Assembly: GCA_016235045.1 (NCBI GenBank)
Contig: JACRME010000013.1
Location: 124,001 to 188,000 of the forward strand
Direction of reading: 5' to 3'
DNA length: 64,000 nt
Origin: Nitrosomonadales bacterium
Lineage (GTDB): Bacteria; Pseudomonadota; Gammaproteobacteria; Burkholderiales; Gallionellaceae
The notes under the pieces are model-generated. The model saw nothing but the letters and a program-made list of their open reading frames with translations. It did no database searches and was not told where the DNA came from. This document shows positions 1 through 64,000 of the stretch, in pieces; within the stretch, counting starts at the first letter, position 1; each line of letters opens with the position of its first letter. Made by a program: the position numbers and the translations under genes.

Positions 1-1092
1 GTTGAGCCCCTTGAAGTCGTTGAGGTTGTCGGCCTCGAAGCCCTCGCGCGACAGCAGCATGATCATGCCGAAACCGCCCAGGCTCATCAGTACGTAGATG
101 ATGGCGTAGAACATGGAGGAGCCGTAGCCTTCCACGGTACCGCTCAGGACGCCGATGAGCATGAAACCCATATGCGCGATGGTCGAATAAGCGAACATGC
201 GCTTGAGGTTGGTTTGCGCGATGGCGGTGATGTTGCCCACGGCCATGGACAGCACCGCCAGGATCATCAGCATGCCGGACCAGTGGATCATCAGCGGCTG
301 CAGGGCTTCCACCAGGATGCGCATGACAAACGCGAACGCCGCCAGCTTGGGCGCGGAACCGATGAACATGGTCATCGCGGTGGGCGCGCCGTGATACACG
401 TCCGGCACCCACATGTGGAAAGGCACCGCACCCAGCTTGAACGCCAACCCGGCCACGATGAAAGCCAGCCCGAACACCAGCAGCTCCTTGTTCGGCGTGC
501 CGTGCTGGATGACCTGGGCGATGCGGCCCACATCCAGCGAGCCGGTCGCACCGTACAGCATCGACATGCCGTACAGCAGGAAGCCGGAGGCCATTGCACC
601 GAGGATGAAGTACTTCATCGCCGCTTCGGTAGCGACGGCGGAATCGCGCTGCAACGCGACCATGGCATACAGGCTCAGGGCGAGCAGTTCCAGACCGAGA
701 TACAGGCTCAGGAAATTACTGGCCGAGATCATCACCATCATGCCCAGCGTGGCGAACAGCACCAGCCCGAGGAACTCGCCGGTGAACAGGCCGCGCGCCA
801 TCAAATAGGTGCGCGAATACACCAGCATCATGGACACCGCAAGGTAGGTCAACAGCTTGAGCACGTCCGACATCAGGTCGTCCACGAACATGTGGTTGAA
901 CAGGTGCGCGATGCCGCCCTGATGGGTGGAAACCGTGATCAGCGAGCAGCCCAGCAAGGTGACTTGCACCATCAGGTAAGTCAGCGTCTTGGTGTGGTTG
1001 GCGATAAACAGATCCAGGACAAGGATCACGCACACCATCGTCAGCAGGAATATCTCTGCGTAGGCCGGGGACAGGGAGGAGAGAAGATTCAT
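1..1092 (-). CDS. nuoN: NADH-quinone oxidoreductase subunit N (partial, 3' end outside window)
   Basis: This is the first 364 codons of NuoN, one of the three antiporter-like proton-pumping membrane subunits of respiratory complex I. The reading frame starts at an ATG (1092) just 7 bp after the nuoM stop and runs off the left edge without a stop, so roughly the last quarter of the usual ~480-residue protein is missing. Many hydrophobic helices are visible, along with the family segment containing [20 protein letters not shown], whose Lys and surrounding residues belong to the proton channel, and the later [15 protein letters not shown] helix. Position as last gene of the nuoA-N order supports the call. 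The truncation is a window artefact, not a mutation. Confidence 0.96.
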
Positions 1093-1099
1093 GTTTTCC

Positions 1100-2593
1100 T
1101 CAATTCAGGACTTTGGGAGTAGCCAGATGCACCAGCAGATCGTTCACCGAGGTATGCATGATGTCGGCGAACGGCAAGGGATACAGCCCCATGACCAGCA
1201 CGCCGATGGCCAGAATGACGAAAACGATTATTTCGCGGGCGCCGATGTCGTGCAGGTGGGCCACGTGGTCGTTGGCAACCGCGCCGAAGATCACGCGCTT
1301 GTACATCCACAGCGTGTAAGCGGCGCCAAAAATCAGCGTGGTCGCCGCGGCAAAGGCATACCAGAAGTTGGCCTTGACCGCGCCCATGATCACCATGAAC
1401 TCGCCGACGAAACCGCTGGTGCCGGGCAGGCCGCTGTTGGCCATGGCGAACAACATGAAGAAGGCCGCGAACACCGGCATCTTGTTGGCGACGCCGCCGT
1501 AATCCACGATCTGGCGCGAATGCACGCGGTCGTACAGCACGCCGATGCACAGGAACAGCGCGCCGGAGACGAAGCCGTGCGAGATCATCTGCAGCAGCGC
1601 GCCCTCGATGCCGTAGGCGTTGAAGATGAAGAAGCCGAGCGTGACGAAGCCCATGTGCGAGATGGACGAATAGGCCACCAGCTTCTTCATGTCGGACTGG
1701 GTCAGCGCGACCAGGCCGATATACACCACCGCGATCAGCGACAGCGCGATCATCAGCGGCGCCAGGTAATGGCTGGCGTCGGGCAGGATGGGCATCGAGA
1801 AACGGATGAAGCCGTAGGCGCCGACCTTCAGCATGATGGCGGCCAGGATCACCGAGCCGCCGGTGGGCGCTTCGACGTGCGCATCCGGCAACCAGGTATG
1901 CACCGGGAACATCGGCACTTTCACCGAGAACGCCATGAAGAAGGCGAAGAACAGCAGCACCTGGATGTTCAGCGACGGCAGCGCCGTGCGGTGAAAATCG
2001 AGGATGCTGAAACTGCCGCCGGACTGCTGGTACAGGTATAGCAGGGCCACCAGCATCAGCAGCGAGCCCATCAGGGTGTAGAGGAAGAACTTGACCGCCG
2101 CATACACGCGGTTGGGGCCGCCCCACACGCCGATGATGATGAACATCGGGATCAGCATCGCTTCCCAGAACACGTAGAACAGCATCGCGTCCAGCGCGGC
2201 AAACACGCCGTTGACCAGGCCGGACATGATCAGGAACGCCGCCATGTATTGCGCCACGCGCTTTTCGATGACCTGCCAGCCGGCGATCACCACCAGCGGC
2301 GTGAAGAAGCTGTTGAGCAGGATGAACAGCACCGAGATGCCGTCCACACCAAGATGGTAGTGGATGTTGAAACGGGCTATCCACTCATGCAGCACGACGA
2401 ACTGCATGTCGCTGGTCATGCGGTCGAACCCCGTGTACAGCGGGATCGTCACCAGGAAGCTCAGTATCGCGCCGACCAGCGCGATGACACGCGCCAATCG
2501 CGCATTGCGGTCGTTGCCGGTCGCCAGCACCAGCAGGCCGAACAGGATGGGCAGCCAGATGACGACGCTTAGCAGGGGGTATCCGAAAATCAT
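1100..2593 (-). CDS. nuoM: NADH-quinone oxidoreductase subunit M
   Basis: NuoM, 497 residues, is an antiporter-like proton-translocating subunit in the membrane arm of complex I. The protein is almost entirely transmembrane. It contains the family block [20 protein letters not shown] (about residue 223 onward), with the conserved channel Lys and a Pro-broken helix, and the second block [19 protein letters not shown] around residue 305. Length matches the family (about 490-510). It lies between nuoL (31 bp upstream) and nuoN (7 bp downstream), all on the minus strand, so it is almost certainly co-transcribed. Confidence 0.98.
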
Positions 2594-2624
2594 GCTTGTT
2601 CCTTCAGCTCTTCTCTAGTACTGC

Positions 2625-4646
<2,022 letters not shown>

Positions 4647-4651
4647 GCGCA

Positions 4652-4963
4652 TCAACCTTTCAAGCTGCCGAGATCGTCCACGTTGATGGTGCGCAGATTG
4701 CGGAACAGCACCACCAGGATGGCCAGACCGATGGCCGCTTCTGCAGCGGCCACCGTGAGGATAAAGAACACGAACACCTGCCCTGCCGTGTCGTTCAGGT
4801 AATGCGAGAACGCGACGAAATTGGTATTCACCGCCAGCAGCATCAGCTCGATGGCCATCAACAGAACGATCAGGTTCTTGCGGTTGAGGAAGATGCCGAC
4901 CACGGCGATGGCAAACAGCACCGCGCTCAACACCAGATAATGCGATAGACCCAGATTCAACAT
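4652..4963 (-). CDS. nuoK: NADH-quinone oxidoreductase subunit K
   Basis: NuoK, 103 residues, is a small three-helix membrane subunit of complex I (ND4L homologue). It is near the standard length and carries the conserved intramembrane Glu residues in helices 2 and 3, visible in [16 protein letters not shown] and in the [13 protein letters not shown] segment. It starts 15 bp after the nuoJ stop and its stop overlaps the nuoL start region, the normal nuoJKL arrangement. Confidence 0.98.
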
Positions 4964-4978
4964 GTTCTCCCCTTTGCC

Positions 4979-5620
4979 TTAATCTGCGGCGTGAACGTCG
5001 GAATCGGCGGCAGCGGGCGCCGCATCCGATTTATGCCCGGAAGGCACCGACACGATGCGCAGGCGATCCTGTTTGGTGGCCTTGAGTTGTGTGCCGATAT
5101 GCTGGCGCTTGGTATCGCGGCGCTTGCGCAGGGTCAGCGCGATGGCGGCCACCATCGCCACCAGCAGCAGCACGGCTGCCAGTTCGAACGGATAAACGTA
5201 GTCGGTATAGATCTGGCGGCCCAACTCCTTGGTGTTGCTGTAATCGGCGGCATGCTGGACGGCCGTCATTCCGGCCGACGTTTCCTTGGCGCCCAGCACC
5301 CATACCATCTGCACCCCGATCAGCCCGGCCAGCAGCAGGCCAAGCGGCAGCCAGCGCAGGAAACCCACGCGCAACTGCTCGATGTTGATATCCAGCATCA
5401 TCACGACAAACAGGAACAGCACCATCACGGCACCCACATAAACCAGCACCAGCGCGATGGCGAGGAACTCGGCTTCCAGCAGCAGCCAGATTCCCGCACT
5501 GCTGACGAAGGCGAGCACCAGAAACAATACTGCGTGCAGCGGATTGCGCGCGGTGATCACGCGCAGCGCCGCAAACACGGTCACGGCGGCAAACAGGTAG
5601 AACAGGATTTCAATGTTCAT
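4979..5620 (-). CDS. nuoJ: NADH-quinone oxidoreductase subunit J
   Basis: NuoJ, 213 residues, is the ND6-like membrane subunit of complex I. Five hydrophobic helices are visible. Helix 3 reads LVYVGAVMVLFLFVVMMLDI, the conserved segment with the pi-bulge that links quinone chemistry to pumping. The last 40 or so residues are a hydrophilic basic-to-acidic tail (LRKRRDTKRQHIGTQLKATK onward), a longer tail than the minimal family form but common in betaproteobacteria. It lies 14 bp downstream of nuoI. Confidence 0.97.
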   Translation of the reverse strand: MNIEILFYLFAAVTVFAALRVITARNPLHAVLFLVLAFVSSAGIWLLLEAEFLAIALVLVYVGAVMVLFLFVVMMLDINIEQLRVGFLRWLPLGLLLAGLIGVQMVWVLGAKETSAGMTAVQHAADYSNTKELGRQIYTDYVYPFELAAVLLLVAMVAAIALTLRKRRDTKRQHIGTQLKATKQDRLRIVSVPSGHKSDAAPAAADSDVHAAD

Positions 5621-5634
5621 TGGGCGTCCTCATA

Positions 5635-6123
5635 TTACCGATACTTGGCATCGGCAGCTCTGTCCATGGCGATCTGCTCTTCGTATTTATCCCCCATCGC
5701 CAGCAGCATGGGTTTGGTGTAATACAGATCGCCGCGATTCTCGCCGTGGTATTCGTAGATGCGCGTCTCGACGATGGCATCCACCGGGCAGGATTCTTCG
5801 CAGAAACCGCAGAAGATGCATTTGGTCAGGTCGATGTCGTATTGCGTGGTGCGGCGCGAACCGTCCTCGCGCTCCGCCACTTCGATCTTGATCGCCAATG
5901 CCGGACACACCGCTTCGCACAGCTTGCAGGCGATGCAGCGCTCTTCGCCGTTCGGGTAACGTCGTTGCGCGTGCAGGCCGCGAAAACGGAAGCTCTGCGG
6001 CGTCTTTTCCTCCGGATATTGCACGGTGACGTGGCGCGCGAAGAAATACTTCCCGGTCACCGTCATGCCCTTGAACAACTCCAGCAGCAATAAACTTTTG
6101 AATAAATTGATGAGGTATTTCAT
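5635..6123 (-). CDS. nuoI: NADH-quinone oxidoreductase subunit I (two [4Fe-4S] ferredoxin-type protein)
   Basis: NuoI, 162 residues from the ATG at 6123 ([20 protein letters not shown]), carries clusters N6a and N6b that pass electrons toward N2 in complex I. Two ferredoxin motifs are visible: [12 protein letters not shown] and [12 protein letters not shown], each C-x2-C-x2-C-x3-C-P. The open frame continues upstream into nuoH in another frame, but the ATG at 6123 restores exact family length and lies 17 bp after the nuoH stop. Confidence 0.97.
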
Positions 6124-6140
6124 TTTCTGTCCCCGTCCGC

Positions 6141-7241
6141 TTACCACAACCAATAGGGCGTCTGCATCCACGCCGCCACGACCACCACCCACACCAGCGT
6201 AAGCGGGATGAATACCTTCCAGCCCAGGCGCATCAGTTGGTCGTAGCGATAGCGCGGGAAAGTCGCGCGCAGCCACAGGAACATGAACATGAAGATGAAC
6301 ATTTTGCCCAGCATCCAGATCAAACCGGGAATGCCATCGGTCAATGCGCCCAACAGCGGCCAACCATGGAAGGGATTCAACCAGCCGCCCATGAACATCA
6401 CTGAAGTCAGTGCCGCGATCAGGATCATGTTGGCATATTCGGCCAGGAAGAACAGCGCGAAGCCCATGCCGGAATACTCGACGTGGAAACCGGCCACGAT
6501 CTCGGATTCGCCCTCGGCCATATCGAACGGGGCGCGGTTGGTTTCGGCCACGCCGGCGATAAAGTACACCACGAACATGGGAAACAGCGGTATCCAGTAC
6601 CAGCCGAACATGCCGTACGCGCCCTGCTGCCCGCGCACGATTTCGCCCAGGTTCATGCTCTGCGCTGCCAGCAGCACGCACACCAGGGCGAAGCCCATGG
6701 CCAGCTCATACGAGACGATCTGCGCGGCGGAACGCAATGAACCGAGGAATGCGTATTTGGAGTTGGATGCCCAACCCGCGATGATGATGCCGTACACGCC
6801 AAGCGAGGTCATCGCCAGCAGGTAAAGCAAACCGGCATTCACGTCCGCCAGGATCAAACCATCGTCGAACGGAATGACCGCCCATGCCGCCAGCGCCGGA
6901 GCCAGCGCCAGTGCGGGCGCCGCGATAAACAGGAATTTGTTGGCGCCGGTCGGGACAATGACTTCCTTGCACAGCAGTTTGACGCCGTCGGCAATCGGTT
7001 GCATCAATCCCCACCAGCCCACACGGTTGGGGCCGGGACGCACCTGCATGAAGCCCAGCACCTTGCGTTCGGCCAGGGTGTAATAGGCCACGCCCAGCAT
7101 GAGTGGAACGATGATCGCGACTATTTTCAGCACGATCCAGACCGCCGGCCAAACCGGCTCGATGAATCCGCGCAACATTTCCCAGAGTCCGAAGAAACTC
7201 AGGAGCGATTCGATTAAATGCAGGGCCTGGGCTTCCATCAT
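6141..7241 (-). CDS. nuoH: NADH-quinone oxidoreductase subunit H
   Basis: NuoH, up to 366 residues, is the ND1 homologue that forms much of the quinone chamber of complex I. Recognisable family blocks are [18 protein letters not shown] (about residues 57-74), [20 protein letters not shown] and the C-terminal [20 protein letters not shown]. The ATG at 7241 overlaps the nuoG stop by 4 nt (ATGA), with a second ATG directly following; both fit coupled translation. It is slightly longer than the E. coli form because of an N-terminal extension. Confidence 0.98.
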
Positions 7242-9544
7242 GCGCGCTCCACGGTGATCGTTCCAAACATCGCACCCAACGCCGCCGTCGCCGCATGGCC
7301 TGCCGCCACACGCGCCACGCCCCTGGGCAATTTATCGTCGGTCGCCGCGACCAGTTGCACGCTGCCCTGCCCCTGGCTGACCTTGACCATCGCACCGGCT
7401 TGCACGCCCAGCTTTTTCAACTCGTCGCTGTGCAGCCATGCCTGCGGTATTGCCGCATCGGCCGTGGCTTGCAACGGCGCGGAACGGCGCACCACGGCAT
7501 CCGTCGCGTAGATCGGCACCTCGCTCACGCGCTGCAGGCCGTTTGCGGCAGCAATTGCTTTAACCTCGACGCCGCCGATGGCGTTGTTCAATCTGGCGGC
7601 AACATCCGTGCCTTTCAGCGCTTCGTCGCGCACCGCTTCGGAGGTGTCCTGATCGAAACCTTCCACCTTGAGCAGGTTGCCCAGCACGCGCAACACCTTC
7701 CAGGCCGGACGCGCTTCGCCCAGCGGTTTGACGGCGCCCTTGAAGCTTTGGACGCGGCCTTCGGCACTGACGAATGTGCCGGAAGTTTCGGTGAACGGCG
7801 CGATAGGCAGCAACACGTCGGCATAGTCCGTGGCGTGATGCTTGTACGCGCTCATCGCGACCACCAGGTCGGCGGCCTGCATTGCAGCAATGGCTTGTTG
7901 CGGGTTGGCGCAATCCAGTTCCGCCTCGACGTTCAGCAATAGATAAGCCTTGCGCGGCGTTGCCAGCATGGCAGACGCGTTCAGACCGTTCGCGCCCGGC
8001 GTAGCCTGCGCCAGATAACCGCCGACGCCGTTGGCCGCTTCGCCGAGGAAACCGAACTTGCCATTGCTCAACGCCGCGATCTGTTGCGCCAGCGCCTGCA
8101 GTTGTGCCGCTTGCGGGTGTTGCTGCGCAAAATTGCCGAGCAGCACGGTGACGCGCTCGCCGCCGGCGAGACTCTTCGCGATGGCCGCTGCCTCGCCACT
8201 TCCGCTCTGCCCCTGCTTTTCGGCCGTCAGCGCTTTCGAAACCTGGGTCAGCACGTCGACAAGCGCATCCGGTGCAACGATGGTCTTGTGCGCAACTTTC
8301 ATCAGCAGATCGTCATCCACGGAATGGATGATGCTGGCCTGTGCGCCCTTCTTCACCGCCTGGCGGATACGCGCCGCCAGCAGCGGGTGGTCCTTGCGCA
8401 GGAAGCTGCCGACAATGAGGAAACGGTCCGCCTTGCCGATGTCGGCAATCGACATGCCCAGCCAGGGTGCGCCCTGCTGCTTGCCGTCGGCACTGAAATC
8501 CGACTGGCGCAGACGGAAGTCCACGTTCTGGCTGCCGATGCCGCGCACGAGTTTTTGCAGCAGGTAAAGTTCTTCCAGCGTGGAGTTGGCGGTCGCCAGC
8601 GCACCGATCTGCTCGGCGCCCGCGCCGTTGGCGATGTGGCGCAAGCCGTTGCCCGCATATTCCAGCGCGGCCTGCCATTCCACTTCCTGCCACTGACCGT
8701 CCCGCTTGATCATCGGTCTGGTCAGGCGCTCGGCAGAGTTCAATCCCTCGTAAGCGAAGCGATCCTTGTCGGACAGCCAACATTCGTTGATATCTTCGTT
8801 CTCGACCGGCAGCACACGCAGCACACGGTTGTTCTTGGTCTGCACGGCGAGGTTGGAGCCGAGGCTGTCGTGCGCGCTTACCGAGCGGCGGCGCGACAGT
8901 TCCCAACTGCGCGCCTTGTAACGGAACGGCTTGCTGGTCAGCGCGCCGACCGGGCACAGGTCGATCATGTTGCCGGAAAGTTCGGAATTCACCGTGCCGG
9001 AAACGAACGACATGACTTCCGCATGTTCGCCGCGGAAGGCTTGGCCCAGTTCCATCTGCCCGGCGATTTCCTGGCCGAAGCGCACGCAGCGCGTGCAATT
9101 GATGCAGCGGCTCATCTCCTCCGCCGACACCAGCGGGCCGAGATCCTTGGCCAGCACCATGCGCTTTTCTTCGTGATAACGCGAGTGGCCGCCGCCGTAA
9201 CCGACCGACATGTCCTGCAACATGCACTCGCCGCCCTGGTCGCAGATCGGGCAATCCAGCGGGTGGTTCACCAGCAGGAATTCCATCACGCCCTGTTGCG
9301 CCTTCACCGCCTGTTCGGAATGGGTAAATACCTTCATGCCCTCGGTCACCGGCGTGGCGCAGGCAGGCAGGGGCTTGGGCGCCTTTTCCACCTGCACCAG
9401 GCACATGCGGCAGTTGGCGGCGATGGAGAGTTTCTTGTGATAGCAGAAGTGCGGAATGGCAATCCCGGCCTGATGCGCGGCCTCGATGATGGTCGCGCCG
9501 TTTTCGGTCTGTATCTGCTTACCGTCGATTTCGATGTTGATCAT
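7238..9544 (-). CDS. nuoG: NADH-quinone oxidoreductase subunit G
   Basis: NuoG, 768 residues, is the large iron-sulfur subunit of the peripheral arm of complex I. The N-terminal [2Fe-2S] domain shows [15 protein letters not shown] near residues 34-48. The His/Cys cluster motif appears in [14 protein letters not shown] and the [4Fe-4S] motif in [13 protein letters not shown]. The remainder is a molybdopterin-oxidoreductase-like domain that binds no cofactor in this family. The C-terminal third is poorly conserved and Ala-rich, as usual. The stop overlaps the nuoH start; nuoF ends 22 bp upstream. Confidence 0.97.
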
Positions 9545-9566
9545 TGCTCACCTATTCCGTTCAGTC

Positions 9567-10829
9567 TCACACCAGGCAGCGTTTGTGCTCGATGTGATAT
9601 TCGAATTCCTTGCGGTAGTGCTTGAGCATACCTTGCACCGGCCATGCCGCCGCATCGCCCAGCGCGCAGATGGTGCGACCGGCAATGTTGTTGCACAGGT
9701 CGAGCAACAGATCGAGGTCTTCCGGCCGGCCTTCGCCGTGCTCGATGCGGTGGATGATGCGGTACAGCCAGCCCGTTCCTTCGCGACAGGGGGTGCACTG
9801 GCCGCAGGACTCTTCGTAGTAGAAATAGGACAGGCGTTCCAGCGCCTGCACCATGCAGGTAGTCTCGTCCATCACGATGATGGCGCCGGATCCCAGGTAC
9901 GAGCCGGCCTTCTGCACCGAGTCGAAGTCCATGTTGATGTCCATGATGATCTCGGCAGGCAGCACCGGCATCGACGAGCCGCCGGGAATCACCGCCTTCA
10001 GCTTGTGGCCGTTGCGCACGCCGCCCGCCATTTCCAGCAGTTTCCTGAACGGCGTGCCCAGCGGCACTTCGAAGTTGCCGGGGTTGTTCACGTGACCGGA
10101 AATCGAGAACAGCTTGACGCCGCCGCTGTTGGGCACACCGAGATCGGCGAATTTCTTGCCGCCTTCGCGGATGATGTAGGGAATGCTGGCGAACGTCTCG
10201 GTGTTGTTGATGGTGGTCGGCTTGCCGTACAGGCCGAAACTGGCCGGGAACGGCGGCTTGTAGCGCGGCTGGCCTTTCTTGCCCTCGATGGATTCGAGCA
10301 GCGCAGTCTCTTCGCCGCACACGTAGGCGCCATAGCCCATGTGGTTGTGCAGGTCGAACTCGAAATCGAAACCGAGGATGTTCTTGCCCAGATAGCCCGC
10401 CTTGCGCGCTGCTTCGCAGGCCGCCTCCATGATCTCGTAGGCCTCGAAGATTTCGCCGTGCAGGTAGTTGTAGCCGGTCTTCACGCCCATGGTGTAGGCG
10501 GCGATGGCCATGCCTTCGATCAGCAGGTGCGGGTTGTAGCGCAGGATGTCGCGGTCCTTGCAGGTGCCCGGCTCGCCCTCGTCCGAATTGCACACCAGAT
10601 ATTTCTCGCCCTCATAGTTGCGCGGCATGAAGCTCCACTTGAGGCCGGTGGGGAAGCCCGCCCCGCCGCGGCCGCGCAGGCCGGAAGCCTTGACTTCGGC
10701 GATGATTGCCTCGGACGTCATTTTCTCGCTCAAGACCTTGCGCAGCGCCTGATAGCCGCCCGCCTTGAGGTAGTTATCCAGATTTGCCAGCCCGTCTGCG
10801 GCCGTGGCCAGGATGATGTGTGCGCTCAT
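9567..10829 (-). CDS. nuoF: NADH-quinone oxidoreductase subunit F (FMN and NADH binding)
   Basis: NuoF, 420 residues from the ATG at 10829 ([14 protein letters not shown]), is the NADH dehydrogenase subunit of complex I, carrying FMN and cluster N3. The nucleotide-binding block reads [18 protein letters not shown]; the [4Fe-4S] ligands are in [12 protein letters not shown] plus a later Cys in [15 protein letters not shown]. The frame stays open upstream through nuoE sequence, but the ATG at 10829 overlaps the nuoE stop by 4 nt and gives family length. Confidence 0.97.
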
Positions 10830-11311
10830 GCTTGCCCCCCGTCCAGTTCCGCAAGCATCTGGTCGATCTTTTCGCCGGTCAAACGGCCGCACATCTTCTT
10901 GTTGTTGATGGTGAGCAGCGGCGCGTCGATGCAGGCACCCATGCACTCGCCCTCGCGGATGCCGAATTTCCCGTCCGGCGTGACTTCGCCCAGGCCGATG
11001 CCGAGGCGCTTGTTGAGGTGTGCCAGCGTGTCGCCGGAACCGCACAACTGGCACGACAGGTTGGTGCACACGGTCAGCGTGTACTTGCCCATGGGCTTGA
11101 GGTTGTACATATGGTAGAACGTCGCCACTTCGTACACCGCCATCTGCGGCATGCCCAAGTAGAGGGCGACGTCCGTCATGTCTTCTGGAGCGATCCAGCC
11201 TTTCTCGTCCTGCACGAAACGCAATGCTGCCATCACGGCAGACTGGCGCTGATCGGCGGGATATTTCTTCAGCTCTTTGTCGATGAGCGTGGTGATCTGT
11301 TGGGATAGCAT
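10826..11311 (-). CDS. nuoE: NADH-quinone oxidoreductase subunit E ([2Fe-2S] protein)
   Basis: NuoE, 161 residues, holds cluster N1a in the peripheral arm of complex I. It is a thioredoxin-like [2Fe-2S] protein; the four Cys ligands are visible in [12 protein letters not shown] and [13 protein letters not shown]. The start ATG (11311-11309) shares one base with the nuoD TGA stop, and its own stop overlaps nuoF by 4 nt, so nuoD, nuoE and nuoF are tightly coupled. Confidence 0.97.
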
Positions 11312-12564
11312 CAGCGGTCAATCTCCCCGAAAACGATGTCCTGCGTACCGATGATCGCCACCGCATCGGCGATCATGTGACCTTTTGCCATCTCGTCCAG
11401 GCTGGACAGGTGCGAGAAGCCCGGCGCGCGAATCTTCATGCGGTATGGCTTGTTCGCGCCGTCCGACACCATGTAGATGCCGAACTCGCCCTTGGCATGT
11501 TCGACGGCGGAATACACTTCGCCGGCAGGCACATGGAAGCCCTCGGTGAAAAGTTTGAAGTGGTGGATCAGCTCTTCCATGTTCTGCTTCATGGATTCGC
11601 GCCTGGGCGGTCCGAACTTCGGGTCGTCCGTCATCACCGGCCCCGGGTTGTTGCGCAGCCAGTCGATACATTGCCTGACGATGCGGTTGCTTTGCCGCAT
11701 CTCTTCCACGCGCACCAGGTAACGGTCGTAGCAGTCGCCCTCGACGCCGACCGGAATATCGAAGTCGAGACGGTCATACACTTCGTACGGCTGCTTCTTG
11801 CGCAGATCCCACACCACGCCCGACCCGCGCAGCATCGGACCGGTGAAGCCCAGCGCCAGCGCGCGCTCCGGCGACACCACGCCGATGCCCACCGTGCGCT
11901 GTTTCCAGATGCGGTTTTCGGTCAGCAGCGTCTCGTACTCGTCCACATTCTTCGGGAAGCGGTTGGAAAAGTCTTCCAGATAATCCAGCAGCGAACCCTG
12001 GCGGTTCTCGTTCAGTTTATTCACCGCTGCCGCGTTGTGAATCTTGCTTGCCTGGTATTGCGGCATGGTATCCGGCAGGTCGCGATAGACGCCGCCGGGA
12101 CGGTAATAGGCCGCATGCATGCGCGCGCCGGAAACCGCCTCGTAAGCATCCATCAAAGCTTCGCGTTCGCGGAACGTGTAGAACATCGGCGACATCGCCC
12201 CCAGATCGAGCGCGGAAGCGCCCAACCACAACAGATGGTTCAGGATGCGCGTGATTTCGTCGAACATGACGCGGATGTACTGGGCGCGGATCGGCACTTC
12301 GATGCCCGCCAGCTTTTCGATCGCCATCACGTAAGCATGCTCGTTCATCATCATGGACACGTAGTCCAGGCGATCCATATAGGGAACGGTCTGCAGGAAA
12401 GTCTTGTGTTCGGCCAGTTTCTCGGTCGCGCGATGCAGCAGGCCGATGTGCGGATCGGCACGCTCGATCACTTCGCCGTCCAGCTCCAGCACCAGGCGCA
12501 ACACACCGTGCGCCGCAGGATGCTGCGGGCCAAAATTCATGGTGTAATTTTTTATCTCAGCCAT
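11311..12564 (-). CDS. nuoD: NADH-quinone oxidoreductase subunit D
   Basis: NuoD, 417 residues, is the 49-kDa-type subunit that forms the quinone pocket with NuoB. The N terminus [20 protein letters not shown] is the family hallmark, and [16 protein letters not shown] and the C-terminal FGEIDR end are typical. NuoC and NuoD are separate genes, as in most alpha- and betaproteobacteria. Unusually, the first 12 codons and the upstream 10 bp are duplicated exactly 134 bp upstream (see the repeat entry), so ribosomes meet a decoy copy of the start before this one. Confidence 0.98.
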
Positions 12565-12708
12565 AACTTTGCCTATCTCGACACTAGATTCAACGCGCGC
12601 TCACCATAAATTTCGGCGCAGGCTAACTTGCGCAAGCAAGTTAAGGCCGCAGGCCGGCCGGAGCCAAAATTCATGGTGTAATTTTTTATCTCAGCCATAA
12701 CTTTGCCT
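12529..12708 (-). repeat. 46-bp direct repeat of the nuoD start, with 88-bp hairpin-bearing spacer
   Basis: Positions 12529-12574 and 12663-12708 are identical over 46 bp and contain the last 10 bp of the nuoD leader plus its first 12 codons. The copies are separated by 88 bp. The spacer (12575-12662) carries a stem of TAACTTGC and GCAAGTTA with a 4-nt loop (near 12622-12642) flanked by GC-rich palindromic bases. The structure looks like a local duplication or hairpin-repeat insertion between nuoC and nuoD. Confidence 0.92.
12573..12698 (-). other. Short upstream ORF made by the duplicated nuoD start (41 codons)
   Basis: The upstream copy of the nuoD start reads from ATG 12698 through 12 nuoD codons, then diverges into the hairpin spacer and stops at TAG 12573-12575, 8 nt before the genuine nuoD ATG. 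It therefore forms a 41-residue reading frame of hybrid origin. Because the repeat also copies the 10 bp before the start, initiation could occur at both sites. There is no evidence the peptide has a function; it may simply be a decoy or a coupling leader for nuoD. Confidence 0.5.
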
Positions 12709-12718
12709 TCTATATCGA

Positions 12719-13348
12719 TCAGGAACGACCGTAGTTTTCTTCGCGCATCGTGCGCGGCGTGACCTCGCGCGGTTCCACCGTCACCGGCTCGTAAACCACG
12801 CGCTGCTGTGCTGCGTCGTAGCGCATCTCGACCGTGCCGGACAGGGGGAAGTCCTTGCGGAACGGGTTGCCGACGAAACCGTAGTCGGTGAGGATGCGGC
12901 GCAAATCGGGGTGTCCCACGAAAATAATGCCATACAGGTCGAATGCCTCGCGCTCAAACCAGTTGGCAGCAGGCCAGATGCCCGTAACCGAGTTCAGGAT
13001 CGGCATCTCGTCGTCTTCGGCAAATACCCGCACGCGCAGCCGGATGTTGTGCGCTACCGACAGCAGGTGGTAGACGGCAGCAAACCGGGCGCCGGTGCGC
13101 GGTGCATCGGGCAGGTATTTGCCGTCCTCGCACAGCTCGCTACCGTATGTGGAATAGTCGATGCCGCACACGTCGATCAATTCTTCGAAACGCAGGTCGG
13201 CGTCGTCGCGCAGGCGGGTAAACACGGGGATCAGATCGTGCGCTTTCACCACCAGCGTCAATTCGCCCAGACGCTCGTCCAGGCTTACTACTTTGGCCGA
13301 GAAGGCCTCAATCAGATTTGCTGAAAGTATTTTCAGGTCGGTCGCCAT
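12719..13348 (-). CDS. nuoC: NADH-quinone oxidoreductase subunit C
   Basis: NuoC, 209 residues, is the 30-kDa-type subunit of complex I that packs against NuoD and NuoB. The start is the ATG at 13348 ([16 protein letters not shown]). The family block [20 protein letters not shown], followed by [20 protein letters not shown], is diagnostic. The open frame extends upstream over nuoB in another frame and was trimmed. It lies 7 bp after the nuoB stop; the 154-bp gap to nuoD is the longest within the nuo cluster because of the inserted duplication. Confidence 0.97.
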
Positions 13349-13355
13349 GGGTGTC

Positions 13356-13835
13356 CTAACGCGCGATGGTATTGGTACGCTTGATCTTGTTCTGCAACTG
13401 GATGATGCCGTACAGCAGCGCTTCGGCGGTCGGAGGGCAGCCGGGAACGTAGATATCCACCGGCACGATACGGTCGCAGCCGCGCACGACGGAGTAGGAA
13501 TAATGGTAATAGCCGCCGCCATTGGCGCAGGAGCCCATGGATATGACAAAACGCGGCTCGGCCATCTGGTCGTAAACCTTGCGCAAGGCGGGTGCCATCT
13601 TGTTGCACAGCGTTCCTGCGACAATCATCAAGTCCGATTGCCTCGGGCTTGGACGAAACACCTCGGCCCCGAAACGGGATAAATCGTAGCGGGGGGCCAC
13701 GGCGTGCATCATCTCCACCGCACAGCAGGCCAAGCCAAAAGTCATCGGCCACAACGAACCGGTGCGTACATAGTTGATCACCGTGTCGGCACTGGTCGTG
13801 ACGAAACCCTTGTTCAGAATACCCTCTATTCCCAT
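13356..13835 (-). CDS. nuoB: NADH-quinone oxidoreductase subunit B ([4Fe-4S] N2 cluster)
   Basis: NuoB, 159 residues from the ATG at 13835 ([20 protein letters not shown]), binds the terminal cluster N2 that reduces quinone. Ligands are visible: the tandem CC in [11 protein letters not shown], then Cys in [14 protein letters not shown] and in [14 protein letters not shown]. An upstream ATG at 13856 would add 7 residues, but 13835 gives the family N terminus and has GGGG 7 nt upstream. The start overlaps the nuoA stop by 10 nt. Confidence 0.98.
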
Positions 13836-14182
13836 TCCAACGCCCCTTTCATCCATTCATAGATAAAGCCAACCGTAAGAATGGCCAGAAAGATCATCAT
13901 GGAAACGAAACCGAAGGTGCCGATCTCCTTGAGTACGATCGCCCACGGGAACAGGAAGGCGATCTCGAGATCGAACAGGATAAACAGGATAGCCACGAGG
14001 TAGAAACGCACGTCGAATTTCATGCGTGCATCTTCGAACGCCTCGAAACCGCACTCGTAAGGAGAGAGTTTCTTCACGTCAGGGCGATTGGGCCCGATCA
14101 ATTTGCCCAAGGCAAGCGGCAATACGCCAATCACGACGGCGATGGCGATAAACAGCAAAACTGGAAAATAGTTTGCCAGCAT
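13826..14182 (-). CDS. nuoA: NADH-quinone oxidoreductase subunit A
   Basis: NuoA, 118 residues, is a three-helix membrane subunit of complex I (ND3 homologue). Helix 1 is near residues 5-27. The conserved loop [20 protein letters not shown] carries the Cys involved in active/deactive states elsewhere, followed by [25 protein letters not shown] strong AGGAGG ribosome-binding site lies about 9 nt before the start. It is the first gene of the nuo cluster and follows tRNA-Leu by about 100 bp. Confidence 0.98.
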
Positions 14183-14281
14183 TTTGAGTCCCCCTCCTCT
14201 GTAAACTCCCCAACCACGGGAGCGCAGAATGCTACTCTAAGTTTTTTGACCTTCGGCTCGTAGCCTCGGGTTCATTCGATT

Positions 14282-14368
14282 TGGTGCGGGGCATGGGACT
14301 CGAACCCACACGTCCTTTCGGACACAGCCACCTCAAGGCTGCGCGTCTACCAATTCCGCCAACTCCGC
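14282..14368 (-). tRNA. tRNA-Leu (anticodon GAG)
   Basis: An 87-nt class II tRNA with encoded CCA. The anticodon arm is CAGCC-TTGAGGT-GGCTG, giving anticodon GAG (reads CUC/CUU). The D arm contains AATTGGTAGA, the long variable arm is GTCC-GAAA-GGAC, and the T arm contains GGTTCGAGTCC. The acceptor stem GCGGAGT pairs with GCCCCGC apart from an A-C mismatch at the fifth pair. It sits between secG and nuoA, all on the minus strand, an arrangement typical of betaproteobacteria; it is probably processed from a secG-containing transcript. Confidence 0.96.
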
Positions 14369-14412
14369 ATATTTCAAATTATTATTTTTGGTACTTTTTT
14401 TCTGCTGCTTTT

Positions 14413-14760
14413 TTATTTTGGTATTTGCTGCGATTTCGAATCTATTGCGTCGGTACCTGTTGTGACGGGAACGGGCTGCGGTTGCAGCGTTTGCACATCG
14501 ACTTTGTCCATCACACCTTGCTCCTTGACCGGTGCTGCATACAGATAGGTCAAAGCCAGGCTGGTGATGAAAAATACCGTCGCAGCGACTGCCGTGCTGC
14601 GACTCAGAAAATTGGCGGAACCGCTGGAGCCGAACAGGCTCCCGGCCGAACCGGAGCCGAAAGCCGCTCCCATGTCCGCGCCCTTGCCGTGCTGGATCAG
14701 CACCAGGCCGATCAACACCACCGCAGTTATCACATGCACTACCCAGACTATATTTTCCAC
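14413..14760 (-). CDS. secG: Preprotein translocase subunit SecG
   Basis: SecG, 115 residues, is the accessory two-helix subunit of the SecYEG channel in the inner membrane. It shows the family N terminus IVWVVHVITAVVLIGLVLIQ, the Gly/Ser-rich loop GAAFGSGSAGSLFGSSGSAN, and a second helix VAATVFFITSLALTYLYA. The C-terminal 35 residues are Gln/Pro-rich and variable. It lies 52 bp after tpiA and 44 bp before tRNA-Leu; the gap to the tRNA is T-rich on the plus strand but shows no hairpin terminator. Confidence 0.97.
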   Translation of the reverse strand: MENIVWVVHVITAVVLIGLVLIQHGKGADMGAAFGSGSAGSLFGSSGSANFLSRSTAVAATVFFITSLALTYLYAAPVKEQGVMDKVDVQTLQPQPVPVTTGTDAIDSKSQQIPK

Positions 14761-14812
14761 ACACCACCCCGAAACAAATCAAACACCATAAATAATTACA
14801 ACGAACCCGATA

Positions 14813-15565
14813 TCACTGGGCTGCGCGGCAGATACCCAGAAATTCCTCTGCAACCAACGCTGCTCCGCCGATCAGGCCGCCATCGATATCCGCCTTGGCG
14901 AACAACTCCGGGGCATTCGCGGCTTTTACGCTGCCGCCGTACAGTATAACCAAACCTTGCGCGACTTGAGCATCGTGCCCGGCCACCCGCTGGCGGATGA
15001 ATGCATGAACTGCCTGCGCCTGTTCCGGCGTAGCGGTCTTGCCCGTACCTATCGCCCAAACCGGCTCATATGCCAGGATAGCCTTGCGCAGAGCCTGCAC
15101 GCCAACCAATGCGATTACCGCATCCAGTTGCCCGGCAACCACCGTCTCCGTTTCGGCGCTTTCGCGCTGCTCCAGCGTTTCTCCCACGCACAGGATGGGA
15201 ATCAATCCCGCCTGCTGCGCAGCAGCAAATTTCTCGGCCACCTGCCGGCTGCTTTCGCCATAAATGTTGCGCCGCTCGGAATGCCCGACGATTACATAAC
15301 TGCATCCGAAATCTGCCAGCATCGGGGCAGATACCTCGCCGGTAAAAGCGCCCTTTTCGAGTTGGTGGACGTCCTGCGCCCCCCACTTCACCGCCGAAGC
15401 GGACAATTCCTGCTTGAGTTGCGCCAGATACGGAAATGGCGCGCAGACAGCGATATCCACACGGGACAGTTGCGTCGCTCCGCTCTTCACCGCCCCCAGC
15501 AAAGCGGCATTCTGAACCAGCGAGCCATGCATTTTCCAATTTCCGACCACCAGTTTGCGACGCAT
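14813..15565 (-). CDS. tpiA: Triose-phosphate isomerase
   Basis: TpiA, 250 residues from ATG 15565 (MRRKLVVGNWKMHGSL), interconverts dihydroxyacetone phosphate and glyceraldehyde 3-phosphate. Active-site elements are visible: N-x-K in VGNWKMHG, the catalytic His in VIVGHSERR, the catalytic Glu loop AYEPVWAIGTGKTATPEQAQ, and the phosphate-binding ILYGGSVK. A GTG four codons upstream is possible but directly abuts GGAA, so the ATG is preferred. It is the first gene of tpiA-secG-tRNA-nuo and is divergent from pstS. Confidence 0.97.
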   Translation of the reverse strand: MRRKLVVGNWKMHGSLVQNAALLGAVKSGATQLSRVDIAVCAPFPYLAQLKQELSASAVKWGAQDVHQLEKGAFTGEVSAPMLADFGCSYVIVGHSERRNIYGESSRQVAEKFAAAQQAGLIPILCVGETLEQRESAETETVVAGQLDAVIALVGVQALRKAILAYEPVWAIGTGKTATPEQAQAVHAFIRQRVAGHDAQVAQGLVILYGGSVKAANAPELFAKADIDGGLIGGAALVAEEFLGICRAAQ

Positions 15566-15691
15566 CAGGGTAAGCACTTCCGACGATTCCGAAGGCGGCG
15601 ATACTACCCATGAAACCGCAAATGGTCAATCCGGGCGCTGTCCTGCCCCGGAACGCCCGCCATTGCTTGTTCAGCATCCCCAATCGCCGAT

Positions 15692-15734
15692 TGTGACAAT
15701 GTGTAATAATTGTGTAACAAACCGGCTCTATGAT
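15692..15734 (+). promoter_or_regulatory. Putative Pho-box promoter of pstS
   Basis: Two direct repeats with an 11-bp period, TGTAATA (15702-15708) and TGTAACA (15713-15719), preceded by a third related copy TGTGACA (15692), resemble the PhoB-binding box. A -10-like TATGAT lies at 15729-15734, about 10 bp after the repeat, which is the spacing expected when the Pho box replaces the -35 element. The predicted start of transcription is about 55 nt before pstS. PhoB control is inferred from motif and gene content. Confidence 0.55.
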
Positions 15735-15795
15735 GCGCTTCGCTAGCAAACGGCGAGCAAACGAACGACCTCTTAATCCTTTGGGAGAACTTGAA

Positions 15796-16845
15796 ATGAG
15801 CAAAATGAATCGAATTGTTAGTGGCATTGGCCTTTCCGCCATGCTGCTGTCTGCTGGCCTCGCATCTGCAGCCGACATCACCGGCGCAGGCGCTACCTTC
15901 CCCTACCCGATCTACGCCAAATGGGCCGAAGCCTACAAAACCCAGACCAATGTGGGCATGAACTACCAATCCATCGGTTCCGGCGGCGGCATCAAGCAGA
16001 TCAAAGCCAAGACCGTGGATTTCGGCGCATCCGACAAGCCCTTGAAGATCGAAGAACTCGACTTCGACGGACTGACCCAGTTCCCGACCGTGATCGGCGG
16101 CGTTGTGCCGGTCGTTAACGTCGAAGGCGTTGCTGCAGGCCAGCTCAAGTTGACCGCCGAAACACTGACTGCCATCTTCATGGGCAAGATCACCAAATGG
16201 AACGATCCCCTGATCGCCGCCGACAATGCGGGACTCGCCCTGCCTGACTCCCTGATCACCGTCGTCCACCGTTCCGACGGTTCCGGCACCACCTACATTT
16301 TCACCACCTACCTGTCGCAAGTGAGCCTGGACTGGAAACGCGCAGTCGGCAACGATGCAGCGGTGCAATGGCCGGTCGGTACCGGCGGCAAGGGTAACGA
16401 AGGCGTCGCCTCTTATGTTCAGCGCATCAAGAACTCCATCGGTTATGTGGAATACGCCTACGCGCTGCAAAACAAGATGAACTACGTGCAACTGAAGAAC
16501 CGCGACGGCAAATTCGTCAAGCCGGATGCAGCCAACTTCAAGGCCGCCGCGGCCAACGCAAAGTGGGAAGCCGACAAGGGCTTCTACATGATGCTGACCA
16601 ACCAGCCGGGCGCAGATAGCTGGCCCATCTCCGGCGCCACTTTCATCCTGATGCACAAGAACCAGGACAAGCCGGAGAACGCCAAGGAAGCGCTGAAGTT
16701 CTTCGACTGGGCGTTCACGCCGAACGGCGACAAGATGGCGATGGATCTGGACTACGTGCCGCTGCCCGAAAATGTAACCAAAATGATCCGCGATGCATGG
16801 AAAGCCAAGATCAAGGCCAGTAACGGTCAAGTGATTTGGAATTAA
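15796..16845 (+). CDS. pstS: Phosphate ABC transporter, periplasmic phosphate-binding protein
   Basis: PstS, 349 residues from ATG 15796, captures inorganic phosphate in the periplasm for PstCAB. A Sec signal peptide ends near SAGLASAADI; the mature start ADITGAGATFPYPIYAKW is the family hallmark. Phosphate-contact segments are visible: GATFPYP, SIGSGGGIKQI, DFGASDKPL and VHRSDGSGTTYIF. GGGAGAAC lies about 8 nt upstream of the start. The open frame extends further upstream, but that region holds the promoter. A strong terminator hairpin follows, separating pstS from pstCAB. Confidence 0.97.
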   Translation: MSKMNRIVSGIGLSAMLLSAGLASAADITGAGATFPYPIYAKWAEAYKTQTNVGMNYQSIGSGGGIKQIKAKTVDFGASDKPLKIEELDFDGLTQFPTVIGGVVPVVNVEGVAAGQLKLTAETLTAIFMGKITKWNDPLIAADNAGLALPDSLITVVHRSDGSGTTYIFTTYLSQVSLDWKRAVGNDAAVQWPVGTGGKGNEGVASYVQRIKNSIGYVEYAYALQNKMNYVQLKNRDGKFVKPDAANFKAAAANAKWEADKGFYMMLTNQPGADSWPISGATFILMHKNQDKPENAKEALKFFDWAFTPNGDKMAMDLDYVPLPENVTKMIRDAWKAKIKASNGQVIWN

Positions 16846-16891
16846 ATCGCTTATCCTGACCGGATGTACCTTGGCGGTCGGGATATAATGC

Positions 16892-16922
16892 AAGGGGGCG
16901 CGAAATACGCCCCCTTGTTTTT
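16892..16922 (+). terminator. Rho-independent terminator/attenuator between pstS and pstC
   Basis: A 9-bp stem AAGGGGGCG (16892-16900) and CGCCCCCTT (16908-16916) with a 7-nt loop is followed by GTTTTTAT. It lies 46 bp after the pstS stop and 30 bp before pstC, so it would partly stop transcripts and keep the binding protein in excess over the membrane subunits. Confidence 0.85.
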
Positions 16923-16952
16923 ATAGTCAAGATACAAACAGAGACCTTCAGG

Positions 16953-17837
16953 ATGCCAAATTTGTTACGCGAAGCAAGCCATAAACGCCAGACTGTGTTC
17001 GACTTGCTGTTTCGCAACCTGACACGTCTCGCCGCTTTCGCCGTGCTGGCCTTGCTGGCGGCGATCATCGGCTCGCTGATCGTCGGCAGGCTGATTCCCA
17101 TCGTCGGCACACTGGTCACCTCCGGCATCGCGCTGTTGATCGCGATCCCGGTCAGCTTCGGCATCGCCATCTTTCTGACTGAATTATCGCCGCGCTGGCT
17201 GCGTCGTCCGCTCGGCATCGCGGTCGAACTGCTGGCAGGCATCCCCAGCATCATCTACGGCATGTGGGGCCTGTTCATCTTCGCCCCGCTGTTCGCCGAC
17301 CATGTCGAGCCCTGGCTCAACGACCATATCGGCACCTGGCCCCTGCTCGGCCCCTTTTTCTCCGGCCCGCCCATGGGCATCGGCATGCTCACCGCCGGAA
17401 TCATCCTGGCGATCATGGTCATTCCCTTCATCGCCTCGGTGATGCGCGACGTGTTCGACGTCGTGCCCACCATGCTGAAAGAATCGGCCTACGGCCTGGG
17501 CGCGACCACCTGGGAAGTGATGTGGAACGTCGTGCTGCCCTATACCAAGATCGGCGTGGTCGGCGGCATCATGCTCGGCCTCGGGCGCGCCCTGGGCGAG
17601 ACCATGGCGGTGACATTCGTCATCGGCAACGCGCATGAGTTGCACCAATCCCTGCTCATGCCCGGCAACAGTATTTCCTCGGCTCTGGCCAACGAATTCA
17701 CCGAAGCGGTCGGCGACCTGTACACCTCTTCGCTGATCGAACTGGGCCTGATCCTGTTCTTCATCACTTTTGTCGTCCTTTCGCTCGCCCGCTTCATGCT
17801 TTACAGGTTGGCCAAAGGCGAAGGCCAGGGAGCCTGA
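16953..17837 (+). CDS. pstC: Phosphate ABC transporter permease PstC (apparent internal deletion)
   Basis: PstC, 294 residues, is one of two membrane subunits of the phosphate importer. Strong family matches include [20 protein letters not shown] and [20 protein letters not shown], and the coupling-helix region [20 protein letters not shown] with [17 protein letters not shown]. Compared with the E. coli-type sequence I remember, about 25-30 residues of periplasmic loop between helix 1 and helix 2 are missing: residues 40-53 pass directly from GSLIVG to LIPIVGT. The frame is intact. The stop is 1 bp before the pstA ATG. Confidence 0.95.
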
Positions 17838-17838
17838 C

Positions 17839-18684
17839 ATGCTCGATTTATACACCCGACGCCGCCTCACCAACGCGCTCAGCCTCGGCATCTCGGTGCT
17901 GGCCATGCTGTTCGGCCTGTTCTGGCTGGGCTGGATTTTGTGGACCCTGCTGGAGCACGGCCTGCCCGGACTCGGCGCGCATGTGTTCACCCAGACCACG
18001 CCTGCTCCCGGCAGCAGCGGCGGTCTCATCAACGCCATCTTCGGCAGCGTGATGATGACTTCCGTGGCGGTACTGATCGGCACCCCGATCGGCATCCTCG
18101 CCGGAACCTATCTGGCCGAATTCGGCCAGCGCGGCTGGCTCGCCCCGCTCACCCGTTTCATCAACGACATCCTGCTGTCGGCGCCCTCCATCGTGATCGG
18201 CCTGTTCGTGTACGAGGTCTATGTGGTCAAGGTCGGCCACTTTGCCGGTTGGGGTGGCGCCTTGGCCCTCTCCATCATCGTCATCCCGGTGGTCATCCGC
18301 ACCACCGAGAACATGCTGCGCCTCATCCCCAACAGCCTGCGCGAGGCAGCCGCCGCGATCGGCGCACCGCAATGGAAGATCATCACCTTCGTCACCCTGC
18401 GCGCCGCGCGCGCCGGGATATTGACCGGCATCCTGCTGGCCATCGCGCGCATCAGCGGCGAGACCGCCCCGTTGCTGTTCACCTCGCTGAACAACCAGTT
18501 CTGGAGCAGCAACATGAACCAGCCGATGGCCAACCTGCCGGTGGTCATTTTCCAGTTCGCCATGAGCCCCTATGAGGATTGGCACAGCCTTGCCTGGGCA
18601 GGCGCACTGCTCATCACCATGAGCGTACTGACCCTTAACATCGTGGCGCGCGTCCTGTTCCGCCAGAAAACGAATTCACAATGA
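17839..18684 (+). CDS. pstA: Phosphate ABC transporter permease PstA
   Basis: PstA, 281 residues from ATG 17839 ([18 protein letters not shown]), is the second permease subunit. Family segments include [30 protein letters not shown], the motif [20 protein letters not shown], and the ABC coupling loop [20 protein letters not shown]. About six helices are visible. It starts one base after the pstC stop and its TGA overlaps the potential ATG of pstB at 18681, so the three genes are translationally coupled. Confidence 0.97.
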
Positions 18685-18695
18685 GGATCCAAGAA

Positions 18696-19472
18696 ATGTC
18701 CGCAGAACAAATCATCTCCGCCCCGAAATTGATCGTGCGCGATCTGAATTTCTATTACGGCGCGGATCGCGCGCTGAAAGACATCAACCTGGTCATCCCG
18801 GAAAAGATGGTGACCGCCTTCATCGGCCCCTCCGGCTGCGGCAAATCGACCCTGCTGCGCACCTTCAACCGCATGTACCAGCTCTACCCCAAACAACGCG
18901 CCACCGGCGAAATCCTGATGGACGGGCAGAACCTGCTGGACAAGAAACAGGACCTCAACAACCTGCGCGCCAAGGTCGGCATGGTGTTCCAGAAACCGAC
19001 GCCGTTCCCGATGTCCATTTACGACAACATCGCCTTCGGCGTGAAACTGTACGAAAACCTCAGCCGCCACGACATGGACGCACGCGTGGAATGGGCGCTG
19101 AAAAAGGCCGCGCTGTGGAACGAAGTTAAGGACAAGATGAAACAGAGCGGCACCGGCCTCTCCGGCGGCCAGCAGCAGCGCCTGTGCATCGCCCGCGCCA
19201 TCGCCGTCAAACCGCAGGTGCTGCTGCTGGACGAGCCCACCTCCGCGCTCGACCCGATCTCCACGGCGCACATCGAGAAATTGATCGACGAACTGAAGAA
19301 GGACTTCACCATCGTGATCGTGACGCACAACATGCAGCAGGCGGCGCGCGTTTCCGATTTCACGGCCTATATGTATCTTGGCGACCTGATCGAGTTTGGG
19401 GATACCAGCACGGTATTCACCAATCCCAAGCGGAAAGAGACCGAGGACTACATCACGGGGCGTTTCGGTTAA
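18696..19472 (+). CDS. pstB: Phosphate ABC transporter ATP-binding protein
   Basis: PstB is the ATPase that powers PstCA. It shows Walker [11 protein letters not shown]-loop [20 protein letters not shown], signature [16 protein letters not shown], Walker [13 protein letters not shown] and the H-loop VTHNMQ. Two starts are possible: ATG 18681, which overlaps the pstA stop, and ATG 18696 ([20 protein letters not shown]). I chose 18696 because GAGGA lies about 8-9 nt upstream. No phoU follows, although phoU is the usual next gene; 252 bp without a gene separate it from the kinase gene. Confidence 0.96.
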
Positions 19473-19724
19473 GCCAACTCCGATTTAATCCGTTCCTGGT
19501 GCTCCTGCGGAAGGGGCGCCGCGTGGGTCGACGCCGCAACTTCGTTGTCCTGTCCTGCTGTACAGCCGCCCCAACAAGGGAAGCAGGGCAGCTTGTCACA
19601 TTCACTGTGTCCTGGTTTTCGCATACGAATGTATCCACCCCCCTCCCTGTAATTCGATTGTCATCTAACCCGAATAGAATCACCGCCGGTTTCACGACAA
19701 TAAAAAAGCAGTCCAGGAGGTTGT
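19473..19724 (+). other. Intergenic region between pstB and the sensor kinase
   Basis: This 252-bp stretch contains no convincing ORF on either strand and no remnant of phoU that I could recognise. I see no clear T-tailed terminator. The end carries the CAGGAGG ribosome-binding site (19714-19720) for the kinase gene, so a promoter for the two-component pair may lie in its second half, but no -35/-10 pair stood out. Confidence 0.4.
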
Positions 19725-21050
19725 GTGCACAGTTCGAATCGTTCCGGTGGGGGTGTCCTTGCACTGATCAACCCGATCAAAGCCATCTCCCCCGCTTGTC
19801 CGCTTGAAGAGGTCGCCGAAGAGTTCTTCAAGCCGGAATACGCAAAGGTACTTTCCCTGCCGGTCGTCGAAAACGGACTGCCCGTCGGCGTGATCAGCCG
19901 CTACCGCTTCATGGACATCTATCTCAAGCGATATGCGCGCGAGCTTCATGGCAAGCGCCCGATCCGCCATTTTATCAACGACAAACCGCTGCTCGTGGAT
20001 CTGGATCAGACGCTGGCGTCGGCAGCCCAGCACGTCGCAGCGAACATGCAATTCCCGCTTACCGAAGATTTCATCGTGATCCGACAGGGGCAATATGTGG
20101 GCGTCGGCTTCGTGATGGATCTGCTCAAGGCGATGGAGCGACAGATGCAAGCAGGCACGGAAGAGCTCGAAAAGGCCTACTCGCAGCTCAAATCTTCGCA
20201 ACTCGCCCTGGTGCAATCGGAGAAGATGGCATCGCTGGGCCAGATGGTGGCCGGCGTCGCGCACGAGATCAATACCCCGCTGGGGTATGTGCAGAACAAC
20301 GTCGCGATAGGCCAGGAGTTGTTCTCGCAGGTACAGACCATGATCGCCGGATATGAAGCGTTGGTCGACAGCCTGCTTGACGAGCGGGCGAACGAAGAGC
20401 AGATCGCGGCACAGATGAAGCTGGTCGCAGCGATGCGCAACGACGTGAATGTGCAGGAGATGCTGGGCGAGATGCACGGGCTGATGGCCGATTCGCTCTA
20501 CGGCATCGGCCAGATATCCGAACTGGTGATCAACCTCAAGAACTTCTCGCGCAAGGATGCGGCCGCCACCGACATGATGGACCTGAACGACTGTATCGAA
20601 AGCGCCCTCAACATCGGACGCAACGTACTCAAGAACAAAGTGGAGGTCATCAAGGAGCTGGGCGCTTTGCCCAGGATCTCCTGCGCGCCATCCCAACTCA
20701 ACCAGGTCTTCCTCAATCTCTTCACCAATGCGGCGCAGGCGATGGAAGCGCAGGGGACGCTACACATCAAGTCGTGGCATAGCGACGACGACGTCCATGT
20801 TTGTGTGGCCGACAACGGCAAGGGCATACCGGAAGAGATCATCGCGCGCATCTTCGACCCGTTCTTCACCACCAAGCCGGTGGGGGAAGGCACCGGGCTG
20901 GGACTTGCCATCACCCACCAGATCATCCAGCAACATGGCGGCGAGATCCGCGTCGAATCTCGAATCGGCGAGGGCACCCATTTTCATATCAGGCTTCCCA
21001 TCGTTTCCGCCAGGGCGGCGAAACCGGCGCTGCTGGAAGCAACTGCCTAG
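19725..21050 (+). CDS. CBS-domain sensor histidine kinase
   Basis: A 441-residue soluble histidine kinase with no transmembrane helix. Residues 10-135 look like a pair of CBS domains (SLPVVENGLPVGVISRYRFM and FIVIRQGQYVGVGFVMDLLK), which in other proteins bind adenine nucleotides. A coiled linker follows, then a HisKA region with phospho-acceptor His180 in GQMVAGVAHEINTPLGYVQN and an ATPase domain with the N box NQVFLNLFTNAAQAM, DNGKGIP and GEGTGLGLAI. The start is GTG 19725 after CAGGAGG. The next gene, 13 bp downstream, encodes a receiver protein, a likely partner. Its place behind pstSCAB suggests, but does not prove, a link to phosphate or energy status. Confidence 0.85.
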   Translation: MHSSNRSGGGVLALINPIKAISPACPLEEVAEEFFKPEYAKVLSLPVVENGLPVGVISRYRFMDIYLKRYARELHGKRPIRHFINDKPLLVDLDQTLASAAQHVAANMQFPLTEDFIVIRQGQYVGVGFVMDLLKAMERQMQAGTEELEKAYSQLKSSQLALVQSEKMASLGQMVAGVAHEINTPLGYVQNNVAIGQELFSQVQTMIAGYEALVDSLLDERANEEQIAAQMKLVAAMRNDVNVQEMLGEMHGLMADSLYGIGQISELVINLKNFSRKDAAATDMMDLNDCIESALNIGRNVLKNKVEVIKELGALPRISCAPSQLNQVFLNLFTNAAQAMEAQGTLHIKSWHSDDDVHVCVADNGKGIPEEIIARIFDPFFTTKPVGEGTGLGLAITHQIIQQHGGEIRVESRIGEGTHFHIRLPIVSARAAKPALLEATA

Positions 21051-21063
21051 AAAAGGAAAAAAT

Positions 21064-21978
21064 ATGAGCAAACCCACCTTGCTGCTGATCGACGATGAAG
21101 AACGCATCCTGCGCTCGCTGCGCATGTTGTTCTTCGTCGGCTATCGCGTGCACATGACGACCGATCCGCACGAGGCCATCCGGATCCTGCGCGAGGAAAA
21201 GATCCATGTCGTCGTCAGCGACCAGCGCATGCCCGTAATGCAGGGCTCCGAACTGCTGCGCATCGCCCGCGAGACCTCGCCCGCCACCATGCGCATCCTG
21301 CTGACGGGCTACTCCGATCTGGATGCTTCCATTGCCAGCGTGAACGAGGGCGAAGTGTTCCGTTATCTGATGAAGCCCTGGAATGCGGAAGAAGTGAAAT
21401 CAGTGGTCGCCGAAGCCGCCGCCATTGCCGAGGCCAGCTTCGCCGTGCAATCGCACACCGAGACTGCCTCAGATGTGGCGATTGCCAAACCGCGCGTACT
21501 CATCATGGATCACGACGAAACGACTGCCAGAACGGTGCATGAGACGTTGGGCGACCGTTGCGAGATCGTCTGGGCATCCGATGCGCAGCATGCCATGGAA
21601 GAGCTGGCGAAGCAGGACATCTCCGTCGTTGTGTCCGACCTCATGCTGGGCGAAACCAACGTTGGCTACATCCTCAAAACCATCAAACAACTCAACCCGC
21701 AGACGCAATGCATCGTCGTCACCACATTTAACGACACCTCGCGCCTCATCGACCTCATCAATCAGGCGCAAATCACCCGCTTCCTGCCCAAGCCCGTCAG
21801 CAAAGGTATCTTCGCGCGCAACCTCGAATCCATGCTGGAACGTTTCCACATGGTGCGCAGTCAACCGGTGCTGCAAAAACGGCAAGCCGTAGCACCGATC
21901 AGCGACCCGCAGGAACAAGTGCAGGCGGGAAATTTCATGGGAATGCTGGGAAGGCTCAGAGCCAGGATCGGTGCTTGA
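21064..21978 (+). CDS. Tandem double-receiver response regulator
   Basis: 304 residues from ATG 21064 (MSKPTLLLIDDEERILRSLR). The first receiver (about 1-120) has acidic DDEE, the phospho-Asp in VVVSDQRMPVMQG, Thr in ILLTGYSDLD and Lys in RYLMKPWNAEE. The second receiver (about 140-265) has MDHDETTARTV, VVVSDLMLGETNVGYIL, VVTTFNDTSR and FLPKPVSKG, so its key residues are also kept. No DNA-binding or enzymatic output domain follows; the last 35 residues are a short tail. It probably works as a phosphotransfer or protein-interaction regulator with the kinase encoded 13 bp upstream. Confidence 0.85.
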   Translation: MSKPTLLLIDDEERILRSLRMLFFVGYRVHMTTDPHEAIRILREEKIHVVVSDQRMPVMQGSELLRIARETSPATMRILLTGYSDLDASIASVNEGEVFRYLMKPWNAEEVKSVVAEAAAIAEASFAVQSHTETASDVAIAKPRVLIMDHDETTARTVHETLGDRCEIVWASDAQHAMEELAKQDISVVVSDLMLGETNVGYILKTIKQLNPQTQCIVVTTFNDTSRLIDLINQAQITRFLPKPVSKGIFARNLESMLERFHMVRSQPVLQKRQAVAPISDPQEQVQAGNFMGMLGRLRARIGA

Positions 21979-22028
21979 CGGGAGAAATGAGTTGCAGACC
22001 TTCATCCATGCGGTTCGACAAACCCGGA

Positions 22029-23384
22029 TTAACCCGCCACTTCCTTCACCACCCCGGCAATCCTCTCCGCCCACTGCTTGACCTGCACCCCATCCTCACC
22101 TTCCACCATCACCCTTAGCAGGGGTTCGGTGCCGGACGGACGCAACAACACCCGCCCCTTGCCATTCAGATCGCGTTCAGCCTTGGCCACCTCGGATTTG
22201 ACCGCCTGACGCTCCAATAGCTCGGCCGCCTTGCCCGTGACTTTCACGTTAACGAGGACTTGCGGATACATGTGCAGGTCAGCCGAGGCCTGCGCCAGGG
22301 TCTGCTGTTTCATGCGCAGGGCGCACAGCACCTGCAGCGCGGAGACGATGCCGTCGCCGGTGCTGTGTTTGTCCAGGCAGATGATGTGGCCGGAGTTTTC
22401 GCCGCCGAGTTGCCATTTCTTTTCCTGCAACACCTCCATCACGTAGCGGTCGCCCACCCTGGCGCGCGCGAACGGGATGCCGTGCTTTTGCATGGCGTGC
22501 TCGAACGCGAGGTTGGTCATGAGCGTACCGACCACACCGCCGTGCATCTTGCCGAGTCCCTGGCGGTGCTTGGCGATGACGAAGAGCAACTGGTCGCCGT
22601 CGTAGAGCTTGCCTTCCGCATCGGCCATGATCAGGCGGTCGCCGTCGCCGTCGAGGGCTATGCCGACGTCCGCCTTGAACTCGACCACGGCCTTGCGCAG
22701 ATTGGCCGGCGAAGTCGCACCATAGCCTGCGTTGATGTTTTTGCCGTCAGGGTGCGCACCAATGGCCACCACGTCCGCGCCCAGTTCATGAAAAACGTGG
22801 CGCGCGATGTGATAGGCCGCGCCGTGCGCAGTATCGACCACGATCTTCATGCCGCGCAGGTTCATATCCGCGGGGAAGGTGCTCTTGCAGAATTCGATAT
22901 AGCGCCCGACGGCGTCGTCGATGCGCTTGGCTTTGCCCAGGCCTTCCGACGGATTGGTCTGCATCGGCTCGTCCAATGCCGTCTCGATGGCAGTCTCCAC
23001 TTCATCCGGCAACTTCATGCCGCTGCCGGAGAAGAACTTGATGCCGTTATCCTCGAACGGATTGTGCGAAGCGGAAATGACCACCCCAGCCTGCAGGCGC
23101 AAAGCCCGGGTCAGGTAGGCCACGGCAGGCGTCGGAATCGGCCCGGCCAGATAGACGTCAATACCTGCAGCAATAAGTCCGGCTTCCAGCGCCGACTCCA
23201 GCATGTAACCGGAGATGCGCGTGTCCTTGCCGATCAGCACCCCGGGACGCTCGTTCTGCGCGTGCTCCGCTTTCGCCAGCACCTTGCCGGCCGCATAGCC
23301 CAGGTTCATCACGAATTGCGGTGTGATGGGATGCACTCCCACCCGTCCGCGCACGCCATCGGTACCGAAATATTTTCTGCTCAT
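22029..23384 (-). CDS. glmM: Phosphoglucosamine mutase
   Basis: GlmM, 451 residues from ATG 23384 ([20 protein letters not shown]), converts glucosamine-6-phosphate to glucosamine-1-phosphate for peptidoglycan and LPS precursors. The phosphoserine loop is SASHN (phospho-Ser106), the metal loop is [11 protein letters not shown], the sugar loop contains GGENSGHI, and the phosphate-binding loop is [15 protein letters not shown]. An upstream in-frame start would add nine atypical residues. The start overlaps the folP stop by 4 nt; folP-glmM after ftsH is a conserved proteobacterial order. Confidence 0.97.
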
Positions 23385-24208
23385 TGTCCGCTCCCGTTTA
23401 CTGCACTCCAAATTTTCAGCGCGTCCACCGTCTCGCGCACATCGTGCACACGCACGATGGCTGCGCCGCGTTGAACCGCCAGCAAAGCCGCTGCCACACT
23501 CGCAGCCAGACGCTCATTCACGCCGCGCCCCGTCACTGCGCCCAGCATGGATTTGCGCGACAACCCGGCCAGCACCGGCACACCCAAAGCGCCAAATATT
23601 TCGAGTTCGCGCAGCAGGTCGAGATTATGCGCCAGCGTCTTGCCAAAACCAAAGCCAGGATCGATCACGATGCGTTCGCGCGCAATACCCGCCGCTTCCG
23701 CCGCCGCCATGCGCAAACGCAGGAACGCACTCACCTCGGCAACCACATCCTGGTATTGCGGCTGCTGCTGCATGGTCTGCGGTACGCCTTGCTTGTGCAT
23801 GAGACACACCCCCGCATCGCTGGCGGCAACCGCTTCCAGCGCGCCCGCTTCCTGCAACGCATTGATATCGTTAACCATGCAGGCGCCTGCGGCCAGCGCA
23901 TCGCGCATCACTTGCGGCTTCCAGGTGTCGATGGAGATGGGAACTGGAATGCCGCGCAGACCTTCAATGACCGGCAGCACGCGCTCCAGTTCTTGCTGAG
24001 TGCTCACCGCCGCGGCGCCGGGGCGCGTGGACTCGCCGCCGATGTCGAGGATGTCCGCACCGTCTGCCATCAACTGCCTTGCATGGGCAATGGCAGCCGC
24101 GGTCGAGGCGTGCAGCCCGCCGTCGGAGAATGAATCGGGAGTGACATTGACAATGCCCATCACGAGTGGGCGCGCAAGGTCAAAGCTGAATTTGCCGCAA
24201 CGGAGCAT
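23381..24208 (-). CDS. folP: Dihydropteroate synthase
   Basis: FolP, 275 residues, joins para-aminobenzoate and dihydropterin pyrophosphate in folate synthesis and is the sulfonamide target. Motifs are [25 protein letters not shown], the Lys/pterin-site [15 protein letters not shown], and [12 protein letters not shown]. The start is ATG 24208. No Shine-Dalgarno is visible, because the bases before the start are occupied by the T-run of a terminator-like hairpin (24213-24233). It follows ftsH by 30 bp and overlaps glmM by 4 nt. Confidence 0.96.
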
Positions 24209-24212
24209 AAAG

Positions 24213-24233
24213 AAAACGGGGGCAAGCCCCCGT
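24213..24233 (-). terminator. Terminator-like hairpin between ftsH and folP
   Basis: On the minus strand, ACGGGGG, a CTTG loop and CCCCCGT form a 7-bp GC-rich stem (24216-24233) followed directly by TTTCTTT and then the folP ATG. It begins 6 bp after the ftsH stop, so it fits an intrinsic terminator or attenuator that limits read-through from ftsH into folP-glmM. Confidence 0.75.
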
Positions 24234-24238
24234 GTTGG

Positions 24239-26137
<1,899 letters not shown>

Positions 26138-26192
26138 ACATGCTCCTTAATGAGCGGTAATACGAAGTTGCATTAAACACTGTCCGGGGCCT

Positions 26193-26813
26193 TTACTCAA
26201 GCTTGCCCAGCCCCACCAGATACTGCTCGCTACTGCGATCGCGCGACGCTTTCGGCTTGCGTGTAACCACTTTGGCGAAGTGGGCACGCGCCAGTTTCAG
26301 GTAATCCTCGAAACCTGCGCCCTGAAACACCTTGACCAGAAACGATCCTCCCGGCGCCAAATGGTTGACCGCAAAATCCAGCGCCAGTTCAGCCAGGTGC
26401 ATGGCGCGCGCCTGATCAGCAGAAGTTACGCCACTGATATTGGGCGCCATGTCCGAAATTACAAGGCCGATCTGGCGGCCTTCCAGCTTTTCTTCCAATT
26501 GCGCCAGCACGCTGTCTTCGCGAAAGTCGCCCTGGATAAACTCCACCCGAGGCAGCGGATGCAGCGGCAGCAAATCCAGCGCGATGATGCGCCCCTTTTC
26601 GCCCAGTTTCTGAGCCGCCACCTGACACCAGCCGCCCGGCGTCGCCCCCAGGTCCACCACCACCATGCTGGGCTTGAGGAGATGGTCGCGCTCGTCGATT
26701 TCCAGCAACTTGTAGGCGGCGCGCGAGCGGTAACCCTCCTTCTGCGCACGCTGCACATAAGGATCGCTGACATGCTCGCGCATCCATTGTTTGCTGGTCT
26801 TTGATGCCTTCAT
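26193..26813 (-). CDS. rlmE: 23S rRNA (uridine-2'-O-)-methyltransferase RlmE
   Basis: RlmE (FtsJ/RrmJ), 206 residues, 2'-O-methylates U2552 of 23S rRNA late in 50S assembly. Visible features are the N-terminal [12 protein letters not shown] with the catalytic Lys, the SAM-binding [20 protein letters not shown], the catalytic Asp in [12 protein letters not shown], and the later Lys in [19 protein letters not shown]. It is divergent from yhbY with only 34 bp between them, a conserved proteobacterial arrangement. Confidence 0.97.
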
Positions 26814-26847
26814 CGTTTAGAATCCGCGCCTTAAATCAAGGATTACC

Positions 26848-27195
26848 ATGTTGAATCTCTCCGTTTCGCAGCGCCTCGAACTCAAAGGACGCGCCCATGC
26901 ACTGAAGCCCATCGTCATCGTCGGCAACGCCGGGCTGACCCCTGCCGTGCTGGATGAGATCGAGCGCAGCCTGAAAAGCCATGACCTGATGAAAATCCGC
27001 GTGATGAACGACGACCGGGAAGTGCGCGAAACCATGCTGCAGGAAATCTGCGAAACATTGAAGGCGGGCCCCGTGCAGCACATCGGCAAAATGCTGGTGA
27101 TTTATCGCCCGCTGGAGATCGCCATCGCCAAACCACCCAAGCGCCGCCAGGGCAAAGCCATCAAGACCAAAAAACAACTCGGCAGCCGTACTTAG
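26848..27195 (+). CDS. yhbY: YhbY-family ribosome-assembly RNA-binding protein
   Basis: A 115-residue single-domain CRS1-YhbY (CRM) protein. The family shows the RNA-binding loop with GxxG: here VGNAGLTPAVLDEIERSL. The preceding LKGRAHALKPIVIVG and the later HDLMKIRVMNDDREVRETM are typical. The basic tail (KRRQGKAIKTKKQLGSRT) suits an RNA partner. Family members associate with pre-50S particles. The opposite orientation to rlmE, with start codons 34 bp apart, implies a shared short promoter region. Confidence 0.93.
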   Translation: MLNLSVSQRLELKGRAHALKPIVIVGNAGLTPAVLDEIERSLKSHDLMKIRVMNDDREVRETMLQEICETLKAGPVQHIGKMLVIYRPLEIAIAKPPKRRQGKAIKTKKQLGSRT

Positions 27196-27258
27196 CAAGT
27201 GGCAAGTTGTAAGTGGCAAGTAGTTTCAACTCACCACTTCCTACTTTCCACTTACTGG
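27196..27258. repeat. Short repeated CAAGT/ACTTG-type intergenic element
   Basis: Between the convergent yhbY and greA stops lies a low-complexity stretch with repeated units AAGTGGCAAGT and TAAGTGGCAAGTAG. It is followed by inverse-like units CACCACTTCC and TTCCACTTAC, so the region can fold back on itself. No T-tract typical of a terminator is present. It may serve as a bidirectional transcript end, but this is only inferred from position. Confidence 0.5.
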
Positions 27259-27260
27259 AC

Positions 27261-27737
27261 TCAAATGTACTGAACTTCCACAACTTCGTATTCGCGAACC
27301 CCGCCCGGCGCCAGCACTTCAGCGATATCCCCAACCACCTTGCCAATCAGCGCCCGCGCAATCGGCGAGCTGATGGATATCTTGCGCATCTTGATATCCG
27401 CTTCGTCGTCACCGACGATCTGGTAAGTCACTACATCGCCGTTGTTGGTGTCTTCCAGCACGACCGTCGAGCCGAACACGCAGCGGCCGTCCGCATTCAG
27501 CGTCTTGGGGTCGATGACCTGCGCGCTGCCCAACTTGAATTCCAGTTCGACGATACGCCCTTCCACAAAGGACTGGCGCTCCTTGGCGGCCTCGTATTCC
27601 GCGTTCTCCGACAGGTCGCCCTGCGCGCGCGCTTCCGAGATGGCATTGATGACCGAAGGCCGGTCCACCGTCTTCAGGCGGTGCAACTCCTGGCGTAATT
27701 TTTCTGCGCCGTTCACTGTCAATGGAACCTTACTCAT
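27261..27737 (-). CDS. greA: Transcription elongation factor GreA
   Basis: GreA, 158 residues, reactivates backtracked RNA polymerase by stimulating transcript cleavage. The N-terminal coiled coil includes LTVNGAEKLRQELHRLKTVD and the acidic tip region ARAQGDLSENAEYEAAKERQ, whose Asp and Glu residues are catalytic. The C-terminal FKBP-like domain shows ISSPIARALIGKVVGD. It lies 18 bp downstream of carB; carAB-greA is a conserved order. Confidence 0.98.
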   Translation of the reverse strand: MSKVPLTVNGAEKLRQELHRLKTVDRPSVINAISEARAQGDLSENAEYEAAKERQSFVEGRIVELEFKLGSAQVIDPKTLNADGRCVFGSTVVLEDTNNGDVVTYQIVGDDEADIKMRKISISSPIARALIGKVVGDIAEVLAPGGVREYEVVEVQYI

Positions 27738-27755
27738 TCCGCTCTTCCCTTCTGT

Positions 27756-30977
<3,222 letters not shown>

Positions 30978-30985
30978 AATCTTTT

Positions 30986-31055
30986 AGCCACAGAGTACAC
31001 AGAGGACACAGAGAAGAGCGCCGAACGCTCCGTGATCTCTGTGTCCTCTGTGGCT
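30986..31055. repeat. Layered palindromic repeat between carA and carB
   Basis: A right arm of 20 bp at 31036-31055 (starts TCTCTGTGTCC, ends GTGGCT) pairs with AGAGGACACAGAGA (about 31001-31014) and AGCCAC (30986-30991), leaving a 9-nt bulge. The loop contains its own hairpin, GAGCG (31016-31020) with CGCTC (31026-31030). The right end touches the carA stop codon. This CCACAGAG-type element resembles dispersed intergenic repeats known in many environmental bacteria. In the mRNA it could modulate the carA:carB ratio. Confidence 0.85.
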
Positions 31056-32239
31056 TAGGTTTTACTTTTCTCCATCATTCCAACGAATTTGTCGAATAAC
31101 GGCGCAACATCGTGTGGTCCGGGGCTCGCCTCGGGGTGGCCCTGGAAACAGAATGCGGGCTTGTCGGTCAGTTCGAAACCCTGCAACGTGCCGTCGAACA
31201 GCGAGATGTGCGAGACGCGCGCGTTCTTCGGCAGCGTCGCCGCATCCACCGCAAAGCCGTGGTTCTGGCTGGTGATCATCACGCGGCGGGTACTGGTGTC
31301 CTGCACCGGGTGGTTGGCGCCGCGATGGCCGAATTTCATCTTTATCGTCTTGGCGCCCACGGCCAGGCCCATGATCTGGTGTCCCAGGCAGATGCCATAC
31401 AAAGGAATACCCACTTCGATGAATTTTTTGGTCGCTGCTATCGCGTAATCGCAGGGTTCCGGATCGCCGGGGCCGTTGGACAAGAACACGCCATCCGGCT
31501 TCAGCGCCAGCACCTCGGCGGCGCTGGTCTTGGCCGGGACCACGGTGATGCTGCAACCGCGCTCGGCCAGCATGCGCAGGATGTTGCGCTTCACGCCAAA
31601 GTCGTAGGCCACTACGTGGAAGGATTTTGGATTTTGGATTTTGGATTTGGACGTATCGCCTTTCCCCAAATCCGAAATCCCAGTTCCTAAATCCTGGTAT
31701 CCAACGCCCAGTTCCCACACGCGCTGCTTCCATTCGTAGGGTTTGTTGCAAGTAACCACTTGAGCGAGGTCCATACCTGCCAGACCGGCGAAACCGCGAG
31801 CGGCTTTCAGCGCCGCCTCGACATCGTCGCCGCTGGCGACACAGCCGTTTTGCGCACCTTTGGTACGCAGGATGCGCGTGAGTTTGCGCGTATCGATCCC
31901 GGCGATGGCGACGACATTGTTGGCCTTGAGGTATTCGGGCAGCGATTGCGTCGCACGGAAATTGCTCACCGTCATCGACAGATCGCGGATGATCAGGCCG
32001 CTGGCAAACACCTGGCGCGACTCCACGTCTTCGGGGTTGCAGCCGACGTTGCCGATATGCGGATAGGTCAGCGTGACGATCTGTTTGCAGTAGGACGGGT
32101 CGGTGAGGATTTCCTGGTAGCCGGTGATGGAGGTGTTGAACACCACCTCGCCGACGCTGCTGCCCTCCGCCCCGATGGAAATGCCGCGAAATACCGTTCC
32201 ATCGGCTAAAACAAGGATGGCTGGCTTCGTCTGCAACAC
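31055..32239 (-). CDS. carA: Carbamoyl-phosphate synthase small subunit (with in-frame repeat insertion)
   Basis: CarA, 394 residues from GTG 32239, is the glutamine amidotransferase subunit that supplies ammonia to CarB. The N-terminal domain starts [20 protein letters not shown]. The class I amidotransferase site is [20 protein letters not shown] with the nucleophile Cys, and the C-terminal His/Glu are in [17 protein letters not shown] 32239 has AAGGAG 6 nt upstream; an in-frame ATG at 32263 without such a site would add eight residues. About 25 residues before FHVVAYDFG (roughly residues 181-206) are family-unlike and encoded by an inverted repeat. Confidence 0.95.
31622..31696. repeat. 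Inverted repeat embedded in frame in carA
   Basis: The plus strand shows GGATTTTGG units repeated three to four times (31622-31650). A 12-15 nt centre follows, then the inverse CCCCAAATCCGAAATCC and AGTTCCTAAATCC (31664-31696). The two arms are imperfectly complementary. On the minus strand the element encodes [14 protein letters not shown] followed by [11 protein letters not shown] in CarA, a low-complexity linker absent from the conserved family core, so it looks like a dispersed hairpin element that landed in frame at a domain boundary. Confidence 0.75.
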
Positions 32240-32267
32240 TGGAGGCTCCTTCAAGCTGGACATAAAG

Positions 32268-32298
32268 AAGCGGGAAGAACGTTGCGTTCATCCCGCTT
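32268..32298 (-). promoter_or_regulatory. Stable hairpin in the carA leader
   Basis: AAGCGGGA (32268-32275) pairs with TCCCGCTT (32291-32298), and inside it GAACG (32277-32281) pairs with CGTTC (32285-32289) around a 3-nt loop, with one mismatch between the two stems. On the carA transcript it would form within about 10 nt of the predicted 5' end and finish about 30 nt before the GTG start. It lacks a clean T-tract, so it is not a simple terminator. Confidence 0.6.
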
Positions 32299-32312
32299 TT
32301 GATTCGGTGCAC

Positions 32313-32341
32313 ATTATAGCCGATTGGCACCTGCACTTCAA
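32313..32341 (-). promoter_or_regulatory. Candidate sigma70 promoter of carAB
   Basis: On the minus strand a perfect -10 TATAAT (32318-32313) lies 17 bp from a -35 TTGAAG (32341-32336). Transcription would start near 32306, giving a leader of about 67 nt to the GTG start that contains the hairpin at 32268-32298. Confidence 0.6.
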
Positions 32342-32366
32342 CGCGAGCCTTCCCTGAATTTGCGCA

Positions 32367-32394
32367 TTGCCCGCAGGGCGGGATTGACTACAAT
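32367..32394 (+). promoter_or_regulatory. Candidate promoter giving a leaderless transcript
   Basis: TTGCCC (32367-32372) and TACAAT (32389-32394) are separated by 16 bp. The predicted transcription start coincides with the ATG at 32401, and no Shine-Dalgarno is seen before that ATG, so the message could be leaderless. Motif evidence only. Confidence 0.35.
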
Positions 32395-32400
32395 GCGGCC

Positions 32401-34998
32401 ATGAGATTCGACGTCGACCTGCACCGCTACACCATCAAGCTACCCGATCGATTGCCGGGCGGCAGGCCATTGGAGATGAGCGTGGTCGATTCCGGCGCGC
32501 ACGATGCCGCACAGACCATGGTGTTCATCCACGGTTTCGGCGGGCGTGCGGCCTACTGGGAGAGCCAACTCGAGCACTTCCAGGCGGATTACCGCGTGAT
32601 CGCGCTCGACCTGCGCGGCCACGGCTATACCGACGCCCCTACCGAAGCCGAAGGCTCGCGCTACGACGTGCCCGAACTGGTGGCCGATGTCGAAGCCGCG
32701 CTCGACCTGCTGCAAGTGCCGCAACGCTTCATCCTGGTCTGCCACTCCTTCGGCGGCGCGCTATCCTCGTATTTCCTCAAGAAGCATCCCGAGCGCGTTT
32801 CCGCGCTGGTCATCGTTTCCTCGGCGGTCCGCTTCCGTCTGCGCTGGGCCGGACGCATGGTATTGCGCATCCCGCCCGCCATCCTGAACCGGATTCGCAA
32901 CATGCTGCCCTACGTCGGTTTCAACGCGGCGCGCATCTACCCGCCCGCGCATGTGGTGTACCTGCAGAACAGGAACGGCCTGGCGGTCTGGGACGGCACC
33001 GAATACCTGCGCGCCATACGCATCCCCACCATGGTGATCCTCGGCCAGCGCGACATCCTGTTCTCGCAGACCTCGTACAAGGAAGTCGCCAGACTGGTGC
33101 CCGACGTGGAAGAAGTGGTCATCCCGGTGTCGGCGCACCAGGTGATGGTGGAACGGCCGGACGCGGTGAATCGCAGCATCGAGCGTTTCCTGCACGCGCA
33201 GACCGATCCGTTGACGCTGCTGGAACACCGGACCCGCAAAAAGACCCAACGCCGCGCCGCGCTCAAAGCACTGGAAGCCGAGCGCCCCTGGCTCAAGTTC
33301 TACGACACGCGCACGCCCTATCGCATCAAGCCGCCCACGGTCGCCCTGCCGCGCCTGCTGGAAGCGACGGCGCGCCGCTTCGCCAGGACGCCCGCCGTGG
33401 AATATTTCGGCGGCAAACTGGACTGGCGCAGCATCGACCGCCTGGCCAACCGCTTCGCCCACGGCCTGCTGGCGTTGCGCATCAAGCCCGGCGAGCCGGT
33501 GATGCTGGCGCTGCCGAACACGCCCAACTGGATCATCGCCTATTACGGCATATTGAAGATGGGCGGCATCGCGGTGCTGACCGATGCCGCCACCGACAAG
33601 GAGACCCTGTTCGCCCGCATCGCCGACACCAAAGCCGTGATGCTGGTCACCTCTTCCGACCGCTATCAGGGTCTGCGTTCCGACCTGCAGACCGACGAGC
33701 GCAACGCGACCCTGCGCCGCGTGGTGTTCGCCTCGCGCATGGATCATATGGGCTGGCGCGAGAAAACGAAGTTCGCGCTGCTGCACAACGTGCAGGACGG
33801 CCACTGGCTGCCGTGGTTCGTGCGCGACAAGCGCTACGGCAAGCGGCACCGCCGTTACGTCAAGTTCCAGCATGTGCTGGCGCGCGGCCGCAACTACCCG
33901 CCCGAGATCACGCTGTCGGTGGACGACACCGCCGCCATCGTCTATTCCTACGGTCGCAGCGGCCCTTCGCTGCCCATCCCGCTCACCCATCGCAACCTGG
34001 CTTCGAACGCCTTGCAGTTGCGCCACTGGCTGCCGGAATCCCGCCCCGGCGCGGAACGCTTCCTCGCGCAGCAACCGCTGTCGCTGGCCTACGGCCTTAC
34101 CGGACTCTTGCATCTGGGCGTGTATCTGGGCGCGACGCTGATCCTGATGCCGGAGACCAACATCCCGCTGCTGCTCAAGACCATCAAGAAACTGCAACCT
34201 ACTTACTTCCCCACCACCCCGCCCATCATCCAGCAACTGGCGCAGGTACCCGGCGTGCGCAAGTACGGACTCGCCTCGATCCGCGTGTGTGCCGTGGGCG
34301 GTGCGCCGCTGCCGCTGGAGATCCGCGAGATGTTCGAAAAGATCACGCGCGGACGTCTGGTCGAGGCCTATGGGCTGGCCGAAGCCTCGCCCGCCGTGAT
34401 TGCCATGCCGCTGGCCGGACGCAGACAGAGCGGCGTGGTCGGCCTGCCCCTGCCCGACACCGAAGCGAAAATCGTCGACCTGGACAGCGGTGCCGCGCTG
34501 GAACCGGAACAGGTGGGCGAGCTATGGGTGCGAGGACCGCAGGTGTTCGCCGGTTACGGCGGCAGCAGCGAGCGCAGCGCAGCCGCGCCCCCCTCTCCTC
34601 AATCCTCTCCCGCAAGCGGGCGAGGAAGCGAACGAGAAAAACAATATTTAACTCCTGTACTGCACGACGGCTGGCTCGCCACCGGCGACATCGCCAGCAT
34701 GGACGAGAACGGCTTCTTCACCATCGTCGAGCGCAAGGAAAACATGCTGCTGCGCAACGGGCTGCGCATCTTCCCGCGCCAGATCGAAGACGCACTGTAT
34801 GAACATCCCGCGATTGCCCTGGCGCGCGTGCTGCGCGAAAAAGACGAGCAAGGCGTCGTGCGCCTGCGCGCGCTGGTGAAACTGCACCGCAACCTGTCGA
34901 GCAACGAAGAGGAACTGATGAAATACTGCGCGAAACGCCTGCATCCTGGCGCACTGCCGGACAGCATCAGCTTCGAATCCGGCGAAGACCAGACCTGA
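32401..34998 (+). CDS. Fused alpha/beta hydrolase and AMP-binding (acyl-CoA synthetase-like) protein
   Basis: An 865-residue two-domain protein. Residues 1-275 are an alpha/beta hydrolase: oxyanion region VFIHGFGG, nucleophile Ser116 in VCHSFGGA, Asp218 in GQRDILF and His246 in VSAHQVMV. Residues 330-865 resemble ANL acyl-CoA/AMP ligases: YGLAEASP (657-664), DGWLATGD and ERKENMLLRNGLRIFPRQIE. The phosphate-binding A3 loop is degenerate (YSYGRSGPSLPIP instead of the TSGTTG-x-P-K type), and the C-terminal catalytic Lys motif is missing. The hydrolase may be active; the ligase half may bind but not adenylate. OleB-OleC fusions have a similar order, but no oleA or oleD is nearby. A repeat-derived insert lies near residues 722-752. 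Confidence 0.85.
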   Translation: MRFDVDLHRYTIKLPDRLPGGRPLEMSVVDSGAHDAAQTMVFIHGFGGRAAYWESQLEHFQADYRVIALDLRGHGYTDAPTEAEGSRYDVPELVADVEAALDLLQVPQRFILVCHSFGGALSSYFLKKHPERVSALVIVSSAVRFRLRWAGRMVLRIPPAILNRIRNMLPYVGFNAARIYPPAHVVYLQNRNGLAVWDGTEYLRAIRIPTMVILGQRDILFSQTSYKEVARLVPDVEEVVIPVSAHQVMVERPDAVNRSIERFLHAQTDPLTLLEHRTRKKTQRRAALKALEAERPWLKFYDTRTPYRIKPPTVALPRLLEATARRFARTPAVEYFGGKLDWRSIDRLANRFAHGLLALRIKPGEPVMLALPNTPNWIIAYYGILKMGGIAVLTDAATDKETLFARIADTKAVMLVTSSDRYQGLRSDLQTDERNATLRRVVFASRMDHMGWREKTKFALLHNVQDGHWLPWFVRDKRYGKRHRRYVKFQHVLARGRNYPPEITLSVDDTAAIVYSYGRSGPSLPIPLTHRNLASNALQLRHWLPESRPGAERFLAQQPLSLAYGLTGLLHLGVYLGATLILMPETNIPLLLKTIKKLQPTYFPTTPPIIQQLAQVPGVRKYGLASIRVCAVGGAPLPLEIREMFEKITRGRLVEAYGLAEASPAVIAMPLAGRRQSGVVGLPLPDTEAKIVDLDSGAALEPEQVGELWVRGPQVFAGYGGSSERSAAAPPSPQSSPASGRGSEREKQYLTPVLHDGWLATGDIASMDENGFFTIVERKENMLLRNGLRIFPRQIEDALYEHPAIALARVLREKDEQGVVRLRALVKLHRNLSSNEEELMKYCAKRLHPGALPDSISFESGEDQT
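34565..34657. repeat. Hairpin repeat embedded in frame in the hydrolase/AMP-binding gene
   Basis: The segment includes CCTCTCCCGCAAGCGGGCGAGG-like sequence at 34604-34625 (arms CCTC-CCCG and CGGG-GAGG with one mismatch), preceded by CCCCCCTCTCCTCAATC. This is the pattern of dispersed CCCTCTCCCGC repeats in intergenic DNA. Here it is translated in frame into a Ser/Pro/Arg-rich stretch between FAGYGG and LHDGWLATGD of the AMP-binding domain. Confidence 0.7.
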
Positions 34999-35022
34999 CT
35001 ACTTTCCAATCTACCTCACAGC

Positions 35023-35556
35023 ATGTTCGAAGTCATAGTATTAGCCATCGCCCTCAGCATGGACGCCTTCGCCGTCTCCATCGGCCTGGGCTCAAAAGGC
35101 AACACCAAGGGACTGGGCCTGAAAGCCGGGCTCTATTTCGGCGCGTTCCAGGCATTGATGCCCTTCATCGGCTATCTCGGCGGCAGAGGCGTGCTGGGCT
35201 GGGTCGATGCCTATGCGCACTGGATCGCCTTCGGCCTGCTGGCACTGATCGGCGCCAAGATGATCTACGAAGGGTTGAGCGAAGGCATCGAAGAGAGCAT
35301 CGCAACCCTCACCCACAAGATGATGTTGCTGCTGGCCATCGCCACCAGCATCGACGCCATGGCCGCCGGATTCAGCCTGACCCTGCTGGACATCAACGCC
35401 TGGCTCGCCTGCCTCATCATCGGCGTGACGACCTTCGCCTTCAGTTGGGTCGGGGTGCTGATCGGCGAAAAGAGCGGCACCTGGCTGGAGAACAAGGCGG
35501 AGATATTCGGCGGGGTGGTGCTGATCCTGATCGGGGTGAAGATGCTGGTGATGTAA
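35023..35556 (+). CDS. mntP: Manganese efflux pump MntP
   Basis: MntP (YebN, DUF204), 177 residues, is a six-helix inner-membrane exporter of Mn(II). The family signature is the repeated Asp-containing motif: [15 protein letters not shown] in the first half and [20 protein letters not shown] in the second, reflecting an internal duplication. It begins 24 bp after the fusion gene on the same strand, so it may share that transcript. No yybP-ykoY-type manganese riboswitch is recognisable in the short gap. Confidence 0.95.
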
Positions 35557-35730
35557 CCTCAACCAGTAGGGCGCAATGCGCTGCGCTTATTGCACCCTAC
35601 GCATGCTGGCGAAAAACGATGGGATCGCGTTGCTCAACCCATCCTGCGCTTGCGGCGAAGCGGCTATAAACGTTCCTTGGGGCTTGGCAGAAGACGGTGA
35701 TTGTCCATCACCGGTTGGCCGCCCTGTTGA
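35557..35730. other. Intergenic region with a dispersed hairpin repeat (repeat at 35566-35600)
   Basis: GTAGGGCGCAAT (35566-35577) and ATTGCACCCTAC (35589-35600) flank an 11-nt centre GCGCTGCGCTT. This is the well-known GTAGGGTGCAATAAGC-type intergenic repeat of proteobacteria, also present at the right edge of the window. The remaining 130 bp to the zinc-ribbon gene show no ORF and no further structure. The gene pair is convergent, so the repeat may act as a transcript end. Confidence 0.85.
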
Positions 35731-36300
35731 TCAGGCTTTGTCGCCCAGCGCCTTGCCGCACTTCCCGCAAAACTTGTCTGTCGCACCGCAGCTCGCGCCG
35801 CATCCGGCACAAAGGCGATCTTGACCCGCAAACTTGCGGCTCGTAAGCAACGCGGTCAGCGAAGCCGACTGGTTCAGCACCGCCATGACCAGCCAACCGG
35901 CGCAGGCCAGGATGCCGAAAATGAAAATCCAGTTGTAGAGGTTGTGCAGCGACGCGTCCATCAAGGACTTGAGCAACAGCAACAGAACCGAGTGTGCCAG
36001 CGCTACGACCACCAGACTCACCGTGGGAAGGATCAGGTGCTGCAGGAACGACCATTTCCCGGAATGCTGCTGCAACGCCATGGTGGCGCGCTGGCCGAGC
36101 ACCCAGAATGCAACCAGTGCCGCGCCATACCCCAGGAACTGCACGATGTGCGAAGCACTGAGCTTGCCGATTGAGGTCTTGGCAAACAAATCCATATTCC
36201 CGATGACAGTCGCCAGAATGAGCGACAGCAGGATGACAGCCACATAGCGCCCGATCCAGTCCAAACCGGCCAATTTCTGATTGTTCTGTTCCATTCCCAA
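35731..36300 (-). CDS. Membrane protein with C-terminal zinc ribbon (unknown function)
   Basis: 189 residues with about four predicted transmembrane helices (roughly 17-36, 50-70, 88-112 and 122-145) and a short cytoplasmic tail. The tail holds Cys164, Cys167, Cys171, Cys178 and Cys181 in a LCAGCGASCGATDKFCGKCG pattern, i.e. a zinc-ribbon knuckle pair. The N terminus has Met1 and Met3 as alternative starts. I do not recognise a named family. It lies 4 bp after dapB on the same strand and may be the last gene of bamE-dapB. Confidence 0.75.
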   Translation of the reverse strand: MGMEQNNQKLAGLDWIGRYVAVILLSLILATVIGNMDLFAKTSIGKLSASHIVQFLGYGAALVAFWVLGQRATMALQQHSGKWSFLQHLILPTVSLVVVALAHSVLLLLLKSLMDASLHNLYNWIFIFGILACAGWLVMAVLNQSASLTALLTSRKFAGQDRLCAGCGASCGATDKFCGKCGKALGDKA

Positions 36301-36304
36301 ACCC

Positions 36305-37448
<1,144 letters not shown>

Positions 37449-37485
37449 TTGGATTAGATTTTCACAAAACAGACAGCATGATACC

Positions 37486-39147
37486 TCAAGCCGCGCTCCC
37501 CAACATTTCCGCGGCATGTTTGCGCGTGGTCTCGGTGATCTTCGCCCCGCCCAGCATGCGCGCAATCTCCTCGATGCGCGCGGTTTCGCCCAATACACTG
37601 ATGCTGCTCAGGGTCTTGCCCGCATGCGCGGCCTTGCTCACCTGCCACTGCGCATCGGCCTGCGCGGCGACCTGCGGCAGGTGGGTGACGCACATCACCT
37701 GGTGGCGCCTGCCCAGTTGCTTGAGCAGCGAGCCCACGATTTCGGCCACGCGCCCGCCGATGCCGCTGTCCACTTCGTCGAAGATCAGCGTCGGCACGGC
37801 GGCGGCGCGGCTGGCGGCGACCTGGATGGCCAGGCTGATGCGCGACAACTCGCCGCCGGAGGCAACCTTGACCAGGCTGCGCAGCGGCGATCCCTGGTTG
37901 GCCGCGACCTGGAACTCCACGAGTTCCAGCCCGTGCTCGTTGCCTTCGTTCAACGGCAACAGGGCGATGGAGAACTGCCCGCCCTGCATCGCCAGCGTCT
38001 GCATGGCAGCGGTGATTTCCGCGGACATGGCCTCCGCCGCCGTGATGCGCGCCTCGCTCAAGTTTCTTGCCGCATCCAGATAGGCCCCGCGCGCGGCTTC
38101 ATCCTGCTTGGCCAGTTCCGCCAGGTCGGCGCTGCCGCCCAGTTCGTCCAGCCGCGCGACGATGCCCGCCAGCGCTTCCGGCAACTGCTCCGGCGCCACG
38201 CGGTATTTGCGCGCCGCTTCCACCACGTCCGCCATGCGCTGTTCCTGCTGGCGCAAACGTTGCGGGTCGGCATCCAGTTTTTGCTGGTAATGGCGCAGGG
38301 CATACACCGCTTCCTGCAATTCGTTCTGCGCGCTTTCCAGCATGTTCAGCGTGCCTTGCAGTTCGGCATCGAACTCCAGTCCGCTGCGCAGACGCGCGGT
38401 CAGCGCATTGAGTTGCGCGAGACAGGCTGTGTCCGCCTCGCTCAGCACTTCCACCCCGAACTGCGCCGTCTCCAGCAGGCTGGCGGCGTGCGACAGGCGC
38501 GCATGGTCGGCTTGCAGCGCCTCCCATTCGGCGACGGCAAAATTCAGCGTCTCCAGCTCGCGGCGCTGGAACGACAGCAGTTCGCGTTCGGCGGCCACCG
38601 CTTCGGCGTTCTGTTCCAGTTGCAGGCGGCGGCGGTGCAGTGTCTGCCATGCTTTGAAAGCTGCCGCAACCTCTTCCGCCAGTTTGCCCAGTCCCGCATG
38701 GCTGTCCAGCAGGTCGCGCTGGGAGTCGGCGCGCAGCAGGGACTGGTGCGCATGCTGACCATGGATGTCGATCAGGCGTTCGCCCGCTTCGCGCAGTTGC
38801 TGCAACGTGGCGCTGCGGCCGTTGATGAAGCCGCGAGAACGCCCGGCAGCATCCAGCGTGCGGCGCAACAGGCATGCGCCCTCGTCGCCTTCAAGCTCCT
38901 GTTCGCGCAACCACGCCTGCAGTTGCGGCATGCCGGAAATATCGAACTCGGCAGCGATGTCGGCTTTCTCGCAACCGGCGCGCACCATGCCCGCATCGCC
39001 GCGCTCTCCGAGCGCCAGCGATAAAGCGTCTATCAGTATGGATTTGCCCGCGCCGGTCTCGCCGGTCAGCGCGGTGAAGCCGGGGGAGAAGTCGAGTTCA
39101 AGGGTGTCGACGATGACGAAGTCGCGGATGATGAGATTCTTTAGCAT
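37486..39147 (-). CDS. recN: DNA repair protein RecN
   Basis: RecN, 553 residues, is an SMC-like ATPase for double-strand break repair. Walker A is TALTGETGAGKSILIDAL near the N terminus, long coiled-coil arms fill the middle (residues about 150-360), the signature motif is KVASGGELSRISLAIQV, and Walker B is VPTLIFDEVDSGIGG. Its ATG start is adjacent to the nadK stop (1 bp), the conserved nadK-recN arrangement. Confidence 0.97.
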   Translation of the reverse strand: MLKNLIIRDFVIVDTLELDFSPGFTALTGETGAGKSILIDALSLALGERGDAGMVRAGCEKADIAAEFDISGMPQLQAWLREQELEGDEGACLLRRTLDAAGRSRGFINGRSATLQQLREAGERLIDIHGQHAHQSLLRADSQRDLLDSHAGLGKLAEEVAAAFKAWQTLHRRRLQLEQNAEAVAAERELLSFQRRELETLNFAVAEWEALQADHARLSHAASLLETAQFGVEVLSEADTACLAQLNALTARLRSGLEFDAELQGTLNMLESAQNELQEAVYALRHYQQKLDADPQRLRQQEQRMADVVEAARKYRVAPEQLPEALAGIVARLDELGGSADLAELAKQDEAARGAYLDAARNLSEARITAAEAMSAEITAAMQTLAMQGGQFSIALLPLNEGNEHGLELVEFQVAANQGSPLRSLVKVASGGELSRISLAIQVAASRAAAVPTLIFDEVDSGIGGRVAEIVGSLLKQLGRRHQVMCVTHLPQVAAQADAQWQVSKAAHAGKTLSSISVLGETARIEEIARMLGGAKITETTRKHAAEMLGSAA

Positions 39148-40020
39148 TTATAACGTCTGGTTCCAGAGCAATTTTTCGCGCAGCGTGTGGTAATAGCTAT
39201 GGCCTTTGGGATGCAACAGGCAAACCGGCTTGGAATACCGGCTGACCAGCACCTTATCGTCGCCATGCAGATCGAAATGGGTGTGCCCGTCGAAACGGAC
39301 TCGCGCCTCATCCGAGCGGTGCATCAATATCTCCAGTTTCGACTCGCTCTTCAGCACGATGGGGCGGTTGCTCAGGGTGTGCGGCGCAACGGGCACCAGC
39401 GCGATGGCTTCGAGCGCAGGATGCAGGATGGGACCGCCCGCGGACAGCGCATAAGCCGTGGAACCCGTCGGCGTGGATACGATCAGGCCGTCGGCACGCT
39501 GGTTATACAGGTACTCGTCGTCGATGCGCACCTCGAATTCGAGCATGCTGCTGTTGTTGCCGCGATGGATGACCACATCGTTGAACGCAAGCGAATCGAA
39601 AACATGCTTTTCGCCGCGCGATATCGACGCGCTCAACAGCATGCGCTTCTCGGTCACATAGTCGCCGCGCAGCATGCCGGATATGGTGCGCTGCATCGTA
39701 TCGATGGAGATGTCGGTCAGGAAACCCAGACGCCCCTGATTGACGCCGACCAGCGGGATGTCGAAGGGGGCCAGCATGCGCGCCACGTTGAGCAGGGTTC
39801 CGTCCCCTCCCAGCACGACGGCAAGCTCGACGTTGTTGACCATCCGATCCAGTTCCAGCACGGTATAGGGATGCTTCGAAAGGTGGTTGGCGGTCACGCT
39901 GTCCACCACCACATTCAGCCCCAGGTTTGCCAGGAAATCGGCCAGCTTGAGCAAAGGCTCGGCGATCTCCGGCGAATTGTATTTGCCGATCAATGCGATA
40001 GTCTGGAAGGGAGATTTCAT
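39148..40020 (-). CDS. nadK: NAD kinase
   Basis: NadK, 290 residues, phosphorylates NAD to NADP. The GGDG motif is in LAVVLGGDGTLLNVARML, the NE/D motif is represented by the FNDVVIHRGNNSSM block, and the conserved C-terminal glycine-rich block is SGGPILHPALEAIALVPVAP with TPTGSTAYALSAGG just before it. It is divergent from hrcA (50 bp apart), the standard hrcA/nadK/recN neighbourhood of proteobacteria. Confidence 0.98.
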   Translation of the reverse strand: MKSPFQTIALIGKYNSPEIAEPLLKLADFLANLGLNVVVDSVTANHLSKHPYTVLELDRMVNNVELAVVLGGDGTLLNVARMLAPFDIPLVGVNQGRLGFLTDISIDTMQRTISGMLRGDYVTEKRMLLSASISRGEKHVFDSLAFNDVVIHRGNNSSMLEFEVRIDDEYLYNQRADGLIVSTPTGSTAYALSAGGPILHPALEAIALVPVAPHTLSNRPIVLKSESKLEILMHRSDEARVRFDGHTHFDLHGDDKVLVSRYSKPVCLLHPKGHSYYHTLREKLLWNQTL

Positions 40021-40070
40021 AGCGTGGGATTAAACCATAGGCGCGATTCAATGACAAAGCGAATGGTAGA

Positions 40071-41105
40071 ATGAAAATCATGCTGAACGATCGCGCACAA
40101 ATCCTGCTCAAGACCCTGGTGGAACGCTATATCAGCGACGGCCAGCCCGTGGGTTCGCGCGCCCTGCAGCAGTTTTCCGGCCTGGAAGTCAGCCCCGCCA
40201 CCATTCGCAATGTGATGGCCGACCTGGAAGCGATGGGACTGGTCGTCAGCCCGCATACCTCTGCCGGGCGCGTGCCCACCGCCCTGGGTTACCGGCTGTT
40301 CATCGACACCCTGATGGTGGTGCAACCGCTGTCCGAGGCGCGCGTGCAGCAACTGGAAAGCCAACTGCAGCCGAGCAGCCCGACGCGGTTGCTGACGCAG
40401 GCGTCGAACGTACTGTCCGAACTCACCCAATTCGCCGGAGTGGTGGCCACGCCCAAACGCGCCAGCATCACCGTGCGCCAGATCGAATTCCTGCGCCTGT
40501 CCGAAAAGCGCGTGCTGCTCATCATCGTGATGCCGGATGGCGAAGTGGAGAACCGCGTGCTGGTGACGCACAAGGATTACACCCAGCCGCAGCTCACCGA
40601 GGCAGGCAACTTCCTGAGCCAGCATTACGCCAACCTCGCTTTCGGCGACATCCACCAGCGCGTGCAGAACGAACTGCGCCAGTTGCAGCACGACATGACC
40701 GCCCTCATGAGCGCGGCGATGGCCGTCAGCGATGAGGCGATCGCGCGCAAGAGCGAGGATTACGTGATCAGCGGTGAGCGCAACCTGATCAACATCAACG
40801 ATGTCGCGGCGAACATGACCCAATTGCGCAACCTGTTCAACGTATTCGAACAGAAGACCGAACTGCTGCAACTGCTGGATGCCAGCCGTCAGGCTCCGGG
40901 CGTGCATATCTTCGTCGGCAACGAATCGGGGCTGGTCGGACTGGATGAGTTCAGCGTGGTGAGCGCGCCGTACACCGCGGACGGGCAGATCGTCGGCACG
41001 CTCGCCGTGGTCGGGCCCAAGCGCATGAACTACGAGCGCGTGGTGCCGATTGTGGACATCACGGCGAAATTGCTGAGCAATGCGCTGTCGCAAAATCTCG
41101 GCTGA
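40071..41105 (+). CDS. hrcA: Heat-inducible transcription repressor HrcA
   Basis: HrcA, about 344 residues, represses groE/dnaK-type heat-shock genes by binding CIRCE. The winged-helix N terminus reads [20 protein letters not shown], then [20 protein letters not shown], followed by [24 protein letters not shown]. The first ATG (40071) and a second at 40080 (MLNDRAQ) are both plausible; the second is more family-like. No CIRCE element was seen in this window. The divergent nadK lies 50 bp away and hemH follows after 5 bp. Confidence 0.97.
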
Positions 41106-41110
41106 CAAGC

Positions 41111-42199
41111 ATGCCCTATCAACCCGAACCCACCCACATCCACGGCACCCCGCAAAAGACCGGCATTCTGCTGGTCAATCTCGGCACGCCCGATGCGCCC
41201 ACGCCAAAGGCGGTGCGTACCTACCTGAAGGAGTTCCTCAGCGACCCGCGCGTGGTGGAAATACCGCGCGCCTTATGGTGGCCGATATTGCACGGCATCA
41301 TCCTGAATACGCGCCCCAAAAAATCGGCTGCCAAGTATTCCGGCATCTGGCTGAAGGAAGGCTCGCCGTTGCGCGTCTTCACCGAAAAACAGGCCGTAAT
41401 GCTGCAGGGCTATCTCGGCCAGCGCACCAAGGCGCCGCTGGTGGTCGAATTCGCCATGCGTTACGGCCATCCGGCCATACCCGCTGTACTTCACAAGCTG
41501 AAACAGCAGAACTGCCAGCGCATCCTGGTCGTACCGATGTATCCGCAATACGCCGCAAGCACCACCGCCACGGCCAACGACATCGTGTTCGGTACGCTGC
41601 AGCAGATGCGCAACATGCCCGCCCTGCGCACCATCAGGAACTTTCACGACCGCCCCGGCTACATCAAGGCGCTGGCTGGCAATATCAACGATTACTGGAT
41701 GAAGCACGGCAGGCCGGAAAAACTGCTGATGAGCTTTCACGGCCTGCCGCAATTCTCGCTGGACAAAGGCGACCCTTACCACTGCGAATGCCACAAGACC
41801 GGCCGGCTGCTGGCGCAGGAACTGGGCCTGCGAGCCGAACAATACGCCGTCAGTTTCCAGTCGCGCTTCGGCAGGGCCAAATGGCTGCAGCCTTACACCG
41901 CCAGCACGCTCAAGGAATGGGGCAAACACAAAATCAAGCGCGTGGATGTGGTCTGCCCCGGTTTTGTGGCCGATTGCCTGGAAACGCTGGAAGAAATCGC
42001 GATGGAATGCAGGGATGACTTCCAGCATGCGGGCGGCGGTGAATACAACTACATCCCCTGCCTCAACGACCGCAACGACTGGATACACGCGCTGACCGAC
42101 CTGGTGCTGGACAATCTGCAGGGCTGGCTGGTCGAACCGGATGCGGCCGAACTGGAACAGGGCAGGCTGCGCGCATTGGCGCTGGGGGCAAAAGAATAA
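41111..42199 (+). CDS. hemH: Ferrochelatase
   Basis: HemH, 362 residues, inserts Fe(II) into protoporphyrin IX as the last step of haem synthesis. Motifs include [20 protein letters not shown] near the N terminus, [20 protein letters not shown], the catalytic His in [20 protein letters not shown], and the Glu-rich [18 protein letters not shown] with the metal-binding Glu residues. It is co-oriented with hrcA, 5 bp downstream, a common betaproteobacterial pair. Confidence 0.98.
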
Positions 42200-42234
42200 A
42201 AATCGCCGGTGATCATCCAGGCAGCAGGGCCGGC

Positions 42235-43929
42235 TCAGGCAAAAAACTTGTAGTTATTCCTTCCGCTTTCCTTGGCCAGATACATGGCATCGTCGGCGTG
42301 CTTGATCAGCATGTCGTCGTCCGTGGCATCGTCGGGACAGACGCTGATGCCGATACTGAACGTGATGACCAGTTCCTTGTCGCCGATCTGATGCGGCTCC
42401 GACATCGCCCCGACGATCTTTTGCGCAATCATTTCGGCATCCTCCGCCCCCCCCACCTCGGGCAGCAAGATCATGAACTCGTCGCCGCCCTGCCGGCAAA
42501 TCGTGTCGGTTTCGCGCACGCAGGATTTCAGGCGATGAGCCACCGATTGCAACAGCATATCCCCGGCCAGGTGCCCCATGGTGTCGTTTACCGATTTGAA
42601 CTTGTCCAGATCGAGGAACAGCAATGCCGTTTTCGTCTTGTTGCGAGTCCCGGCCACCAGCGTATGTTTCAGGCGATCTGAAAACAGCGTCCGATTCGGC
42701 AAGTGCGTCAGCGAATCGTAGTGCGCCAGGTGCTCGATATGCGCCTCGGCTTCCTTGCGCCTGGTGATGTCGGAAAACACCGCAATGTAATTGATAATCT
42801 CGTTGTGGGCATTCTTCACCGTGCCGATGGACAGCCATTCGGGATAAACCTCGCCGTTCTTGCGCCGGTTCCATATCTCCCCCTGCCACAAGCCGGTGTC
42901 GTTGATGGATTGCCACATCGCCTCATAGAACCTGGCTTCATGCCGCCCCGAAGCCAGAATATTCGGGTTCATGCCGATCACCTCATCCTCGGCATAACCG
43001 GTGATCCTGTAGCACGCCGAATTGACCGCAATGATCCTGCGCTGCGCATCGGTGATCAGGATGGCTTCGCCGCTGTTGTCGAACATCTTGACGAACAATT
43101 GCAGGCGTTCGTTGGCGCGCTCCAACTTTTCGACGAGCAGATTGAAATTCTGCGCCATCTCCCCGATGTCCGGGTTGTTGGTGTCGACATCGGCGCGCCG
43201 CGAGAAATCCATGTCGTGCTGGATTTCCGCCATCGCATGCTGGAGTTTCTTGATGGGCCGGGTGATGTTGCGCACGATGACGAAGCGCACGAACAGGGAA
43301 ATGATGACCAGCAACAGAAGTTGCATGACGATGTGGCCAATCCACAGCCAGTCTTCGATATCGGCAAGCTGCACCAATTCTTCGGACAGGTCGATCGTCA
43401 CGCTGGCCGCCCCGTTGACGCTGCCGGCCCGGGTGATATGGCACAGCAGGCAGTTGGTGCCGCGAAAATCCTGCTTGGCGATAAAAGGCACCACCACGCG
43501 CAAGGCGGGACGCCCATTCTCGCCGGCAACCTCGCGGAACAGCGTCTTGCCGGTACTCAGGACTTCCCTGTCCATCTCGTCGACCGGCGCCTCTTCCGGC
43601 AAACCGGGGCCGAACTGCTCGACCACCCCGCGCCCGCGCACAATGCGCAACTCGAGCACGCCGCGCGATTGCGACATCTTGCTCAGCAGCAGTTTGCGGT
43701 TTTCGGGATCGGATATCTGGCCGGTAAGCATCAGCATGTTCATGCCGTTGATGAGGCCGTTGGCAGTCTCCTCGGCACGCACTTCGGCGGCGCGCTCGAC
43801 CTGGATTTCGAACCGCCCGAGCACCCACTCCATCAACACGAAAAACAGGATGATCAGCGCACCCTGAATCAGGATGTGCAGTTTCTCCTGCACACCCGTC
43901 GCGCGCCATCCCTTGATCAAGGCGTTCAT
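42235..43929 (-). CDS. Membrane diguanylate cyclase with periplasmic CxxCH sensor, HAMP and PAS
   Basis: 564 residues. Helix 1 (about 18-37) and helix 2 (about 195-218) flank a periplasmic domain of about 155 residues that contains a c-type haem motif, C160-L-L-C163-H164, just before VTIDLSEELVQL. HAMP (about 219-275), PAS (about 285-400, with NSACYRITGYAEDEVIGMNP) and GGDEF (about 405-564) follow. The active site GGDEF (481-485) is intact and the inhibitory RxxD (R472-E-T-D475) lies 5 residues upstream, so the protein should synthesise cyclic-di-GMP with product feedback. It is not in an obvious operon. The ligand is unknown; a redox or gas signal is plausible. Confidence 0.92.
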   Translation of the reverse strand: MNALIKGWRATGVQEKLHILIQGALIILFFVLMEWVLGRFEIQVERAAEVRAEETANGLINGMNMLMLTGQISDPENRKLLLSKMSQSRGVLELRIVRGRGVVEQFGPGLPEEAPVDEMDREVLSTGKTLFREVAGENGRPALRVVVPFIAKQDFRGTNCLLCHITRAGSVNGAASVTIDLSEELVQLADIEDWLWIGHIVMQLLLLVIISLFVRFVIVRNITRPIKKLQHAMAEIQHDMDFSRRADVDTNNPDIGEMAQNFNLLVEKLERANERLQLFVKMFDNSGEAILITDAQRRIIAVNSACYRITGYAEDEVIGMNPNILASGRHEARFYEAMWQSINDTGLWQGEIWNRRKNGEVYPEWLSIGTVKNAHNEIINYIAVFSDITRRKEAEAHIEHLAHYDSLTHLPNRTLFSDRLKHTLVAGTRNKTKTALLFLDLDKFKSVNDTMGHLAGDMLLQSVAHRLKSCVRETDTICRQGGDEFMILLPEVGGAEDAEMIAQKIVGAMSEPHQIGDKELVITFSIGISVCPDDATDDDMLIKHADDAMYLAKESGRNNYKFFA

Positions 43930-43970
43930 CTATCCTCCACCCGTCTCCTCATCCCCTGTATGCAAACAGC

Positions 43971-44516
43971 TTATAGTTTGATGAAGTGCTCACGGTAATA
44001 TTTCATCTCGGCGATGGACTCGTAAATGTCCGCCAATGCCTCGTGTTTGCCGTGTTTTTTCAGGCCGCTGGCCACTTCCGGCTTCCAGCGCTTTGCCAGT
44101 TCCTTGAGCGTGCTCACGTCCAGATTGCGGTAGTGGAAGTAATCCTCCAGCTTGGGCATCCAGCGGGCGAGAAACCGGCGATCCTGGCAGATGGAGTTGC
44201 CGCACATCGGCGAAGTGCGCGTCGGCACGTACTCCTTGAGGAATTCCAGCATCTGCGCCTCCACCGTCGCATCGTCCAGCGCCGATGCCTTGACCTTGTC
44301 GATCAGCCCGGATTTGCCGTGGGTGGATTTGTTCCAGTTGTCCATGCCGTCGAGCACGCTGTCGGACTGGTGCACCACCAGTACAGGCGCCTCGGCCACG
44401 GTGTTCAGTTCGCCGTCGGTTACGACCAGCGCGATCTCGATGATGCGGTCCGTATCCGGAAAAAGCCCCGTCATCTCCATGTCTATCCAGACGAGGTTGT
44501 TTTGGTTTTGTGCCAT
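43971..44516 (-). CDS. orn: Oligoribonuclease
   Basis: Orn, 181 residues, degrades 2-5 nt RNAs, including the linear pGpG product of cyclic-di-GMP breakdown. DEDDh exonuclease residues are visible: [20 protein letters not shown], the central [16 protein letters not shown], and the C-terminal [20 protein letters not shown]. Family length is about 181. It lies 41 bp upstream of the diguanylate cyclase on the same strand and is divergent from the M48 peptidase gene. Confidence 0.98.
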
Positions 44517-44584
44517 AATCCGCCGCAGTTCTTATTTGAAGTGTCGCGCATTGTCGCACAGCCGCGCCGCCCAATCCATCGACC

Positions 44585-45838
44585 ATGACCCCACAGCTAT
44601 TCTCCGCCCTCTTCGTATCCGCCCTGCTCACGAACGCCGTCGTCAAACTCTGGCTGGCTTACCGGCAGATTCACCATGTCGCCGCGCACCGCGCCGAAGT
44701 GCCCGCCGCGTTCCGCGACAGGATCGACCTCGCCGCCCACCGGAAGGCCGCCGATTACACGCGCGCGCTGGTTCTGTTCGGCACCGTCTCGATCCTGTTC
44801 GACACCGCCCTGCTGCTGGGCTTCACCCTCGGTGGCGGCATCCAGTGGATCGCGGGTCTTTTTGCCGGCATCGACAACATATTACTGCAAGGCGCAGCCG
44901 TCATCGTTGCCGTGCTGATACTGCAATCCCTGCTGGAGATGCCGTTCGACCTGTATCGCACCTTCAACCTCGAAGCGCGCTTCGGCTTCAACAAGATGAC
45001 GCTCGGGCTGTATCTGCTCGATGCCCTGAAAGGTCTGCTGCTCGGCGCCGTGTTCGGCCTGCCGTTATTGTTCGGCGTGCTGTGGCTGATGGAAAAGATG
45101 GGCGACCTGTGGTGGCTATATGTGTGGGGCGTGTGGATGGCGTTCAACCTGCTCATGCTGTTCATCTACCCCAGCTTCATCGCGCCGCTGTTCAACAAGT
45201 TCGAGCCGATGCAGGACGAGGCGCAGAAGACGCGCATCGAAGCGTTGCTGGACAAATGCGGCTTCGCCGCCAGCGGCCTGTTCGTCATGGACGGCAGCAA
45301 GCGCAGCACGCACGGCAACGCCTACTTCACCGGCTTCGGCAAGACCAAACGCATCGTGTTCTTCGACACCCTGCTGCAGCGCCTCACCCCGGGCGAGGTC
45401 GATGCCGTGCTGGCACACGAGCTCGGGCATTTCAAACATCGCCATGTGCTGAAGCGCATCGCGCTGACCTTCGCCGTCAGCCTCGGCTTCCTGTGGCTGC
45501 TGGCGCAACTGCTGCATGCAGACTGGTTCTACCTTGGCCTGGGCGTCACTACCCGGAGCACCGCGCTGGCGCTATTGCTGTTTTTCATGGCGCTGCCGGT
45601 ATTCACTTTCCTGCTGCACCCCCTCGCTTCGGCCTGGTCGCGCAAGCACGAGTTCGAGGCCGATACCTACGCTGCTCAGCACACCGATGCCAAAGACCTT
45701 GCCGGCGCACTGGTCAAACTGTATCAGGACAACGCCAAGACACTGACCCCCGATCCGGTGTACGCTACCTTCTACGAGTCCCACCCGCCCGCGCCGATAC
45801 GCATCGCGCATCTTGAAAAAACAGGAGAACCCAAATGA
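44585..45838 (+). CDS. M48 family metallopeptidase (Ste24/CAAX-protease-like)
   Basis: 417 residues, polytopic, M48A subfamily. The zinc site is H278-E-L-G-H282 in VLAHELGHFKHRHVLKRIA, with the third ligand Glu in the downstream KHEFEADTYAAQHT. The N terminus shows the M48 N-domain, with helices near 1-25, 60-95 and 145-185, and FDLYRTFNLEARFGFNKMT, a Ste24 hallmark. Bacterial homologues are thought to act in membrane protein quality control; the substrate here is unknown. Its TGA overlaps the start of the small cytochrome gene by 4 nt. Confidence 0.93.
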   Translation: MTPQLFSALFVSALLTNAVVKLWLAYRQIHHVAAHRAEVPAAFRDRIDLAAHRKAADYTRALVLFGTVSILFDTALLLGFTLGGGIQWIAGLFAGIDNILLQGAAVIVAVLILQSLLEMPFDLYRTFNLEARFGFNKMTLGLYLLDALKGLLLGAVFGLPLLFGVLWLMEKMGDLWWLYVWGVWMAFNLLMLFIYPSFIAPLFNKFEPMQDEAQKTRIEALLDKCGFAASGLFVMDGSKRSTHGNAYFTGFGKTKRIVFFDTLLQRLTPGEVDAVLAHELGHFKHRHVLKRIALTFAVSLGFLWLLAQLLHADWFYLGLGVTTRSTALALLLFFMALPVFTFLLHPLASAWSRKHEFEADTYAAQHTDAKDLAGALVKLYQDNAKTLTPDPVYATFYESHPPAPIRIAHLEKTGEPK

Positions 45839-46107
45839 AGAAATATCTCTTTCTGCTCGCCCTCGCCGCTGCCGGCGCCGCACACAAAAAGTTATTCGCC
45901 AAATACGATTGCAATAGCTGCCACAAGGGCAAGATGGGCGGCGACGGCAATGCCATCTACACCCGTCCGGATCGCATCGTGACCGGCGCCGACATCCTCA
46001 TCGATCGCATGGAGCAATGCTCCGGCGCCATCGGCAAGCAGCTCACCGAACAGGAAAAGCTGGACCTCGCCGCGTATCTGAACCAGACCTACTACCACTT
46101 CAAGTGA
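45835..46107 (+). CDS. Small monohaem cytochrome c
   Basis: 90 residues with a short hydrophobic leader (KKYLFLLALAAAGAAH) and a single c-type haem site C26-N-S-C29-H30, so it should be exported. A distal ligand Met is suggested by LIDRMEQCSGAIGKQLTEQE, and the C-terminal EKLDLAAYLNQTYYHFK resembles the terminal helix of class I cytochromes c. It is one of four co-oriented genes here, coupled by 4 nt to the M48 peptidase and 7 bp from the pterin dehydratase. Its electron partners are unknown. Confidence 0.88.
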   Translation: MKKYLFLLALAAAGAAHKKLFAKYDCNSCHKGKMGGDGNAIYTRPDRIVTGADILIDRMEQCSGAIGKQLTEQEKLDLAAYLNQTYYHFK

Positions 46108-46114
46108 GGCTGAC

Positions 46115-46453
46115 ATGGCTACCGTCTGCGACCTGAGCAACAAGAACTGCAAACCCTGCGAAGGCGGCGTGCCGCCGCTGACCCAGGACGAAGCGAAAAA
46201 CCTGCTCCAGCAACTCGACGGCTGGACGCTGGGCGACAAACTCCTCGGCAAAACCTTCGAGTTCAAGAATTACTATCAGGTGATGGCCTTCGTCAACGCC
46301 GTGGCCTGGATGACGCACCGCGAAGACCACCATCCCGACATGACGGTCGGCTACAACAAATGCCGCGTGGAGTATTCCACCCATGCCATCGGCGGCCTGT
46401 CCGAAAACGATTTCATCTGCGCCGCGAAGGTGGATGCATTGTTCAAGATTTGA
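46115..46453 (+). CDS. 4a-hydroxytetrahydrobiopterin dehydratase (pterin-4a-carbinolamine dehydratase)
   Basis: 112 residues. The diagnostic motif is THREDHHPDMTVGYNKCRVE, equivalent to the family H-x-x-HHP-[DE] core, with LQQLDGWTLGDKLLGKTFEF upstream. The N-terminal Cys-rich stretch CDLSNKNCKPCEGGVPPLT is normal in bacterial PhhB-like members. No phenylalanine hydroxylase lies nearby, so the enzyme may serve another pterin role, for example alongside molybdopterin metabolism, as discussed for similar stand-alone genes. The stop overlaps the rsgA start. Confidence 0.93.
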   Translation: MATVCDLSNKNCKPCEGGVPPLTQDEAKNLLQQLDGWTLGDKLLGKTFEFKNYYQVMAFVNAVAWMTHREDHHPDMTVGYNKCRVEYSTHAIGGLSENDFICAAKVDALFKI

Positions 46454-47307
46454 AATTGCGCGGACTCATCATCGCGGCCTATGGGCGGCATTATCTGGCA
46501 GAACTGTCCGGCGGCGAGATCCTGGAATGCGTGCCGCGCGGCAAGAAAAGCGAGGTCGCCTGCGGCGACACCGTGGAGATAGTCCGCACCAGTGCAGACC
46601 AGGCGGTCATCGACAGCATCGCACCGCGCTCCACGCTGCTCTATCGCTCCGATGCCTTCAAGCAGAAAATCATCGCCGCCAACGTCACCCAGCTCATCGT
46701 CGTCGTCGCCACCGAACCCTCGTTCAATGACGAACTGCTGGCGCGCTGCCTGCTCGCCGGGCACGAGCAGAATCTGGATATCCTCATTGTGCTGAACAAG
46801 TGCGACCTGCCGCAGGTTGCAACGGCGCGGGCGCAACTCGCCCCTTATGTGAAGATCGGCTATCGCGTGCTGGAACTCTCCGCCAAACAGGATGCGACCC
46901 CGCTGCTGCCCTATCTGCAGGGCCATACCAGCGTGCTGGTCGGCCAATCCGGCATGGGCAAATCCACGCTGCTCAATGCCGTGATCCCCGAGGCGCAGGC
47001 TGCCACGCGCGAGATATCCACTGTGCTCGATTCCGGCAAGCACACCACCACCCACGCCAGGCTGTATCACCTCAACGCTGACAGCCATCTCATCGACTGC
47101 CCCGGCGTGCAGCTTTTCGGCCTGCACCACCTGGATTTTGCCGCGATGGAAAGAAGCTTCCCCGAGTTCCTGCCCTACCTCGGCGAATGCCGCTTCGCCA
47201 ATTGCAGCCACTCGCACGAGCCGGACTGCGCGATACGCAAGGCGACCGCAGAGGGAAAAATCGATGAACGGAGATTGAAGCTGTTTCAGCAGATCGCGGG
47301 GCACTAA
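46450..47307 (+). CDS. rsgA: Ribosome small-subunit-dependent GTPase RsgA
   Basis: RsgA (YjeQ), about 285 residues, is a circularly permuted GTPase that matures the 30S subunit. The motif order is permuted: G4 LNKCDLPQ first, then G1 GQSGMGKST (about 165-173), the TTTHARLYHL switch, and G3 DCPGVQLFGL. The zinc module is CRFANCSHSHEPDC. The start is unusual: the best candidate is TTG 46450 (overlapping the TGA of the dehydratase as TTGA), because no in-frame ATG gives a family N terminus. Orn-M48-PCD-RsgA neighbourhoods recur in betaproteobacteria. Confidence 0.94.
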   Translation: MKLRGLIIAAYGRHYLAELSGGEILECVPRGKKSEVACGDTVEIVRTSADQAVIDSIAPRSTLLYRSDAFKQKIIAANVTQLIVVVATEPSFNDELLARCLLAGHEQNLDILIVLNKCDLPQVATARAQLAPYVKIGYRVLELSAKQDATPLLPYLQGHTSVLVGQSGMGKSTLLNAVIPEAQAATREISTVLDSGKHTTTHARLYHLNADSHLIDCPGVQLFGLHHLDFAAMERSFPEFLPYLGECRFANCSHSHEPDCAIRKATAEGKIDERRLKLFQQIAGH

Positions 47308-47373
47308 CATCTGGCACGAATAGCGTTTCCATTCCGTTCGTACCGGAATGATTGAAGGATGAGAGTATCAAGC

Positions 47374-47400
47374 GGGAGCGCCGACGACGTCGGCGCTCCC
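47374..47400. terminator. Perfect 12-bp hairpin between convergent rsgA and gspB
   Basis: GGGAGCGCCGAC (47374-47385) is the exact inverse of GTCGGCGCTCCC (47389-47400) with a 3-nt loop. It lies 67 bp after the rsgA stop and 35 bp after the gspB stop on the other strand. It lacks a T-tract on either side, so it may act as a bidirectional mRNA end or stabiliser, or be a repeat element. Confidence 0.7.
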
Positions 47401-47434
47401 GTCGGAAGGCATTCCCGCGGCATTTATTTCGATG

Positions 47435-48052
47435 CTACCAAATCCCGTGTTGAAAACGATATCCCTTGTAGCTCAATATCACGCCATCCGGTGTGATCTG
47501 CTCCAACTTGAGTCCCGGCGCCAGAGATTCGCCTTCTTTCATCATGCGCGAGTTGATGCTGACGATGCTGTTCACGGATTTGCTGGAGTAGGAATGGAGT
47601 TGAATCTTCATGGCCGGAAGTTCCTGCTGGATGGAGAGAGGAAGTTCGGACAAGGACATCGCTTTCTGTTCCTGATCAGCGGTGGCCGGGATGGCGGGCT
47701 CTTGCGAAGAGAGTATTGGTGCGGCGGGCGCCGGATTCGGTGCCGGTAATTCCCGTTCCGGTTGTCCGGCCGGTTCGGGTTGATCGAAGCGCAGCACCTG
47801 TGCAGTCGAATTCGAAATCGCGGGTCTCGCGGCAATGGGTTCTGCCGCATGCACGGGTTGTTCCGGCTGCCACGGGCGCAGCCAGCCGATGGCGATGCCC
47901 GCGCAAAGCAATACCGCCGCAAGCACACCGTAGTAAACGGAAAAGGTTTGTTTGGGCGCGGCCACCGCTGCCTGTGCCGACGGCAAGGTTGGCGTTGTCC
48001 CGCGCTGCCGCTGCTGGTCGGATTTTTTGAGCGCGTCCAGAATATACGACAT
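47435..48052 (-). CDS. gspB: General secretion pathway protein B-like (GspB/ExeB)
   Basis: 205 residues. The N terminus MSYILDALKKSDQQRQRG is the hallmark of GspB/ExeB-type proteins. A single helix (about 37-60) is followed by a Pro-rich periplasmic linker and a compact C-terminal domain (about 140-205, VNSIVSINSRMMKEGESLAP onward). In Aeromonas, ExeA-ExeB helps assemble the GspD secretin through peptidoglycan. The gene lies 1 bp after gspA. No other type II secretion genes are in the window. Confidence 0.88.
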   Translation of the reverse strand: MSYILDALKKSDQQRQRGTTPTLPSAQAAVAAPKQTFSVYYGVLAAVLLCAGIAIGWLRPWQPEQPVHAAEPIAARPAISNSTAQVLRFDQPEPAGQPERELPAPNPAPAAPILSSQEPAIPATADQEQKAMSLSELPLSIQQELPAMKIQLHSYSSKSVNSIVSINSRMMKEGESLAPGLKLEQITPDGVILSYKGYRFQHGIW

Positions 48053-48053
48053 G

Positions 48054-49637
48054 CTATTTACCCCTTTGCTCGCGGACCAGCTTCGGCGCCGTCGTATCCG
48101 CTGCTCCGCTCAGGCGCATCAGGGTCTGGGTGCCGACAATTCCGGTGGGGGGAAGCCCCCGTGCGAGTTGAAATTGTTTGACCTGCCGCAGCATGGTTTC
48201 ATCGAACACCGGGTCTTCGCCGGGCTCCGCCGCCTTGCCGTCGATTTGCGCGAATTGATCGCGCAGCCATCCCACATCCGGCCCGTGGTCGCCCAACTGT
48301 ATCTTTTGTTGCGTCAATGGCGGCACGCGCCACAGCAGCGTGTATTGGCCGGACCATTGCTCCGCCAGCGCACCAATGGCAACCGCCCTGGTCTCGCTGC
48401 CAACATTGAAGATCGCGACGCGGTCGTCCAACAGCGTCAACGTTGCATGGAATTTCCGGCCCTGTTTGTCATTCAGCAGCAGCACTGCGGGACGGTTCAG
48501 TTGACGCAGTTCATCCAGCCCGCCGCGCGCGGTGCGGCAACTCAAACCCATGGCGTCAGCCTGCAGGCACTCGTCACCCTCCTGATAGTCCGCACCCCAT
48601 GTGCGAAAGAGCGCGGTGTATGCCATTTCCTTGCTGCGCGAACGCGGCTCTGCTGTCGGCCATTCCAGGGTAACCGGAGCAACCGCCATTGGCGTTACCG
48701 GCTTGGCAGGCTCTGTTTTGGCTGGAGCCGGGGCTTGCGCCACGGGCTGGTACAACAACGCAGCCAACCCGGAGGAGGCGAGCAAACCCGCTATAAGAAA
48801 GAACATGATGCTGCGGGATCGCTTCGCCGGATGGTGAAACACCTCGCGCGCCGCTTGCTTCAGCGTCGCAAGATCGACCCGCTCCTTGGCTTGCACATAG
48901 GCGCCCAGCAGCGCCCGATCGCAAAGCACGTTGATGACGCGGGGCGTGCCGCCGCTCAGGCGATAGAGACTCTTCATCAGTGAATCCGGGAACAGTTTGC
49001 GCTGCGTACCTGCAACCCCGAGGCGATGCCGCACATAGTCGGCGACTTCCTGTTTGGACAGCGGCCCCAGGTGATAACGCGCAATGATCCGTTGCGCCAG
49101 TTGCCGCAGTTCGGGCCGCGCCAGCATCTCGGCCAGCTCGGATTGGCCCAGCAAGATGATCTGCAGGAGCTTGCGCTGGCTGGTTTCCAGATTGGTGAGC
49201 AGCCGCATCTGTTCAAGCACGTCGGCGGAAAGATTCTGCGCCTCGTCGATCACCAGCACCGTATGCCGCCCCCTGGCATGGGCATCGAGCAGGTGGGTAT
49301 TGATGCAGTCGACGAACACCTTGACGCTGGTATTGCCGGGCGGAACCGCGATGCCGAATTCGGCGCAAATGGTCGCGAGCAGCTCATCCACCGTCTGCCG
49401 CGGATTGAAGATGTAGGCCACATCGCAGGATTCGGGAATCTGCTCGAGCAGGCAGCGGCACACCGTCGTCTTGCCCGCCCCCACCTCGCCGGTGAGCAAT
49501 ACAAACCCGCCGCTGCCGTTCACGCCATAAAGCAGATGCGCAAGCGCCTCCTGATGGCGCTCGCTCATGTAGAGATAGCGCGGATCCGGAGCGATGGAAA
49601 ACGGCGCTTCGGCGAGACCAAAGTAACTCTGGTACAT
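48054..49637 (-). CDS. gspA: General secretion pathway AAA ATPase GspA (ExeA-like)
   Basis: 527 residues. The N terminus MYQSYFGLAEAPFSIAPDPR, followed by YLYMSERHQEALAHLLYG, and the ATPase motifs LTGEVGAGKTTVCR (Walker A about 50-58) and HTVLVIDEAQNLSADVLEQM (Walker B) place it in the ExeA/MSHA MshM family. A transmembrane helix lies near 275-298. The periplasmic part ends in a peptidoglycan-binding domain (about 445-515) with LGDHGPDVGWLRDQFAQIDG. It is the upstream partner of gspB. A candidate promoter lies 31 bp upstream of the start. Confidence 0.9.
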   Translation of the reverse strand: MYQSYFGLAEAPFSIAPDPRYLYMSERHQEALAHLLYGVNGSGGFVLLTGEVGAGKTTVCRCLLEQIPESCDVAYIFNPRQTVDELLATICAEFGIAVPPGNTSVKVFVDCINTHLLDAHARGRHTVLVIDEAQNLSADVLEQMRLLTNLETSQRKLLQIILLGQSELAEMLARPELRQLAQRIIARYHLGPLSKQEVADYVRHRLGVAGTQRKLFPDSLMKSLYRLSGGTPRVINVLCDRALLGAYVQAKERVDLATLKQAAREVFHHPAKRSRSIMFFLIAGLLASSGLAALLYQPVAQAPAPAKTEPAKPVTPMAVAPVTLEWPTAEPRSRSKEMAYTALFRTWGADYQEGDECLQADAMGLSCRTARGGLDELRQLNRPAVLLLNDKQGRKFHATLTLLDDRVAIFNVGSETRAVAIGALAEQWSGQYTLLWRVPPLTQQKIQLGDHGPDVGWLRDQFAQIDGKAAEPGEDPVFDETMLRQVKQFQLARGLPPTGIVGTQTLMRLSGAADTTAPKLVREQRGK

Positions 49638-49667
49638 GGGCGGAATGGGAGTGGGAATGTCGGGATA

Positions 49668-49695
49668 TTATAATGGCAAGTTATGCCCGCCCAAG
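49668..49695 (-). promoter_or_regulatory. Candidate promoter of gspAB
   Basis: On the minus strand a perfect -10 TATAAT (49673-49668) lies 16 bp from TTGGGC (49695-49690), a weak -35. The implied leader to the gspA ATG (49637) is about 24 nt and carries no obvious Shine-Dalgarno. Confidence 0.4.
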
Positions 49696-49748
49696 GTGTC
49701 GTTTTTGAATGAATTGCCTGTTTCCGATTCACCGGGATCCAACCTGAT

Positions 49749-50570
49749 TCAATATGCGAAAGATTTTACCAAGGTAAGATCGCCGATCCGGCGCAGTGGA
49801 ACCATCATCGTTTCGCGCTTCTCATGCGGTGTGTTTTCATCGAATACAAGCGTGATTTGAGTACTGATGACTATTTGTTCATGCTGCTCGGTGTCGAAAT
49901 TGTAGCCAGCCGCATTGAAATTGCCCCAGTAGTTGACGTACACATGGTACAGACCGTGCATGGGCGCAGTCATTGAGAACATCTCCGGTCCAGCTCCATC
50001 AACGCTATCCACATCAAAACCGCCGCCATTGTCTAGCACGGGGTGCGCCCAGAATGCATGTTGCCCATCGGGCGTAATGACATGCATGTCGACTTCCGCC
50101 CTCCCGTCATCCCACGAACAAATGATCCGGATACGCGGTTGCACACGCTGCAAGCTGCCTTCGTAAAATTGCACGCGCTTGCGCACCTTGCCATCCGCAC
50201 TTCTGACCTCCACGCTGTTGGACCCTTTGCCAAAAGCATAAGGGCGCGCGAATGAGCCGTCCGGATTGCCATACAAAAGCATCGCATTGCCGTTGACGAT
50301 CAGTTTCGATACCGCTTTTCCTTGTTCGCTCTGCGTAAGCCGCCCCTGAATCAGGGTGCGATTCTTCTGTCTCCCTCGATCAACTGGCGGCGTCGGATAG
50401 GCCGCTGCCATATCGCCGCTATGATCAACCAATCCAAATACATTCCATCCATTGGCTGGCGCTTCGATGCGCAATCCATTTTGATGCGATGAATCTGCAT
50501 CAAGTGAAAATGCCGATGTGATGACACCAACGAGCAAGAAGGAGCCAATGATGGATTGAGCATAACTCAT
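49749..50570 (-). CDS. yfaP: YfaP family DUF2135 protein, copy 1
   Basis: 273 residues, exported (hydrophobic leader SIIGSFLLVGVITSAFS). The second half is the DUF2135 domain: RIRIICSWDDGRAEVDMHVI and TPDGQHAFWAHPVL, followed by DVDSVDGAGPEMFSMTAP and GLYHVYVNYWGNF. It resembles an Ig-like or beta-sandwich domain with acidic metal-type loops. The last gene of the yfa macroglobulin operon, 6 bp after its paralogue, with which it shares layout and the closing block TPHEKRETMMVPLRRIGDLT. The function is unknown; the family always accompanies yfaS-type macroglobulins in this context. Confidence 0.88.
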   Translation of the reverse strand: MSYAQSIIGSFLLVGVITSAFSLDADSSHQNGLRIEAPANGWNVFGLVDHSGDMAAAYPTPPVDRGRQKNRTLIQGRLTQSEQGKAVSKLIVNGNAMLLYGNPDGSFARPYAFGKGSNSVEVRSADGKVRKRVQFYEGSLQRVQPRIRIICSWDDGRAEVDMHVITPDGQHAFWAHPVLDNGGGFDVDSVDGAGPEMFSMTAPMHGLYHVYVNYWGNFNAAGYNFDTEQHEQIVISTQITLVFDENTPHEKRETMMVPLRRIGDLTLVKSFAY

Positions 50571-50576
50571 GATGGG

Positions 50577-51344
50577 TCAGGGATAGACGAACGAGCTTAC
50601 AAGTGTCAAATCGCCTGCACGGCGCATGGGAACCTGAAATACCTGCCGCTTTTCATGGGGCGTATTTTCATTGCTGATGATCGCGACCTGAGCAATAGTC
50701 AGATCGCTTACCCCGTATCCGGAGCCGTAATAATTCACGTAAACCAGATAGAGCCCTTTCTCCGGCGCCGGAGACGCAAATATCTCGGGGCCATAACCTG
50801 TCGTCACATCCACATCCAGTGCCCCGCCCCCGGGTATGACTCGTTGCCCGTACCACGCATGCTCCCCGACCGGCGTCACCACGTGCAAATCAAGATCGGT
50901 CCCGTCGGAGTCCCATGACAACACGACTCGCAGCCGCGATTGCTTCTTGTTGCTCGCCGCATCAAAAAACTGCACACGTTTGCGCGGCCCGTTTTCGGCT
51001 GCTCGAACTTCGATGCTATTTGACCCACGGCCAAAAGCATAAGGCCGAGAAAAACTGCCGTCGCTCTCCACCTGCAACGGCATCGCAGTTCCGTTCACGA
51101 TCAAAGTGGCAGGGGAACCGGATTGCTGCGATTTCTGATTTCCATCGATACGCCCGCTGATCATCGCAGTTGCAGCAGTTCCAACCGGCGTATTGACGCT
51201 GGCGGCGGGATAATGAACCTCCTGCGTATAACGTTCCACGGACTCGCTTAGCCTCCAGCCCCCCTTGGGCTGATCGAACTCTACGCCAGCCAGCACTGAA
51301 ACCGGCAATATCGCCATCCACAAGGCAAGTAGTTTCCTGTTCAT
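50577..51344 (-). CDS. yfaP: YfaP family DUF2135 protein, copy 2
   Basis: 255 residues with a clear signal peptide (MNRKLLALWMAILPVSVLAG). The DUF2135 domain is LRVVLSWDSDGTDLDLHVVT with PVGEHAWYGQRVIPGGG, DVDVTTGYGPEIFASPAPEK and GLYLVYVNYYGSG. The tail TPHEKRQVFQVPMRRAGDLT almost repeats that of copy 1. Its start overlaps the yfaQ stop by 4 nt. E. coli has a single yfaP, so this is a tandem duplication with moderate divergence. Confidence 0.88.
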   Translation of the reverse strand: MNRKLLALWMAILPVSVLAGVEFDQPKGGWRLSESVERYTQEVHYPAASVNTPVGTAATAMISGRIDGNQKSQQSGSPATLIVNGTAMPLQVESDGSFSRPYAFGRGSNSIEVRAAENGPRKRVQFFDAASNKKQSRLRVVLSWDSDGTDLDLHVVTPVGEHAWYGQRVIPGGGALDVDVTTGYGPEIFASPAPEKGLYLVYVNYYGSGYGVSDLTIAQVAIISNENTPHEKRQVFQVPMRRAGDLTLVSSFVYP

Positions 51345-53053
51345 GATCGTGATTCTCCCTCAATCAAACGTCGGGCCCATTGCTCGATGTAGTGTTCATC
51401 CTGCCCGCTGGGATAGCCGGAAAACGCCAAATGCAGGTATTCATGCGCCAGCGTTATGCGCTGGTTCAAACCGTTCAAACCGCGCACATAGATTCGTTGG
51501 CGCGACATATCGCTGTATGGATTGCCGAAGGCCAACTGGCAAACTTGCGGCTGGAGTTCAACAAACCCGGGCTCTGTCTGCAAAGCGCTACGCCAGCGAC
51601 GCGCCTGCGCTCTCAACCACCGCTCCGCATCCGGGAGCGGCTTGCATTCGATCTCGCCGTTGATCGACGCCAGGGATGCATGTTTGAAATTCCGTTGAAG
51701 AATCTGGTCGTACAACATCCCCGCCCTTGCATCCTCCACCGCCCGCCTCCATGAAAGAATGCCCTTACCCTCTGCGTCCAGGCGATATTGTGCCTGCGCA
51801 CCTTGCAACATGAGGCCTGACGAGAAGGCTGCAATATCGCGCGCCGCCGCACTGGCCGGATTGGGGCTTACGCGTTGCGTGCTGCTGCTATCTGCGATCT
51901 CCAGGCATTCGCCATGTTGCGTAGCGTTTTGCAGCAAATATGTGCGTGCCACCACACTCAATGCGCGTGCAGCCTCTTTCTCGGTCGGCAGGCCTTCTCG
52001 ATCGATTACGCGGGCGATGTATTCGTTCTCACTCAGCCGGGCGTACAGCAGCGGTTTGGACTGCACATTCCAGGCCAGCCTCAACTCGCTGTCCGCATGC
52101 AGCAATACCTGTTTGCCATTTCTGAATTCGACCCGGAAACGCCCGCGCAAATCCTGCACCACACCCGGTTGTAATACCGTATCAGGTGACAAGGCAAGAA
52201 TGCGCTCAATCGGATAACGCGCAAACAGGGCGACATCGACGCAGCGCTGGGCAGAGACTTCATCGTCGCCAACACCTTCGGCCACAGCGGCCAGTTGCGG
52301 CGCGTAGTCTTGCATCACTTGCAGGCTCGACCCCAGCCCGCCAAACCATACTGCGCTGCCATCACTCAACCAGCCAGCCGCCCCGCCGACCACGCTGTCC
52401 ATCCGTTGCGGATGGCTCCAGGTAAATGTCTTGACCCGGTAACGCCCGCCCAGATAACGCAAGGCGCTATGCCCGCGCCCGTTCAGCATGACTGCCAGCA
52501 ACGCCGCTTCAGCCCGCTCCCGCGCAATGCCCTTGATGCTGGAAAGCGCCAGCAGCAAGCTGGAAACACTGACTTGGCGCGCCGGTTTCAATTGCTCCAA
52601 ATCAGCCAGCCAACCGGCCTGCGGCAATCTGGCAGTCCAATAACGACGCCAATCCTGCACATCCAGATGCAGGCGCTCCGGCTCAAAGAATAATCCGCAC
52701 GACTGGGCCAAGGCCACATCGCCGGAGATCGTCTGCCCGGGATCGCAGCAATACAACTCTTCCTTGGCAACTTGCCTGTTCCCGCTGCAAGCGTAGTCAG
52801 GCAGGGGGAGCGCCTCGTCAATGGCATATGCATAAACGAACAGCTTCCACACGCTGCCCAAAGGCGTTTGAACATCCCAGGCCTGCCGGATCCCGTCTGT
52901 ACCGAGGTGCAGAAACACAGGCCGCTGCGGCAATCCCTGGTTCGCTCCAAGTCGGGCAAACAGCATGCTCTTGCCGTCAAAATCGACAGGCTGCTCTGCG
53001 TTCGCAGCCAAACAGAAGCAGAGCAGCACATTGCACAGTATTACCCTTCGCAC
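51341..53053 (-). CDS. yfaQ: YfaQ family DUF2300 protein, possible multi-module cell-wall protein
   Basis: 570 residues from GTG 53053 (GGAG 6 nt upstream), with a signal peptide ending near AANAEQP. The family is known only as DUF2300. I see three embedded patterns. Residues 60-245 look like a penicillin-binding/transpeptidase fold: SVWK (67-70) as SxxK, SCG (118-120) as SxN, and a degenerate KTG-like stretch AAGWLSDGSAVWFGG. Residues 343-400 resemble SpoIID/LytB (EYIARVIDREGLPTEKEAAR then ALSVVARTYLLQN). Residues 537-541 are HEYLH, an HExxH site. Whether any site is active is unknown. It lies 13 bp after yfaS. Confidence 0.85.
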   Translation of the reverse strand: MRRVILCNVLLCFCLAANAEQPVDFDGKSMLFARLGANQGLPQRPVFLHLGTDGIRQAWDVQTPLGSVWKLFVYAYAIDEALPLPDYACSGNRQVAKEELYCCDPGQTISGDVALAQSCGLFFEPERLHLDVQDWRRYWTARLPQAGWLADLEQLKPARQVSVSSLLLALSSIKGIARERAEAALLAVMLNGRGHSALRYLGGRYRVKTFTWSHPQRMDSVVGGAAGWLSDGSAVWFGGLGSSLQVMQDYAPQLAAVAEGVGDDEVSAQRCVDVALFARYPIERILALSPDTVLQPGVVQDLRGRFRVEFRNGKQVLLHADSELRLAWNVQSKPLLYARLSENEYIARVIDREGLPTEKEAARALSVVARTYLLQNATQHGECLEIADSSSTQRVSPNPASAAARDIAAFSSGLMLQGAQAQYRLDAEGKGILSWRRAVEDARAGMLYDQILQRNFKHASLASINGEIECKPLPDAERWLRAQARRWRSALQTEPGFVELQPQVCQLAFGNPYSDMSRQRIYVRGLNGLNQRITLAHEYLHLAFSGYPSGQDEHYIEQWARRLIEGESRS

Positions 53054-53066
53054 AGCGCTCTCCGAG

Positions 53067-56000
53067 TTATCTGACGGTCACGACACGACCTTTACCCGCA
53101 GCCTCGAAGGCCTTGTTTTGCGGGGAATACATCGAATAGAAACGCACGGGCGGCAACTGGTATTTGCCCTTTTGCGAGAAGCGCAACAAATGACGTATCA
53201 CAACCGGTTGATCGACTTGCTCGACCGGAACGGCATAGCCGCCCCGACTCGGCTCGTTGCGTGCGCGTTCGAGTTCCGCGCCACTGTTCAACGCGATCCC
53301 CCATGTCGAACTCTCGACTGCAGCTCCCGGCGGCAATGGCACTTCAACCATGCCGTAGTTCACACGAGTTCCATTTTCCGGAGTCAGTGTGATCTCTTCC
53401 AGATACAAATCGTTGGAATTGACCGCATCGTCATCCGATTGCTCGGCCAGGTCGAAACGCTGCACCCTCTCAGCGCCCGCACCGCTGCTGCCCTCGCTTG
53501 CCGTGGCCAAGTGATACAGTTTGCGCTCCACTTTCACTGCAAGCTTTCCCTCTTCCTGGCTCGCACTTTCATACTGCACATAGGCAGTCAGCAACTTGCC
53601 CGGTGCTTGCGACAACGTCAAATCTCCGGGCGCCTGTTTGCCTTTGCTGAGCCAGATATCCGAGCCCGTGACGCTGCTGACACGTTTCCACGCACCATCA
53701 AGGGCAACATCACTGCTGTCACCCAGTCTTCCGACCAGAATCTGGTTAAGCCAGATCAGCGCAAGCGCACGATCGAAGGTAGGCATATCCGAGCGCACGG
53801 AATTCAATATCCGCTCTGCTGCCTGGGCTCGATCCGGCACCTTTGAAGCCAACAGCAGCAGCGCCTGAGCACTGGGCAACCCGCTCTGTTCAAGCACAGC
53901 CGAAGCCCCAGGCAGGGCTGCGGAGACTTTGGAAGGCAGTCCCAACTGATGCCGCTCCGCAAGCAGCGCCGCCAGTTTGAGCGTCATCGCCCTGGACAGA
54001 TCGCTTTCGGGATCGGCAAAAGCAGGGCTTTCGGTATCAACGGTTGCATGCGCGACGTTTTGCAACTGTGATCGTTTTTCCAGATCGTCCAGCAACCCGC
54101 TGACCAGCGTCTTGGTCGGCAATCCCATATCGCTTGCCATCCATAATGCCAGTGCCTTATGGCTTAGAACCTGCGCTGACTGTTGCTGGCTCTCTGGACT
54201 CAATACCAGACGTTGTGCTCTTCTGTTATGGTTCACAGAACGATCTTCCTGCCCGAACATGGCCAGCAGTTTCGCCCAATGTTCATCCGGCAAACCCAAA
54301 CCGAGAACGCGACTGGCCGCATGATCTGCATAATAGGCATAGGCCGTCAGCAACAGATCATCATGAGCTGCATTGCCCCACCAACCGAAAGTGGCATCGG
54401 GACCGGCCATGTAAACAAGACGCAAGCGCTGATGCTGCAATCGCTGGCGCAATTGCCGCGTGATTAGCGCCCGTTCCCCGCCGGTATCCTGCGGTAACGA
54501 TTGCAGTGCAAATGCCAGTGGCAACATGCGGCTTGCCGTTTGTTCTACGCAACCATATGGATAGTTGTCCAGGTCGTCGACAATGCGCGCAAATTGCTGC
54601 GCCGCCCCGTTGGCAAACGACACGCGGATATTTTCGGCATCCTTGGGCAGGTTCAGCGCCGCCTGCTTGCTATCCACCGGCACAATCAACGTACGCGCGC
54701 TCTTCCAGGCCAACCCATCGTGCCGCATCGGGATATCCAGCGCATCGACCGATTTCCCGTCAGCCTGGATTTCCACATGCAGTGTGTCGCCCGTATATCC
54801 CTCGAGTTCCACATTCATCGTATTGATACCGCGCCGCGTCTTCAGCTTTTCGGTTTTATTGATACCGCTACTGCTGAGGCGAACATTCACCGTCTGGTCG
54901 CTGCCAGTCTGGTTAAAGACAGCCAATACCGCGACGGGCGCATCTCCGCTGCGCATCCAGTTCGGGCTGATCCATTTCGCATAGAACGGCTTGTCCGAAC
55001 GCAAATAGGCGGTTCGCTGACCGACCAGACCTTGCGCCGACATTGCCCGGCCCGTGATGCGCCAGCGTGTCAGAGAGTCCGGCATGACAAACGTAAAGGT
55101 CGCGCGCCCCGCATTGTCGGTACTGATCTGCCCATTCCAGTAGGCGGTGTCGACATTGTCGCGACGCGGACGCTCCAGCACCTTGATGCCCCGCTCGTGA
55201 CTGGAGCCGCGCGCCGGCGGCGCACTCTGCCGGTAACTTGCCATATCGAACCCGATGAACTGCAACGAGGAATGCGTGCGCACATTGTTGCGGCGCGGAT
55301 GGTAGAAGAAATCAAAAATATTCGGCACGATCTCGGGCTGCAACACGTAGATCATTTCGTCGACCACGCCGACGCTCACATTGGCCGACACTGGCTTGCC
55401 CCCTACGCTGGTTTCCAGTTGCACCTTGACCGTTTCGCCCGGTCGATACACTTCCTTGTCCGTTTTGAATACCACTTGGATGCGCGGCTGTTCGACCAGA
55501 ATGCCGCGATTCTGGAACACCCATTCGTTGTTTTTGACATAGGCTACGGACAGCGTCACATTCGGAGAAAAATTCTCGTTGATCGCCACCTTTGCACGCC
55601 ACTGGGTCGGCGCAATGCGCTGCGCGCTGACCCATTTCGCGCCATCCTGCAACAGTGCACTTTGCTCGACACGATCCCGCTCCAATGTCAGCAACGCCGA
55701 ATCGACGGGCTCGGGGAACGTGATCAGGGCTTCCGCAATATCTCCCGCTTTGTAGCTGGCGTGGTCGAACACGATCTCGATCGATCCTTTCACCGCCTTG
55801 ATGCCGGCTCCCGCAACCCAGTGGCTGCAAGCCCCCAGGACATTCCCGTTCTCGTCAAACAGCAGGACCGTGTAGGAACCCGATTCGGCAAAGTTGATGG
55901 AAAAGTGCCTGGAACCGCTTTCGATCTTCCCTTCGCTCTTCTGCTGCTTCTCCAATTGCACCAATTCATAGCGAACAGGAGTAGCAGGCGTTGCATTGCC

Positions 56001-57767
56001 CGGCAGGGGTTCAAAATCGAACCGCACGTCCCGGTTCGGCTGGCTGAACTGCTCGGCGGCATGCAATTCGAAAGCGCTGGCTGAGCGCTCGACCAGCAAC
56101 TCCTTCGTCGCCTTGACCCGATAGGCGGCTCCGTCGCTGGCGAATACCGTCAATACATATCGACTGGGATCTTTTGCGGCAGGCAGCGAGAATTTGGCCA
56201 CGCCATCGCCGTCGGCAACCAATTCCTCCGTCTGCAGCTTGATCGGGAACAAACCGGTGTAATGGATCTCTCCTTCTACCATTGTGGTCGTTTGCGCACG
56301 CACGGTAAGTTGCACATGCGCATCCTTGACCGGCTCGCCGTCGGGGTATGTCAGCACCAGACGGCCGCTGATCGCATCATTCGTCCTGTAGTTGTCCTTG
56401 TCGGGCAAGACCGATATTTCAAAATGTGGCTTGATGTAATCCGCCACACGGAATGCCGCGCTGTAGACACTGTCCTTGTAGGTATAGCGCAACTCATAAC
56501 CGCCTGCACTAGCATTGTCAGGCAAGCGGAATACGGTTTGTGCCCCACTCGGTCCATTGATCTGCAACTTCTGGTTCGCCACTGGCGTACCGTTTGGATC
56601 CAGCACTTCGAGAGTGATACTGCTTGGTGCGATCGCTTCGGACTGGCGTGCAGAAGTGAATTGGCGTCCCAGGAATTTTACGTTCACTTCATCGCCCGGA
56701 CGGTACAACGGCCGGTCGGTCATGGCATATAACTTGGTGTTGTATATCTCGCTGTCGTAGTAGAAGTTCTCCGAGATCAGCACCCCGCCCTGTGCGTCAC
56801 GGCCAATCACATAGGATTTCTCCGGATTGGCCCTGTCGAAACTGGCAATACCGCGCGAGTCTGTCTTGCCGCTCGCCAGTACGCCGACACCATCCGTCCA
56901 CATGATCTGAACATCGGGTGCAACCGCTCCCGTATCGCGCCGCACTGCCCACACCATCATCTGTTCGGGAGCCGTCTTGCTAATCACGACCATATCCGAA
57001 ACAAAGATCAGGGTATTTGCCCGATGCCCGCCGATGACGGCCTCCACCAAATACAAACCGGGCTCTCTCTTGCCTAGCGGGATGTATACGTTTCCATCCC
57101 GGCTCATCGAAAAGTCACTGCTGGAACCCGCCAGCTTCACCCCTTCCGGCGGCTGGATAGGCTGCGCATGCACTAATGGATAGCGGAATCTGTCCATGAG
57201 ATGGAATCCGTTCTTCTCGGACAGCAAGGCGAACTGCGGCTGGTTGGAAAACTCCACTGGGCGGTTCAACAAAGGAGAGGTCTTTAATTGCGGTACCTCT
57301 TTGGTGACGCCTTGACGGGCTTCTGCAGTGAAAATATCCTGCCAGATCCGGCGCGACTTCTTATACCAGTCGTTCCATACGAAATTGAGCGCATTACCCA
57401 GCCCCTCTCCCACGTAGTTCCCGTCCGTCTTGATGCGATGCAAATTCTTTTGCTGCTTCAGGAACTCGATCGGATCGGCTATACGGTACAGCACGATGTC
57501 AACACCGCTGTATTCCGCAAGCGAGCTGAAATCCCTCCCCGAGACTTCCAGCCGGACTTTGGCTTCATCGGTTGACCCATATGAGGAATCGCTTAACAGG
57601 AAGAACGGTTCGCCGCGATAGGGCCGGTACCAGCTCGGCTCGCTTTCCGGCATTGTCGGCCCATCATCTGTCGCCAGCGTGACTGACGACAGACATAGCA
57701 TCAACGCGGCAAGAAGGCCAAACGATATATGCCGACAAAATTTGGATTGTCCTGTGTGGGGCGCCAT
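53067..57767 (-). CDS. yfaS: Bacterial alpha-2-macroglobulin (YfaS family) with thioester motif
   Basis: About 1566 residues from ATG 57767, preceded by GGAAGGA; a longer open frame upstream was rejected. A Sec signal peptide precedes SVTLATDDG, without a lipobox, so it should be soluble in the periplasm, unlike the YfhM lipoprotein type. The N-terminal half contains macroglobulin domains (e.g. AMTDRPLYRPGDEVNVKFLG, YRPGETVKVQLETSVGGKPV) and the A2M segment (RATFTFVMPDSLTRWRITGR). The thioester is intact: NYPYGCVEQTASRMLPL, Cys1073 and Gln1076. The C-terminal domain ends near PPVRFYSMYSP. Such proteins are thought to trap proteases reaching the periplasm. The start lies inside yfaT. Confidence 0.95.
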   Translation of the reverse strand: MAPHTGQSKFCRHISFGLLAALMLCLSSVTLATDDGPTMPESEPSWYRPYRGEPFFLLSDSSYGSTDEAKVRLEVSGRDFSSLAEYSGVDIVLYRIADPIEFLKQQKNLHRIKTDGNYVGEGLGNALNFVWNDWYKKSRRIWQDIFTAEARQGVTKEVPQLKTSPLLNRPVEFSNQPQFALLSEKNGFHLMDRFRYPLVHAQPIQPPEGVKLAGSSSDFSMSRDGNVYIPLGKREPGLYLVEAVIGGHRANTLIFVSDMVVISKTAPEQMMVWAVRRDTGAVAPDVQIMWTDGVGVLASGKTDSRGIASFDRANPEKSYVIGRDAQGGVLISENFYYDSEIYNTKLYAMTDRPLYRPGDEVNVKFLGRQFTSARQSEAIAPSSITLEVLDPNGTPVANQKLQINGPSGAQTVFRLPDNASAGGYELRYTYKDSVYSAAFRVADYIKPHFEISVLPDKDNYRTNDAISGRLVLTYPDGEPVKDAHVQLTVRAQTTTMVEGEIHYTGLFPIKLQTEELVADGDGVAKFSLPAAKDPSRYVLTVFASDGAAYRVKATKELLVERSASAFELHAAEQFSQPNRDVRFDFEPLPGNATPATPVRYELVQLEKQQKSEGKIESGSRHFSINFAESGSYTVLLFDENGNVLGACSHWVAGAGIKAVKGSIEIVFDHASYKAGDIAEALITFPEPVDSALLTLERDRVEQSALLQDGAKWVSAQRIAPTQWRAKVAINENFSPNVTLSVAYVKNNEWVFQNRGILVEQPRIQVVFKTDKEVYRPGETVKVQLETSVGGKPVSANVSVGVVDEMIYVLQPEIVPNIFDFFYHPRRNNVRTHSSLQFIGFDMASYRQSAPPARGSSHERGIKVLERPRRDNVDTAYWNGQISTDNAGRATFTFVMPDSLTRWRITGRAMSAQGLVGQRTAYLRSDKPFYAKWISPNWMRSGDAPVAVLAVFNQTGSDQTVNVRLSSSGINKTEKLKTRRGINTMNVELEGYTGDTLHVEIQADGKSVDALDIPMRHDGLAWKSARTLIVPVDSKQAALNLPKDAENIRVSFANGAAQQFARIVDDLDNYPYGCVEQTASRMLPLAFALQSLPQDTGGERALITRQLRQRLQHQRLRLVYMAGPDATFGWWGNAAHDDLLLTAYAYYADHAASRVLGLGLPDEHWAKLLAMFGQEDRSVNHNRRAQRLVLSPESQQQSAQVLSHKALALWMASDMGLPTKTLVSGLLDDLEKRSQLQNVAHATVDTESPAFADPESDLSRAMTLKLAALLAERHQLGLPSKVSAALPGASAVLEQSGLPSAQALLLLASKVPDRAQAAERILNSVRSDMPTFDRALALIWLNQILVGRLGDSSDVALDGAWKRVSSVTGSDIWLSKGKQAPGDLTLSQAPGKLLTAYVQYESASQEEGKLAVKVERKLYHLATASEGSSGAGAERVQRFDLAEQSDDDAVNSNDLYLEEITLTPENGTRVNYGMVEVPLPPGAAVESSTWGIALNSGAELERARNEPSRGGYAVPVEQVDQPVVIRHLLRFSQKGKYQLPPVRFYSMYSPQNKAFEAAGKGRVVTVR

Positions 57768-58372
57768 CTTGTATCCTTCCAACGAAGCAATTGTGAAACG
57801 GGAATAGAACGCAGTCCGTTGTCCTGCGCGGTAACTGTACCGGTGTGGTAAATCACCATGCCATTCATCCACACCATCAAATGCTGTTCATCGCCCTGAT
57901 CGAAAAAAAGCAGATCGCCGGGTTGGGCCAGATTGAAGTCTTTGGCAACGTAGCGGCTGTTCTCCTGCACCATGCCGATCGCGCTTACATACGCCCCCTT
58001 TGACCCGTCTGTCCTGCGCCAGACATGCCGCAGTTCCTCCTGCTCCGCACTCAGATGCAATTCCTCCGGCAACTGTTGCGCAGAAAAACCGTTCGCCCTC
58101 AGCCAGCGCGTATCATGCCCACGCAAGCTCTCGGCCACGGAATAGCGCACCAGACTGACGCAGTCGCGCTGCACCCAGCGCGGGGACGGGCCTTGGCGTA
58201 TCTGTTCCTGCATGATGCGCAACATCCAAGCGCGGAAGTTTCGGCTTTGCTCGGGGGTCAACATCACGCTGTCGTCAGTCGACGACATGCGCTCAGTCAA
58301 AGCAAAGGATAACTGGGGTAAAACGACAAGCCCCGCCAATCCGAACAGCATGGCCAGCATATATCGCAGCAT
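57701..58372 (-). CDS. yfaT: YfaT family DUF1175 protein, NlpC/P60-like
   Basis: 223 residues with an N-terminal signal/anchor (LAMLFGLAGLVVLPQLSFAL). Family DUF1175. The sequence carries an NlpC/P60-like pattern: Cys71 in WVQRDCVSLVRYSVAESL, then PGDLLFFDQGDEQHLMVW with candidate catalytic His164, then a third polar residue near YHTGTVT (His176). This suggests a papain-like cysteine peptidase or amidase fold, which is inference. The 3' end overlaps the 5' end of yfaS by 67 nt and also contains the yfaS ribosome-binding site, so translation of the two is linked. Confidence 0.85.
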   Translation of the reverse strand: MLRYMLAMLFGLAGLVVLPQLSFALTERMSSTDDSVMLTPEQSRNFRAWMLRIMQEQIRQGPSPRWVQRDCVSLVRYSVAESLRGHDTRWLRANGFSAQQLPEELHLSAEQEELRHVWRRTDGSKGAYVSAIGMVQENSRYVAKDFNLAQPGDLLFFDQGDEQHLMVWMNGMVIYHTGTVTAQDNGLRSIPVSQLLRWKDTRWRPTQDNPNFVGIYRLAFLPR

Positions 58373-58378
58373 GGCTGA

Positions 58379-59962
58379 TCAGTACTGCTGCCAGTCCAAT
58401 GTCATCCAGCCGGCCCCCTTGGGGGTTGCATGCATTTCCAGTCGCATGGGCGGGTATTTCTTCACGGCCTCGAGCTTGGGCAACAAATGCTGATCGGTTG
58501 CACCGCGCAGCACCTCGTCCTGCTCGTGTGGCAATGTCATTTCCACTTCGTGGGCCACCATTTGCGCCAATTGTTTTGGATCGACCACCGCAACTGCAGC
58601 TTGCTTTGAATCCGGCCAGCTATCGCTCAGTGCCGGTTGTCGCTTGTGAGTGACGGCCAGTGCCTGCTCGACCAGCGAAGCATCGGGAGAAAAGTAGACC
58701 AGCTTTCCGCTGCGACCGAGCATAGCCTGTTCGTTCTGCCAGACGACATCGCCCGCCGGGCTGGTGACTGGTTTGATTTGAGCAACTTCCGCTTCCGAAT
58801 CTGCGGAGCCCTTGATGCTGTAATTGAAATAAGCCCCCAGGATCGCATCCACACCTTCTTCCTTGCCCAGTTGCGTCACGAATAACGGTGTATGCAGACG
58901 GGAGTTTGCGTACCAGCACACCGCAGCGTTGCCCGCAAACTGAGTGGCCAATTGATCGGCTGCCTTGTTAACGACTGCCTGGCTATTCGCGGCCTTCGTC
59001 AAAGCGTTCCAATCCACAGGCATGGCTACACACATGCCGGGCTGGAACGGCACAGATGACCACAGGGATGAACCACCATACAAGGTGGCTGCATGCGTGG
59101 GATCCACATCCAGCAGCATTGAAGTCGACCACGACTGCTGGCTCAGCAAGGTCTTCTCGCTGAAATCGAACCGCAGCGCCTTGAGTGCGGGGAAAAAATG
59201 CTGGTATGAGAAAGACAGGAAATCTGCCTTGATTGCGATGCTATGGTCGCTTGAGCCCGCATCCAGGTCGAATGCCCCGGCAAAACGCGACTGCTTGGCC
59301 TTATCCGAACCCAGGAGATCGTTCAGCAATGATTCAGCGGAGGCGTTGAACTCGCCGTCGGAATTCAACAACATCCCTGGATCCGAAAATACAACAACGC
59401 GATCCGCATGCGAGGCCAGCAACAACTTGCGATTCCATGCATATTCCAAAGCAAACAATTGCACGGTATCGCCTTCGATGCTGATCTCACCGACCATGGT
59501 CAACTGCTTGTCTTTCAGCGCAACCTTGGCTGCCGGTTCGAGCAGTTTCGCCAGCTTGTTACGCGTCATTGCGATGACATAATATTTCAAGGTGCCGTTA
59601 TGCGAGCGCCAAAGCGCTACGTCGGCAGGCTCATCCATGACCAGCTTGATCAACTCATCTGTCAGCGTTACGTCATGCTCATAGGCGATACGTCTTAACG
59701 TCCCGCTCAGACCAAGACGCCCTTCGGTATTCTCGTAATAGAACAGGAAGTCCTCAGACAACAAATCGCGCAATAACGGAACCTGCAACAAATCCGCAGG
59801 CAACTTTGAAAGGCTCTTGCTGCGTATCAGGGCGTCCGGCGCGGTCATATTGAGGTTAAGACCGGCCGAAGTTAAGAGCGTCTTATTCCAACCAAGTCCA
59901 AACACAACCCCGCTCCCAGCTACTGCAAATATCACCAAGCCTATCCAAAGTCTCTTGCGCAC
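58379..59962 (-). CDS. yfaA: YfaA family DUF2138 protein
   Basis: 527 residues from GTG 59962, with GAGG 5 nt upstream. An N-terminal transmembrane anchor (RKRLWIGLVIFAVAGSGVVF) precedes a large periplasmic domain of unknown function (DUF2138), with DALIRSKSLSKLPADLLQVP as an early block and PFTQW-type structural repeats not evident. No catalytic motif is recognisable. It is the first gene of the operon, 6 bp before yfaT; the E. coli order yfaA-T-S-Q-P is the same. Confidence 0.85.
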   Translation of the reverse strand: MRKRLWIGLVIFAVAGSGVVFGLGWNKTLLTSAGLNLNMTAPDALIRSKSLSKLPADLLQVPLLRDLLSEDFLFYYENTEGRLGLSGTLRRIAYEHDVTLTDELIKLVMDEPADVALWRSHNGTLKYYVIAMTRNKLAKLLEPAAKVALKDKQLTMVGEISIEGDTVQLFALEYAWNRKLLLASHADRVVVFSDPGMLLNSDGEFNASAESLLNDLLGSDKAKQSRFAGAFDLDAGSSDHSIAIKADFLSFSYQHFFPALKALRFDFSEKTLLSQQSWSTSMLLDVDPTHAATLYGGSSLWSSVPFQPGMCVAMPVDWNALTKAANSQAVVNKAADQLATQFAGNAAVCWYANSRLHTPLFVTQLGKEEGVDAILGAYFNYSIKGSADSEAEVAQIKPVTSPAGDVVWQNEQAMLGRSGKLVYFSPDASLVEQALAVTHKRQPALSDSWPDSKQAAVAVVDPKQLAQMVAHEVEMTLPHEQDEVLRGATDQHLLPKLEAVKKYPPMRLEMHATPKGAGWMTLDWQQY

Positions 59963-60394
59963 ATTAACCTCGATGAATTGTTGTCCCGCTCATCATTGCA
60001 GCCGCTGCTCGGAACTTATTGATAGCTGCATAAAACCTATTGCACTTGCCTACACAATGAAATAAATATTGGCAATATGTTCTATGCAAAATGGGACGGC
60101 AATCTAACAGCTAATTACTATCTGTGGATATATACCAAACTATCTAGTACTTGGCCTAGTCCTCACTCTATATTGTGACAACGGCGCATTCTTTGGAAAT
60201 TTCGTAACAAGGATATCGTGGAAATAGGTGCCAAAACAGTTCGTTGCGACTAGCAGCCAACGAAACAAAAGCAATTAATAGACGCAAGTCTGGTTGATAA
60301 CAAAACAGACTTATCAAACTCTTGTGTAGCAGATTCGATATTTGAGCTCTATATATTGAATCAAAATAACGAAACAGCAGAAAACTAGCCTGCC
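59963..60394. other. AT-rich non-coding region upstream of yfaA
   Basis: This 432-bp stretch is visibly richer in A and T than the surrounding genes, with runs such as TGAAATAAATATTGGCAATA and TATATATTGAATCAAAATAA. No frame on either strand has family-like content; a 97-codon minus frame over it overlaps the neighbouring gene and has no matching start signal. It must contain the promoter of the yfa operon, but I found no convincing -35/-10 pair. Base composition suggests acquired or degenerate DNA. Confidence 0.6.
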
Positions 60395-61330
60395 CTACCC
60401 CAGCAAATTCGCCACCGTCAGCAGCAACAGCATGAAGAGCTGGAACACCAGCGCGCGCCACACCAGGCCGATGGCGCTTTGCATGTAGTCGGCGTCGGCT
60501 TCGTCGCCGATGCCCAGTTCCGGGCGGAACACGGGTTGCTGATCTTGCATGATGGCCTGCCCCAGCCTAACGCCGAGCGCGCCTGCGCCGCTGGCAAGCA
60601 GGATGCCCGCTTCCGGGTCGATCCAGTGTGCCGCCTGTGTGCGCCAGCAATAAATGGTGTCTTCGAAGTTGCCTACGATGGCAAATGTGGCCGCCGTGAG
60701 ACGCAACGGCATCCATTCCATCAGGTGAAACGCCTGCCGGGCGAAGGTGCCGAAATTGTCAATTTCGGCATCCTCTTTCATGCTCCAACGGTTATACATA
60801 AACAGCGCGAGACGATACAGGACGGCGCCGACCGGCCCCAGGCCGAGCATCATGAAAATCACGAACCAGAACACGACGCCGAAGACATTGCGATGGGAGC
60901 ATAGCAAGGCCTGCTCGATGGTGACGCGGGCGACCTCTTCATAGCTCAGGTCGCTGCACGATTTCCCCAGCCAGCTTCCCAGCAACTCGCGCGCCTTGTC
61001 CACCTGCTTGTCGCGCAATGCCTGATGGATATCTGTGTAGTAGTGGCTGAACTGGCGAAAACCCATGGTGAGGTAAAGCACCAGCACGCTAAACGCCCAG
61101 GAGAAGATGGGATGGGCGGTCAATAGCAGGCAATACAACGCGAATACCAGGGCCAAAGGCAGCGCGATGACGAGTATCCATGCAACCCTGCCCTGCGAAT
61201 GCTCGCCCGCATTGAAATTGCGCTGGAAAAATCCGACATAGCCGGAAATCCAGGCAAGAAGGTACTTGCGGGAAGACAGCGGATGGACTTGTTCCAGCAA
61301 CAAAGCGGCAATCAGGGAAAACAGGCTCAT
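60395..61330 (-). CDS. AmpE/CobD-CbiB family integral membrane protein
   Basis: 311 residues from ATG 61330 (MSLFSLIAALLLEQVHPLSS), with about four to five hydrophobic segments. The block EEVARVTIEQALLCSHRNVF, followed by GVVFWFVIFMMLGLGPVGAV, and EWMPLRLTAATFAIVGNFED is shared by CobD/CbiB and AmpE proteins. The overall layout and the Trp/Pro-rich block fit AmpE, a putative sensor of cell-wall recycling, better than cobalamin CbiB. No ampD or cob genes are nearby. It sits beside cysN, so the name should stay at family level. Confidence 0.75.
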   Translation of the reverse strand: MSLFSLIAALLLEQVHPLSSRKYLLAWISGYVGFFQRNFNAGEHSQGRVAWILVIALPLALVFALYCLLLTAHPIFSWAFSVLVLYLTMGFRQFSHYYTDIHQALRDKQVDKARELLGSWLGKSCSDLSYEEVARVTIEQALLCSHRNVFGVVFWFVIFMMLGLGPVGAVLYRLALFMYNRWSMKEDAEIDNFGTFARQAFHLMEWMPLRLTAATFAIVGNFEDTIYCWRTQAAHWIDPEAGILLASGAGALGVRLGQAIMQDQQPVFRPELGIGDEADADYMQSAIGLVWRALVFQLFMLLLLTVANLLG

Positions 61331-61516
61331 GGCTAAGCGGGCATCAAACACAGAGAGACGAGAAGATACCACAGGCGCATGACGGGACGAAATACGCGAA
61401 CTGTTGCGCCCATCGCCCCCCTCTCCCGTCCTGCGGGATAACCCGCGAGTTGTCCGCTTGCGGGCCTGGTCGAATGGCTGGCAGTTCCACCAGAGGGGCT
61501 TTGATAAACGTCTACA

Positions 61517-62770
61517 TCAGGCGATCATCCCCGCCGCCACCGTATTATTGGTCGCCTCGTCGATGACGATGAAACTGCCCGTCGCCCGGTCGATCTCGTA
61601 GCTGTCGAACACCAGCGGCTGCTGGGTCTTGATCGCTACGCGGGCGATGTCGTTCATGTGCAGCTTCTCGGCCGCGTGCTGCTCCAGCGTGTTCACGTCC
61701 ACACGGTAGTCGAGGCGCGAGAACAGCGCTTTCGCCGTGCGCGTGGTGTGCTTGACCAGGTATTTGCGGTGCTTTTCCAGCGGCGTTTCCGACAGCCAGC
61801 ACAGGGTCGCTTCGAACTCCTTCTCTACTTTCGGAACGTGAGCGTCGGTCTTGACGAACATGTCGCCGCGCGAGATGTCGATCTCGTCCGCCAGTGTCAG
61901 CGTCACCGATTGCGGCGCGAAAGCGGTTTGCAGCTTGCCGTCAAAGGTGACGATCTCTTTCACCGTGGTGGTGCGTCCGGACGGCAGGATGGTGATCTCG
62001 TCGCCGACGGAGACCTCACCTGCCTCGATGCGACCGGCAAAACCTCTGAAGTCATGGTACTCGCCGGTCTGCGGGCGGCACACCCATTGCACCGGGAAGC
62101 GGAAGTCGCTGGTGTTCACATCGTGGTCGATCTCGACCTTCTCCAGCAGTTCCAGCAGGGCCGGGCCTGTGTACCAGCCAAGATTGACGCCGCGGTCCAC
62201 CACCATGTCGCCGTTCAGCGCGGAAAGCGGGATGCAATGCACATCGTGCAGGCCAAGCTGTGCAGCAAAGACCTTGTACTCGGCAACGATCTCGTTGAAG
62301 CGCGCTTGCGAGTAATCCACCATGTCCATCTTGTTCACCGCCAGCACCACATGCGGAACCCCGACCAGGCTGGCGAGGAAACTGTGGCGTCGCGTCTGCG
62401 TCAGCACGCCCTTGCGCGCATCGACCAAGATGACGACCAGATTGGCGGTGCTCGCCGCCGTCACCATGTTGCGCGTGTACTGCTCATGCCCCGGCGTGTC
62501 GCCGATGATGAACTTGCGTTTCGGCGTGGCGAAATAGCGGTAGGCCACGTCGATGGTGATGCCCTGCTCGCGCTCGGCTTGCAGGCCGTCGGTGAGCAGC
62601 GACAGATCGACGGCTGCCATGCCGCGCTTTTCGCTGGTCTTTGAGATAGCCGAGAACTGATCCTCGAAGATGGATTTCGAGTCGTGCAGCAGACGGCCGA
62701 TCAGGGTGCTCTTGCCGTCGTCGACGCTTCCGGCGGTGATGAATCTTAGTAACTGTGTTGTATTGCTCAT
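61517..62770 (-). CDS. cysN: Sulfate adenylyltransferase subunit 1 (CysN)
   Basis: CysN, 417 residues, is the GTPase subunit that drives APS formation with CysD. Motifs are [20 protein letters not shown] (G1), [20 protein letters not shown] (G3) and [14 protein letters not shown] (G4). No APS kinase (CysC) domain is fused. It follows cysD by 157 bp occupied by a large inverted-repeat element. Confidence 0.97.
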
Positions 62771-62927
62771 TATGTGTGCCTCTCAAATTTCATCGGAACC
62801 GGATTCCCTCCCCCTTGCAGGGGGAGGGTTAGGGAGGGGGTAGAAACTTCAATTTTCGCAACTCAACTGTTCTACCCCCATCCTAACCTTCCCCCTGCAA
62901 TGGGGAAGGAACGGGTTTAGTTGGCGG
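62771..62927. repeat. Large inverted-repeat element between cysD and cysN
   Basis: The core (62801-62914) has two hairpin arms that are also inverse to one another. The left one, CCCTCCCCCTTGCAGGGGGA (62806 onward), is followed by GGGTTAGGGAGGGGGTAGAA. The right one starts TTCTACCCCCATCCTAACCT and ends in TTCCCCCTGCAATGGGGAAG. A 24-nt AT-rich centre lies between them. It matches the kind of CCCTCCCCC/GGGGGAGGG elements dispersed between genes in many environmental proteobacteria and probably lowers cysN expression relative to cysD. Confidence 0.85.
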
Positions 62928-63854
62928 TCAGAAATACCCTTCCTTCTTTCTCAACTCCATCGACGCATCCGAAGTCTGATCATCCATGCGTGTCGCGCCG
63001 CGTTCGGTGATGCGCGTGGTCGCGGTCTCTTCGATGATCTCTTCCACCGTGCGGGCGGTGGATTCCACCGGCGCAGTACAGGTCATGTCGCCCACGGTGC
63101 GGAAACGCACGGTGGCGATCTCCACCTTCTCGCCCGGCTTGGGCTGCACCAGGTGCGACACCGGGATCACGTTGCCGCTGCGGCGTATCACTTCGCGTTC
63201 ATGCGCGAAGTAGATATTGGGGATATGCAGCTTCTCGCGCCCGATGTATTCCCAGATATCCATCTCGGTCCAGTTGCTGATCGGGAACACGCGGATGTTC
63301 TCGCCGGCATGCACGCGGGTGTTGTAGGTATCCCACAATTCCGGACGCTGGTTCTTCGGGTCCCACTGACCGAACTCGTCGCGGAAGGAGAAGATGCGCT
63401 CCTTGGCGCGCGCCTTTTCCTCGTCGCGGCGTGCGCCGCCCAGGCAGGCATCGAAACCGAATTCGGCGATAGTCTCCAGCAGCGTCACCGACTGGAACGG
63501 GTTGCGCGGCTTGCTCTCATCCTTGATCACGATGCTGCCGCGCGCAATCGAATCTTCCAGCGAACGCACGATCAGCCGCTCTCCCAAATCCCGCGCCAGC
63601 TTGTCGCGGCATTCGATCACCTCGGGGAAGTTGTGCTCGGTATCGATGTGCACCAGCGGGAACGGAAATCTCGCAGGACGGAACGCCTTCTCCGCCAGAC
63701 GCAACATAACGATGGAATCCTTGCCGCCCGAGAACAACAGCGCCGGATTCTTACATTCCGCCGCCACCTCGCGCATGATGTGGATGGATTCGCTCTCCAG
63801 CGCATCCAGGTGGGTGAAAGTGTGTTTGCGCAAATTGTCCTCGACCAGTTTCAT
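62928..63854 (-). CDS. cysD: Sulfate adenylyltransferase subunit 2 (CysD)
   Basis: CysD, 308 residues from ATG 63854 (MKLVEDNLRKHTFTHLDALE), catalyses adenylyl transfer from ATP to sulfate, making APS. The PP-loop is PALLFSGGKDSIVMLRLAEK, and the LGGARRDEEKARAKERIFSF block is typical, as is the C-terminal VPVSHL-type region (NVIPVSHLVQPKPGEKVEIA). A frame extension upstream would add 14 residues; GGAGAAA before 63854 decides the start. It is the first gene of cysD-cysN in this window; cysH may lie outside. Confidence 0.97.
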   Translation of the reverse strand: MKLVEDNLRKHTFTHLDALESESIHIMREVAAECKNPALLFSGGKDSIVMLRLAEKAFRPARFPFPLVHIDTEHNFPEVIECRDKLARDLGERLIVRSLEDSIARGSIVIKDESKPRNPFQSVTLLETIAEFGFDACLGGARRDEEKARAKERIFSFRDEFGQWDPKNQRPELWDTYNTRVHAGENIRVFPISNWTEMDIWEYIGREKLHIPNIYFAHEREVIRRSGNVIPVSHLVQPKPGEKVEIATVRFRTVGDMTCTAPVESTARTVEEIIEETATTRITERGATRMDDQTSDASMELRKKEGYF

Positions 63855-63870
63855 AACTTTCTCCAAAACA

Positions 63871-63994
63871 ATGTAGGGCGCAATAACCAACGGCATTGCG
63901 CCGTATGGTATTTACTTGGTGCAATGCGCTTCGCTTATTGCACCCTACATATTATTCAAGGCATCTGGTGCGCGAGCGCACCCTACATTGGTTT
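63871..63994. repeat. Mosaic of GTAGGGTGCAAT-type hairpin repeats
   Basis: Upstream of cysD three small hairpins follow each other: GGCGCAAT with ATTGCGCC (about 63877-63904), GGTGCAAT with ATTGCACC (about 63918-63943), and GGTGCG with CGCACC (about 63967-63982). The outer ends ATGTAGGG and CCCTACAT (63871 and 63942) are also inverse. The same unit is present at 35566-35600. This is a dispersed intergenic repeat family; the stretch to the window end holds no gene start. Confidence 0.8.
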
Positions 63995-64000
63995 ATGCCG

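Follow-up and report, generated by a model that had tools for sequence, protein, structure and literature searches.

What does a bacterial alpha-2-macroglobulin do when the genes packed around it appear to encode cell-wall enzymes? The question is posed by positions 49749–59962 of the window, the 64,000-nucleotide stretch of Nitrosomonadales DNA analysed here, in which six consecutive, packed open reading frames on the minus strand constitute a mag (yfaATSQP) operon that is complete and includes two genes of the yfaP type. We consider it about an even chance (probability of roughly 0.5) that the operon encodes a periplasmic guard complex arranged around the macroglobulin and tethered to both the wall and the inner membrane.

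Composition and distribution of the operon

The co-directional genes for DUF2138, DUF1175, A2M, DUF2300 and DUF2135 proteins place the locus among the mag operons, and the Pfam matches of all six proteins exceed the curated cut-offs and lie far beyond chance (Table 1). The packed six-gene minus-strand yfaA-T-S-Q-P operon proposed in an earlier note on this DNA is thus confirmed by the positions of the open reading frames and by the Pfam matches, and the identical gene set was recovered in the loci of relatives.

Table 1 Features of the mag operon in the window
Feature	Position	Strand	Evidence
yfaA / magB homologue (DUF2138)	58379..59962	-	527 aa; Pfam E 3.9e-128; hydrophobic N-terminal stretch
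yfaT / magC homologue (DUF1175), NlpC/P60-like	57701..58372	-	Pfam E 1.3e-55
yfaS / magD homologue, alpha-2-macroglobulin	53067..57767 (corrected start)	-	Pfam MG2, A2M_BRD and A2M, all over cut-off
CVEQ thioester motif of yfaS (YPYGCVEQTAS)	54540..54551	-	motif reading
yfaQ / magE homologue (DUF2300), three domains	51341..53053	-	570 aa; Pfam E 7.8e-48
YfaQ domain 1, PBP / beta-lactamase-like	52268..52990	-	Foldseek, SxxK
YfaQ domain 2, SpoIID-like, catalytic-type Glu E353	51758..52252	-	Pfam SpoIID, profile comparison
YfaQ domain 3, probable zincin	51344..51670	-	H537-E538-x-x-H541 with E553, E557
yfaP-type gene 1 (DUF2135), magF-like	50577..51344	-	Pfam E 6.7e-12
yfaP-type gene 2 (DUF2135)	49749..50570	-	Pfam E 1.4e-12

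All six components of the P. aeruginosa system magABCDEF (PA4492-PA4487) have counterparts here, with the difference that the magA-type gene stands first in P. aeruginosa and last in the window; the nearest relative of yfaP-type gene 2 is the gene preceding yfaA, at the magA position, in Pseudomonas loci. The gene order is that of E. coli yfaA-yfaT-yfaS-yfaQ-yfaP, whereas E. coli K-12 has one yfaP rather than two, its yfaS is annotated as a pseudogene and its thioester site reads GVIN. A megablast search of the operon against E. coli gave no match. The predicted structure of the yfaA product (AF2 pLDDT 76, medium confidence) had TP0453 as its best and sole Foldseek match (E 9.9e-5), and in other mag operons an LprI-family domain is fused to some MagF proteins.

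The distribution of mag is patchy, with 15 of 398 genomes of the phylum, 9 of 300 of the order and none of the 33 other genomes of the genus carrying it. A second set of loci comprised the best 80 of 372 and is mostly Pseudomonas, so that counts on it are not independent. No YfaQ was detected in a search of viral contigs. Around the operon lie gspA/gspB-like, rsgA-like, AmpE-like and cysN/cysD-like open reading frames, the last four names being assigned by reading of the frames. The flanking gspAB genes were rejected as part of the system: any of seven flanking window genes was found in 0 of 100 loci at E 1e-3, in loci that span approximately 10 kb at most, with a positive control of 7/7 on the window and with locus L128 outside the test. 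Scans for promoters (4 against 7.4 expected from shuffles) and terminators (13 against 11.3) revealed no excess, and a tRNA search across 44000–64000 found none.

A thioester motif within the mag clade

The listed start of yfaS is a GTG at 57872, and an ATG at 57767 stands just ahead of a signal-peptide-like stretch. From this ATG the gene overlaps yfaT by 67 nt, the same overlap as between the annotated yfaT and yfaS of E. coli K-12. Bacterial macroglobulins have been divided into Type I, with the CxEQ thioester as hallmark and often juxtaposed to pbpC (PBP1c), and Type II, encoded in the six-gene operon and said to lack CxEQ (PMC5764988), an absence that a 2012 paper words as being 'in many species' (PMC3328433). 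The YfaS of the window has features of both: it resides in the six-gene operon and keeps the motif as CVEQ, in contrast to P. aeruginosa MagD, and it is not adjacent to pbpC. Among the sampled mag operons, 14 of the 19 that could be read have the thioester cysteine, as do only 9 of the 80 loci of the Pseudomonas-rich set; these counts exclude L041, which is at a contig end.

If a YfhM-like macroglobulin of Type I had entered a mag operon, the CVEQ motif would be accounted for as a Type I hallmark (PMC5764988). We regard this origin as very improbable and already disfavoured by the phylogeny, by the occurrence of the cysteine throughout the sampled mag operons and by the neighbourhood, as no pbpC-type gene is found among the examined neighbours. 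In a tree built from 28 of the collected sequences, filtered at 85% identity, with E. coli YfhM as the one outgroup, the window YfaS pairs with that of a Nitrosomonadales metagenome-assembled genome (support 100) and lies with mag relatives at the order level (99), and a very long branch separates YfhM from this mag side; the outgroup is this single branch, and 9 of the 26 inner branches are open. L041 and L046 are omitted from the tree, and L128 was added later and is not in it. The YfhM and PbpC pair resembles the present system in its CxEQ thioester and in linking a macroglobulin to PBP-like wall enzymes. It differs in that YfhM belongs to a separate clade and in E. coli adjoins pbpC, not YfaA/T/Q/P, whereas here the PBP-like domain is inside YfaQ and lacks SxN and KTG.

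Three-domain architecture of YfaQ

The YfaQ model was predicted with an AF2 pLDDT of 87.9 and a pTM of 0.82. Foldseek matched it to FtsI and class A beta-lactamase (E 5.7e-5; target TM-score moderate, 0.42 to 0.54 among the best), and the length and motifs indicate that these matches fall on domain 1. This domain has an SxxK motif at residues 67-70, with SCG (118-120) in place of SxN and KTF (208-210) in place of KTG. The SxxK is invariant in a 21-row alignment and present in 80/80 loci of the second set; there the replacements are SCG in 78/80 and KT[WF] in 76/80. By sequence the relationship is faint: the Transpeptidase model was matched by only 2 of 21 members (best E 0.029), the PBP-like profile gave only chance-level PPIase matches among PDB sequences, and YfaQ itself had no match to PDB sequences at E ≤ 10.

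Domain 2 is SpoIID-like. The window protein alone scores 20.3 bits, under the 23-bit cut-off, and all 34 of 34 aligned relatives match the SpoIID model at E ≤ 1 (best 1e-8), with a profile match to C. difficile SpoIID (4rwr) of E 7e-4. E353 is invariant in the 34 rows and aligns to the SEM glutamate of C. difficile SpoIID, taken as the catalytic E101 (PMC6221140; the numbering is our assignment). In its Pfam match and aligned glutamate the domain resembles the SpoIID lytic transglycosylase, from which it differs in being one of three domains of a larger protein; a SpoIIP partner was not seen in the operon.

Domain 3 carries a HExxH...E signature that is invariant in 26/26 rows, including five short YfaQ forms, and present in 80/80 of the second set. 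It is the only part common to all YfaQ forms found, the protein being cut down to this C-terminal domain in 5 of 20 sampled loci. SprT-like (0.011) and Peptidase_M78 (0.086) models were each matched by just 1 of 26 members, and MJ1213 (E 1.1) ranked below chance angiogenin matches in a profile search of the PDB; the angiogenins, which came top, align over a short stretch only and were discarded. In these searches the domain had, apart from DUF2300, no significant Pfam or PDB relative. The DUF2300 model (PF10062) is matched by domain 1 in 21/21 members and by domain 3 in 26/26, and the two domains do not match each other (hhalign probability 0.2%), which rejects a tandem repeat; we therefore take PF10062 to mix two unrelated segments.

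The predicted folds are related to transpeptidase and SpoIID, and the description of YfaQ in the earlier note as PBP-like plus SpoIID-like withstood the fold check set there, through the Foldseek fold and SxxK for one part and the Pfam SpoIID matches of relatives for the other. A 2025 description likewise calls E. coli YfaQ transpeptidase-like and SpoIID-like. The gluzincin suggested in the earlier note was a fair guess, since the HExxH is invariant. The peptidoglycan repair also suggested there is doubtful as transpeptidation, because domain 1 lacks the standard SxN and KTG. The thioester, and the HExxH domain as the constant core of YfaQ, were both absent from the note.

YfaT retains putative catalytic residues

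YfaT alone scores 17.7 bits against NLPC_P60, under the 23-bit cut-off, and matches the solved homologue MagC (7bk8) at E 1.1e-76. It retains a cysteine (DCVSLVR, from residue 70) and histidines (QHLM, from residue 163; YHTG, from residue 175). Among the window, E. coli and 20 sampled loci, the cysteine motif and QHLM occur in 22/22 and YH[TR]G in 21/22; among the YfaT found in the 80 loci the respective counts are 76/76, 75/76 and 75/76. The NlpC/P60-like assignment made previously holds through the 7bk8 match and the conserved residues, below the Pfam cut-off for the single sequence. MagC/YfaT is described as NlpC/P60-like and peptidoglycan-binding in the literature.

A proposed guard complex and its alternatives

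Gene content, folds and motifs with their conservation, the thioester motif and the clade were computed directly; in this organism the parts presumably form one complex. YfaA (MagB) would anchor the trap to the inner membrane, in line with the role of MagB as membrane anchor and stabiliser of MagD (PMC5764988). The YfaP-type proteins (MagA, MagF) would bind the trap, a MagA/B/D/F complex having been shown in P. aeruginosa, and YfaT (MagC) would tie the complex to peptidoglycan. With its PBP-like and SpoIID-like domains, YfaQ (MagE) would act on the wall or sense it. Any invading protein that entered the periplasm and cut the bait region would be trapped, here probably covalently via the CVEQ thioester, and the constant, probable zinc-peptidase domain of YfaQ would be the best candidate for a factor maturing or triggering the macroglobulin. 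Any catalysis by YfaQ, and any action of it on YfaS, is likewise presumed.

We count in favour of the guard complex the gene content and order, the MagC match, the folds and motifs of YfaQ, the thioester motif and the clade, together with the LprI-family MagF fusions, the yfaQ deletion phenotype (PMC12282094) and the additional higher-mass MagD forms of a P. aeruginosa magE mutant (PMC5764988). The authors of the latter paper suggest a role for MagE in signal-peptide cleavage or as a chaperone. Independent experiments support a link between mag and attack on peptidoglycan: mag protects P. aeruginosa against some T6SS effectors that target peptidoglycan, with magD giving protection against VgrG3 and a limited measure of it against Tae1 (PMC12663445, 2025). 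We count against the complex that PMC5764988 records no stable complex of MagD with either MagE or MagC and refers to previous studies placing MagE in the cytoplasm; that text and Figure 6 legend of this paper disagree on which mutants lack a 100 kDa form; that the YfaT family is described as inactive (PMC10318531) and YfaQ lacks SxN/KTG; that magD gave no protection against TseH or B. thailandensis (PMC12663445); and that the zincin domain lacks significant relatives. Also on this side, a VipB search of the window genome gave no match, and by that test it has no T6SS of its own.

During ordinary growth YfaQ and YfaT could instead organise the peptidoglycan or trim it, with the macroglobulin holding or regulating these enzymes and trapping no invader; to this possibility we assign about half the weight of the guard complex. 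Deletion of yfaQ yields wider E. coli cells across nutrient conditions, resembling the deletions of mepS, mepK and nlpI and those of wall endopeptidase genes (PMC12282094), and ScwA, a protein with an LprI domain, acts as a control on the cell's own hydrolases and confers no lysozyme resistance (PMC7933661). Against such housekeeping stand the patchy distribution, unlike that of a housekeeping gene, the conservation of the bait-region domain and thioester, and the protection by magD against T6SS effectors. Somewhat less probable still is a pure protease trap, brought to the wall by PBP-like, SpoIID-like and NlpC/P60-like domains that are non-catalytic relics binding glycan or peptide. The missing SxN and KTG, the reported inactivity of the YfaT family and the non-covalent trapping of protease by P. 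aeruginosa MagD, which needs no thioester (PMC5764988), would all suit it, whereas the conservation of SxxK, HExxH...E and the YfaT cysteine motif exceeds the needs of a bare scaffold, a conservation that binding could also explain.

Implications

The mag operon described here is not a new system, as most of the idea in the earlier note has already been published in pieces. In the accessible text of published mag descriptions we found neither a YfaQ domain with a zinc-peptidase signature, nor a thioester inside the mag clade, nor LprI-MagF fusions. More speculatively, and in our view improbable as a whole, mag might serve for surveillance in the manner of complement and have carried a reactive thioester in its ancestral form; MagE would be a dedicated, wall-tethered zinc protease, priming or firing the macroglobulin once damage to peptidoglycan is sensed by its PBP-like and SpoIID-like domains. 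The thioester-less systems studied so far in Pseudomonas and enterics would then be derived.

The published split, in which thioester and PBP1c go with Type I and a six-gene operon lacking the thioester goes with Type II, fails for this mag clade: most of the mag operons sampled from groups other than Pseudomonas and enterics have retained the thioester motif. MagE/YfaQ, alone among the Mag proteins in having little function assigned to it, appears from its sequence to have a zinc-peptidase core joined to two wall-enzyme-like domains. The YfaQ domains and the YfaS thioester open tests of mag protection against peptidoglycan-targeting effectors and of macroglobulin processing.

Operon organization

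The ORF listing of the window shows six co-directional genes filling the operon, which is a yfaA-T-S-Q-P locus, named magABCDEF in Pseudomonas aeruginosa (PMC5764988). Pfam assigns DUF2138 to YfaA, DUF1175 to YfaT, macroglobulin domains to YfaS and DUF2300 to YfaQ, together with two DUF2135 matches. YfaS most likely starts at 57767, from which yfaS overlaps yfaT by 67 nt, the same overlap as in E. coli K-12. A yfaP-type gene lies upstream of yfaA in 67/80 loci of a mostly Pseudomonas set, the best 80 of 372 (best-80 set). In the window, both yfaP-type genes lie at the operon end, as in four mag loci from other genomes (L045, L117, L017 and L018).

The predicted YfaA fold, modelled at medium confidence, has TP0453 of Treponema as its best PDB match (E 9.9e-5, TM by target 0.42). 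After the operon lie a GspA-like gene (AAA, PG_binding_1, C39-like) and a GspB-like gene, both absent from the 100 other mag loci searched. In locus L021, neither yfaQ nor yfaP was found after yfaS and the ORFs there resemble restriction-modification genes by eye, so this operon seems truncated.

Coordinates of the operon, neighbouring genes and MagF-type proteins carrying LprI at the N-terminus (cut-off 22 bits)
Feature	Location	Strand	LprI score (bits)
Operon	window 49749-59962	-	
GspA-like and GspB-like genes	window 47435-49637	-	
YfaQ	window 51341-53053	-	
YfaA	window 58379-59962	-	
Locus with neither yfaQ nor yfaP found after yfaS	L021:1-8815		
MagF-type, short-YfaQ operon	L039:9530-10597		22.3
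MagF-type, short-YfaQ operon	L040:9594-10682		30.8
MagF-type, short-YfaQ operon	L042:7399-8463		24.7
MagF-type, short-YfaQ operon	L044:7146-8387		15.0 (below cut-off)

Domain architecture of YfaQ

The AF2 model of YfaQ (34 sequences; pLDDT 87.9, pTM 0.82) gave 45 Foldseek matches with E ≤ 0.001, the top PDB matches being penicillin-binding protein (PBP) transpeptidase domains, class A and D beta-lactamases and BlaR1/MecR1 sensor domains; SleC is also among the matches. The output carried no positions, and the PBP/beta-lactamase-type matches are therefore placed at residues about 22–262 by match length and motifs. In the best-80 set (of 372 loci), SxxK is present in 80/80 YfaQ, SxN reads SCG in 78/80 and KTG reads KT[WF] in 76/80. 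The middle domain has a Pfam SpoIID match in 34/34 members and matches Clostridioides difficile SpoIID (E 7e-4), with Glu353 aligned to a Glu that is taken to be E101 (described in PMC6221140); a regex for this Glu motif matches 75/80 in the same set.

The last residues, about 105 in number, form a third domain, in which C470, C505, H537, E538, H541, E553 and E557 are invariant (14/14), and HExxH and both Glu are unchanged in 26/26. In the AF2 prediction it runs from a helix through three strands to the HExxH helix, followed by a helix with E557, an order that would match the minigluzincin layout. This domain occurs alone in 5/20 sampled loci (L016, L039, L040, L042 and L044), where the gap after yfaS is too small for the other two domains. 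The long form is present in 12/20, and YfaQ is undetectable in 3/20, comprising two contig ends and L021, which has other ORFs after yfaS.

DUF2300 (PF10062) matches both the PBP-like and the HExxH domain; these lack mutual similarity, and the RefSeq name 'tandem DUF2300' is probably misleading.

A 2025 mSystems paper describes E. coli YfaQ as bipartite, transpeptidase-like plus SpoIID-like, and its main text contains none of 'zinc', 'metallo', 'MagE' or 'macroglobulin' (PMC12282094). MagE, the YfaQ counterpart, has been proposed to be a MagD signal-peptide cleavage factor or chaperone, after additional MagD forms of higher mass were seen in a magE mutant (PMC5764988). A zinc-peptidase core in YfaQ could be a simpler cause of these forms, but the same report cites MagE as cytoplasmic and found no stable MagD–MagE complex (PMC5764988).

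YfaT and YfaS

YfaT matches its solved homologue MagC (7bk8) with E 1.1e-76. DUF1175 is described as inactive and peptidoglycan-binding in a review citing 2021 work (PMC10318531). Among 22 YfaT sequences (20 sampled loci, the window and E. coli), all retain the Cys motif and the QHLM His, and 21 retain a second His motif; the corresponding counts for the 76 YfaT of the best-80 set are 76/76, 75/76 and 75/76. Judged from sequence, such conservation would be unexpected in a dead enzyme, and binding could be another explanation.

The thioester site of the window YfaS reads YPYGCVEQTAS. The Cys is present in 14/19 readable sampled loci (13/18 plus L128), being missing from L034, L036, L037, L038 and L044, and in only 9/80 of the Pseudomonas-rich set (best 80 of 372); two enteric sequences have GVIN at the site. 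A tree of 28 mag sequences and E. coli YfhM groups the window YfaS with its mag relatives and requires at least five changes of Cys state. The Cys is likely to be ancestral and repeatedly lost, a reading limited by the tree, which was built quickly, has a very long branch to the outgroup and leaves several forks open. Type II is defined by the absence of CxEQ (PMC5764988); an earlier account words this more weakly, the second class lacking CxEQ 'in many species' (PMC3328433, 2012), and a CxEQ-bearing exception was thus already hinted at in print.

Distribution and origin

The operon is patchily distributed: DUF1175 is present in 9/300 genomes of the order and 15/398 of the phylum, the source genome counted in each, and in 0/33 other genomes of the genus, several of them incomplete. 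The operon has a GC content of 56.3% versus 60.4% for the window's first 49 kb, and its flanking genes have none in common with 100 other mag loci. This patchy spread, GC content and lack of shared flanks fit horizontal acquisition, without proving it. Of the relatives found, a Nitrosomonadales MAG is the nearest, with 67% identity in YfaQ. The source genome has one A2M-domain match and no match to VipB, the marker used for T6SS.

Proposed function

LprI exceeds the 22-bit cut-off in 3/4 of the tabulated MagF and in neither the L016 nor the E. coli MagF; Pfam detects it in neither yfaP-type protein of the window. Two LprI-family matches lie outside the operon in the source genome (G000 contigs C23 and C12; L129 and L130). 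LprI was originally described as giving lysozyme resistance, and the Salmonella LprI protein ScwA is reported to set hydrolase levels with no part in lysozyme resistance (PMC7933661).

As reported in PMC12663445, magD guards P. aeruginosa chiefly from VgrG3, a wall hydrolase; it gives limited protection from Tae1 and none from TseH or Burkholderia thailandensis. Given this protection, together with a MagC that binds the wall, a MagE that resembles wall enzymes and the MagF variants that carry LprI, the Mag complex is best read as a guard complex at the wall.
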